DNA of 64,000 nucleotides from Candidatus Nitronereus thalassa (GTDB taxonomy: Bacteria; Nitrospirota; Nitrospiria; Nitrospirales; UBA8639), in the NCBI RefSeq assembly GCF_032191465.1, contig NZ_JAQOUE010000001.1, positions 992,001 through 1,056,000 on the forward strand, in the 5' to 3' direction. A model generated the notes under the pieces. It was not told the DNA's origin. It saw nothing but the letters and a program-made list of their open reading frames with translations, and did no database searches. The stretch's first letter is position 1. Each line of letters begins with the position of its first letter. This document shows, piece by piece, positions 1 through 64,000 of the stretch. The translations under genes were made by a program, and so were the position numbers.

Positions 1-132
1 CTGTCTTTCGTCCACTCACTTTTTGATTTTCACTCTATGGCCTTCATCCATTGACCATGATCCGAAAATCCTTCACAAGGGGTCACATTCTTTCCTCTCG
101 AGACATGGAATGTTAAAATTAGGAAATTTTTA

Positions 133-313
133 GGGCATCTCTAAAAACCAGGTTTTTTTGTAAGGGCAAGGAAGCCACGCGCGCAACACCGAAGTGTATA
201 GGCGAATACATGAGGGCGCACGACACGAAGAACGCCAAGTTTGTGCCCGCCGAAGGCTGTAAGCACATGGATGACACAGCCATCAGGGAACAGGACGGTT
301 TTTAGAGGTGCCC
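133..313. repeat. MITE-like element with 17-bp terminal inverted repeats
   Basis: The element is bounded by GGGCATCTCTAAAAACC (133-149) and GGTTTTTAGAGGTGCCC (297-313). These are inverted copies with one mismatch in 17 bases. The 147 bases inside carry no convincing gene; an antisense reading frame crosses it but its translation looks like no protein I know. The right end stops 35 bases before the start codon of the next gene, so the element probably sits in that gene's 5' region. Non-autonomous mobile or repetitive DNA is my inference from the ends; no direct target duplication was obvious and no second copy was seen in this window. Confidence 0.6.
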
Positions 314-336
314 TTTTGAAATTGTTAGCGATTGCG

Positions 337-343
337 AAGGAGG
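337..343 (+). promoter_or_regulatory. Shine-Dalgarno AAGGAGG that fixes the start at 349
   Basis: AAGGAGG lies six bases upstream of ATG at 349. It rules out the longer in-frame TTG start at 241, which would place 36 unlikely residues, encoded by the repeat element, in front of a normal signal peptide. Confidence 0.8.
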
Positions 344-348
344 AACGT

Positions 349-1260
349 ATGCAATTGGGGATTTTTACTCTGGGTCTTGTTCTCACAATCAGTCTGGGAA
401 CGGGAACTGGTTGGACCTATGAAGAAATTTCCGTCACTGATGGAGGAACATTAACCGGAAAAATCACGCTTAAAGGAGACGTGCCAAAACCCAAGGGATA
501 CAATTTAGTCACCTTACCCGACGCAGTGTATTGTGGTCGGATTTCCACAGGAACTGGATGGCGCCTCCTACAACCTTTTGTCATCGGTCCTGAGGGCGGA
601 TTCAAAAATGTCGTTGTCTACCTTCAAAATATCAAACAGGGAAAATCCTTCGATTATACACCACCGCTCATTGAGGCCATCGATTGTAAATTTGAGCCCT
701 ATATTAGTGTGGTTCGTGACCGCCAAGGTATTAAGGTCGTGAACAAAGACCCTGTCTTCCATGATATTCAAGGCTATGAAACCTCAAAACGTGGCGCCAG
801 AGTTCTGTTTAACACTCCGCTGCCCATGAGTAAACGGCTGCGTCAAAAAGATTTCCTAGATGGAAAAACCGTGAAGAATCGAGCAGGGAAAGTCATAACA
901 CAACCCATCAAAATGGGAAAAGGCCGTAACTTGTTTGTCATGCAGTGTGGGTTTCATGCCTACATGGAAAGCTGGGCTTTTGTGGCTGCCAATCCCTACT
1001 ATTCGCTGAGTGCCGCGGATGGATCATACTCCATCTCAAACATTCCACCTGGAACCTACAAAGTCCTCGTCTGGCACCCAATGGTAAATGAAGAATTCAC
1101 AGTCACCCTCGAGGCAAAGGGAACCACGGAATTACCTATTGAAATCGATGCACCCAGGGGCCGGCTATACGCCAATGAAGTAAGTGAGGGAACGAGGTTT
1201 GGGGTAGAATTATTGGGCGAATCAACAATCAAGCCCACGGTGGAACTGCAAACCTATTAA
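349..1260 (+). CDS. Secreted cupredoxin-like protein with carboxypeptidase-regulatory-like beta domain
   Basis: The protein has 303 residues from ATG 349. A signal peptide covers about residues 1-22 (hydrophobic core LGIFTLGLVLTISLG). The middle resembles a cupredoxin fold. His138 lies in VNKDPVFHD, a typical first-ligand loop, and Cys200, His203 and Met206 lie in MQCGFHAYM, giving the C-x2-H-x2-M spacing of type 1 copper sites. Residues about 214-262 (ADGSYSISNIPPGTYKVLVWHP) match a carboxypeptidase-regulatory-like or transthyretin-type beta domain, an arrangement seen in periplasmic proteins annotated as methylamine-utilisation-like or plastocyanin-like. A periplasmic electron carrier or copper-binding protein is inferred; the substrate is unknown. 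It stands alone, convergent with the next gene across a shared hairpin. Copper binding is only predicted from the four residues. Confidence 0.75.
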   Translation: MQLGIFTLGLVLTISLGTGTGWTYEEISVTDGGTLTGKITLKGDVPKPKGYNLVTLPDAVYCGRISTGTGWRLLQPFVIGPEGGFKNVVVYLQNIKQGKSFDYTPPLIEAIDCKFEPYISVVRDRQGIKVVNKDPVFHDIQGYETSKRGARVLFNTPLPMSKRLRQKDFLDGKTVKNRAGKVITQPIKMGKGRNLFVMQCGFHAYMESWAFVAANPYYSLSAADGSYSISNIPPGTYKVLVWHPMVNEEFTVTLEAKGTTELPIEIDAPRGRLYANEVSEGTRFGVELLGESTIKPTVELQTY

Positions 1261-1353
1261 GGAAAAATTCTCGGGAAGGAAATAATCTCCTATATTCTTG
1301 ACCTTTCTACACGAATTTCTTGGTCCCGCATAAATCATTTTCAAGAAAAAAGA

Positions 1354-1382
1354 GGATTGCCGTAACACCAAGGCGGCAATCC
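1354..1382. terminator. Bidirectional rho-independent terminator
   Basis: A perfect 9-bp stem, GGATTGCCG / CGGCAATCC with an 11-base loop, is preceded by an A-run and followed by CCTTCCTTTTTT. It lies between two convergent genes ending at 1260 (plus) and 1471 (minus), so it can serve both. Confidence 0.8.
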
Positions 1383-1470
1383 CCTTCCTTTTTTGAAATA
1401 CTTGTGCAAATACTCTCTAAACGCCACTTCCTATCCGACCGATTCCAAATTTCTGTTTATCTTCTGAACA

Positions 1471-2055
1471 TCACCGGTTCATAACGTTTGAATACGGCAC
1501 CGACCGATTCGATGGCATGGACCGAATCGAAGGGCTGGTAGATGGCTGAAAGAGGACTTTCCGCCATGTATTCCCTTGCGAAGCCTCGAAGCGCAAGGCT
1601 TCACCATGATTATTGGTTAATATCAGGTTGCCCGTATTATTGAAAATCGACATCAATACTCCCTCTTCCTGATTTTTGTGCCCGAGACCTATCATCGGCT
1701 CCCAATACGGGCCTTGATTTCGTACCGACATCACAGAAAAACTTTTCCCCATTCCACCTGTCACCTTGATGGCCGGCTGATTTTCCGTCCTGAAACTTAA
1801 ATCAATACGATTGAGTTCATTTCGCCCCATCGAAAACATGGGCAACCCAAAAGAATCCGAACTGAGGTTAGCCACGACCTCATTTTTTTGATTGTATAAG
1901 GTAAGGTGCTTTACTGAAATTGAATCGGCAACCAAATTCCGTTGAGACTCTTCAGCCTCCACATTCACTCCCGCGATCACCAAATGAAACATGGCCGCAC
2001 CAACAAAACCACCAATCAAAGAAAGGGCAGGAACACCAAAATTTCGACGTCTCAT
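1471..2055 (-). CDS. Exported hypothetical protein
   Basis: The protein has 194 residues. An N-terminal signal or anchor segment (PALSLIGGFVGAAMFHLVIAGV, residues about 9-30) follows the basic start MRRRNFG. The rest is soluble, rich in Asn, Ser and beta-type sequence, with short repeated-looking strands (FSMGRNELNRIDLSF, MSIFNNTGNLILTNN), and ends in a Ser/Arg/Pro-rich tail. I do not recognise the family. The start is supported by AAGGAGAG eight bases upstream of ATG. It is a single-gene unit between two plus-strand genes and has its own promoter region shared with the divergent pentapeptide gene at 2290. Confidence 0.7.
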   Translation of the reverse strand: MRRRNFGVPALSLIGGFVGAAMFHLVIAGVNVEAEESQRNLVADSISVKHLTLYNQKNEVVANLSSDSFGLPMFSMGRNELNRIDLSFRTENQPAIKVTGGMGKSFSVMSVRNQGPYWEPMIGLGHKNQEEGVLMSIFNNTGNLILTNNHGEALRFEASQGNTWRKVLFQPSTSPSIRSMPSNRSVPYSNVMNR

Positions 2056-2289
2056 AATCGGCTCTCCTTTAGGTTTCCGACAACAATAATTCTACTTCTT
2101 TCGGTAACCCCCTGCCGATTCTTGCAAACTTTGACATCAACCCATTTTCAAGTCATTGTATCTTTGATAATTGAATGCTACCGAGGGACTTTACAGAAAG
2201 AACTCTATTCAGGGCACAAACTGGCTATACAAGGAACCTATTCCCTAAAATGTGGCATAAGTTCTTGACTAAGATAGAGATCAGCAACC

Positions 2290-3015
2290 ATGGCTAACAA
2301 AGAACATCTTTCCATTCTTAAACAAGGGCAGCAGGCCTGGGAGCAGTTTCGGAAAGAACATCCTTCAATCCATCCTGATCTCTCGAGTGCCAATCTTACG
2401 GGGTGGAACTTGATAGGTTTTGATTTCTCTGCCGCTAATTTGGCGGATGCCAACCTGAGCCAAGCCAATCTCACCAAAGCCGTTTTGATCGGTGCTAATT
2501 TAGCCGAGGCCAATTTATTCGGAATCGACCTGACTCAGGCAATACTCAAACAAGCAAACTTGAATGAAGTTGACGCCGAACATCTTACGGCCACTAACGC
2601 TGATTTTACCCATGCGACTTTAGTCAAATCGGACTTATCAAAAGGCAACCTCAATGGAGCCAACTTTTCTAATGCCAACCTGCATTTGACGAATTTTCAA
2701 GGCGCTACCCTAAAACTTGCCTCCCTTCAAAACACCAAGCTTCGAGAGGCAAACATAAATAATGCGACATTGTCCGATGCAGACTTGCTTGGCGCTGATC
2801 TCGGACAATCTTCTTTAATTAACGCCAATCTGAAGGGAGCTAATCTCGCAGACACATCTTTAGTTCAAACTAATCTTCAGGGTTGCTGCCTAGAACACGT
2901 CAAAAACCTTTCCGAAGAGCGATTGGCCAAAGCAAAAACTCTTATCCAAGCCACCATGGAATCTTGTTTGCATGAACGAATGGCCGAAAAATATCCAAGA
3001 CTTTTTGGGAATTGA
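2290..3015 (+). CDS. Pentapeptide-repeat protein
   Basis: The protein has 241 residues. After a charged N-terminal segment (about 1-30) nearly the whole chain consists of A(N/D)LxX-type five-residue repeats (SSANL, ADANL, SQANL, GANLAEANL and so on) up to about residue 205. This predicts a right-handed quadrilateral beta-helix. A short C-terminal helix (SEERLAKAKTLIQATMESC) follows the repeats. It has no signal peptide, so it is probably cytoplasmic. Such proteins act as interaction scaffolds; a few mimic DNA and bind gyrase, but nothing here shows that role. It is a single gene. Confidence 0.85.
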   Translation: MANKEHLSILKQGQQAWEQFRKEHPSIHPDLSSANLTGWNLIGFDFSAANLADANLSQANLTKAVLIGANLAEANLFGIDLTQAILKQANLNEVDAEHLTATNADFTHATLVKSDLSKGNLNGANFSNANLHLTNFQGATLKLASLQNTKLREANINNATLSDADLLGADLGQSSLINANLKGANLADTSLVQTNLQGCCLEHVKNLSEERLAKAKTLIQATMESCLHERMAEKYPRLFGN

Positions 3016-3072
3016 CTATTCAACCTTTCCGGAGAATTTTTGGGCTTCTCTTCCATGGGCCAGGTTGTGAGT

Positions 3073-3966
3073 TTATAACCGGCCGGGAAACGTTAATTCG
3101 GCAATGGCCGATTTATCCAAATGCCCTTTCCCAACTTCCAAAAGACATTGATATTGTTCACTCGTGGCTTTAGCCACAGGCAAATTCAGCCCCATCTCTT
3201 CAGCCAATGTTAACGCAATACGCGAATCTTTCGCAGCATGCTCAGCTGAAAAATAACATTCATGATCACGAGCCTCCATGTCGGCGCCATCTGTTTCCAA
3301 TACCCGAGAAGCCGCTCCGGTTTGAGAAAATATTTCCCGCAACATTTGGATATCGACACCTAAGGCCGCCCCTAACCCCAACCCCTCAGCCAAGGCCACA
3401 GTGTTCGCATTCATGACCATATTCACAAGCGCCTTAACTTTGGCCGCTTCCCCGGCAGGCCCCACATAGCGCAGGGCCACACTTAAATCATTAAGGATAG
3501 GTTTCACGCGCTCAAACACTTGCCGCTTCCCCCCACACATCAAATACAACGTTCCCTCACGTGCCTGGGTAATGCTGCTGGCCATGCAAGCTTCAAGGCT
3601 CTCGCCTCCTCGCGTATTAATCCATTGCTCAATGTCTTGATGGATGCGAGGAGACACTGTGGCACAATTGATAAAGATCCGGCCCTGGGCATGCTGCACA
3701 AGGCTTAAAGGTGCATCTGGGTCAAAAATCATTCGCATCGCGGAGTCATTGGTTACCACTGTAAAAATGATATCAACTCGGTCCGCAATTTCCGCGGGGT
3801 TTGCACAGACATCACATTCCAGTTCCTCAGCCAACGATTCCGCTAGGGTTTCAACGCTATCATAGATACCCACCAGGTCATACCCTGTATCCTTGAGGCG
3901 TCTTGCCATATTTGCACCCATTCGTCCAACACCAACAAAACCTATTCGATCTTGACCGTTCATCAT
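3073..3966 (-). CDS. NAD(P)-dependent beta-hydroxyacid dehydrogenase (3-hydroxyisobutyrate dehydrogenase family)
   Basis: The protein has 297 residues, a normal length for the family. The N-terminal Rossmann motif GFVGVGRMGANMARRL (residues about 9-24) matches the family G-x-G-x-M-G signature. The middle has FINCATVSPRIHQDI in place of the usual substrate-binding D-x-S-T segment. The catalytic-lysine segment is AAKVKALVNMVMNANTVALAEGL (about 186-208), with K before x3-N. It likely reduces or oxidises a small beta-hydroxy or semialdehyde acid such as 3-hydroxyisobutyrate, tartronate or succinic semialdehyde. The exact substrate cannot be read from sequence. It starts at a double ATG (3966/3963) and is monocistronic. 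Confidence 0.85.
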   Translation of the reverse strand: MMNGQDRIGFVGVGRMGANMARRLKDTGYDLVGIYDSVETLAESLAEELECDVCANPAEIADRVDIIFTVVTNDSAMRMIFDPDAPLSLVQHAQGRIFINCATVSPRIHQDIEQWINTRGGESLEACMASSITQAREGTLYLMCGGKRQVFERVKPILNDLSVALRYVGPAGEAAKVKALVNMVMNANTVALAEGLGLGAALGVDIQMLREIFSQTGAASRVLETDGADMEARDHECYFSAEHAAKDSRIALTLAEEMGLNLPVAKATSEQYQCLLEVGKGHLDKSAIAELTFPGRL

Positions 3967-4376
3967 AGGTGTGCCTTTCTTTTACATTCCACTTTTCCCA
4001 CTTGATGATCCAATTTCCTTTCTCAATCTTCCCATAGGCGCCTTCTATCACTTGCGGAAGCATTTCCCAGAAATATCTAAAAACCAAACCAAATCTCAAA
4101 CAACCAACACACCTTAAGGTTCCTTCTAGGCAAACCGATCATTCCTATTACAGGCTCAAACAGGTGGTACTCTATACCTCATGATCAAGAGGATCTCCCT
4201 CCCATTCAGATGGTCTCACAGGCCATCGTGAGGAGCGAACACCCACCGGATTCCCCAAACAGCCTGTCCCCTCCGTGGAGTAAGCAAGGACGGATTTCCG
4301 TCTTGCTTTCATTTACATCATAAAGATGTTTGCACAGGAACACGTTGCCAACTAGCACAAAGGACCAGCAAAAAGA
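3967..4376. other. Intergenic region, 410 bases, with one hairpin
   Basis: This lies between the divergent genes ending at 3966 (minus) and starting at 4377 (plus), so it should hold both promoters; I cannot place them with confidence. A stem-loop AGCAAG(G)ACGG / CCGTCTTGCT at 4283-4307, one bulge, followed by TTCATTT, could be a terminator or leader hairpin on the plus strand. No gene is seen. Confidence 0.4.
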
Positions 4377-5060
4377 ATGGAATTACTTATTCTCAGTTTG
4401 TTAATTTTTCTCCTTGTTGGAGGTCTGCTCGCGTTTACCCTTGGTGGCGGCCAGTCCACCACAAAGACCCCGGCCGCTCAATCCATAGCGTATCCCCCTG
4501 GATTTTCTCCCAGGTTAGCCTTTAAAGAAAAGTATGGAGATACAGGAATTGCCTATGATGAAAATCAGAAATCCATTTGCATTCTTCAACCTGAAGCACA
4601 TCTTAGCCAGATCATATCCTATCAAAATATCCTAGCCGTCGCGCTCTTTGAAGACAATGCACTAATCGCGAAATCCGTTCGGGGGGATGAGCCAGGGAAG
4701 CAATTGCTTAATCAAATTCTTACAGAAAACATCAAACCCTTATTTCAGGACCCAACGGAACAACAAGACGGGCAACAACAACATTCCCCTGCCGGAACCA
4801 GTAGTACTTTGCAATTGAGAGTCCTCGTTAACAATCGAGAGCATCCAGTTCATCAAATAAACTTCTTAAATATGGAGGCCAAAAAAGGTGGGGTAATTTA
4901 CAATGAAGCCATGGGGCATGGAAAAAACTGGCAGGATTTATTGAGCCACCTAATTAGAATGGCAGGAAAACCCATCCCCTCATCCGCCCAACCTCCTTCA
5001 AAAGTTTCAGCCCCATCATCCCAACCCAATCCCGAGACTGCGGTCACGGAACCAGCTTAA
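4377..5060 (+). CDS. Membrane-anchored hypothetical protein
   Basis: The protein has 227 residues. Residues 2-23 (ELLILSLLIFLLVGGLLAFTLG) form one transmembrane segment right at the N-terminus, with no lipobox. The remaining 200 residues are soluble, with a mixed alpha/beta part (ILAVALFEDNALIAKSV, STLQLRVLVNNREHPVHQINFLN) and a Pro/Ser/Gln-rich tail from about 200. The order of segments resembles small bacterial proteins with one N-terminal helix and a PH-like or DUF-type domain, but I do not recognise a named family. The Shine-Dalgarno is weak. It faces the lipoprotein gene ending at 5144. Confidence 0.65.
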   Translation: MELLILSLLIFLLVGGLLAFTLGGGQSTTKTPAAQSIAYPPGFSPRLAFKEKYGDTGIAYDENQKSICILQPEAHLSQIISYQNILAVALFEDNALIAKSVRGDEPGKQLLNQILTENIKPLFQDPTEQQDGQQQHSPAGTSSTLQLRVLVNNREHPVHQINFLNMEAKKGGVIYNEAMGHGKNWQDLLSHLIRMAGKPIPSSAQPPSKVSAPSSQPNPETAVTEPA

Positions 5061-5143
5061 ATTTCCACCCAAAGCACCCTTCAAACCCCTTAACCCAGGA
5101 TGTCGGATTATTAGAAAATAATTTGGATATGGTGAAAAGGCTG

Positions 5144-5803
5144 TCAGAGCGGCTGCAACAATGGATCATTTGGAAGGGGACGCCAGTTTTTTCGCCATTC
5201 CGTGAGAGGCATTATTTTTGGAGGACGTCCATTAGGATAAAAATACGAGTCGATAGCAAACTCAGTTTTACTTTCTATTTCCATAATCACCGCTGTATTC
5301 GTAATGAAATCTGTCGATCCAAACAAATTTGCCAGCAACCATCCCCGTTGGTTTGGTGTACCAATGACATGCCACCGCATGAGACCGTGCTGGGACAAAA
5401 GCCGAAGATACGTCGTAGTATTGACCGTCTCGTCAATGCAATCGAGTTGATCGGGGCCAGTGTTAAAAGTCTCAGCGGCGGCGCGGTCAGTACTCGCACC
5501 AATGGCCGCACCGATTTTCATTTCCAAGAATGCAACCGCCTGCCCCAAACGTCTACGCTCTTCCCCCGCTGAGGTAGGTTCAGGATGAAAAATCTTTGCA
5601 ACCTCATCCCAAACAAACGGTTCAAGACGGATATGTTTCTGGATTCGACAGCCGTAACCTTGGCAAACGGTGAAATCAGATAAGGTTGGGGAAGGATGGG
5701 CGAAGTGATGAACGTGATCTTGGGCAGAGGCGCAGGCGGTAAGGGTGACCACCAAGGCCACCCCACAACATCGAACAATTCTGCGCACGATTTCGAATGT
5801 CAT
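5144..5803 (-). CDS. Predicted lipoprotein of unknown function
   Basis: The protein has 219 residues. The N-terminus (IVRRCCGVALVVTLTACAS) has a lipobox LTAC at residues about 21-24, so it is probably a lipid-anchored envelope protein. The mature part has conserved-looking cysteines (CQGYGC at about 47-52 and one in DQLDCIDE), a segment MRWHVIGTPNQRGWLLANLFG, and a C-terminal EWRKNWRPLP. I do not recognise the family. It lies 37 bases downstream of the stop-free end of the surface protein gene at 5841 and on the same strand, so the two may be co-transcribed. Confidence 0.7.
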   Translation of the reverse strand: MTFEIVRRIVRCCGVALVVTLTACASAQDHVHHFAHPSPTLSDFTVCQGYGCRIQKHIRLEPFVWDEVAKIFHPEPTSAGEERRRLGQAVAFLEMKIGAAIGASTDRAAAETFNTGPDQLDCIDETVNTTTYLRLLSQHGLMRWHVIGTPNQRGWLLANLFGSTDFITNTAVIMEIESKTEFAIDSYFYPNGRPPKIMPLTEWRKNWRPLPNDPLLQPL

Positions 5804-5840
5804 GCAGTTTTATAGAATACTAGCCCTCATTCGGGGTGAC

Positions 5841-7067
5841 TCAGAAATACATACCCCAACCCGCGTAAAAGGTGCTGATCCATGCACCTTCAACAGCTGA
5901 AATGTAAGTAGCGGGCAGAGGAGAAACGGTCCTCACATCAAAACCCTCAACGTATTCGGTCCAGTAACTGAGTTGAAGACCTCCATAGATCTGATCTCTC
6001 GGTCCCAACAACCCGCCCAAGTTTCCGTAATCAAAATGATTGTTGTATTCCACGCCAAAAGAAGCACCCAGCTTGGTATCATCCAATTGATTCTCCCGCA
6101 GATTACCAGCTTCGTCTGACATAAAGACATATTCCCAAAAACTAAAGGTTGGCCCAGCCTGCAGATTAAAATATCCAAAATTGTTGAAATCCGCGACCTT
6201 GCAACCAACATAGGGTTTGATCGAACCCTTATATTTTTGTTTTAGGAAAGTATCTTTACGGCCATCTGGAGTTCCGGGATGTTCGTCTTTATTTAGACCA
6301 GTATCCTTAGCGCTTACGCCAATTCCAACTTGAACCCCTCCATAGCAATCGGATATACCGATTTTTCCGACATTGCCAATGTTGCCTACATTACCCAAGG
6401 GACCAAATAGAAAGTTCCCTAAATTCCCAAAGTTACCCAAATACCCAAGGTTGAAAAGGGGGCCGTAATACACCCTGCCATCAAACCGAAGTTCACTTTG
6501 CCCTACGATGATGTCATCACCATCACTAATGTTTCCACCACGATCTAGGGTAGTATTCATTCTCCCAAACTTGTACCCATAGTTAATGCCTAATTTATAT
6601 CTGGGAAAATCTCCGCCATGCCCACTTGCTCCGGTCACCCATACCCCATCGGAGGGTGCACTTGCCACCGAATCCGCATCAGGTAAATGGAAATCGAGAA
6701 TTTCGCACTCCGAACAGGTCCCAGGCCTCTCGCTAGGGAGTACCTCTCTCATATCATGGAACGGCCCACCAAAGGTATACCACTTCCCTCCAGAGCCGAA
6801 CTGGAGGTTCGTGACCGGTCCACCCGTCCAAGGCAGCATAAAAAACCCGCGATCATCGGTTTCTGTCTCTCGCACTGTTCTTGTCCCATCAGGATTACGC
6901 TGCGTAATCCGCACCTTAACATTGGCCATGGGCTTGCCTTTTGAATCCGTGAGTTGGCCTCCATCCCCAGCACCATCACCATACACAGCAAGACTGAGAG
7001 AAGCCGTTCCCCCAATCATGCCAAGGGCCAATATCAAAACAAGGATTCCTTTGGTCCAGCTCGTCAT
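5841..7067 (-). CDS. Exported surface protein with a regulatory-like beta domain and Gly-Asn repeats
   Basis: The protein has 408 residues. A signal peptide covers about 1-28 (GILVLILALGMIGGTASLSLA). Residues about 38-80 (GKPMANVKVRITQRNPDG, then ETDDRGFFMLPW) match a carboxypeptidase-regulatory-like beta sandwich, with a CSEC pair at 118-121. Residues about 202-237 consist of repeated GN(L/F/V/I) units (GNFGNLGN, GNVGNIGNVGKIG). The C-terminal half alternates hydrophobic and polar residues and ends AGWGMYF, a terminal Phe as in outer-membrane beta-barrels. An outer-membrane protein is inferred. GGAGG ten bases before ATG supports the start. Function is unknown; it lies just downstream of the first protease module and on the same strand. 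Confidence 0.7.
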   Translation of the reverse strand: MTSWTKGILVLILALGMIGGTASLSLAVYGDGAGDGGQLTDSKGKPMANVKVRITQRNPDGTRTVRETETDDRGFFMLPWTGGPVTNLQFGSGGKWYTFGGPFHDMREVLPSERPGTCSECEILDFHLPDADSVASAPSDGVWVTGASGHGGDFPRYKLGINYGYKFGRMNTTLDRGGNISDGDDIIVGQSELRFDGRVYYGPLFNLGYLGNFGNLGNFLFGPLGNVGNIGNVGKIGISDCYGGVQVGIGVSAKDTGLNKDEHPGTPDGRKDTFLKQKYKGSIKPYVGCKVADFNNFGYFNLQAGPTFSFWEYVFMSDEAGNLRENQLDDTKLGASFGVEYNNHFDYGNLGGLLGPRDQIYGGLQLSYWTEYVEGFDVRTVSPLPATYISAVEGAWISTFYAGWGMYF

Positions 7068-7182
7068 TACTTAGCCTCCATCGAGTGATTCACGGCCACA
7101 AAAGCACTGAGGGCCTCAAAATAATCAACCCAGAATTTTTGGGCTAACTTAAAGAAAATTGCCGAAAAAGTCTAATATTCAA

Positions 7183-8589
7183 CTACCCCACATCAATACT
7201 TCCGCGGGCTTCCTTGACCCGCCCATCATCACCTTTGACGACTAATCGAACCGTCCACTTGCCGACATCGGTAAACACAGACGTCGGAAACTTACCGACA
7301 ATGCCATTAACGATATTGTCATCGTCATCAAAGACCGTTTCCCAATCCGTGGGATTTTCGCCTTTCCCAAGTTGAATCTCATATTCATCAAGATCATTTG
7401 AGGCTGCCGTGCCCACGACTTGGATCACCACCTCGCCATCCAACTCAACTACCTCTACGCGATCTACTCGTGCAGTCAGGAAGTAATTCGGATCGGCCTT
7501 TAATGCTTTCACGGCATTCAGCCGCCCCGCACCAAAGTAATGATCCCAGCCTGGAAGTCCAATATCATCGGCAGACTCTAATAACATTCGCTCGACCTGT
7601 TCATTCGTTAATTCAGGATTCTTAGCCCAAATCAATGAGGCCACCGCCGACACCAGCGGAGCAGAAAACGATGTCCCGGATGCGCGCATCATCTGTGCCT
7701 GCGGACCCACAAAGCTGTCACCAGCCTTGTAATCCTTTGCACGAGACATCAGCATGAAATCGGTCCTCCGTGCGCGCAATGAAAGAATGTCTACCCCAGG
7801 CGCCGCGATTTTGATATGCGGCCCCCAGTTGGAAAACGAAGCGCGTTCATCATGAATATCAATAGCTCCCACTGGCAAAACATGATTCATACTAACCGGC
7901 GCCAATTCCGTGGTTTCCTCCCCGCGATTCCCTGCCGCGACCACAATGAGCGCACCCTTGGCATAGGCATAATTGACAGCCTGCTGTTCAAGCTTCGTGA
8001 GATGTTCAGATTCCAAGCTCAAATTCAGCACGCGCGCACCATTGTCTACGGCATAGGTAATGGCTTTCGCCACATGGAACGCCCGGCCTCGGCCAAAGGT
8101 ATTCATAATCTTGAGAGGCATGATTTTCACGCCCCAATTGATCCCGGCGATCCCTTTTCCATTATTAGCAGCGGCACCAACCAAACCCGCCACAAACGTG
8201 CCATGCCCATCATCGTCCCAGGGGTTGTTGTCCTTCGCGACAAAATTCCAACCAATGAAATCGTTCACGTACCCATTTGGATCTTCCTTCGGCTTCTTGG
8301 GTTTGGGATTCACCCAAATCAATTCTTTGGATAAATCAGGGTGATAGTAATCAATACCCGTATCGAGCACCGCCACGATCACAGATTTGGATTGTCCCGT
8401 TTCCAGATCCCAAGCTGATTTGCCTGAACCTTTTGGTGTGAACCCAATTTTCGGCAAGGCCCATTGATCGGCAAACGATTGGCCCCAGGCACCTTTGGAT
8501 GAATAGTAGGGATCATTCTGCGCCCAGCCGGTCTGAGCTCCGAGCACAAGGGCCAACCCTAGTAGTAGGTGAAAAGAGCATTTATTCAT
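7183..8589 (-). CDS. Secreted subtilisin-like (S8) serine protease, copy 1
   Basis: From ATG 8589 the protein has 468 residues, almost the length of its paralogue ending at 13136; the longer frame to 8640 would put 17 extra residues before a complete signal peptide. Signal peptide to about 23 (LGLALVLGAQTGWA). Catalytic triad: Asp76 in VLDTGIDYYHP, His129 in DDDGHGTFVAG, Ser307 in ASGTSFSAP, with oxyanion Asn221 in VAAGN. The usual I9 propeptide is missing: the protease domain begins right after the signal. The last 95 or so residues form a beta-sandwich-like domain ending GSIDVG. The start overlaps the stop of the upstream exported gene by 8 bases, so the two are translationally coupled. Substrate is unknown. 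Confidence 0.9.
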   Translation of the reverse strand: MNKCSFHLLLGLALVLGAQTGWAQNDPYYSSKGAWGQSFADQWALPKIGFTPKGSGKSAWDLETGQSKSVIVAVLDTGIDYYHPDLSKELIWVNPKPKKPKEDPNGYVNDFIGWNFVAKDNNPWDDDGHGTFVAGLVGAAANNGKGIAGINWGVKIMPLKIMNTFGRGRAFHVAKAITYAVDNGARVLNLSLESEHLTKLEQQAVNYAYAKGALIVVAAGNRGEETTELAPVSMNHVLPVGAIDIHDERASFSNWGPHIKIAAPGVDILSLRARRTDFMLMSRAKDYKAGDSFVGPQAQMMRASGTSFSAPLVSAVASLIWAKNPELTNEQVERMLLESADDIGLPGWDHYFGAGRLNAVKALKADPNYFLTARVDRVEVVELDGEVVIQVVGTAASNDLDEYEIQLGKGENPTDWETVFDDDDNIVNGIVGKFPTSVFTDVGKWTVRLVVKGDDGRVKEARGSIDVG

Positions 8590-9484
8590 GATCAGACCTA
8601 CGATAATACACAGTGGCCACGGGACTAGCATCTTCATCACTCGGCCAGGTATGAGGAGATAAACCTTGAGCCGGCGCGATATTCGTCACGGCATTATTTT
8701 CACTCCCTTCCCAATGTTCCTGCCCTAATCCCCAATTAAAATCATTCCGAATACCATCTGCAGGAGCCCAAGCGGTACTGAGCCAAGGTTTGGTTTGCCC
8801 ATCACCAAAGTACTTCTCCCAGGTGAGCACAGAATTTCCTGTTTGTTGTTCAAACCGTTGGCCTGCGCTTTCGGCATCAAATCCTTCTTTCCAATAATCG
8901 ATGTAATTCAGATAGTTCGAAATTGACAAGGACGAGGTGAGGGAAAATTTCGCTTTCAACAGGAGATCAGGATCCAGCTCATGTTCCGTGTAATAACCAT
9001 CATACCCCGCTGAAATTCGATAGCCGACAGACGCTTGTAAAGAAGTATCAAAATTTTGGTTGAAAGTGCCTGCCTGAGTGCTCCCCGCCTCATTCGTCTC
9101 AGCGTTTTTCTCTAGAAGACCTAACTGTGGATCAAGCCGAACCATGCCCCCTTGAACCGTTGCAGGATCAACAGAAATACCAACAGAAAAGCGAAAATTT
9201 TCAGCAGAGTCGGTCTCGGTATAGGGAGGAGGCTCCTTATCCATCAAACTCCATTGAAGCAAATAACCAATTTGCCACTGATCGAAATCAAATTCACCAG
9301 TAGGAGTTGACGGCCTAAACGTACCACTAATTTGAACCCGTGCGGTGGGTTGGTTCTTGGCTTTATCCGCCAACCCAACTTGGCCACCAATGTTCACAGC
9401 CCACCCAATCGAGGGCACGACACACCCAACCAGGAGAGCCATTCCCCCTAGCCAGCCAGGCCATTTTTTTAGATAAGGCACCAT
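8582..9484 (-). CDS. Exported protein, partner of subtilase copy 1
   Basis: The protein has 300 residues. Signal peptide covers about 1-29 (GWLGGMALLVGCVVPSIGWA). The mature part is rich in alternating beta-type strands and aromatic residues (FDFDQWQIGYLLQWSL, ASVGYRISAGYDGYY, SNYLNYIDYW), consistent with a beta-rich envelope protein. The C-terminus has APAQGLSPHTWPS; a similar tail, APAPLNPDDWPQ, ends the partner of the second protease. The family is unknown to me. GGAGG upstream of ATG gives a strong start. It is the first gene of a two-gene unit with the protease at 7183, with which it overlaps by 8 bases; role as substrate, chaperone or anchor of the protease is open. Confidence 0.7.
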   Translation of the reverse strand: MVPYLKKWPGWLGGMALLVGCVVPSIGWAVNIGGQVGLADKAKNQPTARVQISGTFRPSTPTGEFDFDQWQIGYLLQWSLMDKEPPPYTETDSAENFRFSVGISVDPATVQGGMVRLDPQLGLLEKNAETNEAGSTQAGTFNQNFDTSLQASVGYRISAGYDGYYTEHELDPDLLLKAKFSLTSSLSISNYLNYIDYWKEGFDAESAGQRFEQQTGNSVLTWEKYFGDGQTKPWLSTAWAPADGIRNDFNWGLGQEHWEGSENNAVTNIAPAQGLSPHTWPSDEDASPVATVYYRRSDHE

Positions 9485-9784
9485 GGTGATTCCTCCAAGG
9501 TAGATTTGGAGAAGACGGGAGTGTCACCCTCCATGAACATTTTTGTTCGTCGAACGGCAAGAGAGTGGTCAAGGTCTTACTTCGGCAGTTCAATTTTGTC
9601 AAGAATTTCTAGCTAAGGCCTAAGCGCATTCAAGCCCCCCCTGCGAATACCGCATTTGACGTAGAAAACCCCTCAATATTGAACTTCCCCCTCTTTTGGG
9701 GAATTGTGGCCCACGTCTAATTCAGTGTTCAATGAGCCGTTTCAATGTTCATTAAAATCCATTTTGTTATCTTGAAAACGGTTC
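9485..9784. other. Divergent intergenic region
   Basis: These 300 bases separate the minus-strand protease module from the plus-strand ankyrin gene and should hold both promoters. A small hairpin TTCCCC / GGGGAA lies at 9685-9703 without a T-run. I see no gene. Confidence 0.4.
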
Positions 9785-10675
9785 ATGAAACACTTAACAG
9801 GAACCACCGGTACCATCATTAGCATTCTCATTTTGACTGTTGGAGCCTTGTGGCTCCATCTGATTTCGCCACCACCACTCATCTCCCATCCCTCGGCTTT
9901 ACGAGCAGGAGATGTCGAAATCATCAGGCCCTTAATTTTGGCCGGCGTCGACATCAACCACCCGAATTCCAAAGGCGTTACTCCCTTACATGTGGTGGCA
10001 CAGGAAGGGCATGTCGCGGTTGCCCAATTACTTCTCCAGAACGGAGCCAATATCCATGCCCGCTATGATGAGTTATGGACCCCGCTGCATCTTGCCGCGC
10101 AAAACGGACATCTAGAAATGACGACGCTCCTTCTCAATTATGGCGCACAAGTCATTGGGCCCAAGGAAGACTTTACCCCTTTACACTTCGCCGCACAGGA
10201 AGGCCATCTGGAAATCGCCCAACTTCTGCTCACACGCGGGGCAGATATTCGTGCCAGGTACGAGAATGGGTGGACCCCCCTTCATCTTGCCGCACAAGAA
10301 GGGCACACGCAGATGGTAGCCTTGCTACTGCTACAGGAAGCTCCGGTGAATGCGATAAATGCCCAGGGATTTACCCCCCTTCATTCCGCAGCGTTTCAAG
10401 GGAAATTGGACGCCGTGCGGCTACTCCTCACGCACGGCGCAGCATTTGACATGAAGGACCACGAAGGACAAACACCACGTCACCTGGCTCTTGCAAGTGG
10501 GTTTCACGACGTGGCAAGTCTGTTGTTTGAATTTGAAAAAACTGGGAAACTCGCTGATCAGTCGACTGGCGATTCCAAGAAAACTGAAGGCTCCTTACGA
10601 CTACAGCCCGCCGCACCCGACACCATGCCATCGATCGAGTCGGTTCCCAACAATACTTCTTGGGAGCAGGCATAA
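9785..10675 (+). CDS. Membrane-anchored or exported ankyrin-repeat protein
   Basis: The protein has 296 residues. Residues about 9-28 (GTIISILILTVGALWLHLI) form a signal anchor or uncleaved signal. Six to seven ankyrin repeats of 33 residues run from about 37 to 250; the consensus T-P-L-H-x-A-A-x-x-G-H is clear in TPLHLAAQNGH, TPLHFAAQEGH and TPLHLAAQEGH. A low-complexity tail follows. Ankyrin stacks bind other proteins; with the N-terminal segment this one probably works in the periplasm or on the inner membrane surface. It sits between the two protease modules but on the other strand, so a link to them is only suggestive. Confidence 0.85.
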   Translation: MKHLTGTTGTIISILILTVGALWLHLISPPPLISHPSALRAGDVEIIRPLILAGVDINHPNSKGVTPLHVVAQEGHVAVAQLLLQNGANIHARYDELWTPLHLAAQNGHLEMTTLLLNYGAQVIGPKEDFTPLHFAAQEGHLEIAQLLLTRGADIRARYENGWTPLHLAAQEGHTQMVALLLLQEAPVNAINAQGFTPLHSAAFQGKLDAVRLLLTHGAAFDMKDHEGQTPRHLALASGFHDVASLLFEFEKTGKLADQSTGDSKKTEGSLRLQPAAPDTMPSIESVPNNTSWEQA

Positions 10676-10747
10676 AAAATGTCGTGATGTATTTTCCTAA
10701 CGCATAGTGAGTACAAGAGAGGAGAGTTTTCCTGATTCCGGTTTTCG

Positions 10748-10766
10748 GGGTAGGTCCTACCCTTTT
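10748..10766 (+). terminator. Possible terminator after the ankyrin gene
   Basis: GGGTAGGTCCTACCC (10748-10762) is a perfect palindrome that can form a 5-bp stem with a 5-base loop, followed by TTTT. It overlaps the last codons of the convergent gene ending at 10757. Confidence 0.45.
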
Positions 10767-11962
10767 CCTCCCAACACACCTTGTATCTTCTCGCACACAT
10801 ATTCTGAAAATGGTAGCGAACAGGTAAAGCCCGGTGATACCGCATTCAGCACATGCATGGAATGCTGATCTCCCTCGACCACAAAGTCCATTTCTAACTT
10901 CTTTTCCTTGATATCCATCAACTGCGCTCGAATGCCGGGCTTTCCCCACGTGGTGAATTGGCTGGGGTCCATACCGGTCATGAGGTGTGAAGCGAGTCCA
11001 ACCAAATGAGCTCGCGAATATTTCTTTAATTCCTCAACGGCCAAACGTTTGAAATCAAATCCCGAGAAGACAAGTAGCCCCAGTTGCCGGCCAAGAATTT
11101 CCACGCAATCAGCGAGGGAAAAATTTTCCATCCCTTGATACTGCTCCCGCCAAAAAGCCGGGATCGCGGTCGGCCCAATTTTCATATGCCCATCCACCGT
11201 CACGGTCACATGCACACCTAAAAAAGGATTACGCAAGTCCGGGACAGGATAGATATTGGTGCGTACCGCACCGGCGGGTTCATTCGAATACAGATACAAC
11301 CCCTTAAACGGAAGAATCCGATATCGCTCGGAAAAACCAAAGTCTCGCGCCAAGTGATCCGCGAATAACCCTGCCGCGTTTACTAAATATCCTGCTTCAT
11401 ATGAATCCCTAGAGGTCCGTATGGTACGGCCCTTTCTCCCTACATATTGAACGCCCCGATCAATCTGCACACCTTCACGAATCGCATCCTCAGTCATGGC
11501 CTGCATGACTTCCCGCGGATTCACGGTCGAGGTGGTGGGAGAAAATAAGGCACGCTCACAGGTTTTGACACGAGGCTCGATCTTTTTGGCTTCGTCTTCA
11601 GAAATGTGTTCCAGCGTAATTCCGTTAGCTACTCCACGACGAACCAGTTCATCCATTGAGGCATGGTCTTCACGATCCTTAGCTACAACCAACTTTCCAC
11701 ATTTGTGAATAGCGAGATGTTTCTCTTCGCAATATTCCGTTAAGCGTTGATTTCCAATACGGGTAAACTTGGCCTTCAAACTGTCGGGAGAATAATAAAA
11801 CCCCGCATGGAGCACACCACTATTGCGCCCACTGGCATGCAACCCGCACTCCGGTTCCTTTTCCAGGATACGCACAGCAGAATCGGTATACATCTTCTTC
11901 AATTGACGAGCGATACTTATGCCGACCACACCACCACCAATGATTAAAAAATCTGGATTCAT
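10757..11962 (-). CDS. lhgO: L-2-hydroxyglutarate oxidase
   Basis: The protein has 401 residues, the normal family length. The FAD-binding motif DFLIIGGGVVGISIARQL is at residues 4-21, followed by the family segment GLHASGRNSGVLHAGFYYSPDSLKAKF. Near the end is the conserved AVSPGFTCSLPFSEYV. The enzyme oxidises L-2-hydroxyglutarate to 2-oxoglutarate and passes electrons to oxygen or the quinone pool, removing a toxic by-product of central metabolism. It is divergent from the molybdoenzyme gene at 12113 with a 150-base shared promoter region. Confidence 0.92.
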   Translation of the reverse strand: MNPDFLIIGGGVVGISIARQLKKMYTDSAVRILEKEPECGLHASGRNSGVLHAGFYYSPDSLKAKFTRIGNQRLTEYCEEKHLAIHKCGKLVVAKDREDHASMDELVRRGVANGITLEHISEDEAKKIEPRVKTCERALFSPTTSTVNPREVMQAMTEDAIREGVQIDRGVQYVGRKGRTIRTSRDSYEAGYLVNAAGLFADHLARDFGFSERYRILPFKGLYLYSNEPAGAVRTNIYPVPDLRNPFLGVHVTVTVDGHMKIGPTAIPAFWREQYQGMENFSLADCVEILGRQLGLLVFSGFDFKRLAVEELKKYSRAHLVGLASHLMTGMDPSQFTTWGKPGIRAQLMDIKEKKLEMDFVVEGDQHSMHVLNAVSPGFTCSLPFSEYVCEKIQGVLGGKG

Positions 11963-12112
11963 GTCACTTTATGTTCCCAATCTCAAGAAGGTCAAAACCC
12001 TTTGGAAACCGTTCTAGTTTTTCATTCGCCGCAGTATAATGCAGACGAAAGACAGAGTGTAATGTAAATACGTCAACAGAGACTATTCCTCAAACACTTC
12101 TGCACCATTCAT

Positions 12113-13108
12113 ATGCGCACCATTTCAAGAAGAACCCTGATAAAAACTGCTTTGGCTAGTATGGGGCTTGCTACTGTCTACCCCATTCCATTCAGTCATG
12201 CCCAATTATTTGGACTTTTCAAGGGCAAAGGGCATGCAACCCCGGCCATTACCCCGAACGATGAATTTTATGTCACCTCCTACGATCTTACGCCAACCGT
12301 CGCGCTCGACCGATGGACACTCACCATTGGCGGAATGGTCGACAATCCACTCGTACTCTCCTTTGAAGATCTGATGAAAAGACTTCAAACTACTATGATT
12401 TCGACGTTGGAATGTATCGGCAACACCGTTGGCGGGTATTCCATTGGAACCGCCAGATGGGAGGGAGTAAAGATCAATCAAATTCTTGAGGAATCCGGGT
12501 TTAACCCAAAGGCCTTTGATCTCGTGCTCAGAGGGGCTGATGGCTATTCAGATAACTTTCCACTCTCTCGTGCCCTGGAAGAGGACGTGCTCCTTGCCAC
12601 GAAAATGAACGGAGTCCCTTTACCGCCGGATCACGGCTTTCCCGCTCGCGTCATAGTCCCTGGCATCTACGGTATGAAAAACGTCAAATGGCTCACGGGG
12701 CTGGAATTGGTCAATTACGACTACAAAGGCCATTGGCAGCAACAAAGTTGGTCTGATACCGCACTTGTGAAACTTTCCTCACGAATCGATCTTCCCGGTG
12801 ATCGTGAACGTGTTACCACCTCTAAATACAAAATGAAAGGGATTGCATTTAACGGACGCCTAAGAATTCATAAAGTGGAAGTGAGTACCGATGCTGGAAA
12901 CACTTGGCAGGAGGCCAAATTAGAGTCCAAGTTATCACCTCAGACTTGGACCCCTTGGAGTTATGAATGGACCATTCCTCAATCCGGAGAATTCACCATC
13001 ATGGCTAGAGCCACAAATGAACAAGGACTTCAACAGACACTCAATACAAAACCATCTTCCACTGAACGCCTAGAGATTCATGCGATCACCGTCGAAGCCA
13101 AAATCTGA
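12113..13108 (+). CDS. Tat-exported sulfite-oxidase-family molybdoenzyme
   Basis: The protein has 331 residues. The N-terminus has a twin-arginine motif SRRTLIK (residues 5-11) and a hydrophobic stretch to about 30, so it is exported folded to the periplasm. The molybdopterin-binding domain has the single Cys ligand of molybdenum at 101 in TLECIGNTVGG, RGADGYSDNFPL, and the family signature PGIYGMKNVKW. The C-terminal part (about 210-331) is the dimerisation-type beta domain (VEVSTDAGNTW). No haem domain is present, so electrons would leave through a separate cytochrome. Sulfite oxidation is possible; a sulfoxide-reductase role as in MsrP is an alternative. The gene is solitary. Confidence 0.88.
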   Translation: MRTISRRTLIKTALASMGLATVYPIPFSHAQLFGLFKGKGHATPAITPNDEFYVTSYDLTPTVALDRWTLTIGGMVDNPLVLSFEDLMKRLQTTMISTLECIGNTVGGYSIGTARWEGVKINQILEESGFNPKAFDLVLRGADGYSDNFPLSRALEEDVLLATKMNGVPLPPDHGFPARVIVPGIYGMKNVKWLTGLELVNYDYKGHWQQQSWSDTALVKLSSRIDLPGDRERVTTSKYKMKGIAFNGRLRIHKVEVSTDAGNTWQEAKLESKLSPQTWTPWSYEWTIPQSGEFTIMARATNEQGLQQTLNTKPSSTERLEIHAITVEAKI

Positions 13109-13135
13109 AAGTAGATGGAAAATGCAAGCTAGAAT

Positions 13136-14539
13136 CTAGCCAACATCAATGCTACCCTGAGCTTCTTTAGTTTGCTTACCGTCCTTCACGATCAGGCGAA
13201 CACTCCACTCCCCCACATCAGTAAACTCCGAAACGGGAAATTTCCCAACGATACCATCAACCACAGCGTCATCGTCATCAAAGACCGTTTTCCACTCTGT
13301 GGGATTGGCACCCTGGCCCAATTGAATTTCGAATTCATCTAAATCACTTCCAGCGGCAGTCCCCAGCACTTGAATAAACACTTCGTCACCATCCTGAGCC
13401 ACCACGACTTCATCAACCTTGGCCGTCAAAAAATAATCGGGATCGGCTCTCAGGGCCTTGTATGCATTCACCCGTCCTGCGCCAAAATAGTGATCCCACC
13501 CGGGCAACCCAATATCATCCGCGGACTCCAACAACATGCGTTCGACTTGTTCATTCGTGAGATCAGGATTCTTCGCCCAAATAAGCGAGACCACCCCAGA
13601 AACCAACGGCGCGGCAAAGGAAGTGCCTGAGGCCCGCATGAACTGGGCCTGCGGTCCAACGAAACTTTCTCCCGGCTCGTAGTTCTTCGCGCCAAACATC
13701 AGCATAAAGTCGGTCCGTCTGGCACGGAGTGAAAGAATTTCGACCCCAGGGGCGGCAATTTTAATATGAGGTCCCCAATTGGAAAACCCCGCGCGCTCAT
13801 CATGAATATCTATCGCGCCGACAGGCAACACATGGTTCATACTCACCGGGGCGCGATTGACCGTCTCACTTCCTTGATTGCCCGCAGCCACGACAATGAG
13901 CGCCCCTTGTTCGTAGGCATAGTCTACGGCGAACTGCTCGGTCTTCGTCAGATGTTCAGATTCAATACTGATGTTTATGACACGAGCCCCATGATCCACC
14001 GCATACACAATAGCCCGCGCGACATTGAACGCCCGGCCACGGCCAAACACATTCATGATTTTGAGGGGCATGATCTTCACCCCCCAATTAATGCCGGCCA
14101 TCCCGTGGCCATTATTGGCTGCCGCCGCAATCAACCCCGCGACAAACGTCCCATGCCCATCATCATCCCAAGGATTATTGTTGTTATCGACAAAATTCCA
14201 CCCAATGAGATCGTTCACCATCTCATTAGGATCTTCTTTCTCTTTAAAGGGGGAGGGGTTCCGCCAAATTGAATTTTTGTTCAAATCGGGATGAAAATAA
14301 TCCAACCCCGTATCCAACACTGCCACAATAATAGGGGTGCGCTCACCAGTTTCCACGTCCCACGCGGACGTGCCAGACCCTTTTTTGGTAAAGCCGATTT
14401 TACCCAACGCCCATTGATCCCCATACGCCTGGCCCCATGAACCAGATGAAGAAAAGTAGGGGTCATTTTGGGCAAGAACAGAGGTCACTCCAGTAGCCAA
14501 CATCAACAGAATTGCAATGAATAGACCCAATACCTTCAT
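13136..14539 (-). CDS. Secreted subtilisin-like (S8) serine protease, copy 2
   Basis: From ATG 14539 the protein has 467 residues; a GTG one codon earlier is possible. AAAAGGG lies seven bases before the ATG. Signal peptide to about 23 (LFIAILLMLATGVTSVLA). The triad is complete: Asp in VLDTGLDYFHP, His in DDDGHGTFVAG, Ser in ASGTSFAAP, with VAAGN for the oxyanion hole. Like copy 1 it lacks the I9 propeptide and ends in a beta domain closing GSIDVG. Long blocks are identical to copy 1 (for example SMNHVLPVGAIDIHDERA), so the two are recent-looking paralogues. Its ATG overlaps the TGA of the upstream gene (TGATG), so expression should be coupled to it. Confidence 0.9.
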   Translation of the reverse strand: MKVLGLFIAILLMLATGVTSVLAQNDPYFSSSGSWGQAYGDQWALGKIGFTKKGSGTSAWDVETGERTPIIVAVLDTGLDYFHPDLNKNSIWRNPSPFKEKEDPNEMVNDLIGWNFVDNNNNPWDDDGHGTFVAGLIAAAANNGHGMAGINWGVKIMPLKIMNVFGRGRAFNVARAIVYAVDHGARVINISIESEHLTKTEQFAVDYAYEQGALIVVAAGNQGSETVNRAPVSMNHVLPVGAIDIHDERAGFSNWGPHIKIAAPGVEILSLRARRTDFMLMFGAKNYEPGESFVGPQAQFMRASGTSFAAPLVSGVVSLIWAKNPDLTNEQVERMLLESADDIGLPGWDHYFGAGRVNAYKALRADPDYFLTAKVDEVVVAQDGDEVFIQVLGTAAGSDLDEFEIQLGQGANPTEWKTVFDDDDAVVDGIVGKFPVSEFTDVGEWSVRLIVKDGKQTKEAQGSIDVG

Positions 14540-16422
14540 CACCAGGCCCTTTTAATCTTCGTATGCGCAGCAGGCATGGCTGGCCCCTGTGGCCAATCGT
14601 CCGGATTCAATGGTGCTGGCGCTCCACTGATGCCGGCATTCGCTTCTTCATACTGAATGACATTTCCAAACTCCTGCGTAAATGCATCCAACGTGCCTGC
14701 ATTTCCTGCAGGTTGCCAGCCCAGGGTCGTCCCCCAGGGCATTGAAGAATGGGTCCAACCTTTCAGGTCCAATCCTGCTCCCTGGGTATCTTCCGCAATC
14801 CGCCACGGACTCGTTCCGGGATTCAGTCCAAAAATTTTACTGGGATTATCATTGACCACAATGGCCCCGAGATCAATTTGTTGCCGGCCGATAAAATTCA
14901 CAAAGGGAATGTCGACAAGGCCCACGTCATAACCATATCCCACCCCGGCTTCATAACGAAAATCTTCAAGGCCTTGATAAAATTGGCCCTCAATCGACAC
15001 ACCTATTTGGTCCTCGGCCGTCAGTGTAGGAACGCGCCCAATTTCATCTTCAAAGTTGAGATCAAAATCAACCCCAACTCGATCGAAGAATGAATCCCCA
15101 ATTCCGATATAGCGAAGATCCTTCGTGCCTGAACTCCAAGAATTATCTAGAACCGGATTGACCTGCCCAGCTCGACCAAGCTGATCCGCATTTTGGTCGC
15201 TTATATCAAAATCAAAATCCACTCCAATTTTCTCAAAAAAACTATCCTTGAGCGTGATAAATCGCACTTCAATGGTCACCTGTAAATCCTGTAACCTACC
15301 CCCGCCTAACCCCATCCCGACAAACCCGGGCGATTGATCACCAGGGTTCCACTTACTCGTTTCACCTGGCGTGGACTCGGCAAGGAAGGACTCAGGACTA
15401 AAAAATGCGTCATACCACGTTCCCGTATATACCGTGGGCAACCCTGCCTTAGAATCAGCTAACGCCGTTCCAGGTTTTGTTTGGTAGGTACCCTGCAGAG
15501 TCGAGGATTGCGATGTTCTCTGATTCGTGCCAGACGAGGAAGAATCAGACTCCTGCGATCCTGAACCTCCCTGCGAACCACTCCCCTGATTTTCCGGGGT
15601 CCCACCTTGCCCTGGCTGATTGGTGGAGGGAGGAGTCGTCGAACCTCCACCACCCGGAGTCACGGCACCGGTCCCCTGCCCGCCTTGAGCCTGCGCCGCA
15701 CGTTGGCGTTCAAATTCTTCCTTGAGTGCTTTCTTCAATTCCTCTACCCACCAATCCGGCATGCGAAAATATCCCCGTTCCTCAGACTCTCGCATCGTCG
15801 TCCGTAGAAGCGTGGCAATTGATTGATTAAAGGCTGTCACCCAATCTTCATACATGTCCAAGGTATCAGGCGGATGCCGTCGTTCCCGATGAGTCGCATG
15901 CAAGACCTCATGCACCAAGATATCCCAATTCGATTGAGTGACCCCCATAAATTCCCAGGTATCATACCATCGATACTGTTTAAGTTTGTCACAGTCCAAC
16001 ACAATATGCGTGGTGCCTCCGGCCTTCGGCGTCCCATCATCATTAAAGTCCCCATGGGTTTCCCCCCAAGATTGTGTGAACAACTCAGCCTCTGGTTTTT
16101 CCACACCTAATTGATCCGCCTCATACGACCCGTAACAAATAATTCGAAGCGTTTGTCGGCTATTATAAAGGGCCAGGGCGGCAGGATTGGTTCGTCCCAT
16201 TTTTTGCAATCCTTCATTGATCATCCGCTGAATCTCTTCCTCACCATCAGGCGCACCAAGATTTGCCGACACACTCGGCGTAAAATCCACCGTCACCTGG
16301 GCCCATGATAGATTTGGGAGCAAAAGAAACAACGGGAGAAGTAGTCCAAAGAAAATGGGAATCAACCTAAACACTACAGCCCTCTCATAACGATAGGAAT
16401 TGAGTTGTATGTTTATGCTCAT
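14539..16422 (-). CDS. Exported HExxH metalloprotease-like protein with secretin-like region, partner of subtilase copy 2
   Basis: The protein has 627 residues. Signal peptide to about Ala41 (FFGLLLPLFLLLPNLSWA). Domain 1 (about 43-240) holds the zinc-protease motif HEVLH at 171-175; Glu192 or His183 could be the third metal ligand. A Gln/Gly/Ser-rich linker spans about 243-330. Domain 2 has VTIEVRFITLKDSFFEKIGV (382-401), close to the start of secretin beta-domains, and a second DSFFDRVGVDFDLNF copy (443-457); the full secretin signature further on is not seen. The tail APAPLNPDDWPQ resembles the other partner's tail. Function is unknown. It is upstream of and overlaps the protease gene at 13136. 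Confidence 0.7.
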   Translation of the reverse strand: MSINIQLNSYRYERAVVFRLIPIFFGLLLPLFLLLPNLSWAQVTVDFTPSVSANLGAPDGEEEIQRMINEGLQKMGRTNPAALALYNSRQTLRIICYGSYEADQLGVEKPEAELFTQSWGETHGDFNDDGTPKAGGTTHIVLDCDKLKQYRWYDTWEFMGVTQSNWDILVHEVLHATHRERRHPPDTLDMYEDWVTAFNQSIATLLRTTMRESEERGYFRMPDWWVEELKKALKEEFERQRAAQAQGGQGTGAVTPGGGGSTTPPSTNQPGQGGTPENQGSGSQGGSGSQESDSSSSGTNQRTSQSSTLQGTYQTKPGTALADSKAGLPTVYTGTWYDAFFSPESFLAESTPGETSKWNPGDQSPGFVGMGLGGGRLQDLQVTIEVRFITLKDSFFEKIGVDFDFDISDQNADQLGRAGQVNPVLDNSWSSGTKDLRYIGIGDSFFDRVGVDFDLNFEDEIGRVPTLTAEDQIGVSIEGQFYQGLEDFRYEAGVGYGYDVGLVDIPFVNFIGRQQIDLGAIVVNDNPSKIFGLNPGTSPWRIAEDTQGAGLDLKGWTHSSMPWGTTLGWQPAGNAGTLDAFTQEFGNVIQYEEANAGISGAPAPLNPDDWPQGPAMPAAHTKIKRAW

Positions 16423-16701
16423 TGGACAAAAATTTCAACGAAGAAACTATTGCCAAATTTTATTAAAACAACAATAGCACCCATGCCATAAACCATTGGC
16501 AAAAAACCCAACCGTTTTTCACTCCATTTCAAGCAGAACCAGCTAAAACCTTTTCATCAATTTTCCTCAAAATCCTCAAACGAAATCTCTAGCAAGAAAT
16601 TAGATTTTTTCGTGCCCTACGTGTAAGTTATTGCAGGGAATAACAAAGATTAATATGGCTCAGCCTTTTACGAGATCACTTGAGGCAAGGAGCGAAACAT
16701 T

Positions 16702-17466
16702 ATGAAAGGAAAAGTACTCGAAGGCTCTTCTAGGAATTTATTCCTGGGTTTTGTCCTCATAGCGTTGTGTTCTGGATGCGCCTCCTATGTCACACCGGGC
16801 GGAGGTGTCGAGATCGCTCAATTAACCACTTCTCCCGACAGAAATATTAATGAATTAATGGCCATCGAACCAGCAGCCCAATTTCCAGCCAGCATGGTGA
16901 TTGCACGTGTTCAGGCACCAGGGTACAAAAATCATCGAAACGAGAGTTTTGGGGAGGGCCGCTTTAGCGTGGTCACCTCTCATGATGTGGAACAAGAAAC
17001 AGACTACCAACGTATCGCTTCTATGCCCATGGTAAAAACAGCTGGACCGATTAACCGTATGCTACTACCTACACAACTCGACACCATTCAATCACTACGA
17101 ACCGCCGCCGCTCGGTTAAGAGCAGACATTCTTCTCCTGTATACGTTCGACACAACGTTTCATGTCGGCGCACAGCAGTTTCGTCCGTTGAATGTGATTG
17201 CCCTTGGATTCCTAAGCAACAAGGAGGTCACCGTTTCCACAACGGCATCAGCGGCTTTTTTTGATGTGAGAACGGAGTTTCTTTACGGGCTTGCAGAGGC
17301 GACGGCTCGAGAGAGTCAACATTCAAGCATGTGGGGCAGCAGCGACGTTGTCGATGATCTGCGTGTAGCGACCGAAGGCCAAGCTTTTCATTTATTAACT
17401 ACTGAAATTGAAAAAACCTGGAATGGCATCGTACAAACACATGCAACTCATAAAATTAATCAATAA
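16702..17466 (+). CDS. Predicted lipoprotein of unknown function
   Basis: The protein has 254 residues. The N-terminus (NLFLGFVLIALCSGCAS) has a lipobox LCSGC with Cys at about 26, so it is probably a lipid-anchored envelope protein. The mature part has a conserved-looking core (ARLRADILLLYTFDTTF, PLNVIALGFLSNKEVTVSTTASAAFFDVRTEFLYGL) of a type seen in uncharacterised envelope lipoproteins of several phyla. AAGGAG, 11 bases before ATG, supports the start. It is a single gene, and its divergent neighbour is the protease module. Confidence 0.75.
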   Translation: MKGKVLEGSSRNLFLGFVLIALCSGCASYVTPGGGVEIAQLTTSPDRNINELMAIEPAAQFPASMVIARVQAPGYKNHRNESFGEGRFSVVTSHDVEQETDYQRIASMPMVKTAGPINRMLLPTQLDTIQSLRTAAARLRADILLLYTFDTTFHVGAQQFRPLNVIALGFLSNKEVTVSTTASAAFFDVRTEFLYGLAEATARESQHSSMWGSSDVVDDLRVATEGQAFHLLTTEIEKTWNGIVQTHATHKINQ

Positions 17467-17676
17467 CAGTTAATTTTTAAAAAGCCAATTTTTTAAAAAT
17501 CCCGAAAAATGGCCGAATATAGATGCCTGATTTTGTTAGAGATTTAAGTCCTTCATGCTCGTTGTCAAAAAGAAATATTACTGGACATCGTTGAAGTTTT
17601 TTCCAAATAGTATTTCGGTATAAGCTTATCGCTTTTTCCTGTAGCAGGTTGAGGAAGATTTAATAATTTGGAATGT

Positions 17677-17683
17677 AAAGGAG
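17677..17683 (+). promoter_or_regulatory. Shine-Dalgarno AAAGGAG for a TTG start
   Basis: AAAGGAG stands seven bases before TTG 17691 and no ATG or GTG is better placed, so a TTG start is likely for the small protein that follows. Confidence 0.7.
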
Positions 17684-17690
17684 AAAAGGA

Positions 17691-17972
17691 TTGAATATTA
17701 AAGAGGCAGTTAAAATTGCGATTGAGCATGCTCGTGATGTTTTCGAACATGAGAAAATCTCGAATTTGGGTCTTGAAGAGGTTGAGTTCAACGAAAGTCA
17801 AAATGAGTGGCGTATAACTGTTGGATTTTCCAGACCGTGGGATGAAACCAAGGGGGCTCTTGGACCTTTGCTTTTAGGGCAAGGGATGAGCGCGAACCGT
17901 TCGTTTAAAATACTAACGATCAATGATAGGACCGGCAGGATTAAATCAATAAAAAATTACCAAATCAAGTAA
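17691..17972 (+). CDS. Small protein upstream of a PIN nuclease, candidate antitoxin
   Basis: The protein has 93 residues. The start is TTG with a strong Shine-Dalgarno. The chain predicts an N-terminal helix (IKEAVKIAIEHARDVFEHE), then strands (EVEFNESQNEWRITVGFSRPWD) and a C-terminal strand pair (RSFKILTINDRTGRIKSIKNYQIK). It has no signal peptide and no DNA-binding motif that I recognise. Its stop is four bases from the start of the PIN gene, so the two are one operon. Base use is visibly more AT-rich than in neighbouring genes, which suggests transfer. An antitoxin or regulatory role is inferred only from context. Confidence 0.6.
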   Translation: MNIKEAVKIAIEHARDVFEHEKISNLGLEEVEFNESQNEWRITVGFSRPWDETKGALGPLLLGQGMSANRSFKILTINDRTGRIKSIKNYQIK

Positions 17973-17976
17973 TGCC

Positions 17977-18453
17977 ATGAAACAAATTATAATCGACGCC
18001 AATCTAATGGTTCTCCTTGTCGTGGGATTGACTAATCCTGATCTTATTGAGAGGCATAAACGCACAAGAAAAGTTTTTCAGAAAGAAGATTTAGATTTGT
18101 TAAAAAAAGTCCTGTCTGGTTTCGATCAAATTCTTTTAACACCTCACATTCTAACCGAGACTTCGAACCTTGTCTCACAAATAGGGGAACCTGCGATTTC
18201 CCAGGTAAGAATCACTTTATCCAAATTGTTGCAGTCTATTGAGGAGACCTTTGATCCTAGTGTTGAAGTTGTCAAGCATCAATCATATGTAAGGCTTGGA
18301 TTAACAGACTGTTCTATTTTGAGATTAATGGGGAAAAGTGTGACCTTATTAACAGCAGATTTAAGTTTATTTTTAGATGCAGCCAAAAGCAATCCTAATG
18401 CCATCAATTTTAATTACCTGCGCCAAGAAAGACTTATGGATTTCACCGGTTAA
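17977..18453 (+). CDS. PIN-domain ribonuclease-like protein, candidate toxin
   Basis: The protein has 158 residues. The four acidic residues of PIN nucleases are present and in order: Asp7 (IIIDANLM), Glu61 (TPHILTETSN), Asp111 (LGLTDCSIL) and Asp128 (LLTADLSLF). It should therefore be a Mg2+-dependent RNase if folded as expected. It differs from classic VapC in having a longer first helix region (about residues 20-48, Lys/Arg/Glu-rich). It follows the 93-residue gene with a four-base gap. It may form a toxin-antitoxin or abortive-infection pair, or a non-toxic RNA-processing unit; no test of toxicity can be made from sequence. Confidence 0.75.
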   Translation: MKQIIIDANLMVLLVVGLTNPDLIERHKRTRKVFQKEDLDLLKKVLSGFDQILLTPHILTETSNLVSQIGEPAISQVRITLSKLLQSIEETFDPSVEVVKHQSYVRLGLTDCSILRLMGKSVTLLTADLSLFLDAAKSNPNAINFNYLRQERLMDFTG

Positions 18454-18606
18454 AACCAGCGTTTTTCTAATACAGCATCTAGGTTTTCTAGTAAAAGTCT
18501 AAGCCGGAGGAGTTTTAGGGTCAAGTCTTGCAGTGCCACACTAATAGAACTCCTGATTTACAGTTGTTTCCCTGCAAGATTTTTTCGCCAAATGATCCGA
18601 AATGAA

Positions 18607-20088
18607 TTATGGGAGAGGGATCGCTGAAGAAGTTGCCACGGAAACCAGTGGACCAGGATACACACCTAGGACCACGACACCGGCGACGGCAAAGGCGAGG
18701 ACCACTGTGGCTGTTGGCGAAAGCGCGAGACGGGTTTCGCCTTCCTGTTCGGATGAGGGTTCGCGCATGTACATGACCATGACGACGCGTAGGTAGTAAA
18801 ACGCAGAGACGGCTGCAAAGACCAGCCCTACGACAGCCAACCATGTGAGACCAGCATTGACCGCAGCCATAAAGAGATAAAACTTTCCAATAAACCCTGC
18901 GGTGGGCGGAATGCCGGCCAACGACACCATAAATAGCATCATGAGAAAGGCTGCGCCTTTGTGGCGTTTGGCAAGGCCGGTGAAATCATCCAACTCTTCG
19001 CCTTCCAACCCTCCCCGCCGTAAAATCGCTACCATGGCGAATGCGCCTATGGTCATAAACGAGTAAATGGCTAAGTACAACATGATACTCGTCACGCCAG
19101 CAGAAGCCACGCCAGCTCCGGTGCCCATCCACCCGGCTACGACCACGCCGATTAACGCATAGCCCGCATGGGCAATACTCGAATAGGCCAACATCCGTTT
19201 GATGTTGTTCTGGACGATCGCCACAATATTCCCCAAAATCAGCGTGAGGACACACATGCCTAAGATCAGCCCGCTCCAATTCGGTTTGACCCCGCCAAAG
19301 CCTTCGAGCAAGACACGTAGGAATGCCGCAAAGCTGGCGGCTTTGGACGCAACGGCCATAAATGCCGTGACCGTTGTCGGAGATCCTTGATACACATCCG
19401 GTGTCCACATGTGAAAGGGTACCGCCGCCACTTTAAAAGCAAACCCGGCAATGATGAGCATCAGGGCAATGAGGACCAATGGATCGTTGAGCCCTCGTTC
19501 AGCGACGGCCGCAGCGATATCAATGAGTCGTGTACTACCGGCGGCACCAAAGGTCAGCGAAATCCCATACAATAGAAGGCCCGAAGAAAAGGCTCCCAAG
19601 ATAAAATACTTGGCCGAGGCCTCAATGGACTTGGCTTCGAAGCGTTTGAACCCCGCCATGATATAGAGGGAGATCGACATGAGTTCGATGCCTAAATAGA
19701 TCACCAAGAGATCAGAGCCAGAAACCATGATCATCATGCCCGTGAGAGAAAGCATGATGAACCCATAGAACTCTGCGAGGTCGATTCTCTCTTCTTTGAG
19801 ATATCCAATCGACAACAGAATGGTCAGGCCGCTCACCACATATAAGAGCAACTTCCAAAACGAGGCATAGGAATCGACCATCACCAAGTCGCTAAAGGCA
19901 AAGGTCTTGTCGCCCATTCCTACTGCGGTGACAAAAAAGCAGACTACCAGGGTGCCCACACACATCCAGGCAAGAATATCTTTTTTTGCCTGAGGCATGA
20001 TGGGATCAAGCACGAACAGTAGGCAGGCGGCGAAGACCACGAGCAATTCGGGCAGGATAGTGGCCAGATCGGCTAGAGGAATACTCAT
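18607..20088 (-). CDS. nuoN: NADH-quinone oxidoreductase subunit N
   Basis: The protein has 493 residues with about 14 membrane helices. It is an antiporter-like proton-pumping subunit of complex I. The helix-5 glutamate is in IYLGIELMSISLYIMAGF and the helix-7 lysine in FAFKVAAVPFHMWTPDVYQGSP. It is the last gene of the nuo operon; its start overlaps the stop of nuoM by four bases (ATGA). Confidence 0.95.
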   Translation of the reverse strand: MSIPLADLATILPELLVVFAACLLFVLDPIMPQAKKDILAWMCVGTLVVCFFVTAVGMGDKTFAFSDLVMVDSYASFWKLLLYVVSGLTILLSIGYLKEERIDLAEFYGFIMLSLTGMMIMVSGSDLLVIYLGIELMSISLYIMAGFKRFEAKSIEASAKYFILGAFSSGLLLYGISLTFGAAGSTRLIDIAAAVAERGLNDPLVLIALMLIIAGFAFKVAAVPFHMWTPDVYQGSPTTVTAFMAVASKAASFAAFLRVLLEGFGGVKPNWSGLILGMCVLTLILGNIVAIVQNNIKRMLAYSSIAHAGYALIGVVVAGWMGTGAGVASAGVTSIMLYLAIYSFMTIGAFAMVAILRRGGLEGEELDDFTGLAKRHKGAAFLMMLFMVSLAGIPPTAGFIGKFYLFMAAVNAGLTWLAVVGLVFAAVSAFYYLRVVMVMYMREPSSEQEGETRLALSPTATVVLAFAVAGVVVLGVYPGPLVSVATSSAIPLP

Positions 20089-21656
20089 TGAACCAGGGCC
20101 TCCCGACCGGAATCCGGAGACACAGATTCAGACAGCACCAACGTGGTGGGAATGTTTGGGGCTGGCATTTCCACGGTCATGACTTTGACTTCTTGCTGGA
20201 TGAGGTTATCCACGGTGGCATGCATCACATCGAGGAGCGGTTTGGGGTACAACCCAATCAAGAACACAAACAACACCAGAGGAACCAACATCCCCCATTC
20301 ACGAAGATTTAAATCTGAAAGTTTCGAGGCCATCTGTTGCGACGGCTGTCCATATACCACACGCTGTAACATCCACAGGATGTACGCTGCTGCGAGAATC
20401 ACGCCAAGCGCCGCGAACGTGGCGGTTATTTTGCTCCACATGAACGTTCCCACCAACACGAAAAATTCACCAACAAAACTATTCATCCCTGGCAGCCCAA
20501 CGGAGGACAGGGAAAAAATGACCAAAAACGTCGCATAGCAAGGCATGGGTTTGGCGAGACCCGAGTTATCGACAATCTCACGGCTATGGGTTCGCTCATA
20601 AATAATGCCCACGCACATAAACAGCCCACCGGTGGTAATGCCGTGATTCACCATTTGCAAAATCGCACCCTCAATTCCCTGTGCATTCATCGCAAAAATC
20701 CCAAGCGTCACAAACCCCATGTGACTGACACTGGAATAGGCAATGAGTTTCTTCAGGTCGGACTGCGCAAAGGCCATATAGGCCCCATAGATAATCGCAA
20801 TCACCGACAAGGTCATAATGATCGGGGTAAAGGAGAGCGAGGCATCAGGCAGCATGGGCAAAGAAAATCGGAGAAAGCCATAGGTGCCCATCTTGAGCAA
20901 CACACTAGCAAGAATAATACTGCCGGCCGTCGGCGCTTCCACATGAGCATCCGGCAACCATGTGTGAAACGGAAACATCGGCACCTTGACGGCAAACGCC
21001 GCAAAGAACGCCCAGAACAACCAGGCCTGTAAGGTGGGTGAATAGGCCGATTGGCTGAGCGATAATATATCGAACGTGTTTTCTCCTGAACTAAAGAAGA
21101 GCACGATGATCGCCACCAACAGCAACACGCTCCCCGCCAATGTATAAAGGAAAAACTTGATTGCGGCATAGACCCGGTTTGGCCCGCCCCACACCCCAAT
21201 CAACAGATACATGGGAATGAGCATGGTTTCCCAGAAGATGTAAAACAACACGAAATCTAATGACACAAACACACCAACGGTAGCCGTCTCCATCACCAGC
21301 AGGCTGATCATGAATTCGCGCACCCGCGTGCTAATCGACGTCCAGGACACCAAAATACAGAGGGGCGTCAGAAATGTGGTAAGCAGCACGAGCGGCAAGC
21401 TAATGCCGTCGATCCCAACGGCATAGTGAATGGATGGCGAGGCAATCCATTGATGCTTCTCCACAAACTGCATGGCAGGCGTGGATTCATTGAACATGAT
21501 CCACAACGGCAATGAGGCGAGAAGGACGACCAAGGAGGCACCCAGACCAATCCACTTCGCCATCTCTTCTTTAGCCAAAAGAATCGCTGCCACTCCCAAG
21601 AGTGGGAGAAAGACGACTAACGTGATCCAGGGGAATCCGCCTGAGGAAACAGTCAT
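20085..21656 (-). CDS. nuoM: NADH-quinone oxidoreductase subunit M
   Basis: The protein has 523 residues with about 14 membrane helices. It is the second antiporter-like pump of the membrane arm. The key glutamate is in FYIFWETMLIPMYLLIGVWGG and the lysine in FAVKVPMFPFHTWLPDAHVEAP. The C-terminus carries a soluble tail (MPAPNIPTTLVLSESVSPDSG) beyond the last helix. It lies 88 bases downstream of nuoL. Only one nuoM is present here. Confidence 0.95.
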   Translation of the reverse strand: MTVSSGGFPWITLVVFLPLLGVAAILLAKEEMAKWIGLGASLVVLLASLPLWIMFNESTPAMQFVEKHQWIASPSIHYAVGIDGISLPLVLLTTFLTPLCILVSWTSISTRVREFMISLLVMETATVGVFVSLDFVLFYIFWETMLIPMYLLIGVWGGPNRVYAAIKFFLYTLAGSVLLLVAIIVLFFSSGENTFDILSLSQSAYSPTLQAWLFWAFFAAFAVKVPMFPFHTWLPDAHVEAPTAGSIILASVLLKMGTYGFLRFSLPMLPDASLSFTPIIMTLSVIAIIYGAYMAFAQSDLKKLIAYSSVSHMGFVTLGIFAMNAQGIEGAILQMVNHGITTGGLFMCVGIIYERTHSREIVDNSGLAKPMPCYATFLVIFSLSSVGLPGMNSFVGEFFVLVGTFMWSKITATFAALGVILAAAYILWMLQRVVYGQPSQQMASKLSDLNLREWGMLVPLVLFVFLIGLYPKPLLDVMHATVDNLIQQEVKVMTVEMPAPNIPTTLVLSESVSPDSGREALVQ

Positions 21657-21744
21657 GTCAGTGATAAAACTCCAGAAAAAAATTCTTCAGCGATTTTCTT
21701 TCAACAATGGGTGAACCATCACTCAGCAATCTTCAAATGGAAAT

Positions 21745-23643
21745 CTAGAAGAACACGTAGGCCGTGAGGATCAGCACTGCACCCACGGTCATACCCAACG
21801 CATAGTTTTGCGTCTCACCCGTTTGAATGAATCGTGCCATCCATCCCCACCAGGCAAACCCACGCGCCACACCATTCACCGCGTTATCGATGATGGCGAT
21901 ATCAACCTTCTTCCACATTTGGTCCGCGATTTTAAACGTGGGGTTCACAAACACTTTGTCATAGCCCTCATCCACGTACCATTTATTGAGTGAAGCTTGA
22001 TACAGAGTTTGCCATTGAGTCATCAGCCGATCCGGAATGTCTGGCGATTTCACATAGAAGAGATATGCCATTCCAATACCAGTCAGCCCCGCGAGTGTCG
22101 CCATAACCATGATGCCCATGGCCGCTGGTCCATGATGCCCCTCGCCCTCGCTTCCGGGGAAAGCATGTTGAAGAAACTCTGGGATGCCAATGTATCCAGT
22201 GACAATGCTCAACACCGCCAACACCAACAAGGGTACGGTGACGACCTTGCTGGGTTCATGAATATGGCTCGCATGAGCCGGGTCCACACGCGATTCTCCC
22301 CAGAACGTGACAAAGACTAAACGGAAGCTATAAAACGCCGTCATCCCGGCAGTGATCACTCCCAATACGGTGAGCACTTGACCCAGTGAACCAGCATTCC
22401 ACGCCGACAAGAGCAACTCGTCCTTGCTAAAAAATCCTGCGGTGAGGGGAAACCCTGCTAAAGCCAAGGACCCGATCATAAACGTCCAATACGTGACGGG
22501 CAGTTTGTCCTTGAGGCCACCCATGTGACGCATATCCTGCTCATGATGCACTGCCAAAATCACTGACCCACAACCCAAGAACAACAGAGCCTTGAATGCG
22601 CCATGTGTCAGCAAGTGATAAATGCCTGCAACATATCCGCCTAGGCCACAGGCCATCATCATGTAGCCGAGTTGGCTCAATGTGGAATAGGCCACGACCC
22701 GTTTTATATCCGTTTGCGTTAACGCAATCGTCGCCCCGACGATCATGGTGAGGCCTCCGACCACAGCCACCACATCCATCGCCACGGGAGATAGGTTGTA
22801 AAGCGGCGCCAGCCTGGCCACCATGAACACCCCAGCCGTCACCATAGTCGCCGCATGAATGAGCGCGGAAATCGGCGTAGGCCCTTCCATGGCATCGGGC
22901 AACCAGACGTGTAACGGCACTTGTGCGGACTTCCCCACAGCTCCGACAAACAGGAGCAAACAGATCAATGTCATGGCCGACACTTCCCAGCCGCCACCAA
23001 GGGCCCCCATTAAATCAATCGTCGCCTCAGCCTGAGACGCGGCCCCTGTCAACACCGGCTGATATTGAAGCGTGCCAAATATGACAAACACCAACAAAAT
23101 GCCAAGCATGAATCCGAAATCGCCGACACGATTTACCAGGAAGGCTTTGGTGGCGGCAGCCCGCGCCGAAGGCCGTTCATACCAGTGACCGATAAGTAAA
23201 TAGGAACACAGCCCGACCGCTTCCCAAAACACAAACAACTGAAGGAAGTTATCGGACATCACCAGCATGAGCATCGAAAAGGTAAACAGCGCGATATTAC
23301 CGAAAAACCGGGCGTACCCTGGCTCACCATGCATGTACCCCATTGTATAGATATGGACGAGTCCACTCACGATGGTCACGAGCATAAGCATCGCCGCGCT
23401 GAGCTGATCAACGTACAATCCGATTTGAATGGTCAGGTCACCTGAAGATGCCCAGGTATAGAGTGGAATTTCCAACACATGGCCACTAGCTACTTCTGAA
23501 AAAGCCATCAAGGACAACAGGAACGACAGCCACACTGCCGGAACCGCAATCAGATGTGCTCGATCCTTCAGTTGATGACCGAACAACCCAATGATGATAA
23601 ACGCCAAGAGTGGAAGGAGTGGAATGAGTGCGTAGAGCATCAA
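21745..23643 (-). CDS. nuoL: NADH-quinone oxidoreductase subunit L
   Basis: The protein has 632 residues, the usual length with the long C-terminal lateral helix and an extra final helix. It is the distal pump of complex I. Conserved segments are FVFWEAVGLCSYLLIGHWYE (helix 5 glutamate) and GAVGKSAQVPLHVWLPDAME (helix 7 lysine), then HAATMVTAGVFMVARL. The lateral-helix region includes YVDEGYDKVFVNPTFKIADQ. Its start is one base after the nuoK stop. Confidence 0.95.
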   Translation of the reverse strand: MMLYALIPLLPLLAFIIIGLFGHQLKDRAHLIAVPAVWLSFLLSLMAFSEVASGHVLEIPLYTWASSGDLTIQIGLYVDQLSAAMLMLVTIVSGLVHIYTMGYMHGEPGYARFFGNIALFTFSMLMLVMSDNFLQLFVFWEAVGLCSYLLIGHWYERPSARAAATKAFLVNRVGDFGFMLGILLVFVIFGTLQYQPVLTGAASQAEATIDLMGALGGGWEVSAMTLICLLLFVGAVGKSAQVPLHVWLPDAMEGPTPISALIHAATMVTAGVFMVARLAPLYNLSPVAMDVVAVVGGLTMIVGATIALTQTDIKRVVAYSTLSQLGYMMMACGLGGYVAGIYHLLTHGAFKALLFLGCGSVILAVHHEQDMRHMGGLKDKLPVTYWTFMIGSLALAGFPLTAGFFSKDELLLSAWNAGSLGQVLTVLGVITAGMTAFYSFRLVFVTFWGESRVDPAHASHIHEPSKVVTVPLLVLAVLSIVTGYIGIPEFLQHAFPGSEGEGHHGPAAMGIMVMATLAGLTGIGMAYLFYVKSPDIPDRLMTQWQTLYQASLNKWYVDEGYDKVFVNPTFKIADQMWKKVDIAIIDNAVNGVARGFAWWGWMARFIQTGETQNYALGMTVGAVLILTAYVFF

Positions 23644-23644
23644 C

Positions 23645-23950
23645 TTACCATTTCAACAAACTGAAATCATCGACATTGATACTCTCATGGTGCCGATACA
23701 GCGCAATGATAATGGCGAGACCGACAGCGACTTCTGCGGCAGCCACAGTCAGCGCAAAAAAGACAAAGACTTGCCCCGCGAGGTTTCCTAAATACGAAGA
23801 AAAGGCCACGAAGTTGATATTGGTGGCATTAAGCATCAGCTCAATCGACAAGAGAATGATAATGATATTCCGACGAACGAGTACGCCCACGAGTCCAATC
23901 AGAAACACCACGCCACTTAGGGCCAGATAAAATTCCACCGGAACGTTCAT
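23645..23950 (-). CDS. nuoK: NADH-quinone oxidoreductase subunit K
   Basis: The protein has 101 residues with three membrane helices. Both glutamates needed for proton transfer are seen: one in [18 protein letters not shown] and one in [19 protein letters not shown]. The start overlaps the nuoJ stop by one base (TAATG). Confidence 0.95.
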
Positions 23951-24468
23951 TAGGCCTTGGGCTCCATAATTCCTTTTTTCGTTAGGATGATGGCTCCAAC
24001 CATGGCCACCAACAAAATCAGGGACGCGATTTCAAATGGAAAGAGATAGGTAGAATATAAAATCTCACCGATGGATTCGGTGTTGCCCACCGATGCCCCT
24101 GCTTCACCAGAGACTCCGGTCGTCGGTGTCGCCACGGAAAATCCTTGGCTCATTCCCAGCAATACGGCTTCCGTCAACAAGACCAAGCCCAGGAACATTG
24201 CCACGGTCCCCTGCTTATTGAATTGCTCATCGCGCTTGACATTCAAAAGCATCACGACAAAAAGATACAGCACCAATATCGCTCCGGCATAGACAATGAT
24301 TTGGATTGCCGCGAGAAATTCCGCATGCAGGGTGACATACAAACCGGCCACATGAAAAAACATGACCAGGAGGGAGAGGGCACTATAAATGGGATTCCGG
24401 AGCGCTACGACCAACGACGCCGTCAACACAATCACTCCGGCAAAATAGAAAAAAATTACCGTTCCCAA
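23950..24468 (-). CDS. nuoJ: NADH-quinone oxidoreductase subunit J
   Basis: The protein has 172 residues with five membrane helices. The third helix carries [17 protein letters not shown], the pi-bulge segment that changes shape during the redox cycle. The loop between helices 4 and 5 is rich in Gly/Thr/Ser ([19 protein letters not shown]). Confidence 0.95.
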
Positions 24469-24549
24469 CGAATCGTCCTTTTACACCGATCCCCCTTCAG
24501 TTCCCTCCGATGCACTTGGCCCAGCAAAAGGAAATACGGGAGAAGTTAA

Positions 24550-25089
24550 TTAGAATTCTTTCTCGGGAATATCTTTGAACGAGACGTTGAAGTACGCAAC
24601 GTTCGGATGCTGAAATTCCAAGCGTTTTTCTTTGACGGGGAAGGCTCGGTCCCCAATGGCTAACAGCTGTTCTTTATTCAGTTGCAAGTTTCGTTTGTCA
24701 TACACCGCCCATTCATATTCCTGGGTCATCCCCAACGCATCAACTGGGCAAGCTTGGACACACATCCCGCAAAATAGGCACCGGGTCATGTCCATATAGT
24801 ATTCTTTGGCAAAGCGCTTCGTGGGTTCCCCCGGCACTTCCGCGCTCACCACACGAATGACTCGAGAAGGGCAGGCCGCCTCGCACAAATCACACCCCAC
24901 ACATTTCTCCGTGTCATCATCGTACTTCAGCAACGCCAACATGCCACGGTAATTACTCGGTAGCGGCTTCTTGATATGCGGGTATTCCAACGTGATTGGC
25001 CGATACCTGAGTAAATGCTGCATGGTCTGCTTCATTCCAATCAGGATTTCGTAAAAAATCAGCGTTTTGAGCCACTCTTTAATTTTCAT
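24550..25089 (-). CDS. nuoI: NADH-quinone oxidoreductase subunit I (2x[4Fe-4S])
   Basis: The protein has 179 residues. Two ferredoxin motifs bind clusters N6a and N6b: CVGCDLCEAACPSR and CLFCGMCVQACPVDA. The N-terminal amphipathic helix (KIKEWLKTLIFYEILIGM) sits on the membrane. It passes electrons from NuoG to the N2 cluster in NuoB. An 81-base gap separates it from nuoJ. Confidence 0.95.
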   Translation of the reverse strand: MKIKEWLKTLIFYEILIGMKQTMQHLLRYRPITLEYPHIKKPLPSNYRGMLALLKYDDDTEKCVGCDLCEAACPSRVIRVVSAEVPGEPTKRFAKEYYMDMTRCLFCGMCVQACPVDALGMTQEYEWAVYDKRNLQLNKEQLLAIGDRAFPVKEKRLEFQHPNVAYFNVSFKDIPEKEF

Positions 25090-25107
25090 CGAGTTTCGGC
25101 CTTATCC

Positions 25108-26169
25108 TTAGTTCGGGAAAATGTATGCCATGATGGACGTGATGACGATATTGCCCAAGGCAATCGGCAAGAGCACTTTCCATCCAAACCGCATCAGTTG
25201 GTCATAACGTAGTCGCGGCAACGTGGCGCGAATCCAGAAAAAGAAAAACAGGAAAAAATATACTTTTGCGGCAAACCAGAAAATTCCCGTAATCCAGGCA
25301 TAATCGCCGGGAGCCTGTAAAAACGAAAACGGGGCATGCCACCCTCCGAAGAAAAGCACCGTGGCCATACAGGACACGAGAATCATATTGGCGTATTCCG
25401 CCAGAAAGAAGAAAGCAAACCGCATGCCGCTGTATTCAGTAAAGAAGCCAGCTACGAGTTCACTTTCGGCTTCGGGCAAATCGAACGGCACTCGGTTTGT
25501 TTCAGCAATGGACGAAATCAAAAACACCACAAAGGCGATGATTTGCGGAAAGGGCAATGGTGCAAATGCATACCAATGCCAAAACCCGCCAGCCTGGGAT
25601 TCCGTGATTTGCACTAAACTCAGACTGCCTGCCAACAACAACACGCCAACGATGGACAGACCCACATTTAATTCATAACTGATTAATTGTGCCGCGGATC
25701 GCAACCCACCTAACAAAGAATATTTACTGTTTGATGCCCATCCACCTAAAATAATTCCGTAAGCCCCGATTGAGGCAAAGGCTAGGATATACAATACCCC
25801 AATATTAATATCGCTTATCACAAAAGGCTTAAATTCAACTCCAAAGAATTCCACGGTCCAATTAGGACCAAAAGGAATCACCGCGAATCCAATCAGCGCT
25901 GGTACCAGCACTAAGACCGGAGCCATGCTAAACATGATCTTGTTGGCACCCGCTGGGATGATATCTTCCTTGAAAAAGAGTTTGAGCCCATCAGCTACCG
26001 GCTGCAAAATGCCATAAGGCCCAACTTCCATGGGCCCCATGCGGTCTTGCATCCAACTGAGCACCTTGCGCTCCAATAGGGTGAGTACGGCCACAGTCAA
26101 TAACACCAGGCCCATGACTACACCGATTTGCGACAACGTGAGCGCCAATCTTATAGCGACTTCATTCAC
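25108..26169 (-). CDS. nuoH: NADH-quinone oxidoreductase subunit H
   Basis: The protein has 353 residues with eight helices. It forms the entrance of the quinone chamber: [19 protein letters not shown] and the acidic loop [20 protein letters not shown], both strictly conserved in the family, are intact. It links electron transfer to the proton pumps. Confidence 0.95.
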
Positions 26170-26246
26170 GGGTCTTCTCCTTCAATAAGCTTGTCCTCAA
26201 TGTATGTCTCAGCAACATGTCAGTCTTCGATGCGAATGAATGAAAT

Positions 26247-28922
26247 CTAGCTCACCCGTGCAACATGCACTTCTGTGGTCTTCCAGCATGGCACATGATT
26301 GCGTTCATCAATGGTCAGGTGAAAGAGCCGACGAATTTCTTGATCGAAATGTTCAGGAAACCATGCCACGCCTACCGGAATCCGATCAACCAGCTTCACC
26401 GAAACCGTCACCTCTCCCTGCTCATTTGATAGGCACACACGAGCCCCATCCTCTACACCAATCCGATTTGCATCCATCGGATTCAAACTGAGCATTCCAG
26501 TCTCCTGGATTTCGAGGAGCCCTTTGGATCGTGTGCTGAATTTTCCTGAATGATACATCGATTGCCCGAGCACCAAGGTCATTATCCCTTCGCCGGTCAA
26601 AGCCTTCTGAGGGCGCGCATATCGAAGGTGGACATCTTCCTGAAACCCTTGGCGAAGGTAATGGTCCACGACATCCGAATTCACACGATGGGGCTTTGAC
26701 GATGGTCCTAATAAAGCATATTGAGGAATGATTCCTCGAATCTCCTTAAAAATTTCCTTGACCTCGGCATATTCCATGGGTGTATCCATCACCACGGATA
26801 GCGCCGAAAAAATTTCCCAGTCCGGCAGGCTTTCACCAAGGGGCTCAATGGAATTGCGTACCGGTTGCACATGACCTTCGCTATTCGTAAACGTCCCATC
26901 TTTTTCCACAGCCGAAGAGGCCGGAAAGATCACGTGAGCCCTTTTCGCCGTCTCGGTCATGTACAGTTCTTGGCAGACCAGGAACTCTAGAGAATCAAGG
27001 GCTTCAGATATCCTGGCATCAGAAGGCAAGGATTCAACTGGATTTTCGCCAACGATAAACATCGCTTTGAGACTTCCCTGCCTCGCTTGGTCAAACATTT
27101 CCATCATAGTCGCCCCGGGGGTCGCCGGCAGACTCAAACCCCAAATCTTTGCCAATGCGGTTTTGGCCGAGTCATTACCCACCCGTGAAGGACCAGGGAA
27201 ATAATCTGCCACCACACCCATTTCAAGAGCACCCTGCTCATTGTTTTCTTCCGCCAGCACTCCCAAGCCGGATCCTTGATCGCCATGATGGCCTGTCAGA
27301 ATCAAGAGGTCCAACAGGTTCGTCACAATGCCTTCTCCGCCAAGGGAACGAAGCACGCCCTGCCCGGCTAGCACCACCAAGCGTTCCGCTTGACTCAAGG
27401 TTTGAGACGCCGCATGAAAATGATCCGCACCCAACCCCGTTGCTTGCTCTATTTCTTGCCAGGAAATCTTTTCAACTTCGGCAATCACCGTCCGGCAAAA
27501 CTCCGGAGCCTTTCCGGATACCCGTTCATTAATCAAATTCTGCTCAGCAAGCGATTTAATCAATCCAAGTACCGCGGCATCAAAATGCCCCGGGAGCACT
27601 GTCAAATGATGAGTCGCCAATGTCGTAATATTGCTAATGGTTGAAAACGCGGGGACGGCAGTTTCCAGTGTAATCAGTTTGGCGCCGTGACGCTTGATGG
27701 CCTGCTTCACTTTCAACCCGGTAATGGGATTAGACTCGGTGATACTCGTGCCAACTAACAACACCGTATCGGCATTGACGATATCCTCAAAGGTGATGGC
27801 CCATCGATGCGTCCCTTGAATTCGCTGAAGGGCTTTGACGCCATTGATATAGCCATACCGAGCACTGCTATCGATATGATTGGTGCCGATCACGCCACGC
27901 ATGAATTTCTGAAAGGCATATAACTCTTCATTCGTACACCGGGCCGTGATGAGTCCGCCGATTGCATCGGCCCCATGCATAGTCTTCACCCGAGTCAATC
28001 CTTCGGCAGCACAATCGAGGGCTTCTTCCCATGTGACAGTGGCGAAAGATCCATCTGCTTGTCGTATGAGCGGACTTTTCAACCGGTCGGGATGGACGTT
28101 CGCATGGTACCCAAAATATCCCTTCGCACAGAGATCGCCATCGTTACGGCCCGCTCCCAATGTGGAATTCACTTCAATGAGATCTTGATTTTTTCGCTGC
28201 ACGGTCATTTGGCAACCATCACCACAAAAATTACAGATGGTCTCCGACCGTTTGAGCATCCAGGGACGGAAATCATACATCGACAATCGACTGGTGATGG
28301 CCCCCACGGGACAAATCTGAATGCATCCGCCACAGAAATCACATTCGAGTTCGTTTCCAGCCCAATGAGAGATTTTCGTCAAGGTCCCACGTCCCACAGG
28401 CGCCAACGCCTTGGCATCCATCACTTCATCACAATACCGCACGCACCGCATACAGGACACGCACCGATTCATTTGGGTTTCAATAACCGGGCTCAGATAT
28501 TCCTTGGGGAACACCCGCTTCAGCTCCGTGAAACGACTCATGGTGGGTGTGTATTCATGGGAGAAGTCTTGCAAATCGCACCGTCCGCCTTGATCGCACA
28601 CCGGGCAGTCCAGCGGGTGGTTACCGAGTAACAGTTCGAGGACAGACTTTCGAGCGGTCTCCACATGAGGGACGGAGGAACGCACCACCATGCCATCGGC
28701 CACTCGCGTACTACAGGACGTCTGAAGTTTTGGAGTTTTTTCGATTTCGACGAGGCACATCCGACAATTGGCATCGGGCTCGAGCTTCGGGTGATAACAG
28801 AAGTGCGGGATCATCACACCGACCTGACGAGCCGCCTCAATCACCAGAGTACCCTCAGGCACTTTTGCAGAAATCCCATCCACGGTGATGGTGACCATTT
28901 TTTGGATTGGAGTCGTCGCCAT
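26247..28922 (-). CDS. nuoG: NADH-quinone oxidoreductase subunit G
   Basis: The protein has 891 residues. The N-terminal part binds N1b (CYHPKLEPDANCRMC and the later C in QTSC), N5 with its histidine ligand (HPLDCPVCDQGGRCDL), and N4 (CVSCMRCVRYC with CDFCGGCIQICPVGA). CNFCGDGCQM plus the later C in GDLCAKGY supplies the off-pathway cluster N7, found in only some lineages. The rest is a molybdopterin-oxidoreductase-like domain without evidence of cofactor, ending in a small beta-barrel (SNEQGEVTVSVKLVD). It sits between nuoF (14-base gap) and nuoH. Confidence 0.95.
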   Translation of the reverse strand: MATTPIQKMVTITVDGISAKVPEGTLVIEAARQVGVMIPHFCYHPKLEPDANCRMCLVEIEKTPKLQTSCSTRVADGMVVRSSVPHVETARKSVLELLLGNHPLDCPVCDQGGRCDLQDFSHEYTPTMSRFTELKRVFPKEYLSPVIETQMNRCVSCMRCVRYCDEVMDAKALAPVGRGTLTKISHWAGNELECDFCGGCIQICPVGAITSRLSMYDFRPWMLKRSETICNFCGDGCQMTVQRKNQDLIEVNSTLGAGRNDGDLCAKGYFGYHANVHPDRLKSPLIRQADGSFATVTWEEALDCAAEGLTRVKTMHGADAIGGLITARCTNEELYAFQKFMRGVIGTNHIDSSARYGYINGVKALQRIQGTHRWAITFEDIVNADTVLLVGTSITESNPITGLKVKQAIKRHGAKLITLETAVPAFSTISNITTLATHHLTVLPGHFDAAVLGLIKSLAEQNLINERVSGKAPEFCRTVIAEVEKISWQEIEQATGLGADHFHAASQTLSQAERLVVLAGQGVLRSLGGEGIVTNLLDLLILTGHHGDQGSGLGVLAEENNEQGALEMGVVADYFPGPSRVGNDSAKTALAKIWGLSLPATPGATMMEMFDQARQGSLKAMFIVGENPVESLPSDARISEALDSLEFLVCQELYMTETAKRAHVIFPASSAVEKDGTFTNSEGHVQPVRNSIEPLGESLPDWEIFSALSVVMDTPMEYAEVKEIFKEIRGIIPQYALLGPSSKPHRVNSDVVDHYLRQGFQEDVHLRYARPQKALTGEGIMTLVLGQSMYHSGKFSTRSKGLLEIQETGMLSLNPMDANRIGVEDGARVCLSNEQGEVTVSVKLVDRIPVGVAWFPEHFDQEIRRLFHLTIDERNHVPCWKTTEVHVARVS

Positions 28923-28936
28923 AAATTTCCAAACGC

Positions 28937-30250
28937 CTATAAGCTGAGGACTGGAATTTCTCTCTCTTTTCTTGTCGCCCGAATCACTTCCGCCTCGGCA
29001 ATGAGAGTTTCATATTCATCTCGCCAGTATTTCAACGTGCTCTGTACGGGAGCAATTTCCGCATCACCAAACGCGCATACCGTTCGCCCGCCGATGTTCG
29101 AACAAATTTCCGTGAGGGTATCGAGATCACTCGGCCGACCTTGTTTATTCTGAATTCTTTGAAGAATTTGGACGATCCACGAACTCCCCTCTCTGCAAGG
29201 CGTACACTTGCCGCAGGATTCATGGTAGAAAAATTCCATGAGTCGCAACGCGGCCCACACCATGCTGGTTCCTTCCTCCATCACGGTCACGCCTCCGGAC
29301 CCTGACATGGATCCGGCCATAGCTACGGATTCGAAATCCATCTGCACATCAATGTGGTCCGGTGTCAAGAACGGCGCCGAGGCCCCTCCAGGAATAAAGG
29401 ATTTCATCGGCTTGTCCGATCGCATGCCCCCGCCTAGGTCCATGATTAAATCCCGAAATGTGGCATCCACCGGGAGTTCATAATTCCCTGGATTCTTTAC
29501 ATGCCCGCTCAAACAAAAAACTCGGGTCCCCGTACTTTTGGGAGGCACACCAATGGACGCAAACCATTCAGGCCCATGATTCACGATATGAGGGATGTTC
29601 GCCAAGGTTTCCACATTATTGACCACAGTCGGCTTTTGATAGAGTCCATGCGTGGCAGGGAAAGGTGGTTTAACCCGAGGCTTGCCGCGCTTGCCTTCTA
29701 ACGATTCGAGCAGGGCTGTTTCCTCACCGCAAATATACGCCCCGGCTCCAGCATGTACATAAAGATTAATCGTCACGCCACTGCCATAAATGTTCGAACC
29801 TAAATGACCAGCCTGCTTGGCCTCTTCGATGGCCTTCTCCAACACTTTGGCACCAAAGCGAAATTCCCCGCGGATATAGATGTACCCCGTTTCGGCACCG
29901 ATGGCGTAACAAGTAATGGCCATCCCCTCTAATACTTGGTGCGGATCGCGCTCCATCAGTTGCCGATCTTTAAATGTGCCTGGCTCACTTTCGTCTGCAT
30001 TACAGCACAAGTATTTTGGCCCAGGATGACCTTTGGGAAGAAAACTCCATTTCACCCCCGTGGGAAATCCTGCCCCGCCGCGACCACGAAGGCCCGACTT
30101 CTTAACCATCTCCACAATATCGTTTTGAGGGACGCCGGCTAACACCTTCTTGAAAGCCTGATACCCTCCCGCGGCTTCGTAATCTTGAAGCGAGCCGGTA
30201 TAGGCCGGATTGCTCATATTTTTCGTGAGAATTTTTTCAAAGGGTTTCAT
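28937..30250 (-). CDS. nuoF: NADH-quinone oxidoreductase subunit F (NADH/FMN)
   Basis: The protein has 437 residues. It oxidises NADH with FMN and starts the electron chain. GRGGAGFPTGVKWSFLP (glycine-rich NADH/FMN site), the segment ESCGKCTPCREGS and the later Cys in GGRTVCAFGDAEIAP (cluster N3) are all present. Confidence 0.95.
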   Translation of the reverse strand: MKPFEKILTKNMSNPAYTGSLQDYEAAGGYQAFKKVLAGVPQNDIVEMVKKSGLRGRGGAGFPTGVKWSFLPKGHPGPKYLCCNADESEPGTFKDRQLMERDPHQVLEGMAITCYAIGAETGYIYIRGEFRFGAKVLEKAIEEAKQAGHLGSNIYGSGVTINLYVHAGAGAYICGEETALLESLEGKRGKPRVKPPFPATHGLYQKPTVVNNVETLANIPHIVNHGPEWFASIGVPPKSTGTRVFCLSGHVKNPGNYELPVDATFRDLIMDLGGGMRSDKPMKSFIPGGASAPFLTPDHIDVQMDFESVAMAGSMSGSGGVTVMEEGTSMVWAALRLMEFFYHESCGKCTPCREGSSWIVQILQRIQNKQGRPSDLDTLTEICSNIGGRTVCAFGDAEIAPVQSTLKYWRDEYETLIAEAEVIRATRKEREIPVLSL

Positions 30251-30260
30251 AATGTTTCGG

Positions 30261-30779
30261 TCATCCCGGTTCAGGCACCATAAACGGTCCGGTTTTGAGC
30301 GGACAGTCCCCCGTCTGTTTTAAGTCGTCCAAAATCTTACCGACTTTTTCTTCCGTCAATCGTTCGTAATAATCATCATTAACTTGCATCATCGGGCCTG
30401 TCCCGCATGAGCCAAGGCATTCCACGGCACTCAGCGTGAACATTTTATCTGGGGTGGTTTGGCCCACGGAAATACCTAAATGTTGTTGCAACCATTCGAT
30501 TAAATTATCCGCTCGAACCAAGGCGCACATGAGCGACCGACATACTTGAATGTGAAACTTTCCAATGGGTTTGAGATTCAGCATCGTGTAAAACGTGGCG
30601 GTCTCAAACACCTGAGGAGGAGTCAGATCTAATATCTTCGCGATTTCCCTCATGGCCGATTGACTCACGTACCCCTCTTCCTTCTGAGCAAGGTTCAGCA
30701 ACGGCAACAAGGCGGAACGCTTGATCGGATACCGCCCAAGAAGGTCATCAATGTAGTCTTTGTGTTTTTCCAGCAACAT
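30261..30779 (-). CDS. nuoE: NADH-quinone oxidoreductase subunit E (2Fe-2S)
   Basis: The protein has 172 residues, a thioredoxin-like ferredoxin fold. Cluster N1a ligands are C-x4-C in CRSLMC and C-x3-C in CLGSC. The N-terminal helical bundle (YPIKRSALLPLLNLAQKEEGY) docks on NuoF. An 82-base gap containing a hairpin repeat follows before nuoCD. Confidence 0.95.
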   Translation of the reverse strand: MLLEKHKDYIDDLLGRYPIKRSALLPLLNLAQKEEGYVSQSAMREIAKILDLTPPQVFETATFYTMLNLKPIGKFHIQVCRSLMCALVRADNLIEWLQQHLGISVGQTTPDKMFTLSAVECLGSCGTGPMMQVNDDYYERLTEEKVGKILDDLKQTGDCPLKTGPFMVPEPG

Positions 30780-30861
30780 TCTTTCACCCGTCGCTCGTCG
30801 CTAGTTACTGGTCGCTCGTGTTTTTACGAGAAACAAGCCCCGAGCAACGAGACACAATTTT
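30780..30861. repeat. Inverted-repeat element of ACGAG/GCTCG units between nuoE and nuoCD
   Basis: The gap holds CGTCGCTCGTCGCTAGT, GGTCGCTCGTGTTTTTACGAGAA and GAGCAACGAGAC, which can pair in several registers (CTCGTG with TACGAG, GTCGCTCG with CGAGCAACGAG). It resembles the element at 33109-33220 in its word usage. No gene is present. Confidence 0.5.
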
Positions 30862-32613
30862 CTACCGATCGCATTCCCCCATGACAATATCGTAGGTTCC
30901 AAAAATCGTAATAATGTCAGAAATTAAATACCCCCGCGCCATGAAATCAAACGCCCCCATATGCACAAACGACGGCGAGCGGATTTTCAGTCGATAGGGT
31001 CTCGGCCCGCCATCACTAATGAGAAAAAATCCTAGCTCTCCTTTTGGAACTTCAGTGGCGCAATAGGTTTCTCCTTTGGGTGGCTTGAATCCCTGGGTAA
31101 AAATAATGAAATGGTGAATCAGGCTTTCCATGTCACGCATGACTTTCGGCTTTGGCGGCGGAATCACTTTCGGAAGGTCCGCGATAATCGGGCCTTCAGG
31201 CATTTGCTCCAAACATTGCTCAATGATTCGCGCACTTTGCCGCATTTCCTCTACCCGAATCCAATACCGGTCATAGGTATCACCGTCCTTGCCCACCGGC
31301 ACATCCCACTCGACTCGATCATACACACCATAGGGCTCAAGCTTTCGAACGTCGTAGGCAACCCCTGAACCACGAAGGGATGGTCCCGTAAGCCCAAAAT
31401 TTATCGCATCTTCTCCTGAAATGACGGCCACGCCTTTGGTGCGAGATAACCAAATACGATTGTTTTGAAGAAGAATATCATATTCTTTCATATGCTCCGG
31501 AAAAGTTTTTAAAAATCCTTTTAGCGAGTCGATGAGTTCTGGAGTCAAATCACTATCGACCCCACCGATTCGAAAATAATTCAAGGTCAACCGGGCGCCA
31601 CAGAGTTTCTCGAACATGTCCAATAAAACTTCCCGCTCGCGAAATGTCCAAAAGAACACCGTCATTGCGCCGATATCCAACGCTTGCGTGCCTAACCAAA
31701 ACAAATGGCCAATGATGCGTTGCATTTCCGCGACTATCGTTCGCACATATTCCGCCCGTTCAGGAATCGTCACGCCCACCAATTTCTCTACAGCCCGCAC
31801 GTAGGCGTAGTTATTGGTCATGGCACAGGTATAATCCAGCCGATCGGTATGGGGAATGACCTGCATGTAATGCAAACCTTCGGCTAACTTTTCCACACCA
31901 CGGTGCAGATATCCCATATCAGGGATAGCCTTGGACACACGCTCGCCATCAAGTTCCAGCACCACTCGCAACACGCCATGCGTACTCGGATGTTGAGGGC
32001 CCATATTTAACAACATTTCGGTTTTACGTTTGGAACTTCCTGGAGCATCTCCCGCCATGAACATATGCCGTTGATCATCTGGAATATCACCTTCAGACCA
32101 TTCACTCTCCGGCTCATCCAAGCGAGGCAAAAATTCAAAACGGCTCCGCCACCCCTTACCCTCCGCCGGAAAGTCTTTTCGTAGTGGGTGGCCCTCATCA
32201 TAATCCTCAGGCAACAGAATGCGACGAAGATCGGGGTGTCCCTCGAAACGAATACCCATGAGATCATAGACTTCACGTTCAAGGAAATCCGCGCCTTTCC
32301 ACACAGGCGTTACGGTGCCAATGACGGGGTCATCTTCCGTCACTCGCGCTTTCAGTCGAATTCGGGTGCGATGGGGCAACGACAAGAAATGATAAATCAC
32401 CTCGAAGCGCTCAGAATCGTCGGGATAATCGGCAGAACAAATATCTGTAATATGGTCAAAGGCCATTCCGGGATCGTCATGGAGAAATCGCGCGACTTCA
32501 AGGATATCCTTCGCCCGTACTTTGGCGGACAAATCTCCTCGTTTTTTGTCTTCACTCACAGACAAAACCGCAGAGGGAAATTTGGCTTGTAATGTTTCGA
32601 GTACGCGATGCAT
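30862..32613 (-). CDS. nuoCD: NADH-quinone oxidoreductase fused subunits C and D
   Basis: The protein has 583 residues. The NuoC part spans about 1-180 (with EREVYDLMGIRFEGHPDLRR), the NuoD part about 195-583. The quinone-site loop MGPQHPSTHGVLR carries both histidines, and Arg258 in HTDRLDY is the residue equivalent to the dimethylated arginine of mitochondrial NDUFS2. C-D fusion occurs in several lineages. The end RGYLISDIITIFGTYDIVMGECDR is the normal family C-terminus. Confidence 0.95.
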   Translation of the reverse strand: MHRVLETLQAKFPSAVLSVSEDKKRGDLSAKVRAKDILEVARFLHDDPGMAFDHITDICSADYPDDSERFEVIYHFLSLPHRTRIRLKARVTEDDPVIGTVTPVWKGADFLEREVYDLMGIRFEGHPDLRRILLPEDYDEGHPLRKDFPAEGKGWRSRFEFLPRLDEPESEWSEGDIPDDQRHMFMAGDAPGSSKRKTEMLLNMGPQHPSTHGVLRVVLELDGERVSKAIPDMGYLHRGVEKLAEGLHYMQVIPHTDRLDYTCAMTNNYAYVRAVEKLVGVTIPERAEYVRTIVAEMQRIIGHLFWLGTQALDIGAMTVFFWTFREREVLLDMFEKLCGARLTLNYFRIGGVDSDLTPELIDSLKGFLKTFPEHMKEYDILLQNNRIWLSRTKGVAVISGEDAINFGLTGPSLRGSGVAYDVRKLEPYGVYDRVEWDVPVGKDGDTYDRYWIRVEEMRQSARIIEQCLEQMPEGPIIADLPKVIPPPKPKVMRDMESLIHHFIIFTQGFKPPKGETYCATEVPKGELGFFLISDGGPRPYRLKIRSPSFVHMGAFDFMARGYLISDIITIFGTYDIVMGECDR

Positions 32614-32628
32614 AAATTTTGTGATTGA

Positions 32629-33108
32629 TTATTTCACAAATACTTTTTGTTGCTGAATCTTCTCTTGGAGTTTGATGAGCCCATCGATTAAGGCTTCTGG
32701 CCGTGGAGGACAGCCTGCAATGTACACATCGACCGGCACTATCTGATCCACGCCCTGCACCACGCTATAACTATTGTAGTGATTCCCCGATGTCGCACAG
32801 GACCCCATGGAAATTACATAGCGAGGTTCAGCCATTTGGTCATAAATCCGTCGAATCACCGGCGCCATTTTCCGGCAGACGGTTCCAGCTACAATCATGA
32901 CATCGGATTGGCGCGGTGAGGCACGAAACACCCCAGCGCCAAATCGATCGATGTCATATCGAGAAGACACCGACGCAATCATCTCAATGGCACAACAGGC
33001 TAATCCAAACGTCATAGGCCACAACGCCGATTTTCTCGCCCAATTGGTCAATGCATCCAAAGTGGTCGTGACCACATTCGCTTCAAACTGTCGTTCAAGA
33101 ACACTCAT
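32629..33108 (-). CDS. nuoB: NADH-quinone oxidoreductase subunit B
   Basis: The protein has 159 residues. It holds the last cluster N2: the tandem cysteines in [10 protein letters not shown], Cys in SMGSCATSG and Cys in [11 protein letters not shown]. It hands electrons to ubiquinone or menaquinone together with NuoCD. Confidence 0.95.
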
Positions 33109-33220
33109 TATTTTTGTCCTTCGTATCTCGTCGCTCGCACCTCGTTTTGGGGAATTTTTATTCTTCCATTCGCATTTCGTCTTTGTACGAAATACGCGTC
33201 ACGAAATACGAGATACGTAA
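33109..33220. repeat. Inverted-repeat element between nuoB and nuoA
   Basis: CGTATCTCGT near 33122 is the exact inverse of ACGAGATACG near 33208. In between are CGTCGCTCGCACCTCG and two ACGAAATACG copies. The whole 112-base gap is made of such short words. It shares word usage with the gap at 30780-30861. Confidence 0.55.
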
Positions 33221-33592
33221 TTAGTCCCATTCCAAGGCACCTTTCTTCCAGGCATACCAAAAGCCGACGACAAGAATGGCGATAAACAATCCCATTTCAA
33301 TCAAGCCCAACAGCCCAAGCTTCTTAAAGACCACCGCCCACGGGAACATGAAAACAATTTCAATATCAAAAATGACGAACAGCATCGCGATAATGTAATA
33401 CCTCATGGGAAATTGAATCCGCGCATCGGAAAACAGGGGGCTTCCGCTTTCATACGGGAGTAACTTGGCGCGGTAAGGATGACTCGGTCTGACCAACCAC
33501 CCTACCACCAGGGAGACAAGACCAAAGGCCAGCCCAATCATGGCAAAAATGGCAATCGGAATATAATTTAATGGTACGGCTTCAGAACCCAT
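33221..33592 (-). CDS. nuoA: NADH-quinone oxidoreductase subunit A
   Basis: The protein has 123 residues with three helices. The conserved loop reads YESGSPLFSDARIQFPMRYY; the family cysteine (YECG) is serine here, a change that also occurs elsewhere. FVIFDIEIVFMFPWA is the helix-2 signature. It is the first nuo gene, 45 bases after the methyltransferase at 33638. Confidence 0.93.
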   Translation of the reverse strand: MGSEAVPLNYIPIAIFAMIGLAFGLVSLVVGWLVRPSHPYRAKLLPYESGSPLFSDARIQFPMRYYIIAMLFVIFDIEIVFMFPWAVVFKKLGLLGLIEMGLFIAILVVGFWYAWKKGALEWD

Positions 33593-33637
33593 GAGTCGTT
33601 GTCCCTGGCTGTTAGTTATTCCAGAAAAATCGAAACC

Positions 33638-34828
33638 CTACGTCCCGCATCCCACGGGGATTAACACCCCATCAAAAAATGGCCGATGCCGAAGAGCCTG
33701 AAGGGTGGAGATCTCCACGCCTTTATGTTGGATAAGCACCTTAAAGGTCGTTCCCATTCCCTGAGGGCGCAACAACTCAATGGCCCCCTTCACCTCCGGG
33801 GATTCTTGGTCATACCCTGAAATTATTTCATCAATGCCAAGACTCATGAGGAAATGGATCAGGTTCGTGAAGCCAGTCAGCGTCAGCCCGGTTTTTTCTC
33901 CTACCTGTGCCAGGTTGGAAAAATTCACATGGGCCGTCATGTCTTGTTCACCTATCCGTTCATACGGATTGGTGGTCACCGTATGCCGGTAATAACACAT
34001 GAGAGTGCCTTCGTTCCGCTGAGGAGAAAAATAGTCTTGGCTGGTATGTCCATAATCGATGGTCAAGACAACTCCGGCGTGTAACACCCGCACTACTTCC
34101 TGCATCCATTCCACCGCATTCACATTGATTTCGGTAGTCATTCCCACCGGCAATGTCGACTCGCAAGCTTTGAGCACCTTCAACAAGTCATCCGTCGATG
34201 GCTCGTCGAGGTACTCGACAAATTGACCATCGACAAGATCAACATAGATTTCCTTCAAACCTTCGGGCTCCATTCGAACTCGGTGAACCGGAAAGGCATC
34301 GACCAATTCATTTGATAAGAAGACCCCGACCAGGGATTCATCCTTGAGGTTATTCAGGTGTGATACCCATGTCACTTTTTTGTTGATATGAGAATGGCCT
34401 TCCACTGCCTGCTTTTGAACGGTTTGCAGAAAGGGGCTTCGCTCGATAAGGATAATGGACAGCCTGGCATACAGATCAGAATCGACCTTCTTGATTTCGT
34501 CGAGGATATCCTTGATTAACCGCCCCTCACCCGGCCCCATTTCGAGCAGAGTGAAATCCGAGGGGTGCCCAAGCCGACCGTCGATTTCTTGTAATTGCCG
34601 AACCAGGATTTGTGCTAAAAGAGGAGAGACACAGGGCGCGGTGTAAAAATCTCCGCCCGCCATGCCAATAGGGAATCCGGGGCGTCCACTTTGCCCTGGA
34701 CTACTGCCAGTCGTGTAATACCCATATTCGCTATCGTATAAGGCCATTTCCATAAAATTGGCAAAGGTGATCGGATGACCAATTTCACGAATATGAGATG
34801 CAATCTTTTGTGATAATGGTGTTGCCAT
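33638..34828 (-). CDS. MidA/NDUFAF7-family SAM-dependent methyltransferase
   Basis: The protein has 396 residues from ATG 34828 (a TTG nine bases upstream gives 399). The family start PLSQKIASHIREIGHPITFA is followed by MALYDSEYGYYTTG and FYTAPCVSPLLAQIL. The SAM motif is LLEMGPGEGRLIKDIL, with the family segment VFLSNELVDAFPVHRV and the later TIDYGHTS. In mitochondria this family (NDUFAF7, MidA) dimethylates the NuoD homologue NDUFS2 and is needed for complex I assembly. Here it lies directly upstream of nuoA on the same strand, and NuoCD keeps the target arginine, so a complex-I modification role is a reasonable inference; it has not been tested. Confidence 0.88.
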   Translation of the reverse strand: MATPLSQKIASHIREIGHPITFANFMEMALYDSEYGYYTTGSSPGQSGRPGFPIGMAGGDFYTAPCVSPLLAQILVRQLQEIDGRLGHPSDFTLLEMGPGEGRLIKDILDEIKKVDSDLYARLSIILIERSPFLQTVQKQAVEGHSHINKKVTWVSHLNNLKDESLVGVFLSNELVDAFPVHRVRMEPEGLKEIYVDLVDGQFVEYLDEPSTDDLLKVLKACESTLPVGMTTEINVNAVEWMQEVVRVLHAGVVLTIDYGHTSQDYFSPQRNEGTLMCYYRHTVTTNPYERIGEQDMTAHVNFSNLAQVGEKTGLTLTGFTNLIHFLMSLGIDEIISGYDQESPEVKGAIELLRPQGMGTTFKVLIQHKGVEISTLQALRHRPFFDGVLIPVGCGT

Positions 34829-35051
34829 ATATCCCAAAAACTAAGAGTCTTGACACAAAAAACCCCATAGGACCCAAGACATCTAGGCCCAATAGGCCAA
34901 AGGAAGCATACCTTAGCTTCCACCCTAAGGGTTAGTCAAGGGATATAGGAAGGTAAACTAGCAGAAATGTGAGAGAAAATGGCCATCACAGAATCCCAAT
35001 TTTCGGAAAACTTTGCAGAACTCAGATTAATGAGAGGACTGAAAAAGCGAA

Positions 35052-36881
35052 CTACTCGACTGTAACGCTTTTGGCAAGATTGCGTGGTTTGTCGACATCG
35101 ATGTCGCGCAAGACGGCAATGTGGTAAGCCAACAACTGAAGAGCCACGGTAAACGGGATAGGCGACAGCAAGGCATGGGCACTCGGAATCGTAAAGACGA
35201 AATCGGCTAACGCCCCAAGTTCCCGTTCACCTTCACTGACAAAGGCAATGACTGGGGCGCTACGGGCTTTGACTTCCATCAGATTATTGACGGTTTTATC
35301 ATATAACCGGTCACGCGGGGCCAAGACGACCACCGGCATCTCCTCATCAATCAATGCAATCGGGCCATGCTTCATTTCACCCGCCGCATACCCTTCGGCA
35401 TGAATATAAGAAATTTCCTTAAGTTTTAACGCGCCTTCCAGTGCGATAGGATAATTAATACCTCGACCCAAATAGAGAAAATTGCGGTGTTGGTAGAACC
35501 GTTTCGCCATGGAAAGAATTTCCGCTTCTCTTTTGATGACATGTTCGACTTGAGCGGGCAGCGTCATGAATTGGTCCAACCACCATCGCCCATCGTCCAT
35601 ACTCAATACTTGCCGCACTCGTCCAATATGCAAGGCCAAAAGGTATAAGGCAATAACTTGCCCTGTGAAGGCCTTGGTTGAGGCCACGCTAATTTCAGGA
35701 CCACATCGGGTGTAAATCACTCCATTGGACTCACGAGCCAAGGTACTACCCACAACATTCACGATGGACAACACTCGGGCCCCTAATCGTTTGGCTTCCC
35801 GGGCTGCCGCCAAGGTATCGGCCGTTTCGCCAGACTGTGAGATGGCGATGAATAAATCGCCTTCCTGCACCATCGGTTCTCGGTAGCGAAACTCGGAGCC
35901 AATGTCCACCTGAACGGGTTTACGAATGAGCTCTTCGAATAAATATTTTCCCACGAGCCCCGCATGCCATGATGTTCCGCAGGCCACGATCCAAATCCGC
36001 TTGGCGTTGTACAGTTCTTCGGAAGTCATGGATAAATCTGGCAAATCTGCCTCCCCGGAATCATAGCTAAATCGACCGCTCAGTGTATCTAGAATGACTT
36101 GGGGCTGTTCATGGATTTCCTTGAGCATGAAGTGGGGATAGCCCCCTTTTTCTGCTGCATCGGCATTCCAATTGACCAACACGGTTTCTCGATTGGCGAG
36201 ACGGCCTTCGGCTCCAGTAATTTCCACGCCTAAAGGCGTAAGTACGCCAATATCACCATCTTCCAAATAAATGACTTCCCTTGTGTGGGTCAGTAATGGG
36301 GTAACATCAGAGGCCAGATAGGATGCTTTTTCACCTGTTCCAATGACCAAGGGACATCCCGATCTGGCAGCCACAAGGGTTTCTGGCTCGGTCATGCATA
36401 ATCCTGCTATCGCATAACTGCCGTGGAGCTCTCGAATGGTAGATCGGAAAGCATGCTGCAAGGAACGACCGTCTTTCATATGGAAGGCTAGGAAGTGGGC
36501 AATTACCTCGGTATCGGTTTCGGATTCAAAATGGTACCCCTCTGCCTGCAACCGTTGCCGAAGGGTCAAATAATTTTCAATGATGCCGTTATGGACAATG
36601 ACCACATTGCCAGAACGATGAGGGTGTGCATTTTGCTCAGAGGGTTTTCCGTGAGTGGCCCATCGGGTATGGCCAATACCCACATTCCCAATGAGGTGTT
36701 CTTTCTCCAAGGACTTTTCAAGGTTGATTAGTTTCCCAACACTTCGCCGGACTTCGATTTGCCCATGCCGCAACACGGCGATTCCCGCGGAATCATAACC
36801 CCGATATTCCAGCCGCTTTAGTCCATCAACCAGCACAGACGTGGCGTTTTGATCTCCAATATATCCGATAATTCCACACAT
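35052..36881 (-). CDS. glmS: Glutamine-fructose-6-phosphate aminotransferase
   Basis: The protein has 609 residues. It makes glucosamine-6-phosphate from fructose-6-phosphate and glutamine. The catalytic Cys2 follows Met (MCGIIGYIG), then LEYRGYDSAGIAV. The C-terminal half has two SIS domains (ISQSGETADTLAAAREAKR, SVASTKAFTGQV) and ends DKPRNLAKSVTVE, the family terminus. It follows glmU by 84 bases. No glmS ribozyme was recognised upstream. Confidence 0.95.
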   Translation of the reverse strand: MCGIIGYIGDQNATSVLVDGLKRLEYRGYDSAGIAVLRHGQIEVRRSVGKLINLEKSLEKEHLIGNVGIGHTRWATHGKPSEQNAHPHRSGNVVIVHNGIIENYLTLRQRLQAEGYHFESETDTEVIAHFLAFHMKDGRSLQHAFRSTIRELHGSYAIAGLCMTEPETLVAARSGCPLVIGTGEKASYLASDVTPLLTHTREVIYLEDGDIGVLTPLGVEITGAEGRLANRETVLVNWNADAAEKGGYPHFMLKEIHEQPQVILDTLSGRFSYDSGEADLPDLSMTSEELYNAKRIWIVACGTSWHAGLVGKYLFEELIRKPVQVDIGSEFRYREPMVQEGDLFIAISQSGETADTLAAAREAKRLGARVLSIVNVVGSTLARESNGVIYTRCGPEISVASTKAFTGQVIALYLLALHIGRVRQVLSMDDGRWWLDQFMTLPAQVEHVIKREAEILSMAKRFYQHRNFLYLGRGINYPIALEGALKLKEISYIHAEGYAAGEMKHGPIALIDEEMPVVVLAPRDRLYDKTVNNLMEVKARSAPVIAFVSEGERELGALADFVFTIPSAHALLSPIPFTVALQLLAYHIAVLRDIDVDKPRNLAKSVTVE

Positions 36882-36965
36882 AATAGTTTAAGTGTCCAAG
36901 TTCACTGCATATTTCGGAAGATTCATCAAAAATCTAAAGCAACTGCCACCAATCACAGGTGGTTT

Positions 36966-38456
36966 TTATTGAGTCTTCTTTGTGGGAGGCTTGGAAGTTC
37001 GCTTAGGGGATGGTGATGACGTTTTTTTAGTAACACTTGCTTTGTCTGTTGCATACATGGCACGACGGCGGGCCGCCCATCCCTCACGATTCACTTGCTC
37101 AGACCGTGAGAGGGCCAACGCCTCAGCGGGAACATCTTTGGTCACGGTCGCTCCTGCCCCCACAACGGCACCCTTCCCAATGGTTACCGGGGCAACTAAA
37201 CTGGAATCACTCCCAATAAATACCCCATCTTCAATGACTGTTCGCTCCTTTTTGTATCCATCATAGTTGCAGGTAATCGTCCCGGCTCCAATGTTGACAT
37301 TTTTTCCAATGGTGGCATCACCTAAATATGAAAGATGATTGGCTTTTGATCCCTCACCCAATTCTACATTTTTTAATTCAACAAAATTCCCAACCTTGGC
37401 TTTACTCCGAACGGTGGCCCCTGGCCGAAGCCGTGCAAACGGACCAATGGTCGCCCCTTGTTCCACCAGGGCGCCCTCAAGAATTGAACTGTCCTCAATA
37501 ATGACCCTGTCTCCAATCACACTATTCGAGACGCGCGAATGGGAACGAATCACCGATTCACATCCAATTTTGCTGTTACCTTCGATCGTCACACCTGGAT
37601 ACAACACTGTGTCTTGACCAATTTCAACATTGTCATCGATGAGGGTCGTGTTGGGATCAATCATGGTCACCCCAGCCTCCAACAATTGCGAACGAATCCG
37701 CTGACGCATGACCTGCTCCACAAACGACAAATGTTCCCGGCTATTCACCCCAAAGCATTCAGCCGAATCCATGGTTTTCATTCCACTCACGCGGAGCCCT
37801 TGGGACACTGCTATACCAATGATATCCGTAAGATAGTACTCTCCTTGGGCATTGTTGGGCTTCAATTTCTCTAGAGCCTTAAACAAAAAATCGGTACTGA
37901 CTACATAGGTCCCAACATTGACTTCTTGGTTAGTCCTTTCTTCCGGTGAGGCATCTTTATCTTCAACAACTTTGACCACTAGCCCCTCGGCTCGGCGCAT
38001 CACCCGCCCATAGCCTTGAGGATCGGTCAACTCTGTGGTGAGAATGGTCACAACGGCTTGGGTATCCCGATGATGGGCAAGAAGCCGTTCTACGGTCGCC
38101 TTGGTTAACAAAGGCGTATCCCCATTGAGGATCAGACATAACTCCGCCGCCGATTTCCCTTTGGGCATGAGCACCGATTTCGCCTGTTGGACCGCATGGC
38201 CAGTGCCCAATTGCTTCGATTGGAAGGCAATATCCAGAGGATCGAGAGTTTTTTTCTCTTGTTCAAGGTAGGCTTTCACCTGATCGCCTTGATGACCCAC
38301 AACCACCACGACACTCCCATCGGACACCTGTCGCGCCAAGGAGGCCATATACCACACCATGGGCCGCCCGGCCACAGGGTGTAAGACTTTGGCTTTCTTA
38401 GACCGCATTCGCTTTCCCAAGCCAGCGGCCATGACAATGGCAGAGATTCGTTTCAT
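36966..38456 (-). CDS. glmU: Bifunctional GlmU
   Basis: The protein has 496 residues. The N-terminal uridyltransferase (SAIVMAAGLGKRMRSKKAKV, LNGDTPLLT) and C-terminal left-handed beta-helix acetyltransferase (VGNFVELKNVELGEGSKANH, GAGTITCNYDGYKK) turn glucosamine-1-phosphate into UDP-GlcNAc. The last 30 or so residues form a basic Ser/Lys/Pro tail (SVTKKTSSPSPKRTSKPPTK) that goes beyond the E. coli length; it may be disordered. UDP-GlcNAc feeds the sugar genes from 43270 on. Confidence 0.95.
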   Translation of the reverse strand: MKRISAIVMAAGLGKRMRSKKAKVLHPVAGRPMVWYMASLARQVSDGSVVVVVGHQGDQVKAYLEQEKKTLDPLDIAFQSKQLGTGHAVQQAKSVLMPKGKSAAELCLILNGDTPLLTKATVERLLAHHRDTQAVVTILTTELTDPQGYGRVMRRAEGLVVKVVEDKDASPEERTNQEVNVGTYVVSTDFLFKALEKLKPNNAQGEYYLTDIIGIAVSQGLRVSGMKTMDSAECFGVNSREHLSFVEQVMRQRIRSQLLEAGVTMIDPNTTLIDDNVEIGQDTVLYPGVTIEGNSKIGCESVIRSHSRVSNSVIGDRVIIEDSSILEGALVEQGATIGPFARLRPGATVRSKAKVGNFVELKNVELGEGSKANHLSYLGDATIGKNVNIGAGTITCNYDGYKKERTVIEDGVFIGSDSSLVAPVTIGKGAVVGAGATVTKDVPAEALALSRSEQVNREGWAARRRAMYATDKASVTKKTSSPSPKRTSKPPTKKTQ

Positions 38457-38502
38457 TTGGAATTTTGCTACCAGAGGTGGTGAAAAACAGATCGGTTTCT
38501 CA

Positions 38503-39174
38503 TTACCCAGTCTTTACCCCCACTCGTTCACCAGAAACTGGGTGCCCCTTTTCCGGAGCAATTGTTGGCACGCCCATGGTTTTTCCGGAGGAATAGAGCC
38601 CCCCGGATACGATCAGTTTCATGGCTTCTTCCACACTCATATCCACTGATTCAACTTCCCGCTCCGGCACCAGCAGAAAGTATCCAGATGTAGGATTCGG
38701 GGAGGTTGGCACATAAACATGCACAAGCGGTTCGGGGGCCAATTTCTGGACCTCGTCTCGGGTTTCCCCTGTGACAAAAGCCAAGACATAATTGCCATCT
38801 TTGGGAAATTGAATCATCACGACTTTATTGTATTTTTCACGTTGTTTGAAGGATAGAATATCCATCATGGATTTCAGTGTCGCATAGATGCCACGAACAA
38901 TCGGGACTCGATCGAGAATCTCCTCCCAACGTTTGACGAGACGCCCCCCAAGAAAATTGGTGGCCATCATTCCGGCGAGGAATATTAAAAGAACTAAGGT
39001 CAGGATCCCTAGCCCGGGCACGTAGTAATCCTCTGTCACGATATCCGCCAGCATATTGCCTAGTATGCTGTCTACCGTGACAAACAAGGTCTTCAGTACA
39101 AGGACCGTTCCCCAAATCGGGGTAATGACCAGCAACCCGGTTAAAAAATACCGTTTAATCGTGACGCTAAACAT
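38503..39174 (-). CDS. DUF502 membrane protein
   Basis: The protein has 223 residues. Two helices (RYFLTGLLVITPIWGTVLVL about 8-27, GILTLVLLIFLAGMMATNFLG about 56-76) are followed by a conserved soluble part with DRVPIVRGIYATLKSMMDIL, VHVYVPTSPNPTSGYFLLVP and a C-terminal MKLIVSGG. This is the DUF502 arrangement. Function in bacteria is unknown (a plant relative, COV1, affects vascular patterning). It lies upstream of glmU, 46 bases apart, so a common transcript is possible. Confidence 0.85.
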   Translation of the reverse strand: MFSVTIKRYFLTGLLVITPIWGTVLVLKTLFVTVDSILGNMLADIVTEDYYVPGLGILTLVLLIFLAGMMATNFLGGRLVKRWEEILDRVPIVRGIYATLKSMMDILSFKQREKYNKVVMIQFPKDGNYVLAFVTGETRDEVQKLAPEPLVHVYVPTSPNPTSGYFLLVPEREVESVDMSVEEAMKLIVSGGLYSSGKTMGVPTIAPEKGHPVSGERVGVKTG

Positions 39175-39267
39175 TTAAAGCTACACCTACAGCCATTCTC
39201 GCATGTTACAAGCAAGAACAAATTGCTTCAAGCCTTTTTCTTGAGATTTTCAACAACTTAGATTACG

Positions 39268-39996
39268 ATGCCCTCCGTGAACAGCCGGGTGAAGAAGGGA
39301 CGCACATCGAAGCCATCACCCATCCGACATGGGGGGCTGTTTATCTCTTTTGAAGGAATTGAGGGGAGCGGAAAGTCCACGCAATGCCAGGTCTTAGCCC
39401 AATTTCTTAAAGACTCCGGATTCCGTGTAATAGAAACCCGTGAACCTGGAGGTACCTCGATTGCCGAACATATTCGAGACCTTTTTCTTCAGACTAAAAC
39501 TACCCCCGGAGAGTCGTTGACTCCTGAGACTGAGGCGTCCCTCGTATTTGCCGCCAGGAGCCAACATGTGGCCTCTCTTCTTCTACCCGCGCTCCAGAAT
39601 GGTGAGGTGGTGTTGTGCGATCGTTTTTCCGACTCCACCCTGGCATACCAAGGGTATGGCCGTGGCCTGAACATTTCCAAGCTCCAGGGGTATAACCGTT
39701 TCATCACTCAGGGGTTGACTCCCGACATGACGTTTTTGTTTGATCTTCCTGTACAACAAGGACTAGCTCGGCGACGAAAAGGCCCCAATCAAAATCGAAT
39801 TGACCAGGAAGCCCTGGCCTTTCATGCTCGTGTAAGAAATGGATTTTTAGAGCTTGCTCGGAAATATCCCCGGCGAATTACCATTATCAATGCTCATCGT
39901 TCGGCGACAGCCATTTCTCATCAAATTCAGACATTGATGGAGCCGGTACTCAAACGACGTTTAAGGAATAACAAATTTCAAAATTCACCTAGATGA
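39268..39996 (+). CDS. tmk: Thymidylate kinase
   Basis: The protein has 242 residues. The P-loop FEGIEGSGKSTQ is at about residues 29-40, the dTMP segment ETREPGGTSIAEHIR and DR(F/Y)-type motif CDRFSDSTLAYQGYGRG follow, and the LID is ARRRKGPNQNRID. It phosphorylates dTMP to dTDP. The first 25 residues are basic and unusual; a later non-ATG start is possible. Genes for the same DNA-replication set (holB) follow on the strand. Confidence 0.92.
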   Translation: MPSVNSRVKKGRTSKPSPIRHGGLFISFEGIEGSGKSTQCQVLAQFLKDSGFRVIETREPGGTSIAEHIRDLFLQTKTTPGESLTPETEASLVFAARSQHVASLLLPALQNGEVVLCDRFSDSTLAYQGYGRGLNISKLQGYNRFITQGLTPDMTFLFDLPVQQGLARRRKGPNQNRIDQEALAFHARVRNGFLELARKYPRRITIINAHRSATAISHQIQTLMEPVLKRRLRNNKFQNSPR

Positions 39997-40034
39997 ACGG
40001 GAAACCTACAGATGACCTTACACCATTGAATACT

Positions 40035-40098
40035 GTAGCTGCGCCATCTCATGGCGCCTCTGCCATGCATGGGAGGCAGCATGAGATGCTGCAGCTAC
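40035..40098. repeat. 64-bp hairpin (REP-like) between tmk and holB
   Basis: GTAGCTGCGCCATCTCATGG at the left end and its inverted counterpart GCATGAGATGCTGCAGCTAC at the right end pair over about 24 bases. The differences in one arm are partly matched in the other (GCGCC region against GCTGC region), as in a dispersed stem-loop repeat. No T-run follows, so it is not a simple terminator. Confidence 0.6.
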
Positions 40099-40149
40099 CA
40101 GGGATTTCTTCAATGTTCACACCAAAAATCTTGAAAGAGAAATATCGCT

Positions 40150-41166
40150 ATGCCTTTTGCTGATGTGATAGGGCACGAAGGGCCCAAACGAAAACTTCGC
40201 ACAGCGTTAGCCAACGAAACGATTGGCCATGCATATCTCTTTGTTGGAGAAGATGGTGTGGGCAAACAGCTCATGGCCATACGATTTTCGCAAGCGCTCT
40301 GTTGCGAATTACCTCCGGCTACCGGCCAGTCTGATTCTTGCGGACAATGCCGCGCCTGTGTGCAGATCGCCTCAGAAAGCTATCCAGATTTCTTGATGAT
40401 TCGCCCGGAAGAGGATAAAGCCAATCCCCAGATAAAAATTGATCAAATTCGCGAAGTCGAACGGCACATGATGTACCGGCCTTTGTTCAGTTCACGAAAA
40501 ATCTGCGTCATCAATGATGCCGACCGCCTGACATCCAGCGCCGCTAATGCTTTTCTCAAAACCCTTGAGGATCCACCGGAGCACTGCCTATTTATATTGG
40601 TCACGAGTCATCCCATGAAATTACTGGCCACGGTGCGCTCTCGCTGCCTAACCCTTCGATTTTTTCCGGCATCCTCTTCTCAAGTTCAAGGAGCACTCGC
40701 TCTCAAGCAAGCCGCACCGGAAGATGATGCCAAATTTCTTTCCCAGGTGTCGGGAAATCGTATTGGGGTCGCGTTACAAGCAGAGGTCGCTCAGGTTCGA
40801 GAACATTATCTTCAATTTTTTGAACTCTGCCGCGATCACACCTTGGCTAGCACGACCGAGGTCTTGAACCTAGCCGAACAATTTTCAAAATCCGGGCCCT
40901 GCTCAGACATGGTGGTCTGGCTTTCCTATGGTTTGCGAGATCTCCTGTTGGCCAGCATTGGGGCTCCCGAACGGTTATGGCTGCATCACTCACAACGAGC
41001 TCGGATACAACAACTGATTGAGGACATCGCCCCTGACGAGTTATTCGATTTATGTGATGCCCTGTATTCCTTAGAGCAAGCGCCAAACAGAAATCTCAAT
41101 TCACAACTCGTACTCGAAAATTTTCTGATTCGCTTCCAACAGGTCATTCATCGCCATGCGGCCTGA
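40150..41166 (+). CDS. holB: DNA polymerase III delta-prime subunit
   Basis: The protein has 338 residues. N-terminal AAA+ clamp-loader domain: GHAYLFVGEDGVGKQLMAI in the Walker A place (Ser/Thr after Lys is Gln, so nucleotide binding may be weak, as often in delta-prime), zinc cysteines CC-x10-C-x2-C-x2-C (CCELP, SCGQCRAC) and the SRC-like motif VRSRCLTLRFF. It loads the sliding clamp onto DNA. The next gene, metG, starts 35 bases later. Confidence 0.92.
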   Translation: MPFADVIGHEGPKRKLRTALANETIGHAYLFVGEDGVGKQLMAIRFSQALCCELPPATGQSDSCGQCRACVQIASESYPDFLMIRPEEDKANPQIKIDQIREVERHMMYRPLFSSRKICVINDADRLTSSAANAFLKTLEDPPEHCLFILVTSHPMKLLATVRSRCLTLRFFPASSSQVQGALALKQAAPEDDAKFLSQVSGNRIGVALQAEVAQVREHYLQFFELCRDHTLASTTEVLNLAEQFSKSGPCSDMVVWLSYGLRDLLLASIGAPERLWLHHSQRARIQQLIEDIAPDELFDLCDALYSLEQAPNRNLNSQLVLENFLIRFQQVIHRHAA

Positions 41167-41200
41167 GCCACACCTTTCCCGTTGAGCCTTCGATCACACC

Positions 41201-43207
41201 ATGAGTGACACGTTTTACATCACCACACCCATTTATTACGTAAACGACGTTCCACATATTGGACATGCGTATACGACCATTGCCGCTGATGTTCTGGCAC
41301 GATACCACCGCCTACGCGGCCATGATGTCTTTTTCCTGGCTGGCCTCGATGAACATGGGCAAAAAGTTCAGCAGGCCGCGGCCAAAGCTGGAATATCACC
41401 GCAAGCACATTGCGATCGCCTCACCCCACAATTTCAAAATTTGTGGAAGAAACTGGACATTTCGAATGACGGCTTTATTCGCACGACTGACGCTTCCCAT
41501 CAAACCGTGGTCCAACGATTTTTACAACAACTCTTCGACCAGCAATTGATTTATCGCGCTGAGTATACCGGCTGGTATTGCACCTTTGATGAACGGTTTT
41601 GGACTGAAAAAGATGTGGAAGGTGGTCTTTGCCCTGACTGCCATCGTCCGGTCGAACAACTGAGCGAAAGTAATTACTTTTTCAAGATGAGCCAATACCA
41701 ACAACGGCTGCTGGAACATATTGATGCCAATCCCAATTTTATCCGACCAGAGTCTCGCCGGAATGAAGTGCTGGGATTTTTGCAGAAGCCCCTCGAAGAT
41801 CTGTCGATTTCCCGACCAAAGTCTCGACTGTCTTGGGGTATTGAACTGCCGTTTGATAACGACTATGTGACCTATGTGTGGTTTGACGCCTTAGTCAATT
41901 ATGTGTCGGGGTTAGAGTACTTGCCAACCACCCCGGCGATGGATCGCTTTTGGCCAGCCTCAGTTCACCTCGTCGGCAAGGACATTTTGACAACTCACGC
42001 CGTCTACTGGTCGACCATGCTCATGGCATTGGACCTTCCCTTACCTCAAACAATTTTCGCCCATGGCTGGTGGACCGTTGAAGGAGAAAAGATGTCGAAA
42101 AGTCGTGGAAACGTCATTGACCCCTACGCCATGGTCGATACATTTGGCGTGGACGCTTTTCGATACTTCGTCTTACGTGAAGTGCCCTTTGGTCAAGATG
42201 GTGATTTTTCAGTTGAATCGTTTTGTGGTCGCGTGAATAGTGATTTGGCGAACGGGATCGGAAATTTGTTAAGTCGAACGGTGACCCTCATTCAACGATC
42301 TTACGAGGGGAAGATTCCAGCTTCTGATTCTACTGAGACCACCGACTTCGATTCCGAACTTCAAGCCACTGCCGAAGCGCTGATCCGAGACAAGCTTCCC
42401 CTCCACCTCAGACCAGACCGGTTGGAATTTAACCGGGCCCTCGAATCGATTTGGGGACTGGTCCAATTGGGCAATCAATACATCGACAAAACTGCACCCT
42501 GGGTTCTCGCGAAAGATCTTGAGAAGAGGAATCGTCTAAACACGGTCTTATATCATGCTGCGGAAACGTTACGTTATCTCTCTATGGCCGTCTACCCCTT
42601 CATGCCGAAAACCGCCGAGGACATGTCCAGCCAATTGGGACTTCAGATTGATTTTTCTATCCCAGTCCTTGCCTCCACCCTAAGATGGGGCGCCACGGCA
42701 CCCGGGGCTGCAGTCCAAAAAGGTCCATCCTTATTCCCCCGTATTGACCCCGCAGTCATTGCCAAACAAGGAGTCACCGTGAGTACTGAATCGACAGCAC
42801 CATCATTGCCAAAAGATACAGGGCACACCTCAAATATTCCTGCTTCTTCAGAAAGCACTTCGACTTCTCCAAACATAGGACCACAAATCACAATCGAGGA
42901 CTTCCAAAAAATTCAATTGAAGGTCGCGAAGGTCCTCAGTGCCGAAAGAGTTCCAAAGTCTAACAAGCTCCTGAAGCTCCAAGTAGATCTTGGGGCCGAA
43001 CAACGCCAGATTGTCGCTGGCATTGGGAAAAAATATGCCCCCGAAGATGTGATCGGCAAATCCATTGTGGTCGTGGCAAACCTCCAGCCTGCAAAACTCA
43101 TGGGCGTGGAATCGCAAGGAATGGTATTAGCAGCCGGCGGGAAAGAAGTTTTGGGATTGGTGACGATTGGAGAGAACGACATTGAACCTGGAACGCAGGT
43201 CAGGTAG
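41201..43207 (+). CDS. metG: Methionyl-tRNA synthetase
   Basis: The protein has 668 residues. The HIGH motif (HIGHAYTTIAADVLARYH) and KMSKS (KMSKSRGNVIDPYA) of class I synthetases are intact. Zinc ligands are in FDERFWTEKDVEGGLCPDCH. A Ser/Thr/Pro linker (about 525-565) joins a C-terminal EMAP/Trbp111-type tRNA-binding domain (KVAKVLSAERVPKSNKLLKL, QIVAGI, VVVANLQPAKLMGVESQGM). It charges tRNA(Met) with methionine. Confidence 0.95.
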   Translation: MSDTFYITTPIYYVNDVPHIGHAYTTIAADVLARYHRLRGHDVFFLAGLDEHGQKVQQAAAKAGISPQAHCDRLTPQFQNLWKKLDISNDGFIRTTDASHQTVVQRFLQQLFDQQLIYRAEYTGWYCTFDERFWTEKDVEGGLCPDCHRPVEQLSESNYFFKMSQYQQRLLEHIDANPNFIRPESRRNEVLGFLQKPLEDLSISRPKSRLSWGIELPFDNDYVTYVWFDALVNYVSGLEYLPTTPAMDRFWPASVHLVGKDILTTHAVYWSTMLMALDLPLPQTIFAHGWWTVEGEKMSKSRGNVIDPYAMVDTFGVDAFRYFVLREVPFGQDGDFSVESFCGRVNSDLANGIGNLLSRTVTLIQRSYEGKIPASDSTETTDFDSELQATAEALIRDKLPLHLRPDRLEFNRALESIWGLVQLGNQYIDKTAPWVLAKDLEKRNRLNTVLYHAAETLRYLSMAVYPFMPKTAEDMSSQLGLQIDFSIPVLASTLRWGATAPGAAVQKGPSLFPRIDPAVIAKQGVTVSTESTAPSLPKDTGHTSNIPASSESTSTSPNIGPQITIEDFQKIQLKVAKVLSAERVPKSNKLLKLQVDLGAEQRQIVAGIGKKYAPEDVIGKSIVVVANLQPAKLMGVESQGMVLAAGGKEVLGLVTIGENDIEPGTQVR

Positions 43208-43269
43208 GTTTCTGAATTTCTAGTACCAAACGCAAAACCATAAGAGAACTTATTGCAGAGGACAAGAGC

Positions 43270-44571
43270 ATGTCGCTATTAGAAAAAATTACCGACCGCT
43301 CGGCGGTAATAGGAATTGTGGGGCTTGGGTATGTTGGCCTACCTCTGGCGGTGCTCCAAACCAAAACTGGGTATCGCGTGATTGGAATTGATGAAAACCC
43401 TCAAAAAGTCGACCAGGTCAACAAAGGTAAAAGTTATATCGGCGATGTATCAGATAAGGATCTCGCTCAAGCCGTTGGGTCGAAACGTTTCTCAGCTTCC
43501 ACCGATCTTGAGCTCATCGCCAAATGTGATGTGGTTCTCATTTGTGTTCCAACTCCCTTGACCCTAAACAAAGAGCCAGATATTCGCGCCATTGTTAAAG
43601 TCACTAAAGCCATTGCCCAGCATGCCCACCCTAACATGCTGGTAGTATTGGAGAGCACTTCCTATCCGGGAACTACCGAAGAGGTGATTTTGCCGAAGTT
43701 GACCAAAAAGGGACTAAAGGTTGGAATCAATCTTTATGTGGCGTTTTCTCCAGAGCGGGTCGACCCTGGGAATTCCACTTTCCAAACGCAAAATACCTTT
43801 AAATTGGTCGGAGGGGTAACCCCGGCCTGTTGTGAGATTGCAAAAACATTCTATGAGCAATCCATTGTCAAAATTTTCCCTACGACCTCAACCCGAGTTG
43901 CCGAGATGACCAAGGTATTTGAAAACGTTTTTCGTTCCGTCAATATTGCCTTGGTGAACGAACTCGCTGTTCTTTGCGATAGGATGGGCATTAATGTGTT
44001 TGAGGTTATTGATGCTGCCGCCACAAAAAATTTCGGCTTTATGCCGTTTTACCCAGGGCCGGGTGTCGGAGGGCATTGCATCCCATTAGATCCTTATTAC
44101 TTGGCCTGGAAATCCAAAGAATACGACCTGCACACACGTTTTATTGAGTTGGCTGGGGAGATCAACGAGGGTATGCCTTACTTCGTGGTGACAAAGCTTC
44201 AACGGATTCTAAACCAAAGAAAGAAATGTTTGAATGGAGCATCGATCCTTGTCTTGGGTGTAACCTATAAGGCCGACACTGGAGACCCCAGACAATCGCC
44301 AGCAACCAAAGTCATGGAATTATTACAAGACGAAGGAGCCAAACTTTCCTATGTCGACCCCTTTGCTCAACGAATAACATTGGGGAACGTAGAATATAGC
44401 ACAAAGAAAATCACCCCTACCTTGTTCGACGAATGTGATTGCGCCCTCATTCTTACCGCACATTCTTGCTTTGATTACGACATGATCATTAAACAAGCCC
44501 CTCTGGTCTTTGATACACGAAATGGAACTCGGCATAATAAGAATGAGGCAAAGAACGTTATTCTTCTTTAG
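43270..44571 (+). CDS. Nucleotide-sugar 6-dehydrogenase (UDP-GlcNAc dehydrogenase, WbpA type)
   Basis: The protein has 433 residues. Rossmann motif GIVGLGYVGLPLAV, catalytic region AFSPERVDPGN, and the GGHCIPLDPYYLAWK segment with the active Cys are typical of the UDP-GlcNAc/UDP-ManNAc 6-dehydrogenase group. It would convert a UDP-N-acetylhexosamine to its uronic acid. Substrate choice (GlcNAc or ManNAc) cannot be read with certainty. AGAGGAC upstream of ATG supports the start. It opens the polysaccharide locus. Confidence 0.88.
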   Translation: MSLLEKITDRSAVIGIVGLGYVGLPLAVLQTKTGYRVIGIDENPQKVDQVNKGKSYIGDVSDKDLAQAVGSKRFSASTDLELIAKCDVVLICVPTPLTLNKEPDIRAIVKVTKAIAQHAHPNMLVVLESTSYPGTTEEVILPKLTKKGLKVGINLYVAFSPERVDPGNSTFQTQNTFKLVGGVTPACCEIAKTFYEQSIVKIFPTTSTRVAEMTKVFENVFRSVNIALVNELAVLCDRMGINVFEVIDAAATKNFGFMPFYPGPGVGGHCIPLDPYYLAWKSKEYDLHTRFIELAGEINEGMPYFVVTKLQRILNQRKKCLNGASILVLGVTYKADTGDPRQSPATKVMELLQDEGAKLSYVDPFAQRITLGNVEYSTKKITPTLFDECDCALILTAHSCFDYDMIIKQAPLVFDTRNGTRHNKNEAKNVILL

Positions 44572-44653
44572 CGTATTCCATCAGAAATCCCTTATCATCT
44601 CCCAATTCTGCGTTTTAAGGATTCATAGCCGGATCCAAACCAAGGTTATCCAG

Positions 44654-45760
44654 TTAAATTTTTCCAAAGAGCAATCGCACCACTTTATCGGAAACATTTG
44701 GATCCACATATTCCCGAGGCACTTGCCAACGGAAGTCATTATTTGTGACCAATGCCACTCCGCCTAAAATTTTTTCAACACAACACCCCGAGAGAACATT
44801 ACTTCCACAGGCAATAGTCTCTGGGCGTTCGGTGGTATCCCGAAGGGTAACAGCCGGAACCTGAAAAATACAGCACTCTTCTTGAACCGTTCCACTATCA
44901 GTCAAAACGCAAAAAGAAGACTGCTCCAGCTTTACAAAATCAAATAAATCAAATGGTGCACAACACTTCACGAGGGGATGAAATTCCAAGGAAAGCTTTT
45001 CCAACAATGAGCGAGTACGAGGGTGAAGACTCCAAACCACGGGAAAACCATATAACTCTCCCAGCTTATTGAGACCCGTGACAAGATTCGTTAGACGTTC
45101 TGGAGAATTTACATTTTCTTGCCGATGGGCTGTCACCAAAAAGAATTCCTTTTCCTGAATCTGAAGTGTTTCCAATATCTGGCTTTCCTGAATTTGGGGT
45201 CGATAGTGCTCTAGAACCTCGTAAATGGGGTTGCCCGTCACGAATATCGATTGATCGCTAAGACCCTCCTTAAGAAGGTTCATCCGACTACTCTCGACAT
45301 AGGGTAATAACCAAGAACTCGAATGGTCGATAATCTTTCTATTTAATTCTTCGGGAACACTTAAGTCATGGCAACGATTTCCGGCCTCCATATGAAAAAC
45401 CGGGACACCTTTTTTTTCTGCAACAATGGCCGAGAGCCCACTATTCGTATCCCCCAAGATTAAACAGGCATCGGGTTGAATCTTTTCAATCCAGCCCTCT
45501 ACCATTTCAAGGATTCTTCCGATTTGTCCAAAGACCTTTTTCGAGCGGACATCTAGATTGATATCCGGCGAACGGATTTTCATAGACTCGAAAAATATTG
45601 AATCAAGTTCAGGAGTATAATTCTGGCCCGTATGCAATAGCGTATGGTTCGTCAACTTATCGAGTTTGGGAATAAGTAAACTTAGCCGGATTATTTCAGG
45701 GCGAGTGCCTAGAATGGTCAAGACTTTCATCGAAGAATTTCTCAAACTTCTTCCTTTCAA
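44654..45760 (-). CDS. UDP-N-acetylglucosamine 2-epimerase-family protein (FnlC/QnlB/WbvD-type)
   Basis: The protein has 368 residues; a later ATG in the start region (MKVLTILGTRPEIIRLS) may be the true start, which is why the first residues look odd. The family motifs GTRPEIIR, HTGQNY, GDTNSGLSA and HMEAGNRCHDLSVPEELNR are clear, and TDSGTVQEEC is at the UDP site. It sits at the end of a four-gene unit with the FnlA/CapE-like gene just before it (4-base overlap), so it probably makes UDP-L-QuiNAc or UDP-L-FucNAc rather than UDP-ManNAc. Confidence 0.88.
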   Translation of the reverse strand: MKGRSLRNSSMKVLTILGTRPEIIRLSLLIPKLDKLTNHTLLHTGQNYTPELDSIFFESMKIRSPDINLDVRSKKVFGQIGRILEMVEGWIEKIQPDACLILGDTNSGLSAIVAEKKGVPVFHMEAGNRCHDLSVPEELNRKIIDHSSSWLLPYVESSRMNLLKEGLSDQSIFVTGNPIYEVLEHYRPQIQESQILETLQIQEKEFFLVTAHRQENVNSPERLTNLVTGLNKLGELYGFPVVWSLHPRTRSLLEKLSLEFHPLVKCCAPFDLFDFVKLEQSSFCVLTDSGTVQEECCIFQVPAVTLRDTTERPETIACGSNVLSGCCVEKILGGVALVTNNDFRWQVPREYVDPNVSDKVVRLLFGKI

Positions 45761-46788
45761 TCCGTGACCGAAAGTTGATGTTTCTGTAAAAATTCTTTTG
45801 TTTCTTGAAGATTGAGCGGATTTGCTTCCGAGCTATATTCGTTAGTCAATAAATGCTCGACACATGAGGTTTTATTGATTTCAGGAAGGATCGGTTTTAT
45901 CACATAATACCCTCCACTCTCCACAGTACGGTGACACTCTTCTTCCGAAACTAGAATTTCATGGATTTTTTCACCCGGACGAATCCCAACGACCTTAGTT
46001 TCAATTTCTCTTTCACCCATCAGTACTGCTGCAATATCGCACACCCTGGCAGAGGGAACACGAGGAATAAACGTCTCCCCCCTACTCCCATTTCGAACTC
46101 CCGCAAAAATGACATCAACCGCTTGGTCCAAACTCAAAAGAAATCTTGTCATGTGAGGACTGGTAATGGTAACAGGCCCCCCAGAACGAATTTGTTCTAA
46201 AAAAAGAGGAATAACTGAGCCACGAGATGCTAAAACATTTCCATAGCGCACACAAATAAATCTCGTGGAAGGACACGTCAAGTTGGCGCTCAGAAAAATC
46301 CGTTCCTGGATAGCCTTGGTCATACCCATTACGTTTACCGGTTTACAAGCCTTATCAGTAGAAACGCCTACCACAGTATCTACAGACAATTGAAGCTCAC
46401 GAATTGCTCGAACAATATTTTCAGCGCCATGAATATTGGTGCGCACAGCTTCGTATGGAAAATATTCACAAGTGGGAACCTGCTTCAAAGCCGCAGCATT
46501 AAATACTATATCGATGCGACCTAAAACAGATGCCACTGAATGAAAATCTCGAACATCTCCGATCCAAAACTCTAAAAGTTCATTAAAATTTCTATAAATT
46601 ATTTCATCCGTTGCAACTTTTCGGTGTTGATAAGCTAACCGCATCGCATGTTGTTTCGCTTCATCTCGGCTAAAAACAATGACCTTCTTCGGTTTACCAA
46701 GCTCCCCAGTCAGAATTCTTGAAACCAAGACTTTCCCTAAAGAACCTGTGCCACCGGTGATTAATATTCGCTTGTCTTCTAAATTCAT
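45757..46788 (-). CDS. UDP-GlcNAc 4,6-dehydratase/5-epimerase (FnlA/CapE type)
   Basis: The protein has 343 residues. A short-chain dehydrogenase fold: GGTGSLGKVLV, then AALKQVPTCEYFPYEAVRTN and VGVSTDKACKPVNVMGMTKA. In this family the Tyr of the usual YxxxK is replaced by Met (MxxxK, here MGMTKA), as in the inverting 4,6-dehydratases CapE, FlaA1 and WbjB. It starts the path from UDP-GlcNAc towards 6-deoxy-L-hexosamines by elimination and C5 epimerisation. Confidence 0.88.
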   Translation of the reverse strand: MNLEDKRILITGGTGSLGKVLVSRILTGELGKPKKVIVFSRDEAKQHAMRLAYQHRKVATDEIIYRNFNELLEFWIGDVRDFHSVASVLGRIDIVFNAAALKQVPTCEYFPYEAVRTNIHGAENIVRAIRELQLSVDTVVGVSTDKACKPVNVMGMTKAIQERIFLSANLTCPSTRFICVRYGNVLASRGSVIPLFLEQIRSGGPVTITSPHMTRFLLSLDQAVDVIFAGVRNGSRGETFIPRVPSARVCDIAAVLMGEREIETKVVGIRPGEKIHEILVSEEECHRTVESGGYYVIKPILPEINKTSCVEHLLTNEYSSEANPLNLQETKEFLQKHQLSVTD

Positions 46789-46824
46789 TGGTTTCTAACC
46801 TAATTAGAATTTTAAAATTTATTT

Positions 46825-47694
46825 TCATCCCTGTGAAGTGGGTTGATCATACATATCTTGGATCATCTCCGGCCAACTTGGTGGATGGAAACCAGTTTCC
46901 ATCCTAAATCTTGTCGAATCCAAAGCACGATTGCAATTCACAGTATCATCAGGATCAATTCTTGTCCTACGTTTATATATTTTATTTACTAAATTCAAAA
47001 GGTCGTACTTTGAAAGAGCATCGCTTGAAAGATGATAGACACCAGCAAGTTTAGGATTAGCCAACACATGTTCCAACAAAATTCGAGCAATGAAGTTAGT
47101 CGTAAATCCGCTAAATATTGCATTTCGCCATCCGTTCACAGGCTTGTTTTGACGCAAAAACCACTCAATAAGGCCATACTGGGTTTGCAATTCTCGTCCT
47201 ATGATGGAAGTTCGCAATGTAAGGGTATGATCCCCATAGGAAATCTCACCTAAGAATTTCGTGCGGCCATATAAATCTTCAGCATCCGACTGGTCATCCT
47301 CACAATAAGGCAGGGGTTTGTTACCAGAAAAAACACAGTCCGTACTAAAATGAATTAACCGAATACTAGCGGCCTTGGCTATAAGGGAAAGGCGATGAGG
47401 CAACAAGGCATTTATTTCTAAAGCCGTTAAGGGATCGCTTGAAAGCGGGTGCTGCTTCACCACACCAATACAGTTAATCACGACATCGGGCTCAACGCCT
47501 GCTAAGGCCCGAACAACTTCATCAAAATTATTGGCATCAACATCTCCTCGAATTCTGTTGCGGTCAATTCCAGAGATTGAAGGCAACCGTTCAGCTGAGG
47601 ACCGAATAGTTCCCCATACCTCATAGTGCCTGGAGAGTTCTGCCCATAAACGATGTCCAAGCATTCCTGCTCCACCTAATATCAGAATTCTCAC
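46825..47694 (-). CDS. RmlD-like nucleotide-sugar reductase (QnlA/WbvR type)
   Basis: The protein has 289 residues. Short-chain dehydrogenase fold with GGAGMLGHRLW, NCIGVVKQ and active-site YGRTKFLGE (YxxxK intact). It resembles dTDP-4-dehydrorhamnose reductase. In known UDP-L-QuiNAc clusters the RmlD-like QnlA/WbvR reduces the 4-keto intermediate; CapF/FnlB, which do this for L-FucNAc, carry a C-terminal cupin that is missing here. So L-QuiNAc is slightly favoured as the product. Confidence 0.85.
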   Translation of the reverse strand: MRILILGGAGMLGHRLWAELSRHYEVWGTIRSSAERLPSISGIDRNRIRGDVDANNFDEVVRALAGVEPDVVINCIGVVKQHPLSSDPLTALEINALLPHRLSLIAKAASIRLIHFSTDCVFSGNKPLPYCEDDQSDAEDLYGRTKFLGEISYGDHTLTLRTSIIGRELQTQYGLIEWFLRQNKPVNGWRNAIFSGFTTNFIARILLEHVLANPKLAGVYHLSSDALSKYDLLNLVNKIYKRRTRIDPDDTVNCNRALDSTRFRMETGFHPPSWPEMIQDMYDQPTSQG

Positions 47695-47706
47695 TTCAAA
47701 TTACCC

Positions 47707-48936
47707 TTAGGTTTTCCTCAGAATTTGATGAGAAAGCACGCCTTCCAAAACTCCTATTAACATATCTCTTTCAAAATGTTTTTCATAGTATAGCCTTCCT
47801 TTTTCCCCCATAAGATTTCGGGTTTCTTCCGAAGTACGCGAGAGGGTTAATGCTGCCTTTGCTAGTAATCCACCATTTTCTGGTTCACAAACAATTCCTG
47901 CACCAGACTCATCAACCACCTTAGCCCCCTCCCCTTCTAACGAAGCAATAACAGGACGGCCACAGGCCAAATATGATTGGACTTTTGATGGAATAGTTTT
48001 TGCGAATACCGGGTCCTTCCTAAGGGAAACCAAAAGCGCATCGGCAAGGGCAAAATAGCGGGGCATGGTTTCAGGTGCTCGACGACCTAAAACATGAACG
48101 GTCTCGCTTAAATTACGCTCGTGAATTTCCTTTTCCAACCATAGTCTTCGATGCCCATCTCCAATAATCATCCAGTGAATTTCAGGATGAAGCTTAAGTC
48201 GATCCGCAGCATCGAGGATAGTCTCAAAAGATTGAGCATTTCCCACATTCCCGCCAAACAAAATTCTAAATCCCTTTGGGAATTCGTCTCTTTCTGGAGA
48301 ATCTTTATCGACCTTAACCGGATGATAAAAAGACTCAGCCCAATTTGGAAAATATTTAATTTTTTGAGGACTTCCTCCCAAGGCTATCACTTCTGGAATA
48401 AACCCCTGCGATTGAACTAAAATACAATCACAACGTGTGTAGATAAATCTCACAAACTGAGAAACTACCTTAATCAACCATGCTGATTTGGTAAATCCCG
48501 TCGCAGAGAGACTTTCTGGCCAAAGATCCTGAACCCAAAAAACAATTGGTGTATCTTTTAGTTTCTTCAATATGAGAGCAGGAAGGCCAACAGTGACAGG
48601 AGATGGTTGATATACAAATATTTGATCATATTTTCCCTGACACCGAAAAGGACCGAGCACACTTGCACATAGGGCAAAGGAAAGATAATTCAGTACCAAG
48701 CGCCACCACTTGCCATTACCCCTTGGAATGAGAGGAACTCGGACGACATTAAGACCTTTATAAAATTCTTTGGCAGGAAAAAACAAACCATACCCTTTAA
48801 AAAAGCAGCCTGATGGGTAATTAGGCATTCCAGTGAGCACTGTCACCTCATGCCTTCGGATTGTTAAGTCAACCGCAAGATCGTTAATACGGAAAGCTTC
48901 TGGCCAGAAATATTGCGTAACAATTAAAATCTTCAC
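47707..48936 (-). CDS. Glycosyltransferase family 4, WbuB-like
   Basis: The protein has 409 residues. GT-B fold: N-terminal MKILIVTQYFWPEAFRINDLA, then VFVYQPSPVTVGLPALI-type segment (YDQIFVYQPSPVTV) and FWVQDLWPES; C-terminal FGGNVGNAQSFETILDAA and a KVQSYLACGRPVIASL UDP-sugar segment. WbuB-family enzymes transfer L-FucNAc-type sugars in O-antigen and capsule assembly. It heads the four-gene unit on the minus strand, 12 bases before the reductase. Confidence 0.85.
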   Translation of the reverse strand: MKILIVTQYFWPEAFRINDLAVDLTIRRHEVTVLTGMPNYPSGCFFKGYGLFFPAKEFYKGLNVVRVPLIPRGNGKWWRLVLNYLSFALCASVLGPFRCQGKYDQIFVYQPSPVTVGLPALILKKLKDTPIVFWVQDLWPESLSATGFTKSAWLIKVVSQFVRFIYTRCDCILVQSQGFIPEVIALGGSPQKIKYFPNWAESFYHPVKVDKDSPERDEFPKGFRILFGGNVGNAQSFETILDAADRLKLHPEIHWMIIGDGHRRLWLEKEIHERNLSETVHVLGRRAPETMPRYFALADALLVSLRKDPVFAKTIPSKVQSYLACGRPVIASLEGEGAKVVDESGAGIVCEPENGGLLAKAALTLSRTSEETRNLMGEKGRLYYEKHFERDMLIGVLEGVLSHQILRKT

Positions 48937-49878
48937 GATCTACAGGATACCCGATACAAGAAAAATTTACATATCCAATTTTTACGGCAACCAATAATTA
49001 CCGAGAAATGGTTACGGCAATACTGGTCTTCTCCAGATTTCGTGGACTGGTTAGTTCAGAGTTTTTAAGAACTGGTCGGCTTATACACTCGGCACCAGCC
49101 CCTCAGAAAGGGAATACTGACATTGCGGAATATATTATAGAACCGTTCCCTGAGATCAAAGATATCGGTTTGGACTTCGGCACGAATCCGATACTGACGC
49201 CGGTTTACGCATTCCCGTTTCAGCAGCCCTCAAAAAACTTACTACCACATTGCCATAACAATTGACCTCTCTGTTCACACTACTCACGATCCCATGTTTG
49301 CCAAGTGATTCCTGATAATCAGGACCGGTATGCTTCGTGGCCCAATCAGAATAAAAGGATAACGAGCTCAGGCATTGCTATTTTCCACACTGCCATCAGG
49401 ACAGCTTGAAGCACCAATTCACGACCAAGTTGGGGCGGCATCGACCAACCAATGACTAGTCGTGAGTATAAATCCAAAATCACCGCCAGATACAGCCAGC
49501 CTTCTACTGGGCGGATATACGTTATGCCGGTTACTCATTTCGCATTGGGTATCGTCGCGGCAGATCACCTAACTGGGCTCGTTACTCTATTTACTGGATT
49601 ACTTGCATTTGTCGCTGCCACCTTGGTACAAACTTGATCCGTTGTATTTAGAGACACTCGCATTAGATATAGGTGCTACTCTCTTTGAAGTTTCACTAGG
49701 CACTGGGGCCTCGTCGCCTTGCTCTTCTAATAAATATCGTTCGTTTGATTAAATTAGTGGTAGGAATAGTCAACAACGCGCAGCGATCATTTGAACTTAG
49801 AACCCTTGCTTTAGTACCCGGCGGGTTGATCCTGCTCGCAGCGGGTAGGTAGCGTGTTGAACACTGAGAGAATATCCG
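48937..49878. other. Gene-poor scar region with a transposase remnant
   Basis: This stretch holds the decayed IS3-family transposase described separately. The rest (48937-49079 and 49532-49878) shows no gene I can support. A short hydrophobic plus-strand frame at about 49524-49637 ([20 protein letters not shown]) starts inside the remnant and could be the 3' relic of a membrane protein. Confidence 0.5.
49080..49531 (-). pseudogene. Decayed IS3-family transposase (OrfB/DDE integrase) fragment
   Basis: Read on the minus strand from 49531 the frame gives [19 protein letters not shown] and [20 protein letters not shown], the rve/DDE core of IS3 transposases, then meets TGA at 49348. One base over, it continues as [34 protein letters not shown] and VVVSFLRAAET (family: SDxGxQY..., NCYDNAxxESFF). 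A further frame change gives YRIRAEVQTDIFDLRERFYN. At least two frameshifts and a missing 5' part make it inactive. Confidence 0.8.
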
Positions 49879-50616
49879 GTGGGGGATAAACCTACAATTG
49901 CTCTGATTCTTCTGGTCTTCAATGAAATTGACGGTCTAAAGGCAATCGTCCCTGCAATTGACCAGTCCTTGTTCAACGAAATAATCCTGGTGGACGGTGG
50001 CTCCTCGGATGGATCGACAGAGTTTGCACGCAAAGCAGGCCTTCGTGTTATTCAGCAAAGAAAACCAGGGCTTTCAGAAGCTGTGTTAGAGGCTGTCTCG
50101 GCAGCCACGTCCGAGTACTTAATCGAATTTAGTCCAGACGGAAACTGCAAGGCGGATGATCTGCCGAATCTCGTAGCGAAGATTCGCGAAGGCTACGACT
50201 TAGTTGTTGTTTCGCGATATCTTCCTCCAGCAGTGTCCTACGACGATACAGCTATTACGCACTTCGGAAATTGGATGTTCACAAAGATGATCGGAATGCT
50301 TGGCAGCCCCGTTGTTACGGACGCGCTTACAATTTACCGAGGATTCCGGCGCGAGATTCCAATTTCTCCAAGCTTCAAACGCCTCCTGGTTGGGCCAGTA
50401 TTTGAACCATTGGTTACGGCTTGGGTACTTGGAAATGGCCGATCCTACGCTGAAATTCCAGGCGATGAACCCCGACGCATCGGTGGGGAACGAAAGATGC
50501 GCGTTATCTATAATGGCAGTTGCATTATCTATATGGTCGTTCGAATGTATCTGCTTAAGCTGACCCGCAGAATTTTTATGCTAAAACCGCGACGGCTTCC
50601 GCCTAGCTCTCACTAA
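49879..50616 (+). CDS. Glycosyltransferase family 2
   Basis: The protein has 245 residues. GT-A motifs: PTIALILLVFNEIDGLKAIV, LVDGGSSDGST and FSPDGNCKADD, as in dolichol-phosphate-mannose-synthase-like enzymes. A GTG start at 49879 with a weak Shine-Dalgarno is the best in view. A C-terminal hydrophobic segment (CIIYMVVRMYLLKL) may lie on the membrane. It lies next to the Rieske gene (20-base gap) in the segment after the transposase remnant. The sugar is unknown. Confidence 0.78.
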   Translation: MGDKPTIALILLVFNEIDGLKAIVPAIDQSLFNEIILVDGGSSDGSTEFARKAGLRVIQQRKPGLSEAVLEAVSAATSEYLIEFSPDGNCKADDLPNLVAKIREGYDLVVVSRYLPPAVSYDDTAITHFGNWMFTKMIGMLGSPVVTDALTIYRGFRREIPISPSFKRLLVGPVFEPLVTAWVLGNGRSYAEIPGDEPRRIGGERKMRVIYNGSCIIYMVVRMYLLKLTRRIFMLKPRRLPPSSH

Positions 50617-50635
50617 TTCGGACCACAGATCCCTA

Positions 50636-51553
50636 ATGTCCAACTTCCAGAAGATGGTAAGCGCGATGTCCGTAGATCCAGACGCATTACGCGCTCAATT
50701 AGAATCCATTGACACTAAAATGTCAGTGACCCATGGATCCTATGCGGTCCAATCCGCTGCGTCGGTTCCTGACCTTGATTGGAACCACATGGATCCGCAT
50801 CACCGCCAATTCGTTCACGGTACTTATGGCAGGTCACTCCGTCTCTGCACGGGAAAGGACTTTCAGGTCTCGATCACCAAGTATGGAATTTGGCCAATAT
50901 TTCTTGTCGTCTCTGATGTTCGGCTAAGGCCAGGTTTATTCTATCAGTGTTTCTCGCTTTTCGGCTTGGTTACCGTAATCTCCGTAATCCGCTCCGTTGA
51001 GCAACAGAGTGGAACGAGGCAGCAAATCGATTGGTACATTCTTTCGAAGCGGCTGTTGAAGTTTGTTCATCCGTGGTTAAGCAAGAGAATAGAGCGACTC
51101 AATCGAATCCAAAACGAGGAAGACAAACCGATCCGAGAGCGCCGTTGCCAGTTGCGGGATCAAGGATATCGGTTTGTTTCGGATCAACCAGATTTTCTGG
51201 TCGCGAGCTCGCTGGCGAACAATGTCATCCCTCCAAGGCTTGAGGGCGAGCACGCAGTAGCAATTGACGCTGCATCTCCGGCAACACTTAAGTCCTTCCG
51301 TGTCGGGAACCTCGAGTTCTTATATCTAAGTGACGCAGCCGGAGGTTTAAAACTCTGGCCCGCCGTATGTTCGCACGAAGGGGGTCCCCTAGAGAAGTCG
51401 CTCATTCCGGCTACAAGTGGCCGCCTCAAGTGCCCCTGGCACGGAATGGAGTTCAAGGGGGTTCACCTAACTCGCGAACAGCCAACCGGGTTCTGTGGTG
51501 GCACACGCTTGCGATTAGAAGGCTCTCATCTTCTGATTTCGCCGGAATCCTAG
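50636..51553 (+). CDS. Rieske [2Fe-2S] domain protein in the polysaccharide locus
   Basis: The protein has 305 residues. The C-terminal 90 or so residues hold the Rieske ligands Cys245-x-His247 (VCSHEGGPLE) and Cys266-x2-His269 (CPWHGMEF). Residues 1-215 are unrelated to any family I recognise, with a hydrophobic stretch at about 84-118 (FLVVSDVRLRPGLFYQCFSLFG) and a basic helical region after it. It is probably the electron-transfer part of an oxygenase or desaturase acting on a lipid or sugar; no catalytic non-haem iron triad was spotted. It follows the GT2 gene in the same direction. Confidence 0.75.
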   Translation: MSNFQKMVSAMSVDPDALRAQLESIDTKMSVTHGSYAVQSAASVPDLDWNHMDPHHRQFVHGTYGRSLRLCTGKDFQVSITKYGIWPIFLVVSDVRLRPGLFYQCFSLFGLVTVISVIRSVEQQSGTRQQIDWYILSKRLLKFVHPWLSKRIERLNRIQNEEDKPIRERRCQLRDQGYRFVSDQPDFLVASSLANNVIPPRLEGEHAVAIDAASPATLKSFRVGNLEFLYLSDAAGGLKLWPAVCSHEGGPLEKSLIPATSGRLKCPWHGMEFKGVHLTREQPTGFCGGTRLRLEGSHLLISPES

Positions 51554-51608
51554 GACGATTCCACCCTATCCCACAGCAGTATGTCTCGCCACGGGAAGTT
51601 AGGAGCAG

Positions 51609-52331
51609 TTACACGAATCTTTCGTGTGATACTTTCGCTTGGGGCGGCGCGTTTGATGATCGGTCACGCTTCCGCAGAACTACCTCAATTGAGTACTCAC
51701 CCTCAGGGTGCTTCCCTGGCCCAGGATCACGATAATCTTCATTACATACAGCCTGATATACGATATCAGCATCCGGTAGCAGACGACCGACCAATGGAAC
51801 AACACCAAGAGTGTCTGGCGGATCATCGCAATTCAACAAGAAAAAGCGCTTATGGTCAGTACTGAAGTTGGATGGTAGACGGGATCGCTTCTCGAAAAGA
51901 TCCCGTTCCGGTACGAAGAGAATCAGATGACCCCCTGGACGCACGACTTCCCACCATCGTATAAGAGCCTTCTCGGGTTCGCAAATATGCTCGAGAAGAT
52001 GGGATGAGTAGACAAAATCGAATGATTCCGACTCTATTCCTGGAAGCTTCTGTGCGTCACCATCCTCAATGTCCCGGCCTCTTGCTGACGGCACGATGAG
52101 ATCGCCTCCGTAGCCAATGTCTAATCCTTTCCCTTTACAGAAGCGATTAAAGAAACCTTGTCGTTCCCGCCTGAATCGCGCCTTCGATGTCTCTTTTGAG
52201 ATTTTTGGGCGATTGAATAGACGGAAGCGATAGCGGTTGATTGCATAGTAAAGGCTAGGAAGTCGCCGAATAACGCGGTCTGGAAGCACATGCCTTAAGG
52301 CTTCTATTAAAAACTCATCAGTGGATTTCAT
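51609..52331 (-). CDS. Class I SAM-dependent methyltransferase
   Basis: The protein has 240 residues from ATG 52331 (the TTG at 52352 adds 7). SAM site: KGKGLDIGYGGDLIVPSARG; acidic region DGDAQKLPGIES; motif FDFVYSSHLLEHICEPEKAL and VRPGGHLILFVPE. It methylates an unknown acceptor, probably a sugar or lipid-linked glycan of the locus. It is convergent with the Rieske gene. Confidence 0.82.
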   Translation of the reverse strand: MKSTDEFLIEALRHVLPDRVIRRLPSLYYAINRYRFRLFNRPKISKETSKARFRRERQGFFNRFCKGKGLDIGYGGDLIVPSARGRDIEDGDAQKLPGIESESFDFVYSSHLLEHICEPEKALIRWWEVVRPGGHLILFVPERDLFEKRSRLPSNFSTDHKRFFLLNCDDPPDTLGVVPLVGRLLPDADIVYQAVCNEDYRDPGPGKHPEGEYSIEVVLRKRDRSSNAPPQAKVSHERFV

Positions 52332-52352
52332 GCGCATCAGAGATAGTGACAA

Positions 52353-52804
52353 TGAAACGAGATATCAATCTGCTTGGCAACGAGCTCAGCTAGTCGATCT
52401 ATCGCGATCGAAACAAACACCCGTAGATAGGGCCATCCAATAGACTCTACCCGACTCACACGCACCACATCCTCTCAAGTAAGGACGGCAGCGCTTGGCT
52501 GAGAAATGAACCTCCAATCAATAACACACCGCCCCTATGAATCCAAGGGAAATTTCGAGGTGGTGGCCAACGATGCTCCACCAATAACTTGGGATCATGA
52601 TCTGGATTGCAAGCATTGCTCCAAGCGTGGCCTCGACTGTCGAGGCAATCAATCAAAAATGTGACCCAACATCACCAGTGTGAGCTATTTAAATAGAACG
52701 AAAAACGGTGTTGCCGCTATCACCGACCTAAGAGAGAACCAAATCAACACATTTATTATAAACGCTGGGTTTCAAGGTCTGCGAAACTAATAGCGTAACG
52801 ATGA
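52353..52804. other. Intergenic region, possible decayed mobile-element sequence
   Basis: No intact gene is seen in these 452 bases. On the minus strand a short frame at about 52456-52656 reads IDCLDSRGHAWS, then LLVEHRW, which loosely resembles the rve core of some IS3-type transposases (IDCxDRE..AW). The match is too weak to be sure. Confidence 0.3.
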
Positions 52805-54601
52805 TCAAAGAGAGCTATGTCGTTCCGTTTGCAATTCGTTTGATGCGCAAGAGCTTGGAGCTTTACGAGGAACCAAATCAAGAGAGGTTAGTGACATCAC
52901 GTATTCGCGCAATTTCTCGGGTTCGAAGAACTTATAGTAGTAGTAGGTGAAAACCATTTGGTTTGTCTGAAAGCCGGGGCCGTGGCTAATAATGAGCGCA
53001 GCTTGCCGCCCACAGGGTTCAAAAGAGTTGGGGATGAACACTGGGAATTGAGTTATATGAAAATTCGGAAAGAAAACTGGATTCAGCACTTGGGCATCAG
53101 TTTTCGAATACCACGGCCCTTCTTGTGCCTTGTCGGAAGAGGCACTTTCGTAGAAGACAAATCTACTAAAATCTCCCAATGCTAATTTGAAGGCGTTGTC
53201 TGGATGTAAAAACATGCTCGAATACCCGTGTGGAAGACGAACCCGATCAAAACCCTCAACTACAAGGTCCCTTACCCCAAATACGTGTATGTCACCTACT
53301 CCCGGCAATTGCTTGAGGTTTGTAAGAATTGAATGATTCTTTATTGCCTCTGCCTGCCATGTTTCATACACGGAAAGTCGATACATACCGAACGAGCAAA
53401 TTAGGGCCACCAACGTAGCGATATAAATCCGTGGCCATTTGCGCAATAATATAGCCAACGCACTTAGTAGAAATAGCGCCATCGGCAGCATGATTAAAAT
53501 GCGATTTCTCGCGGACCCGTCTGAGTCCCACCTGCCAAGTCCTCGATCGGTTACGGCGTAGGGAAATACTCCAAGAAAAATTAGAAGTAGTGCGAAACAA
53601 AGAATCCAAAAAGGGTTCGGACTCGCCGAACTCCATACAGCCGTAAGTAGTTTGCCGCTCTTCTTAAGCATGAAGAATAAAGCGACAAAGACGAATAGAA
53701 ACGTGAGTGAGTAAAGTCCAACCGCAAAAATCTGAGTAATAACGAGCCTGGCAGCGGAGAGATAAATTCGAAATACTTGGTACAGATCGATATGGATTGG
53801 AGTATGAGCTAGACCCACACCGTAGGGAGATACGATAACTTGGCGCCAGATCCAGAATATGAACGGGATGGCTATCAGGTCCCAATATTCAGCTATGAAG
53901 GACCGAACTGTTTGCGGAAGCAGATCATTTCTTGCGGAATGAGAACGAAGCAAAAGTACGGCTAGAAACCCGAAGTGGAATACAAGCAATGAATTAAGTC
54001 CGAACGACAAGAAGAACAGGAAACCTGCGGCCATCCTGTAAAGCACTCGAAGGAAACGAACTTTGGATTCGGATTCAAGAACGACGAGCGCTGCAGTCCA
54101 AAAAGCCGCATAGCAGATGAAGTGAAACACCAGATTAATATGTGCCGTCGTCAAATGGCCAGGATAAACAACGGCCAATATGGCCAGCAAGGCTGCCTGA
54201 GCTCGGGAGAAATAGCCAAGCTTTGCCAGCACACCAAAAGTCGCCAAGGAAGCGATTAAAAGAAAAATGAATGCGGTAAACTTGAAGAAAAAGATGCTGT
54301 TCGGAAGCTGGCTTAACGGCCACATCAAATAGGCGGGAATGAGGTGTCCATACATTCCGAAGTGACCGAAAAATGTATCTTTGCGACCATCAATGAACCA
54401 GTCGTATAAAAAGAAATCCTCAAAGTACAACCCATCGTTTACCAGCAAAGGCCAGTGAAATGCGACCACTGCGACAGTAACGATTGCGAGACTTGGCAGC
54501 CAACCTCCCGCATGAGGCTCACTTCCACCCAAACTCGGCACTGTCTTGTCATAAGTGAGGGGTACTCCAGGTGTTGTTCTCTCACCCAAACCGTTTCCCA
54601 T
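52805..54601 (-). CDS. Polytopic membrane protein, glycosyltransferase-like
   Basis: The protein has 598 residues. A first helix (LAIVTVAVVAFHWPLLV) and an acidic loop (YFEDFFLYDWFIDGRKD) precede about ten further helices and a soluble C-terminal domain (about 430-598). This layout resembles GT-C membrane glycosyltransferases of the dolichyl-phosphate-mannose protein mannosyltransferase type, with an acidic D/E motif in the first loop. I can not name the family. It is isolated by gene-free regions on both sides. Confidence 0.65.
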   Translation of the reverse strand: MGNGLGERTTPGVPLTYDKTVPSLGGSEPHAGGWLPSLAIVTVAVVAFHWPLLVNDGLYFEDFFLYDWFIDGRKDTFFGHFGMYGHLIPAYLMWPLSQLPNSIFFFKFTAFIFLLIASLATFGVLAKLGYFSRAQAALLAILAVVYPGHLTTAHINLVFHFICYAAFWTAALVVLESESKVRFLRVLYRMAAGFLFFLSFGLNSLLVFHFGFLAVLLLRSHSARNDLLPQTVRSFIAEYWDLIAIPFIFWIWRQVIVSPYGVGLAHTPIHIDLYQVFRIYLSAARLVITQIFAVGLYSLTFLFVFVALFFMLKKSGKLLTAVWSSASPNPFWILCFALLLIFLGVFPYAVTDRGLGRWDSDGSARNRILIMLPMALFLLSALAILLRKWPRIYIATLVALICSFGMYRLSVYETWQAEAIKNHSILTNLKQLPGVGDIHVFGVRDLVVEGFDRVRLPHGYSSMFLHPDNAFKLALGDFSRFVFYESASSDKAQEGPWYSKTDAQVLNPVFFPNFHITQFPVFIPNSFEPCGRQAALIISHGPGFQTNQMVFTYYYYKFFEPEKLREYVMSLTSLDLVPRKAPSSCASNELQTERHSSL

Positions 54602-55085
54602 ATCGTCTACGCCTCTGTCGGATGACTTGTGGTGAATCTACCCCACCGACTGGTCAATCTCTTTGATTTAGGAGTTCATTACGCACAGATTGGGGTAGTT
54701 GTATTGCCAGGAACGCTGCGACCTGCCCTAGCCATTGATGATCCCTGATACAATCCCCTCCATAGCCGAAAGGAGGTCGGAGCATTCTTTGACCCACCCC
54801 TCCCTGCTCTGGAAAAGAAACCTCCCCTGTAGCCAATATCCAATCTGTTTTTAAGCTTAGGATCCTATTATGAATGCCAAGATTGCCATATGGCAAATAT
54901 CAAACTTTCTTCCGCAAATGAAATCCAACGATGACAGAATGTAAGCCGATGGCCCCATGATCACCCCTCTCAACTTTGAAATCCTTTGCTATTCAATCAA
55001 ACTCGAAGCTGAAGTTGCCCCTCTTTATTAGACACCAGAAAGTAGGGTATTTACTTTATACTACTTCAATCAGGGGAAAGCAGCA
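54602..55085. other. Gene-free region between membrane protein and O-antigen ligase genes
   Basis: These 484 bases hold no gene I can support. A minus-strand frame at 54654-54896 (80 residues, containing FGYGGDCIRDHQWLGQV) looks partly protein-like and may be the relic of a gene, but I do not recognise it. Confidence 0.4.
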
Positions 55086-56501
55086 CTAGGTCGTTTTTTG
55101 TGTAGTAGGCTCTATCGAGGCAATCTCTTCTTGATTTGAGGGTCTGGCAAAAGACAAGGAAGCGATGATTGCCAAACCTATCCACAACAGGCGTTCCTTT
55201 GACAAGTCATTGAATTGCATACCGATGATGACGCCCACCAGTGCCAATGAAAATATGTGTGCTGGATGATCAATAGGGTGACGCATGCCGGAAAACATAA
55301 TGAATAATATCAGCGACATTGCAACACCACCAGCCAAAACCCCAAAATCAAGGATGAATTCAGCAATAGAATTGTGCGGTCCCAGCAAGGGGCTATCCGA
55401 GCTGATCTTAGGTCTCATGTCTAATTCCAGGTGAACCCTTTGGCCAAGCTCAATATAACTCTTATCATTTATATCAAGATAATCTTCAAAATTCCCTATA
55501 CCGGAACCAAATACCGATTGCTGATAAATTGCCTTAGCGGCAAGGTTCCAAAGGTATAGGCGTGATCTTACACCAGGATCGCTGATATAATCCCAAAGGT
55601 ATACGTGGGATTTTATGCCAGGACCGCCGATATAATCCCATTTGATTTTGTGCATCTCCTGGGTATCGCTCCGCGTCGGCAACTGATTACAGACGAGGAA
55701 TGAGAGAAAGACCACGACCAAAATGCGGCCAAATGCATGCAAGGAATGCCCCTTCACCACCAAAGAAATTAGCAATACCAGCAGAAAGATACCCAGACCA
55801 AGCCAGACACTTCTAGACACTGTGAAGTAAACGCCACAAACACCAAATATGAACGCCACCCAGGGAAACCACCCAGCTTTGTGATGTTCGGAATAGATGA
55901 TCAGATTGCAGGCCTGCACACCCAGCGCCCACAAAATAAATAGGCCCATAATATTCGGTGAATTCAGCCCTAGCCCGACTGCATAAGGCGGATGATAGTT
56001 TTCGTCCGAAAAAAGATTAACTACATAAAATTCGGCGCCATAAAAAACCTGAAGGATACTAATGATCCCAGACAGGAATAGGAATACAGACAATAAGATG
56101 TTCAAAGTGCCCAAATACCTTGAAGAGAATAATGATCTGACAACTATAAAGGCTACAAACGAGAGGCAATAAGACGCGAAACCAAACCAGTAGGTTTTGT
56201 TAGAATTGAAAAAAACCGAAATGCCACAAAAAAACACCAACACGGAAAAGACCTGCATATCCACAAATCTCCGCGCCCCACGCAACAGGCTGAGATTCGT
56301 AAGGAGCCCAAACACCGTAAGAAGCAAAACTGCGGTGGGAGTGGACAACGGCATACCCGGAAAGCGATAGGGGAAAAATAAATATATGCTGATGTAGATC
56401 ACCACAAGAAACGAAAGCGCTTGGTTTGAGAGCCCTCCGCAAGAGAAAGCCGAGCGAGAAATCGAGGAAAAATAGGACAACATTTGAGTAAGGGGGGTCA
56501 A
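55086..56501 (-). CDS. O-antigen ligase/polymerase (Wzy/WaaL family) membrane protein
   Basis: The protein has 471 residues with about 12 helices. The large loop between helices contains the family features (arginines in RSRLYLWN and the GPHNSIAEFILDFGVLAG segment with His). It joins repeat units or transfers glycan to lipid carrier or lipid A. The loop holds a 15-residue in-frame tandem repeat (WDYIGGPGIKSHVYL, WDYISDPGVRSRLYL). It is downstream of the GT4 gene with which it shares the minus strand. Confidence 0.8.
   Translation of the reverse strand: MTPLTQMLSYFSSISRSAFSCGGLSNQALSFLVVIYISIYLFFPYRFPGMPLSTPTAVLLLTVFGLLTNLSLLRGARRFVDMQVFSVLVFFCGISVFFNSNKTYWFGFASYCLSFVAFIVVRSLFSSRYLGTLNILLSVFLFLSGIISILQVFYGAEFYVVNLFSDENYHPPYAVGLGLNSPNIMGLFILWALGVQACNLIIYSEHHKAGWFPWVAFIFGVCGVYFTVSRSVWLGLGIFLLVLLISLVVKGHSLHAFGRILVVVFLSFLVCNQLPTRSDTQEMHKIKWDYIGGPGIKSHVYLWDYISDPGVRSRLYLWNLAAKAIYQQSVFGSGIGNFEDYLDINDKSYIELGQRVHLELDMRPKISSDSPLLGPHNSIAEFILDFGVLAGGVAMSLILFIMFSGMRHPIDHPAHIFSLALVGVIIGMQFNDLSKERLLWIGLAIIASLSFARPSNQEEIASIEPTTQKTT
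55546..55635. repeat. 45-bp imperfect tandem duplication inside the ligase gene
   Basis: Copy 1 is at 55546-55590 and copy 2 at 55591-55635; both include CCAAAGGTATA and end GATATAA (plus-strand reading) and keep the reading frame. They encode the 15-residue repeat in the loop. The copies have diverged, so the event is not very recent. Confidence 0.75.
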
Positions 56502-56542
56502 GCGAAAATATTGGTATTAAAGAATGGGAATGGGTTGCCTGG

Positions 56543-57697
56543 TTAAAGGTTGTGGACCGCGAGATCAAGGGTCTCAAGTGTATTCAAACCAACTTGATCC
56601 CAGGTAGGAAACTTTTGGGATTGCGTCAGCGCCTTGGCCCGAAGTTCACTACATAGGGAAGAGTTTTCTGCCAAAGTAATCAATGCATTCGCAATTTCTT
56701 CAGGGATTGATGGATCAAAATACAAGGCTGCATCGCCCGCAATTTCCGGCATAACTGACGCGTTCGAACAGGCTATGGGCAAACCGGCCGAAAGGGCTTC
56801 AATAAGACTGTTGGGACAATTTTCACACATAGATTGGAACAAAAAAAATCGACATTCTGCCATTAGTCTTGGAATAGCTTCGTGTGGAACATTTCCCGTA
56901 AAAATGACCCAACTTGTAAGATGGTGGCATTCAACCATACGCTTTAGACTTGAGAAATAGTCCTCACTTTCTGGTTTGCCGACAATTACAAGACGAAGTT
57001 CTTTACTCTGAAGTGCCTCTTTGGCTAAAGAATACGCTTTAATAAGAGCCGAAAGATTCTTGTAGCGTTGCAAATGAGAGACACACAAAATGTATGGAGC
57101 TTGAATAACTAAATCCTCATCCCGGGATGGATATAATTGATTAAATTGCACATCATCCCGTCCATGATAAAGTATATCCCCTCGATTTTCCTGAAACCCA
57201 TAGCGGTCAACAAATAAATTCTTAAAATATTGAGAGACAAAAATCACTCGCCTTGCAGATCGAGCAGATAAACGCATGATTGTGCCTAGCACTTTAAGGT
57301 TTAGCCACCCTAGGAGCCCTACTAACTTAATATTAACGCCAGAACAAAATGGAGCAGCATTACGAAATGCAACTACGGTTGGCACAGGACTCAGCAAGGG
57401 AACGACATTTCCTGGACACAGGAGCACATCAAGTTTTGACGATCTCAAAAGCCATGGGAAAGTGATTTGCTCCCATAATACCTTTTCAATAGAGGTGATG
57501 GAATGACGACCTATCGAATGTACTTCGATGGACTCACTCAGATAGGCCTGTATATAAGGAATGTTTTCAGGACGAGTAAAGAGGACTATATGGTGTCGCC
57601 TGTCGATACCAGTTCTCGACCAAGACGCTAGTAAGTTACGAAGATGTCCAACTCCTCCTCCGTGCATGCGGAACGTAGCATTAATTCCAATTCTCAT
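56543..57697 (-). CDS. Glycosyltransferase family 4
   Basis: The protein has 384 residues from ATG 57697 (GTG 57703 also possible). GT-B fold: MRIGINATFRMHGGGVGHLRNL, then DVLLCPGNVVPLLSPVP; C-terminal domain YILCVSHLQRYKNLSALIKA, LRLVIVGKPESE, and the nucleotide-sugar segment SMCENCPNSLIEALSAGLPIACS. It transfers one sugar of the glycan. The family often lacks further clues to its donor. Confidence 0.85.
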   Translation of the reverse strand: MRIGINATFRMHGGGVGHLRNLLASWSRTGIDRRHHIVLFTRPENIPYIQAYLSESIEVHSIGRHSITSIEKVLWEQITFPWLLRSSKLDVLLCPGNVVPLLSPVPTVVAFRNAAPFCSGVNIKLVGLLGWLNLKVLGTIMRLSARSARRVIFVSQYFKNLFVDRYGFQENRGDILYHGRDDVQFNQLYPSRDEDLVIQAPYILCVSHLQRYKNLSALIKAYSLAKEALQSKELRLVIVGKPESEDYFSSLKRMVECHHLTSWVIFTGNVPHEAIPRLMAECRFFLFQSMCENCPNSLIEALSAGLPIACSNASVMPEIAGDAALYFDPSIPEEIANALITLAENSSLCSELRAKALTQSQKFPTWDQVGLNTLETLDLAVHNL

Positions 57698-57842
57698 AAA
57701 CACTCTCGCCGCACATTCGTCTCAGTACCAACCATCTACCCCGTTATAGGTAGGCAATATTTGAAAATTCTCATGTTGTGGAAAATAATCCAAATAGACC
57801 AGACTGATTAACTACAATAAAAGGAATCTGCCATGAAACATG

Positions 57843-58481
57843 CTAACTTAAAAAACCTACCAGCACATATCTCGGCTCAGCAGCAAATGAGGCTATCGGT
57901 GTCACCATATGGGGCGGTCGCCTCTTTCCATGATTCAACAGGATCAACTGATTGAATTTTGGAAGGGATGGGACCATGTTATCGCCATCAGCTGTCATGA
58001 GAATTCCACCCCAATCCCACTTCCAATTTTTGCTAAGATAGTAAATAAATCCTACCGGCCCTGCGTAATCGTCAATATGAACACGGTACTGATCTCCATC
58101 GGTCATTTTGTATGCCCGAAGATCAACTTTTTCAAAATGCGTCCCTGAGATATCTTGAACTATTGGCCGTATATAATTTTCGAAAAACTGATTGAGGGAT
58201 TTCCCAGACTCAAGAGATGGCGAACGCCAAAACCTTGCAATATAATGTTCCCCAGCTTTTGGGAGATACGGGGAATCGGTTTTGAATACATGTTCATAAT
58301 GATGTTCACGAATTTGCTCGATTCGCTCATACTCAGCCCCCTGGAACTTCATGCGAACGTCTTCGGCAATCAACTCAGGCAACGCCTGCTCAATCACAGC
58401 CATGCCATAATCGTTAAATTGACGACGACTTCCAACATTAAGAGATATTGGAGGAACATTAGACCGACTATTCATATTCAT
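57843..58481 (-). CDS. 2-oxoglutarate/Fe(II)-dependent oxygenase
   Basis: The protein has 212 residues. Iron ligands are His135 and Asp137 in YRVHIDDY and His191 in RRPPHMVTPI; Arg204 in EPRYVLVGF should bind 2-oxoglutarate. The fold and length fit prolyl-4-hydroxylase-type enzymes. It hydroxylates an unknown substrate, possibly a sugar or amino-acid-like part of the glycan or a surface protein. It is separated from its neighbours by 145 and 321 bases. Confidence 0.82.
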   Translation of the reverse strand: MNMNSRSNVPPISLNVGSRRQFNDYGMAVIEQALPELIAEDVRMKFQGAEYERIEQIREHHYEHVFKTDSPYLPKAGEHYIARFWRSPSLESGKSLNQFFENYIRPIVQDISGTHFEKVDLRAYKMTDGDQYRVHIDDYAGPVGFIYYLSKNWKWDWGGILMTADGDNMVPSLPKFNQLILLNHGKRRPPHMVTPIASFAAEPRYVLVGFLS

Positions 58482-58802
58482 TCTACCAAAATTTGCAAAT
58501 CACACCACAACTCAGCCTTCTTAAAAAGGCCCCCTTTACTTACCCATAATGCACTACAATCAATTCGAATTCAATTCAACCTAGGATAAAAGAAACAACA
58601 CTCACTGTAATTCCTAGTGGAAGGGGCCTGAACAGAAAAATAATTATACTTATCCTTCACATGTCATTGGGCTTGGATTGCCCATAGTTCCAAGAATACG
58701 ACCCTATTTGCATACGTCAAAAGCCAAATAAATAATCTATTCGCTTGAACCCGTCCTTCACTCAATGATAATCGGGCACCGATGATGGCAAAAAAATGGT
58801 GC
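58482..58802. other. AT-rich intergenic region, nothing recognised
   Basis: These 321 bases between the oxygenase start and the amidotransferase stop contain no gene, hairpin or repeat that I could support. The promoter of the oxygenase should be here. Confidence 0.4.
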
Positions 58803-60650
58803 CTAGGCAAATGGCACAAGCATCAGAATAGCCCAAAGCCGAGGGTGAACATCTCGCTGCCCTGAAAGATGGAGATCGAAGAGCTTCAAGACCTGGTTTC
58901 GATCAAGGGAGAACCGATCATACAACTTGGAATCGTCAATACGCTCGCGGGCCCACTCTTGTAGTGGTCCACGCAACCATCGATCGATAGGAACGGCAAA
59001 ACCCTGTTTCGGTCGATTAATTATTTCTTCTGGCAGGTATCGACTGGCGAGACGGCGCAACAGATACTTACTTGTGCCCCCACGCAACTTAAAAGAAAGC
59101 GGTAATTTCAGGCTCCATTCCACAAGCTCATGATCCAGAAGTGGTTCCCGCGCCTCCAGTGAGTAGGCCATACTTGAAAGGTCAGTTTTCTGCAGATACT
59201 CTTCAGGTAACACATGGGAAAGGTCAAGCCGCATCGCACATTCGACTGCAGATAAATTTTTCGGCATTTGTTCTATAGTCTGAAAGAACACCTGATCGAG
59301 ATTCGTTTCAGGAGAAACATCTTTAGACAACACCCATCCAAAATCTTTCTTGATACTTCGCATAAACCTGAAGGCGTGCAATGCATCTGGCTCTCCCAAC
59401 ACTGACGCAAGAAGCCGGCATTTATGGGATGGAACACGAGATAGCAACCTCGCAAGCCCAGCGCGCATCATTTGAGGAAATCGGTAAAAGGATTCCAAAC
59501 GTCTAAGTATCGAATAATAATGGTACCCACCAAACAACTCATCACCACCATCCCCACCAAGTACAACCGTAACCTCCTTTCTTGCTAATCGAGAAACCGC
59601 AAGTGCTGGAAAGGCAGAGCTGTCAAAAAATGGTTCATCGAAGTGTTGATGGAACGATGGGACAAGTGCAAGTAAGTCATCTACCGATAACACTTCTTGG
59701 TGATGATCGGTACCAAGCAGATTGGCCACTGCTTGAGCATGCCGACTTTCATCATACTGAGGTTCATGAAACCCAATGGTAAAAGTTTTTATTGGATCGT
59801 TTCTTACTTTTCTCATGAGGGCCACAACTAATGAACTATCAATTCCACCAGAGAGAAATGCGCCTAGGGGGACATCACTCACCAACCTAGAACGCACACT
59901 TTTTGTCATTAAACAGTCAAGCTCATCAAGCACCTCATTTTCAGCACGACACATCCAATTATCAACAGGCTCGATAAAGAGAGGACTCCAGTAAGAGCCA
60001 GTCTCGGTTTTGCCGGTACAATATTCTAGCCAATGCCCAGCCGGGAGTTTACAAACCGATGAATACAAGGTAAACGGCGAAGGAAAGTAGCCGGCTTCAA
60101 GGTAAAGTGCCAGGCCTTCAATATTTATTGACGTTGAGAGTTTAGGACAGTAGGCAAAAAGCGCACTGGGACGGGATGAAAAAATTAATCCTCCTTTATA
60201 CGAAGCGTAATATAGAGGCTTGACTCCGATTCGATCTCGGGCAAGAAAAAGAGACTTTTTCTCTCTGTCCCAAATACCTAGAGCGAACATACCCGTAAGG
60301 TGTTGCAAAAACTCCTTACCCCATCGAGCATACGCAATCAGGAGCACTTCAGAATCTGAATTACTTCGCCAATCAGAACAAGTATCTGAAAGTTCTTCAC
60401 GCAACTCCCGGAAGTTGTATATTTCTCCATTGAAGACCAACACATACCGTTGGTCAGGAGAGACCATAGGCTGGTGACCGGCAGAGGTTGGGTCAAGGAC
60501 AGACAATCGGCAGTGAGCCAATGATGCATCACCCTCACTCCAAAAACCAGTATCATTGGGACCACGATTCGCCATGGTGTCAATCCCAGCTTTTGCAAAG
60601 TCTAAATCGAATTTTTCCTTAACTCCCACTGCCCCAAGAATTCCACACAT
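58803..60650 (-). CDS. asnB: Asparagine-synthetase-like glutamine amidotransferase
   Basis: The protein has 615 residues. The N-terminal glutaminase domain has Cys2 (MCGILGAVG) and RGPNDTGFWSEGDASLAHCRLS; the C-terminal synthetase domain has the PPi-loop SGGIDSSLVVAL. AsnB-type enzymes in sugar loci can amidate uronic acids (for example WbpS), so the substrate could be a sugar acid made by the 6-dehydrogenase at 43270 rather than aspartate. Sequence alone does not decide between these. Confidence 0.88.
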   Translation of the reverse strand: MCGILGAVGVKEKFDLDFAKAGIDTMANRGPNDTGFWSEGDASLAHCRLSVLDPTSAGHQPMVSPDQRYVLVFNGEIYNFRELREELSDTCSDWRSNSDSEVLLIAYARWGKEFLQHLTGMFALGIWDREKKSLFLARDRIGVKPLYYASYKGGLIFSSRPSALFAYCPKLSTSINIEGLALYLEAGYFPSPFTLYSSVCKLPAGHWLEYCTGKTETGSYWSPLFIEPVDNWMCRAENEVLDELDCLMTKSVRSRLVSDVPLGAFLSGGIDSSLVVALMRKVRNDPIKTFTIGFHEPQYDESRHAQAVANLLGTDHHQEVLSVDDLLALVPSFHQHFDEPFFDSSAFPALAVSRLARKEVTVVLGGDGGDELFGGYHYYSILRRLESFYRFPQMMRAGLARLLSRVPSHKCRLLASVLGEPDALHAFRFMRSIKKDFGWVLSKDVSPETNLDQVFFQTIEQMPKNLSAVECAMRLDLSHVLPEEYLQKTDLSSMAYSLEAREPLLDHELVEWSLKLPLSFKLRGGTSKYLLRRLASRYLPEEIINRPKQGFAVPIDRWLRGPLQEWARERIDDSKLYDRFSLDRNQVLKLFDLHLSGQRDVHPRLWAILMLVPFA

Positions 60651-60726
60651 ACTCTATTCCCTACCCCGTCGGCCCTAACTCTTTGATCCCATTCACAGGT
60701 ATTGATTTTCTTAGTGCATGACTTGT

Positions 60727-62022
60727 TTATAGTTTAAAAAGTCGATATTTCAAGGTTTCTATCACTGCATCAAATAAGCCCTTCCAGTACCCTTTATGTG
60801 TCGACCAGGGTGAGAAGCATTCTTGCATCGCGCGAAGCGGAGACATCCGGCAAAGCGCATACAGCATGGCAATACCACGAGAACGCCCCATGCTGTAATA
60901 AAATACTCGTGAGCTTGTCATCACGGCACCCAACACTAAGTTGGTCTTTTGTGAAAGTATCGCGTTAAATAGGCGAGTAAACTGAACCGTTGGAGCCAGA
61001 TCAGACTCATAGCGTTCTCGGCAAGAAGTAATGATTCTATGACGAAGAGAATCATCGTTAAGGAAGCGGCGAACTTGACAGACCAGATCATCTGGATTTC
61101 GAAAGACACCAATTTCAACGTCTGATTGAAACCAATAATCAACGCAGGGGGACCACTCGCAAAGGCAAAATTTTCCCATTTCCGCAAGTTCAAATGGACG
61201 CCCTTTTATTTGGCCAAATCTGACACGCAAAGGATCTTCCCGAAGAATCCACTTCGGGGGATTTGTACCAGTAAAATTGAGGTTGATTTTACTCCTGGAA
61301 AAAACATCAAATACTTGACTGTCAGTTATTTTCCCCCCACGGCTGGAAAGGCCAAATTCTAAAACGGGAATGCCGTGAGATTGGAGATGTTCCACATATT
61401 TCCTACGGCCAGGTTTTGACATGTCCCCAACAAATGAGACCGGGATGTCTTCCAAAACGGGTGGGGCAGCCCGCTTTGGTTGAGGTTGTTGCATTTGTGC
61501 CAAGTATGCTGGGATCCCCAACTGCTTTAGCCACTCGGAACCTGCAATATCTGTTGTGATCACTGCACTACACGATTGGTAAAACCATTTTGCCTGCTCA
61601 AAGTAAATCTCATCATCAAATCCAAACCCAGTAACAGTAGTGCACTTCCTAAGTCTGGCAAGAAATTCTGGGGTGAGGTAAGAATAGCTGTTGGGAAACT
61701 GACTGAATAGCGCCAATTGAGGTTTCCATTTTTTCACCCAGGATTCGATTTGCCTCTCCAACGCAACCTGCCCCTCCTTTAGGTAGATAGCTCTATAGTC
61801 AAGGGCCTCAAAGTGCTCAAAGAGTTCACAAAAAAAATCTGCAAATCGTTTATAGACTGGATGATCTAAACCAGGAGCTAGCCAAATGGCGCGAGCCTTG
61901 ATCACTGACAAATCCCCCAATTCCGATAAAATAAATGGCGCAATAAAATTACCAGAAAATAAATACAATAAACCAGAATCGATATCCAACTTGATACTCA
62001 AGAGCTTATTTTTGCAAATCAA
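60727..62022 (-). CDS. CgeB-like glycosyltransferase
   Basis: The protein has 431 residues. The C-terminal half (about 200-370) has VSFVGDMSKPGRRKYVEHL, FSRSKINLNFTG and GQIKGRPFELAEMGKFCLCE, features of the CgeB/GT1-like group. The start is not certain: TTG 62022 has no Shine-Dalgarno, and the frame is open further upstream without a start codon. An ATG at 62039 lies in another frame that meets TGA after six codons, so a frameshift near the 5' end cannot be excluded. Confidence 0.72.
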   Translation of the reverse strand: MICKNKLLSIKLDIDSGLLYLFSGNFIAPFILSELGDLSVIKARAIWLAPGLDHPVYKRFADFFCELFEHFEALDYRAIYLKEGQVALERQIESWVKKWKPQLALFSQFPNSYSYLTPEFLARLRKCTTVTGFGFDDEIYFEQAKWFYQSCSAVITTDIAGSEWLKQLGIPAYLAQMQQPQPKRAAPPVLEDIPVSFVGDMSKPGRRKYVEHLQSHGIPVLEFGLSSRGGKITDSQVFDVFSRSKINLNFTGTNPPKWILREDPLRVRFGQIKGRPFELAEMGKFCLCEWSPCVDYWFQSDVEIGVFRNPDDLVCQVRRFLNDDSLRHRIITSCRERYESDLAPTVQFTRLFNAILSQKTNLVLGAVMTSSRVFYYSMGRSRGIAMLYALCRMSPLRAMQECFSPWSTHKGYWKGLFDAVIETLKYRLFKL

Positions 62023-62287
62023 AAAGTTGGATAGATCATGACCCCGCCAGGGTACAGTTGCAGCAGTATTTCCTTGATGAACACAATCTGTTTAACGAAC
62101 AAAAACATTACAATGTGCTTTAATCATTCAAGTTCAACTATACAACAAAAGGTTTAATTAAAAATTTCTAAACAGAAGCAGGAAGGTGACAATTCTCCAC
62201 AGCTCTTCTTTATATAATGGGCAACCTGTTGACCTAACTTTGCTCTAGCGTTCCCCATAATCGTACGAGCAGATATCCGTGTACATC

Positions 62288-63241
62288 TTATTCAATAGGT
62301 CGTCGGCCACGCCCCACGATACCGTTAATTCCATTAAACACCTCAACATCGATCAACCCAGCCTCCTGAAACCAGCGGCGAACTTCCCCGAGGGTTTGGG
62401 GTTTATCATAGGCTGGAGCGTACATATCGAAGGTATCCAGCAATGCCCATTCCAGATTCTGTTCAGGTGCCAGACCCAGATGCGTATATTCAACAATAGG
62501 CGATAGGCGCGCACCGACTCGGCCAGCAACCGAACGCAGACATCGAGTCGGACCAATAAGCACTGGTATAATTGTTTTGAGGAACCGGTACAGACGGAAC
62601 GATTTCATGTTACGCGTCAACGGACGCAAAAAATATTTCCATTGCAGGAGAGTAGCGAATGATCGACGGTACACATCAATTACAACATCTCCCCCAGGTT
62701 TGATGTGACGTGCAAGACTCAGGAAGCATCGCCTTGGATCCCTCGTATGCTGTAGGACTCCGAGGCACAGCACGTGATCAAAGCTGGCCTCGGGCAAGGG
62801 GATAGTCAAAATATCACCTTGGAAGAGATGTAGGTTCGGATTTGCACCATTGTTGAGCGCATTAGCTTCAATTGCGTTGGAATAGTCAAATGAAAAGACA
62901 GTCGCACCTGTACGACACAGAATCTCCGTAAAACGACCAGCACCAGACCCAGCCTCGAGAATCCTTGCACCTGTCATTTTTCGAGCCCAACCAGTCGATC
63001 GAAAGAGGCGATCCTCCGAGATTGGTCTTCCAACAAAACTATCTAGCTGTGTCTTGCGGTGCAGGTTCCATTGAAACCCGAACGAATCAGAATAGTTTCG
63101 ATTGGGTACAAAACGTGGTATTCCATTTACGACGGAAAATACTGAAGAACACCCCTTACACCGAATTTCATCCTCTACAAAGAGAGTCGAGTCTCGGCAG
63201 AATGGGCAAACAAAGTCCCTTGCAAAAGAAAGAGGATTCAC
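62288..63241 (-). CDS. Zinc-ribbon class I methyltransferase
   Basis: The protein has 317 residues. A Trm112-like zinc ribbon comes first (Cys12, Cys15, Cys28 and Cys31 in FVCPFCRD and RCKGCSS, then VNGIPRFVP), followed by a SAM domain: ARILEAGSGAGRFTEILC, QGDILTIPLPEASFDHVLCLGVLQHTRDP, KPGGDVVIDVYR. It methylates an unknown acceptor, probably a glycan. Its start overlaps the end of the ABC gene by four bases (ATGA), so both are coupled. Confidence 0.85.
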   Translation of the reverse strand: MNPLSFARDFVCPFCRDSTLFVEDEIRCKGCSSVFSVVNGIPRFVPNRNYSDSFGFQWNLHRKTQLDSFVGRPISEDRLFRSTGWARKMTGARILEAGSGAGRFTEILCRTGATVFSFDYSNAIEANALNNGANPNLHLFQGDILTIPLPEASFDHVLCLGVLQHTRDPRRCFLSLARHIKPGGDVVIDVYRRSFATLLQWKYFLRPLTRNMKSFRLYRFLKTIIPVLIGPTRCLRSVAGRVGARLSPIVEYTHLGLAPEQNLEWALLDTFDMYAPAYDKPQTLGEVRRWFQEAGLIDVEVFNGINGIVGRGRRPIE

Positions 63242-64000
63242 GACAATGGAAACTCTTTTGTAGAATTCCGCAAAATAATTTTCCCATTGGCAAGCTCATA
63301 CACGAAATCGCAAACCTTAAGGGAAGCTGGCCGATGCGAAATTATAAGCATGGTTTTTTTGTGTGACAGGGTCTGAATGGAGTCTATTACGACTTGCTCT
63401 GTTTCCCGGTCAAGAGCACTAGTTGCCTCATCGAAAATTAGCACTTCAGGATTACGATACAATGCTCGAGCAATGGCTAAACGCTGACGTTGTCCGCCTG
63501 AAAGCTTAATACCCTGTTCTCCCACCATCGTCTCATAACCCTCTGGCAAGCTAAGAATAAAATTATGAATATTTGCCATTTTTGCCGATGAGAGAACCTG
63601 GGCTTCGACTATCTCAACATTTGGTAATCCAAACGCAATATTACCTCGAATGGTATCGTCTAAAAGAAAAGGTACCTGCGGCACATAACCAACCTTAGTG
63701 CGCCAGACAGGGGCTAACTCTCTATTTAACAGCACTCCATTAACTTTAATACTACCCTCTGTGGGTTGAAGAAACCCTGTTATTAAATCAATGACTGTAC
63801 TTTTTCCAGCACCAGTCACACCCATAAGACCTACGGTCAAGCAACTCGGTATATTCATACAAATATCCTTTAGAACAGGCTCCACCGACCCAGGATAGGT
63901 ATAAGAAACTTGCTCCATATCAATAGGAGCACTAAGGCTACGTCCGGCCAAAACCGAGACTTCTGTCGACATAGGTGATTTGGCAGATGAAACCAATTCG
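63238..64000 (-). CDS. ABC transporter ATP-binding domain, 5' part outside window
   Basis: The last 250 or so residues of an ABC protein are seen and the reading frame stays open to the window edge; the TTG near 63996 is probably not the start. Walker A is GVTGAGKST, the Q-loop is in VPQVPFLL, the signature LSGGQRQRLAIARALYRNPE, Walker B VLIFDEATSALD and the switch His in IISHRPAS. This is the pattern of MsbA-type exporters, where a membrane domain precedes the ATPase; that domain would lie beyond 64000. It may flip the lipid-linked glycan. Confidence 0.85.
   Translation of the reverse strand, partial: ELVSSAKSPMSTEVSVLAGRSLSAPIDMEQVSYTYPGSVEPVLKDICMNIPSCLTVGLMGVTGAGKSTVIDLITGFLQPTEGSIKVNGVLLNRELAPVWRTKVGYVPQVPFLLDDTIRGNIAFGLPNVEIVEAQVLSSAKMANIHNFILSLPEGYETMVGEQGIKLSGGQRQRLAIARALYRNPEVLIFDEATSALDRETEQVVIDSIQTLSHKKTMLIISHRPASLKVCDFVYELANGKIILRNSTKEFPLS

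Follow-up and report, generated by a model that had tools for sequence, protein, structure and literature searches.

The 64,000-nucleotide stretch of Candidatus Nitronereus thalassa DNA analyzed here (the window) carried a predicted protein arginine methyltransferase gene, midA, directly before the genes of respiratory complex I (nuo), and this arrangement raised the question of whether the encoded enzyme serves that complex and, if so, at which residue. The role of the MidA family in bacteria has so far been inferred mainly from mitochondria. The reading preferred here, given a probability of roughly 0.8, was that the window gene is a bacterial MidA/NDUFAF7 ortholog symmetrically dimethylating R238 (in HRGxE) of NuoCD, encoded about 1 kb downstream.

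The midA gene and the adjoining nuo run

The following features of the window were concerned:

33638–34828, minus strand: midA, predicted MidA/NDUFAF7-family SAM-dependent protein arginine methyltransferase, 396 aa (open reading frame [ORF], PF02636, PDB homologs, and predicted structure)
33593–33637, minus strand: midA–nuoA intergenic gap, 45 bp
33221–33592, minus strand: nuoA (NCBIfam NuoA family matches)
32629–33108, minus strand: nuoB, NDUFS7 ortholog (ORF)
32881–32883, minus strand: codon of NuoB Thr76 (VAGT), partner position of the NuoD-Arg/NuoB-Arg switch
30862–32613, minus strand: fused nuoCD, with its NuoD half being the NDUFS2 ortholog and probable substrate (TIGR01962 and PF00346)
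31900–31902, minus strand: codon of R238 (HRGVE), probable dimethylation site (bovine Arg85, Yarrowia R121, and Paracoccus Arg65)
31840–31842, minus strand: codon of R258 (DRLDY), the residue named by the first-pass annotation (Yarrowia R141; distinct from the known methylation site)
18607–30779, minus strand: nuoE, F, G, H, I, J, K, L, M, and N (ORFs)

The midA ORF was intact on the minus strand (ATG at 34828 and stop at 33638), and a plus-strand reading of 33638–34828 was ruled out by stops throughout. It was followed on the same strand by a complete nuoA–N run with nuo gaps of at most 112 bp; the first-pass annotation had placed the gene 45 bases upstream of nuoA on the same strand, and the distance was indeed exactly 45 bp, the strand being minus. 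The upstream neighbor was glmS, 223 bp away. A promoter and terminator scan of the midA region gave nothing above shuffled background; a weak terminator-like hairpin at the end of midA, likewise not above this background, was counted against the preferred reading. Elsewhere in the window, two closely similar secreted subtilase-like proteases, apparently a duplication, were encoded about 5 kb apart on the minus strand (7183–8640 and 13136–14542).

The first-pass annotation had called the product an NDUFAF7-type methyltransferase, and this assignment was upheld: (i) the PF02636 (Methyltransf_28) model matched at full length (E 2.4e-69; 234 bits, with a cut-off of 23.3; model positions 2–249 of 249); (ii) MidA was homologous to solved COG1565/DUF185 proteins of Burkholderia and Rhodopseudomonas and to Dictyostelium MidA/NDUFAF7 (5ztz); and (iii) its AlphaFold2 model (pLDDT 86.6) displayed the family-specific class I SAM-methyltransferase fold, matching 4g67 (Z 44.6), 5ztz (Z 40.1 over 361 residues), and 1zkd (Z 37.3), with the next unrelated family at Z 16.5, far below Z 37–45. 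The SAM-site residues were kept, namely the invariant GxGxG, NExxD, and DYG plus the C-terminal G/D/T/H/V/F positions (alignments A1 and A3), and the partner NuoD contained an arginine in HRGxE (R238 in MGYLHRGVEKL).

Human and Dictyostelium NDUFAF7/MidA shared with window MidA the PF02636 domain, the fold (Z 40 and 25% identity to 5ztz), and the SAM-site residues, and their substrate motif HRGxE was also present in the window's NuoD; unlike them, the window gene lay inside a bacterial nuo run, and a mitochondrial targeting peptide was not needed. The same family and fold were found in 4f3n/4g67 from Burkholderia thailandensis (Z 44.6 and 30% identity) and 1zkd from Rhodopseudomonas palustris (Z 37.3 and 26% identity), COG1565/DUF185 structure records to which no function was assigned.

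The host genome encoded two further proteins of this kind, both away from nuo: a second MidA paralog of 362 aa (31% identical; C1:2915959, L002) and a third, divergent PF02636 protein of 479 aa (C1:3042905, L003). It also harbored a second complex I cluster (C1:1756367–1768683; L035, 367–12683) composed of nuoA, B, C, D, a NuoG-like gene, nuoI, J, K, and L together with two NuoM/N-like genes; its NuoD kept HRG, and neither nuoE/F nor an adjacent midA was found in the stretch read. The second MidA paralog and the second complex I were counted against the preferred reading.

Linkage of midA with nuo within and beyond the Nitrospirota

The neighborhood of midA was compared in a Nitrospirota sample of 148 genomes, 40 of which belonged to the window's class. 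Within this class, coordinates placed midA less than 0.5 kb before nuoA, with both genes on one strand, in 34 of the 40 genomes; four further midA–nuoA genomes were read from sequence, and together with one midA–nuoH arrangement, midA stood beside nuo in 39/40, with G139 as the sole unlinked genome. The midA–nuoH case was the small Nitrospira-type genome G105, in which midA was followed by nuoH–I–J (L139, 1044–4365) and nuoA was located on another contig. Three genomes of another Nitrospirota family had midA 4.4–4.8 kb upstream, and no linkage was found in the remaining Nitrospirota of the sample. By chance, one given gene would be expected at 2.5 kb or less on the right strand in 0.0005–0.0016 per genome (about 0.0006 at 4 Mb), and the linkage in the window's class was far beyond this expectation. 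The midA–nuoA gap ranged from 5 to 259 bp over 29 loci from three phyla, while glmS/glmU did not flank midA at any other locus tested, and thus the conserved side was the nuo side only. Uniqueness to this genome, which the first-pass annotation had named as grounds for refutation, was not observed.

That MidA and NuoA co-occur in Nitrospirota was discarded as evidence because it was uninformative (NuoA in 112/117 MidA-positive and 27/31 MidA-negative genomes). The 98%-complete Nitrospirota genome G114 (family f15) had a strong MidA and no NuoA or NuoD match, representing either an assembly gap or MidA without complex I, and it was counted against the preferred reading.

The comparison was also applied to other phyla: a MidA-alignment scan of species-representative genome contigs yielded 80 loci, and the window's Nuo proteins were used to examine their neighbors. 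Linkage recurred in several arrangements: (i) in Cyanobacteriota, photosynthetic-type NdhH and MidA were both present in 28 genomes and lay at most 1.5 kb apart on the same strand in 8 of these, with ndhH (the NuoD homolog) preceding midA, at a distance of about 57 bp in Chroococcus (L081), and the orders ndhCKJ–midA (L123) and midA–x–ndhCKJ (L096) were found as well; (ii) in two non-photosynthetic Cyanobacteriota without photosynthetic-type NdhH (L129 and L130), midA directly preceded nuoA–B–C–D–E–F; (iii) in Aquificota, the order nuoCD–nuoI–midA, found in Persephonella, was displayed by 16 of 23 high-scoring MidAs, and a second MidA group had 0/46 linked to nuo; and (iv) in Acidobacteriota, 1/22 was linked (L144, midA–nuoA–B–C–D–H to N) and 21/22 were unlinked. 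All Desulfobacterota loci were unlinked, and MidA was nearly absent from Bacteroidota at the threshold used. Beyond the lineages named above, linkage of MidA genes to nuo was lacking in most cases, which also weighed against the preferred reading. A plasmid search gave 21 MidA matches, the useful part being the annotated Sinorhizobium neighbors: in this one alphaproteobacterium examined, the order was lgt–midA–pgeF outside nuo, which was counted against the preferred reading. Paracoccus, in whose class the bacterial modification is documented, is also an alphaproteobacterium, and the Sinorhizobium midA, unlike that of the window, was not in the nuo cluster.

In a maximum-likelihood tree of 144 MidA proteins, the linked label needed 19 changes, compared to 40 for shuffled labels, and at least 12 changes were forced by well-supported branches; the tree was a quick one with some long rows, and gains were not separable from losses in it. 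Linked genes fell in a Nitrospiria clade, a Hydrogenothermaceae-type Aquificota clade, an Acidobacteriota row, several places within Cyanobacteria, and two other Cyanobacteriota. As far as this tree can be relied on, it is not compatible with one chance event passed on by descent.

It was considered improbable that the adjacency is neutral, i.e., that midA landed before nuoA in the class ancestor and was carried along while acting on another substrate. A single event inherited throughout the class could account for its linkage, and in many lineages midA lay far from nuo, beside coaE/fmdB-like genes, nadA, or lgt–pgeF; against this stood the recurrence of linkage, under gene orders that differ, in Cyanobacteria, Aquificota, non-photosynthetic Cyanobacteriota, and Acidobacteriota, the label changes forced on the MidA tree, the non-conserved upstream side of midA, and the persistence of midA next to nuoH in G105, where nuoA was on the other contig. 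The first-pass annotation had held that linkage to nuo would support a conserved complex I modification and had proposed a tally of midA beside nuo in other phyla; that tally, with linkage kept through the class and recurring across phyla, supports coupling. The recurrent pairing in separate phyla likewise supports an old bacterial modification. The literature search returned no report of midA–nuo linkage, the closest prior work (Shahul Hameed et al. 2018, Cell Rep) lying outside it.

The HRGxE arginine and its NuoB partner

Symmetric dimethylarginine was found in the bovine peptide KCDPHIGLLHRGTEK at Arg85 (Carroll et al., PMC3750175), and the equivalent residue is dimethylated in human, Pichia, and Paracoccus denitrificans complex I and unmodified in that of Escherichia coli (PMC3750175). 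NDUFAF7 is the methylase of NDUFS2 Arg85 in humans (Rhein et al., PMC3829151). The bovine Arg85 counterpart in the window's NuoCD was R238 (in MGYLHRGVEKL). The first-pass annotation had stated that bacterial members have no settled role, which was incomplete: symmetric dimethylarginine had already been demonstrated by mass spectrometry in P. denitrificans Nqo4 at Arg65 (PMC3750175), the same residue of the same subunit as window R238 and hence a bacterial precedent, with the responsible enzyme not named in that paper.

In Thermus, the NuoD arginine is replaced by Thr, and a NuoB arginine fills the same space; the counterparts of window NuoB Thr76 are T122 of Yarrowia NDUFS7 and R83 of Thermus (PMC8042128). 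All 39 NuoD/NdhH segments from the gathered MidA-bearing loci had Arg at the HRGxE site. The 56 NuoB–NuoD pairs from the gathered loci, mostly Nitrospirota with a few loci overlapping, comprised 44 of NuoD-Arg/NuoB-Thr type, 12 of NuoD-Thr/NuoB-Arg type (12 loci from 10 Nitrospirota genomes), and no mixed pair. MidA was absent in 7 of these 10 Thr-type genomes, including all three of family f11, in one of which (G006) the Thr type was the sole NuoD match. The three MidA-positive Thr-type genomes (G008, G049, and G064) all belonged to family f13, which at first resembled a counter-example (MidA with Thr-type NuoD); a second, Arg-type NuoD lay beside nuoA in the two of them that were readable, G008 and G049. 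By family, Thr-type NuoD and MidA absence overlapped in 4/5 (P 0.0016, 26 families). The E. coli and Thermus (Thermus composti) control genomes gave no PF02636 match. These 10 Nitrospirota genomes, most of them lacking MidA, thus had the same Thr/Arg pairing as Thermus thermophilus (Nqo4 Thr and Nqo6 Arg83); unlike that of T. thermophilus, the window's complex I was of the methylatable Arg/Thr type.

Family f10 and genome G007 had Arg-type NuoDs without MidA and were counted against the preferred reading; the arginine therefore does not require the enzyme. E. coli has the arginine, lacks MidA, and is unmodified at the site (modification state from PMC3750175), so the presence of the arginine alone is no evidence of methylation. 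Accordingly, MidA could not be predicted from the presence of Arg, given the MidA-lacking Arg families and the unmodified E. coli Arg. With few independent lineages and with MidA-less Arg-type NuoDs being common, the switch pattern is suggestive of MidA serving the NuoD arginine.

As separate observations on these loci, a nuoB–nuoCD module of NuoD-Thr/NuoB-Arg type with nuoG/nuoI or nuoF was found in L189–L198 and L205–L211 (Nitrospirota) and stood apart from nuoA in several Nitrospirota families, and the NuoD of one MidA-lacking Nitrospirota genome (L170) had HRW in place of HRG.

MidA might instead methylate another complex I subunit, or be an assembly chaperone acting without NuoD methylation, and its immediate neighbor was indeed nuoA in Nitrospiria and nuoI in Aquificota rather than nuoCD. 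This was judged quite unlikely: NuoD was the neighbor common to most arrangements (ndhH directly in Cyanobacteria, nuoCD no more than about 0.8–1.2 kb from midA in Aquificota, and nuoD no more than about 2 kb away where midA precedes nuoA), the human enzyme methylates NDUFS2 (PMC3829151), and the Thr switch accompanying MidA absence occurred at exactly that NuoD position. Still less credible was DNA methyltransferase activity, which has been suggested for Wolbachia, whose MidA expressed in dam-/dcm- E. coli was reported by one study to give modified bases (PMC12455994); the nuo linkage in several lineages, the relationship to a protein arginine methylase by both homology and fold, and the domain search, which found no DNA-binding domain added to the 396 aa, all argue against it, and nothing in this analysis supports DNA methylation by window MidA.

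That the modified residue is R258 in DRLDY, as the first-pass annotation had claimed for the NDUFS2 target, was regarded as next to impossible, even though all NuoDs examined had R258 and its Yarrowia counterpart R141 is likewise a neighbor of N2: for complex I of bovine, human, Pichia, and Paracoccus origin, the methylated peptide was sequenced and is the HRG (HRGxE) one, i.e., R238 here, and in Thr-type NuoDs of MidA-lacking genomes R258 stayed Arg while the R238 position did not. The methylated residue is Yarrowia R121, and the R258 counterpart R141 is a separate residue (PMC8042128); R258 lay 20 positions after R238, and the mix-up may have arisen because both border cluster N2. With R238 as the target, a test of Arg258 would miss the site, and an unmodified Arg258 is invalid as a refutation.

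Proposed role of MidA in complex I

By extension of the NDUFAF7 work, MidA would carry out SAM-dependent symmetric dimethylation of R238, probably on newly made NuoCD before or during NuoB docking. The methylated guanidinium would pack against cluster N2 at the NuoD–NuoB interface, and the modification may thereby shape the N2 surroundings and help assembly, as the same work suggests. To judge from the short midA–nuoA gap, co-transcription with nuo might keep production of the enzyme matched to that of its main client. The pairing of this known enzyme family with the client expected of it is real and conserved, and methylation in this organism is predicted.

On a wider scale, MidA may well be an ancient maturation enzyme of bacteria, specific to the HRGxE arginine of NuoD and acting on Nitrospirota and Aquificota complex I and on cyanobacterial NdhH, with the switch to a NuoB arginine permitting the loss of midA; this was held to be somewhat probable. 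The literature searched contained no report of this arginine modification in cyanobacterial NDH-1. By recurring next to NuoD/NdhH in phyla apart from one another, the gene points to both a substrate and a residue to test for the bacterial MidA family; this placement ties MidA to a known N2-neighboring arginine switch between two subunits, and corrects the residue to be addressed by experiments to R238, not R258.

What the first reader, a model, noticed from the sequence alone, without database searches (positions are those of the whole stretch)
50636..51553. Rieske protein with unknown N-terminal domain in a sugar locus
A complete Rieske ligand set sits at the C-terminus while the first 215 residues match nothing I know. 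Rieske domains are usually N-terminal in oxygenases, so the order is unusual, and a partner reductase is not seen nearby.
Basis: partly seen in the sequence, partly recalled or inferred. Interest (0 to 1): 0.55.

Follow-up and report, generated by a model that had tools for sequence, protein, structure and literature searches.

The report
Rieske oxygenase with domains swapped
A single bacterial gene in a surface-sugar locus appears to encode an oxygen-using iron enzyme whose two standard parts are joined in the opposite order from the usual one, which would make an unusual natural test of how electrons move through this enzyme family.

Summary
The ORF is real and as described: 305 aa, an intact C-terminal Rieske domain (PF00355) and about 205 N-terminal residues with no Pfam, NCBIfam or credible PDB match. 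The N-terminus is not featureless. Residues ~35-182 carry N50-x2-D53-x2-H56-x4-H61 and, 102 residues later, D163 (EEDKPIRERR). This is the mononuclear-iron ligand pattern of Rieske oxygenases (SxtT: D161, H164, H169, D280). They align end to end, weakly, with the catalytic DUF5914 domain of Rieske-first CrtV-type oxygenases. The two BLASTP matches to one such protein cross: C-terminal half to N-terminal half (E 2e-8), N-terminal half to C-terminal half (E 0.002). Best reading: a Rieske oxygenase with inverted domain order, catalytic first and Rieske last. It probably acts on a product of the surrounding surface-glycan locus, fed by a reductase encoded elsewhere. No relative of the N-terminal half was found in 234 other genomes of the order, nor in plasmid, phage or viral collections, so the claim rests on one sequence. 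Both AlphaFold models failed (mean pLDDT 39-40), so the fold is not shown. A decayed chimera or an unrelated N-terminal domain remain possible. New variant of a known kind.

The parts
50636..51553 (+). Gene for the 305-aa protein, proposed catalytic-first Rieske oxygenase. The start codon may also be the ATG of M7 or M11; no clear ribosome-binding site was seen.
50738..51181 (+). Residues ~35-182: proposed mononuclear-iron catalytic domain, DUF5914/CrtV-like
   Evidence: BLASTP E 0.002 to P0002 residues 175-320; alignments A3 and A4; hhalign with controls
50792..50818 (+). D53-P-H-H56-R-Q-F-V-H61: proposed bridging Asp and the two iron-binding His
   Evidence: pattern as in SxtT (passages of PMC7293229)
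51119..51145 (+). E162-D163-K-P-I-R-E168-R-R: proposed third iron ligand (D163) and the conserved ERR
   Evidence: alignment A3; hhalign
51182..51247 (+). Linker, residues ~183-204
   Evidence: no counterpart in the compared proteins
51248..51550 (+). Residues ~205-305: Rieske [2Fe-2S] domain
   Evidence: PF00355; hhalign to the DUF5914-protein Rieske domain E 2.9e-11
51368..51442 (+). Rieske ligands C245-x-H247 ... C266-x2-H269
49879..50616 (+). Family 2 glycosyltransferase, 19 nt upstream on the same strand; probably co-transcribed
   Evidence: PF00535 E 3.8e-19; spacing

Best explanation
A Rieske non-heme iron oxygenase in inverted order: an N-terminal catalytic domain (residues ~35-182, compact, DUF5914/CrtV-like) binds Fe(II) through H56, H61 and D163, with D53 as the bridge residue, and the C-terminal domain holds the Rieske [2Fe-2S] cluster. 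Shown: the Rieske domain, the ligand pattern with its spacing, and a weak collinear match. Inferred: the metal site, the helix-grip (SRPBCC) fold and the activity. Likely working: a reductase and perhaps a small Rieske ferredoxin encoded elsewhere in the genome reduce the Rieske cluster. Its electron passes to the mononuclear iron, probably of a neighbouring subunit as in canonical trimers. The activated O2 hydroxylates or demethylates a sugar or lipid-linked intermediate made by the surrounding surface-polysaccharide locus, probably the product of the adjacent glycosyltransferase. The substrate is a guess from context.
For: Two crossing BLASTP matches to one Rieske-first DUF5914 protein: residues 213-273 to its 59-116 (E 2e-8) and residues 46-182 to its 175-320 (E 0.002). 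N..D..H....H occurs once in 23,811 residues of open frames of at least 120 aa in the window, here, and in 4 of 20,000 shuffles of the N-terminus. H61 to D163 is 102 residues; SxtT H169 to D280 is 111, L002 H185 to D296 is 111. D, N, P, H, H and the later D..ERR are invariant across 8 aligned sequences. Smith-Waterman against L003: 13 of 20,000 shuffles as good. hhalign with the DUF5914 domain: 0 of 67 control chunks and 0 of 300 shuffles as good. All Rieske ligands are kept and the frame is open.
Against: Pfam does not recognise the N-terminus. Both AlphaFold models are unusable (mean pLDDT 39.8 and 39.1), so the fold is untested. hhalign against canonical oxygenases of the order is no better than chance (25 of 300 shuffles, 7 of 67 chunks). 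Against five Streptomyces DUF5914 domains the raw match is weak (15 to 141 of 1000 shuffles as good). Of 349 natural protein chunks, 5 score as well or better by BLASTP; all 5 come from loci fetched because they resembled DUF5914/A3, and with those loci removed it is 0 of 237. In uncorrected Smith-Waterman, 5 of 349 chunks reach the single-domain score and 22 of 349 the score summed over 7 domains. No orthologue exists to show selection. The domain lacks about 27 residues present in DUF5914.
Confidence: 0.66

Rival explanations
1. Decayed chimera: a rearrangement, perhaps by a mobile element, joined the tail of one Rieske oxygenase gene to the head of another. The ORF survives but makes no working enzyme.
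For: A degraded integrase (rve) remnant lies upstream at 49349-49534. No orthologues. Codon score lower than all 33 other window genes scored. The catalytic domain is shorter than DUF5914.
Against: All Rieske ligands and all proposed mononuclear ligands are intact in a 305-codon open frame without stops. In-frame codon score exceeds the other frames. The linker joins the domains at their natural boundary.
Confidence: 0.16
2. The N-terminus is an unrelated, undescribed domain (for example substrate or partner binding) and the protein is an electron-transfer Rieske protein; the D..H....H pattern is chance.
For: No profile match for residues 1-207, no oxygenase among PDB sequence matches of the N-terminus or of the A3 profile, no credible model. 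D..H....H without the N occurs in 234 of 20,000 shuffles.
Against: The motif, the later acidic ligand and the ERR motif occur in the right order and spacing and align with the very family that also gives the Rieske domain's only matches in the genome collection scan.
Confidence: 0.15
3. Same enzyme design, other substrate (a sub-case of the best explanation): it acts on a carotenoid or other lipid, as proposed for CrtV, and sits in the sugar locus by chance after horizontal transfer.
For: Closest relatives found are DUF5914 proteins in carotenoid clusters. The locus shows a mobile-element remnant and a local rise in G+C, 0.50-0.52 against about 0.42-0.45 on either side.
Against: No carotenoid gene among the window genes profiled. 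It lies 19 nt behind a glycosyltransferase on the same strand.
Confidence: 0.25

Closest known systems
CrtV-type Rieske oxygenases (Pfam DUF5914, PF19299), e.g. L003 P0002 and Streptomyces crtEIBV clusters
   Same: Rieske domain of the same type; N-x2-D-P-x-H-x4-H and (D/E)D-x4-ERR catalytic motifs; similar total size of about 305-340 aa
   Different: They are Rieske-first and lie in carotenoid clusters; this protein is Rieske-last, in a surface-glycan locus, and below Pfam recognition. CrtaV is described as a Rieske oxygenase and candidate carotenoid hydroxylase in PMC5993118 (passages read); that paper says the homologous genes are dispensable for isorenieratene in S. griseus.
Canonical Rieske oxygenases (SxtT, GxtA; also DdmC, KshA)
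   Same: Rieske C-x-H/C-x2-H and D-x2-H-x4-H ... D pattern (passages of PMC7293229 on SxtT and GxtA)
   Different: They have an N-terminal Rieske and a C-terminal catalytic domain; here the order is reversed and the catalytic part is shorter
Rieske-first oxygenases in the same bacterial order (alignment A2, e.g. L037)
   Same: DPVHGPYVH motif like DPHHRQFVH
   Different: Rieske-first, 360 aa; profile match to our N-terminus not above chance
CMP-Neu5Ac hydroxylase (recalled, not from a call)
   Same: A Rieske enzyme that hydroxylates a nucleotide sugar (recalled)
   Different: Its second half is a metallo-beta-lactamase-like fold (recalled); no such match here

Membership tests
Rieske non-heme iron oxygenase | Rieske ligands C-x-H ... 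C-x2-H | tested here: met
   C245/H247/C266/H269, PF00355 above cut-off
Rieske non-heme iron oxygenase | Mononuclear-iron 2-His-1-carboxylate ligands in a D-x2-H-x4-H ... D arrangement | tested here: met
   D53, H56, H61, D163 by pattern, spacing and alignment; metal binding itself not testable
Rieske non-heme iron oxygenase | Helix-grip (SRPBCC) catalytic fold | tested here: inconclusive
   Two AlphaFold runs, mean pLDDT 39.8 and 39.1
Rieske non-heme iron oxygenase | Rieske domain N-terminal, catalytic domain C-terminal | tested here: not met
   Order reversed. This is why it is called a variant and not filed as an ordinary member.
Rieske non-heme iron oxygenase | Electron-donor reductase or ferredoxin available | tested here: inconclusive
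   None near. Genome has 3 FAD_binding_6 places; 7 Rieske places including this one, of which I read three as small ferredoxin-like frames
Rieske non-heme iron oxygenase | Alpha-3 assembly with inter-subunit electron transfer | not testable with these tools
   needs structure or biochemistry
DUF5914 / CrtV | Match to PF19299 | tested here: not met
   No Pfam match of residues 1-207 up to E 10; PF19299 does not match the window's own genome at E 0.1
DUF5914 / CrtV | Carotenoid gene neighbourhood | tested here: not met
   Neighbours profiled are glycan and housekeeping genes

The most novel reading that the evidence does not exclude
A naturally domain-inverted Rieske oxygenase (catalytic domain first, Rieske last), the founding member of an undescribed architecture. 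It would show that the Rieske and catalytic domains need not be joined in the canonical order, and its electron path (within or between subunits) could differ from that of known trimers. It would also bring Rieske oxygenation into bacterial surface-glycan synthesis.
Probability: 0.5. Interest if true: 0.62.

Novelty: new variant of a known kind. Interest (0 to 1): 0.45.

Why it matters
Characterised Rieske oxygenases are described as N-terminal Rieske plus C-terminal catalytic domain, with cluster and iron about 45 A apart in one monomer and electrons crossing between subunits of a trimer (passages of PMC7293229). A working reversed-order protein would let one test whether that geometry depends on chain order, and would give engineers a second way to wire the two domains. 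The glycan context hints at a Rieske-type modification of a surface sugar or its lipid carrier.

Tried and rejected
Whole-protein and N-terminal searches for relatives gave none beyond the Rieske domain. Genome contigs: 2 loci, matches at residues 216-273 and 213-273. Family: 16 of 48 genomes match, all but the own one from residue 198 onwards. Phylum: 2 of 395 with the whole protein (own, and G203 at residues 202-304) and 2 of 395 with the N-terminus (own, and L025, rejected because it lies antisense to a 780-aa ORF). Order: 1 of 235, the own genome. Plasmids: one Rieske-only match for the whole protein, none for the N-terminus. Phages: none. Viral contigs: none. The A3 profile in 395 phylum genomes hit the own genome and 4 others weakly (E 4.6e-4 to 0.0059) with partial matches; I judged these by range and frame length only and did not inspect them one by one.

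PF19299 in 196 genomes of the order gave matches in 21, 0 above cut-off. Of 22 loci translated, six read as canonical Rieske-first oxygenases and became A2; loci on the minus strand were read in the wrong orientation there and not re-read. A search of viral contigs with A1 gave nothing and with A2 one locus, not used further.

Structure: two AlphaFold jobs, alone and with DUF5914 fragments, both unusable; no fold search was run on them. No Rfam family in 40000-64000. The neighbouring glycosyltransferase's best plasmid relative (36.2% identity, S. magneticus) has no annotated Rieske gene within 8 kb. Paper searches on reversed or permuted Rieske oxygenases, DUF5914 and Rieske enzymes in polysaccharide loci listed none that I recognised as describing such a protein; of these I saw only the listings. 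Passages were read of PMC7293229 (found) and PMC5993118 (found).

Full report
OBSERVATION. The ORF 50636-51553 (+) encodes 305 residues. Pfam finds one domain, Rieske PF00355, at residues 217-274, and the four ligands are C245, H247, C266 and H269. NCBIfam gives nothing, PHROGs only a chance-level match. The N-terminal 207 residues give no Pfam match up to E 10 and no credible PDB sequence match. Codon statistics favour the annotated frame over the other five but are lower than in all 33 other window genes scored.

WHAT THE N-TERMINUS IS. The genome collection returned two loci whose Rieske domains resemble ours, L002 and L003. Their proteins are Rieske-first with a C-terminal DUF5914 domain (PF19299, E 1.1e-63 and 1.7e-64). 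BLASTP of our protein against the L003 protein gives two crossing matches: our C-terminal 213-273 to its 59-116 (E 2e-8), and our N-terminal 46-182 to its 175-320 (E 0.002). The second contains DWNHMDPHHRQFVH against LANRLDPWHGVHYH and EEDKPIRERR against IEDVAYAERR. Across eight sequences the columns of D46, N50, D53, P54, H56, H61 and the later D163 and E168-R-R are invariant.

In SxtT the mononuclear iron is held by H164, H169 and D280, with D161 bridging at the subunit interface (passages of PMC7293229). That is D-x2-H-x4-H, then an Asp 111 residues later; here it is 102 later. The DUF5914 proteins show the same at 111 residues in L002. hhalign of full DUF5914 proteins with Rieske-first oxygenases of the same order (A2) places the DUF5914 motif on DPVHGPYVH. 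In Streptomyces the DUF5914 gene sits behind the phytoene desaturase and phytoene synthase genes, the crtEIBV order, whose V product is described as a Rieske oxygenase and candidate carotenoid hydroxylase (passages of PMC5993118). I equate DUF5914 with CrtV from this gene order; I did not compare the sequences named in that paper.

CONTROLS. N..D..H....H occurs once in 23,811 residues of open frames of at least 120 aa in the window and in 4 of 20,000 shuffles of the N-terminus; D..H....H alone occurs in 234. Smith-Waterman against the L003 domain: 13 of 20,000 shuffles reach it. Against the other domains the result is mixed: L002 1 of 1000, five Streptomyces domains 15 to 141 of 1000. hhalign with the DUF5914 domain profile: 0 of 67 window chunks and 0 of 300 shuffles reach it; with the canonical oxygenases: 7 of 67 and 25 of 300, no signal. 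By BLASTP 5 of 349 natural chunks beat it. All five come from loci fetched because they resembled DUF5914 or A3; after removing those loci it is 0 of 237. In uncorrected Smith-Waterman scores 5 of 349 chunks reach the single-domain score and 22 of 349 the score summed over 7 domains. Those chunks were cut from all long open frames of loci that I had fetched, 29 Rieske-like frames left out, so they include antisense frames and are not a random sample. The homology is therefore likely but not proven by sequence statistics alone; the ligand pattern and the Rieske partner carry much of the weight.

STRUCTURE. AlphaFold without an alignment gave mean pLDDT 39.8, and with four DUF5914-protein fragments 39.1. 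Neither tests the fold.

CONTEXT. The gene follows a family 2 glycosyltransferase by 19 nt on the same strand. Around it are a UDP-GlcNAc 2-epimerase, a group 1 glycosyltransferase, a Wzy_C O-antigen ligase family protein, an asparagine synthase, a 2OG-Fe(II) oxygenase and methyltransferases: a surface-glycan locus. Upstream lies a degraded integrase-core remnant that is single-copy in the genome. G+C rises to 0.50-0.52 over the gene. The genome holds seven Rieske places, of which three read as small ferredoxin-like frames, and three FAD_binding_6 places; none of the others is near the gene, so an electron donor elsewhere is possible but unidentified.

DISTRIBUTION. The N-terminal half was found in no other genome of the order (0 of 234 others), nor in the phylum sample except one antisense artefact, nor in plasmids, phages or viral contigs. 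The genome-contig scan used exact 8-residue patterns and would miss divergent relatives. The organism was not identified.

MECHANISM. Inferred: reductase, possibly a Rieske ferredoxin, then the C-terminal Rieske cluster, then D53 and Fe(H56, H61, D163), probably across a subunit boundary, then O2 activation and hydroxylation or demethylation of a glycan or lipid-linked intermediate. Which substrate, and whether electron transfer is within or between subunits in this order, is unknown.

VERDICT. A probable domain-inverted Rieske oxygenase, known from one sequence; a new variant of a known kind. None of the paper searches listed a paper that I recognised as describing such an architecture, and they cover only open-licence papers.

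Noticed in passing
window 49349-49534 (-): Remnant of an integrase core (rve, PF00665, E 9.5e-9) in an otherwise non-coding stretch between two glycan gene blocks; single-copy in the genome.
   Followed up: yes
window 57843-58481 (-): A second oxygenase, 2OG-Fe(II) type (PF13640), lies in the same glycan locus; possible parallel oxidation of a glycan or carrier.
   Followed up: no
window 52805-54601 (-): A 598-aa hydrophobic protein with no Pfam match at E 1e-4; position suggests a glycan-locus membrane enzyme.
   Followed up: no
L063 826-1791 (+): A 321-aa open frame with a C-terminal Rieske domain behind a long N-terminal region, in the same genome; looks like a respiratory-complex Rieske protein with an extra N-terminal domain.
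   Followed up: no
L033, L037, L039, L041, L048, L050: Highly similar Rieske-first oxygenases of 360 aa (77-81% identity to the first) in several genomes of the same order; function not examined.
   Followed up: partly
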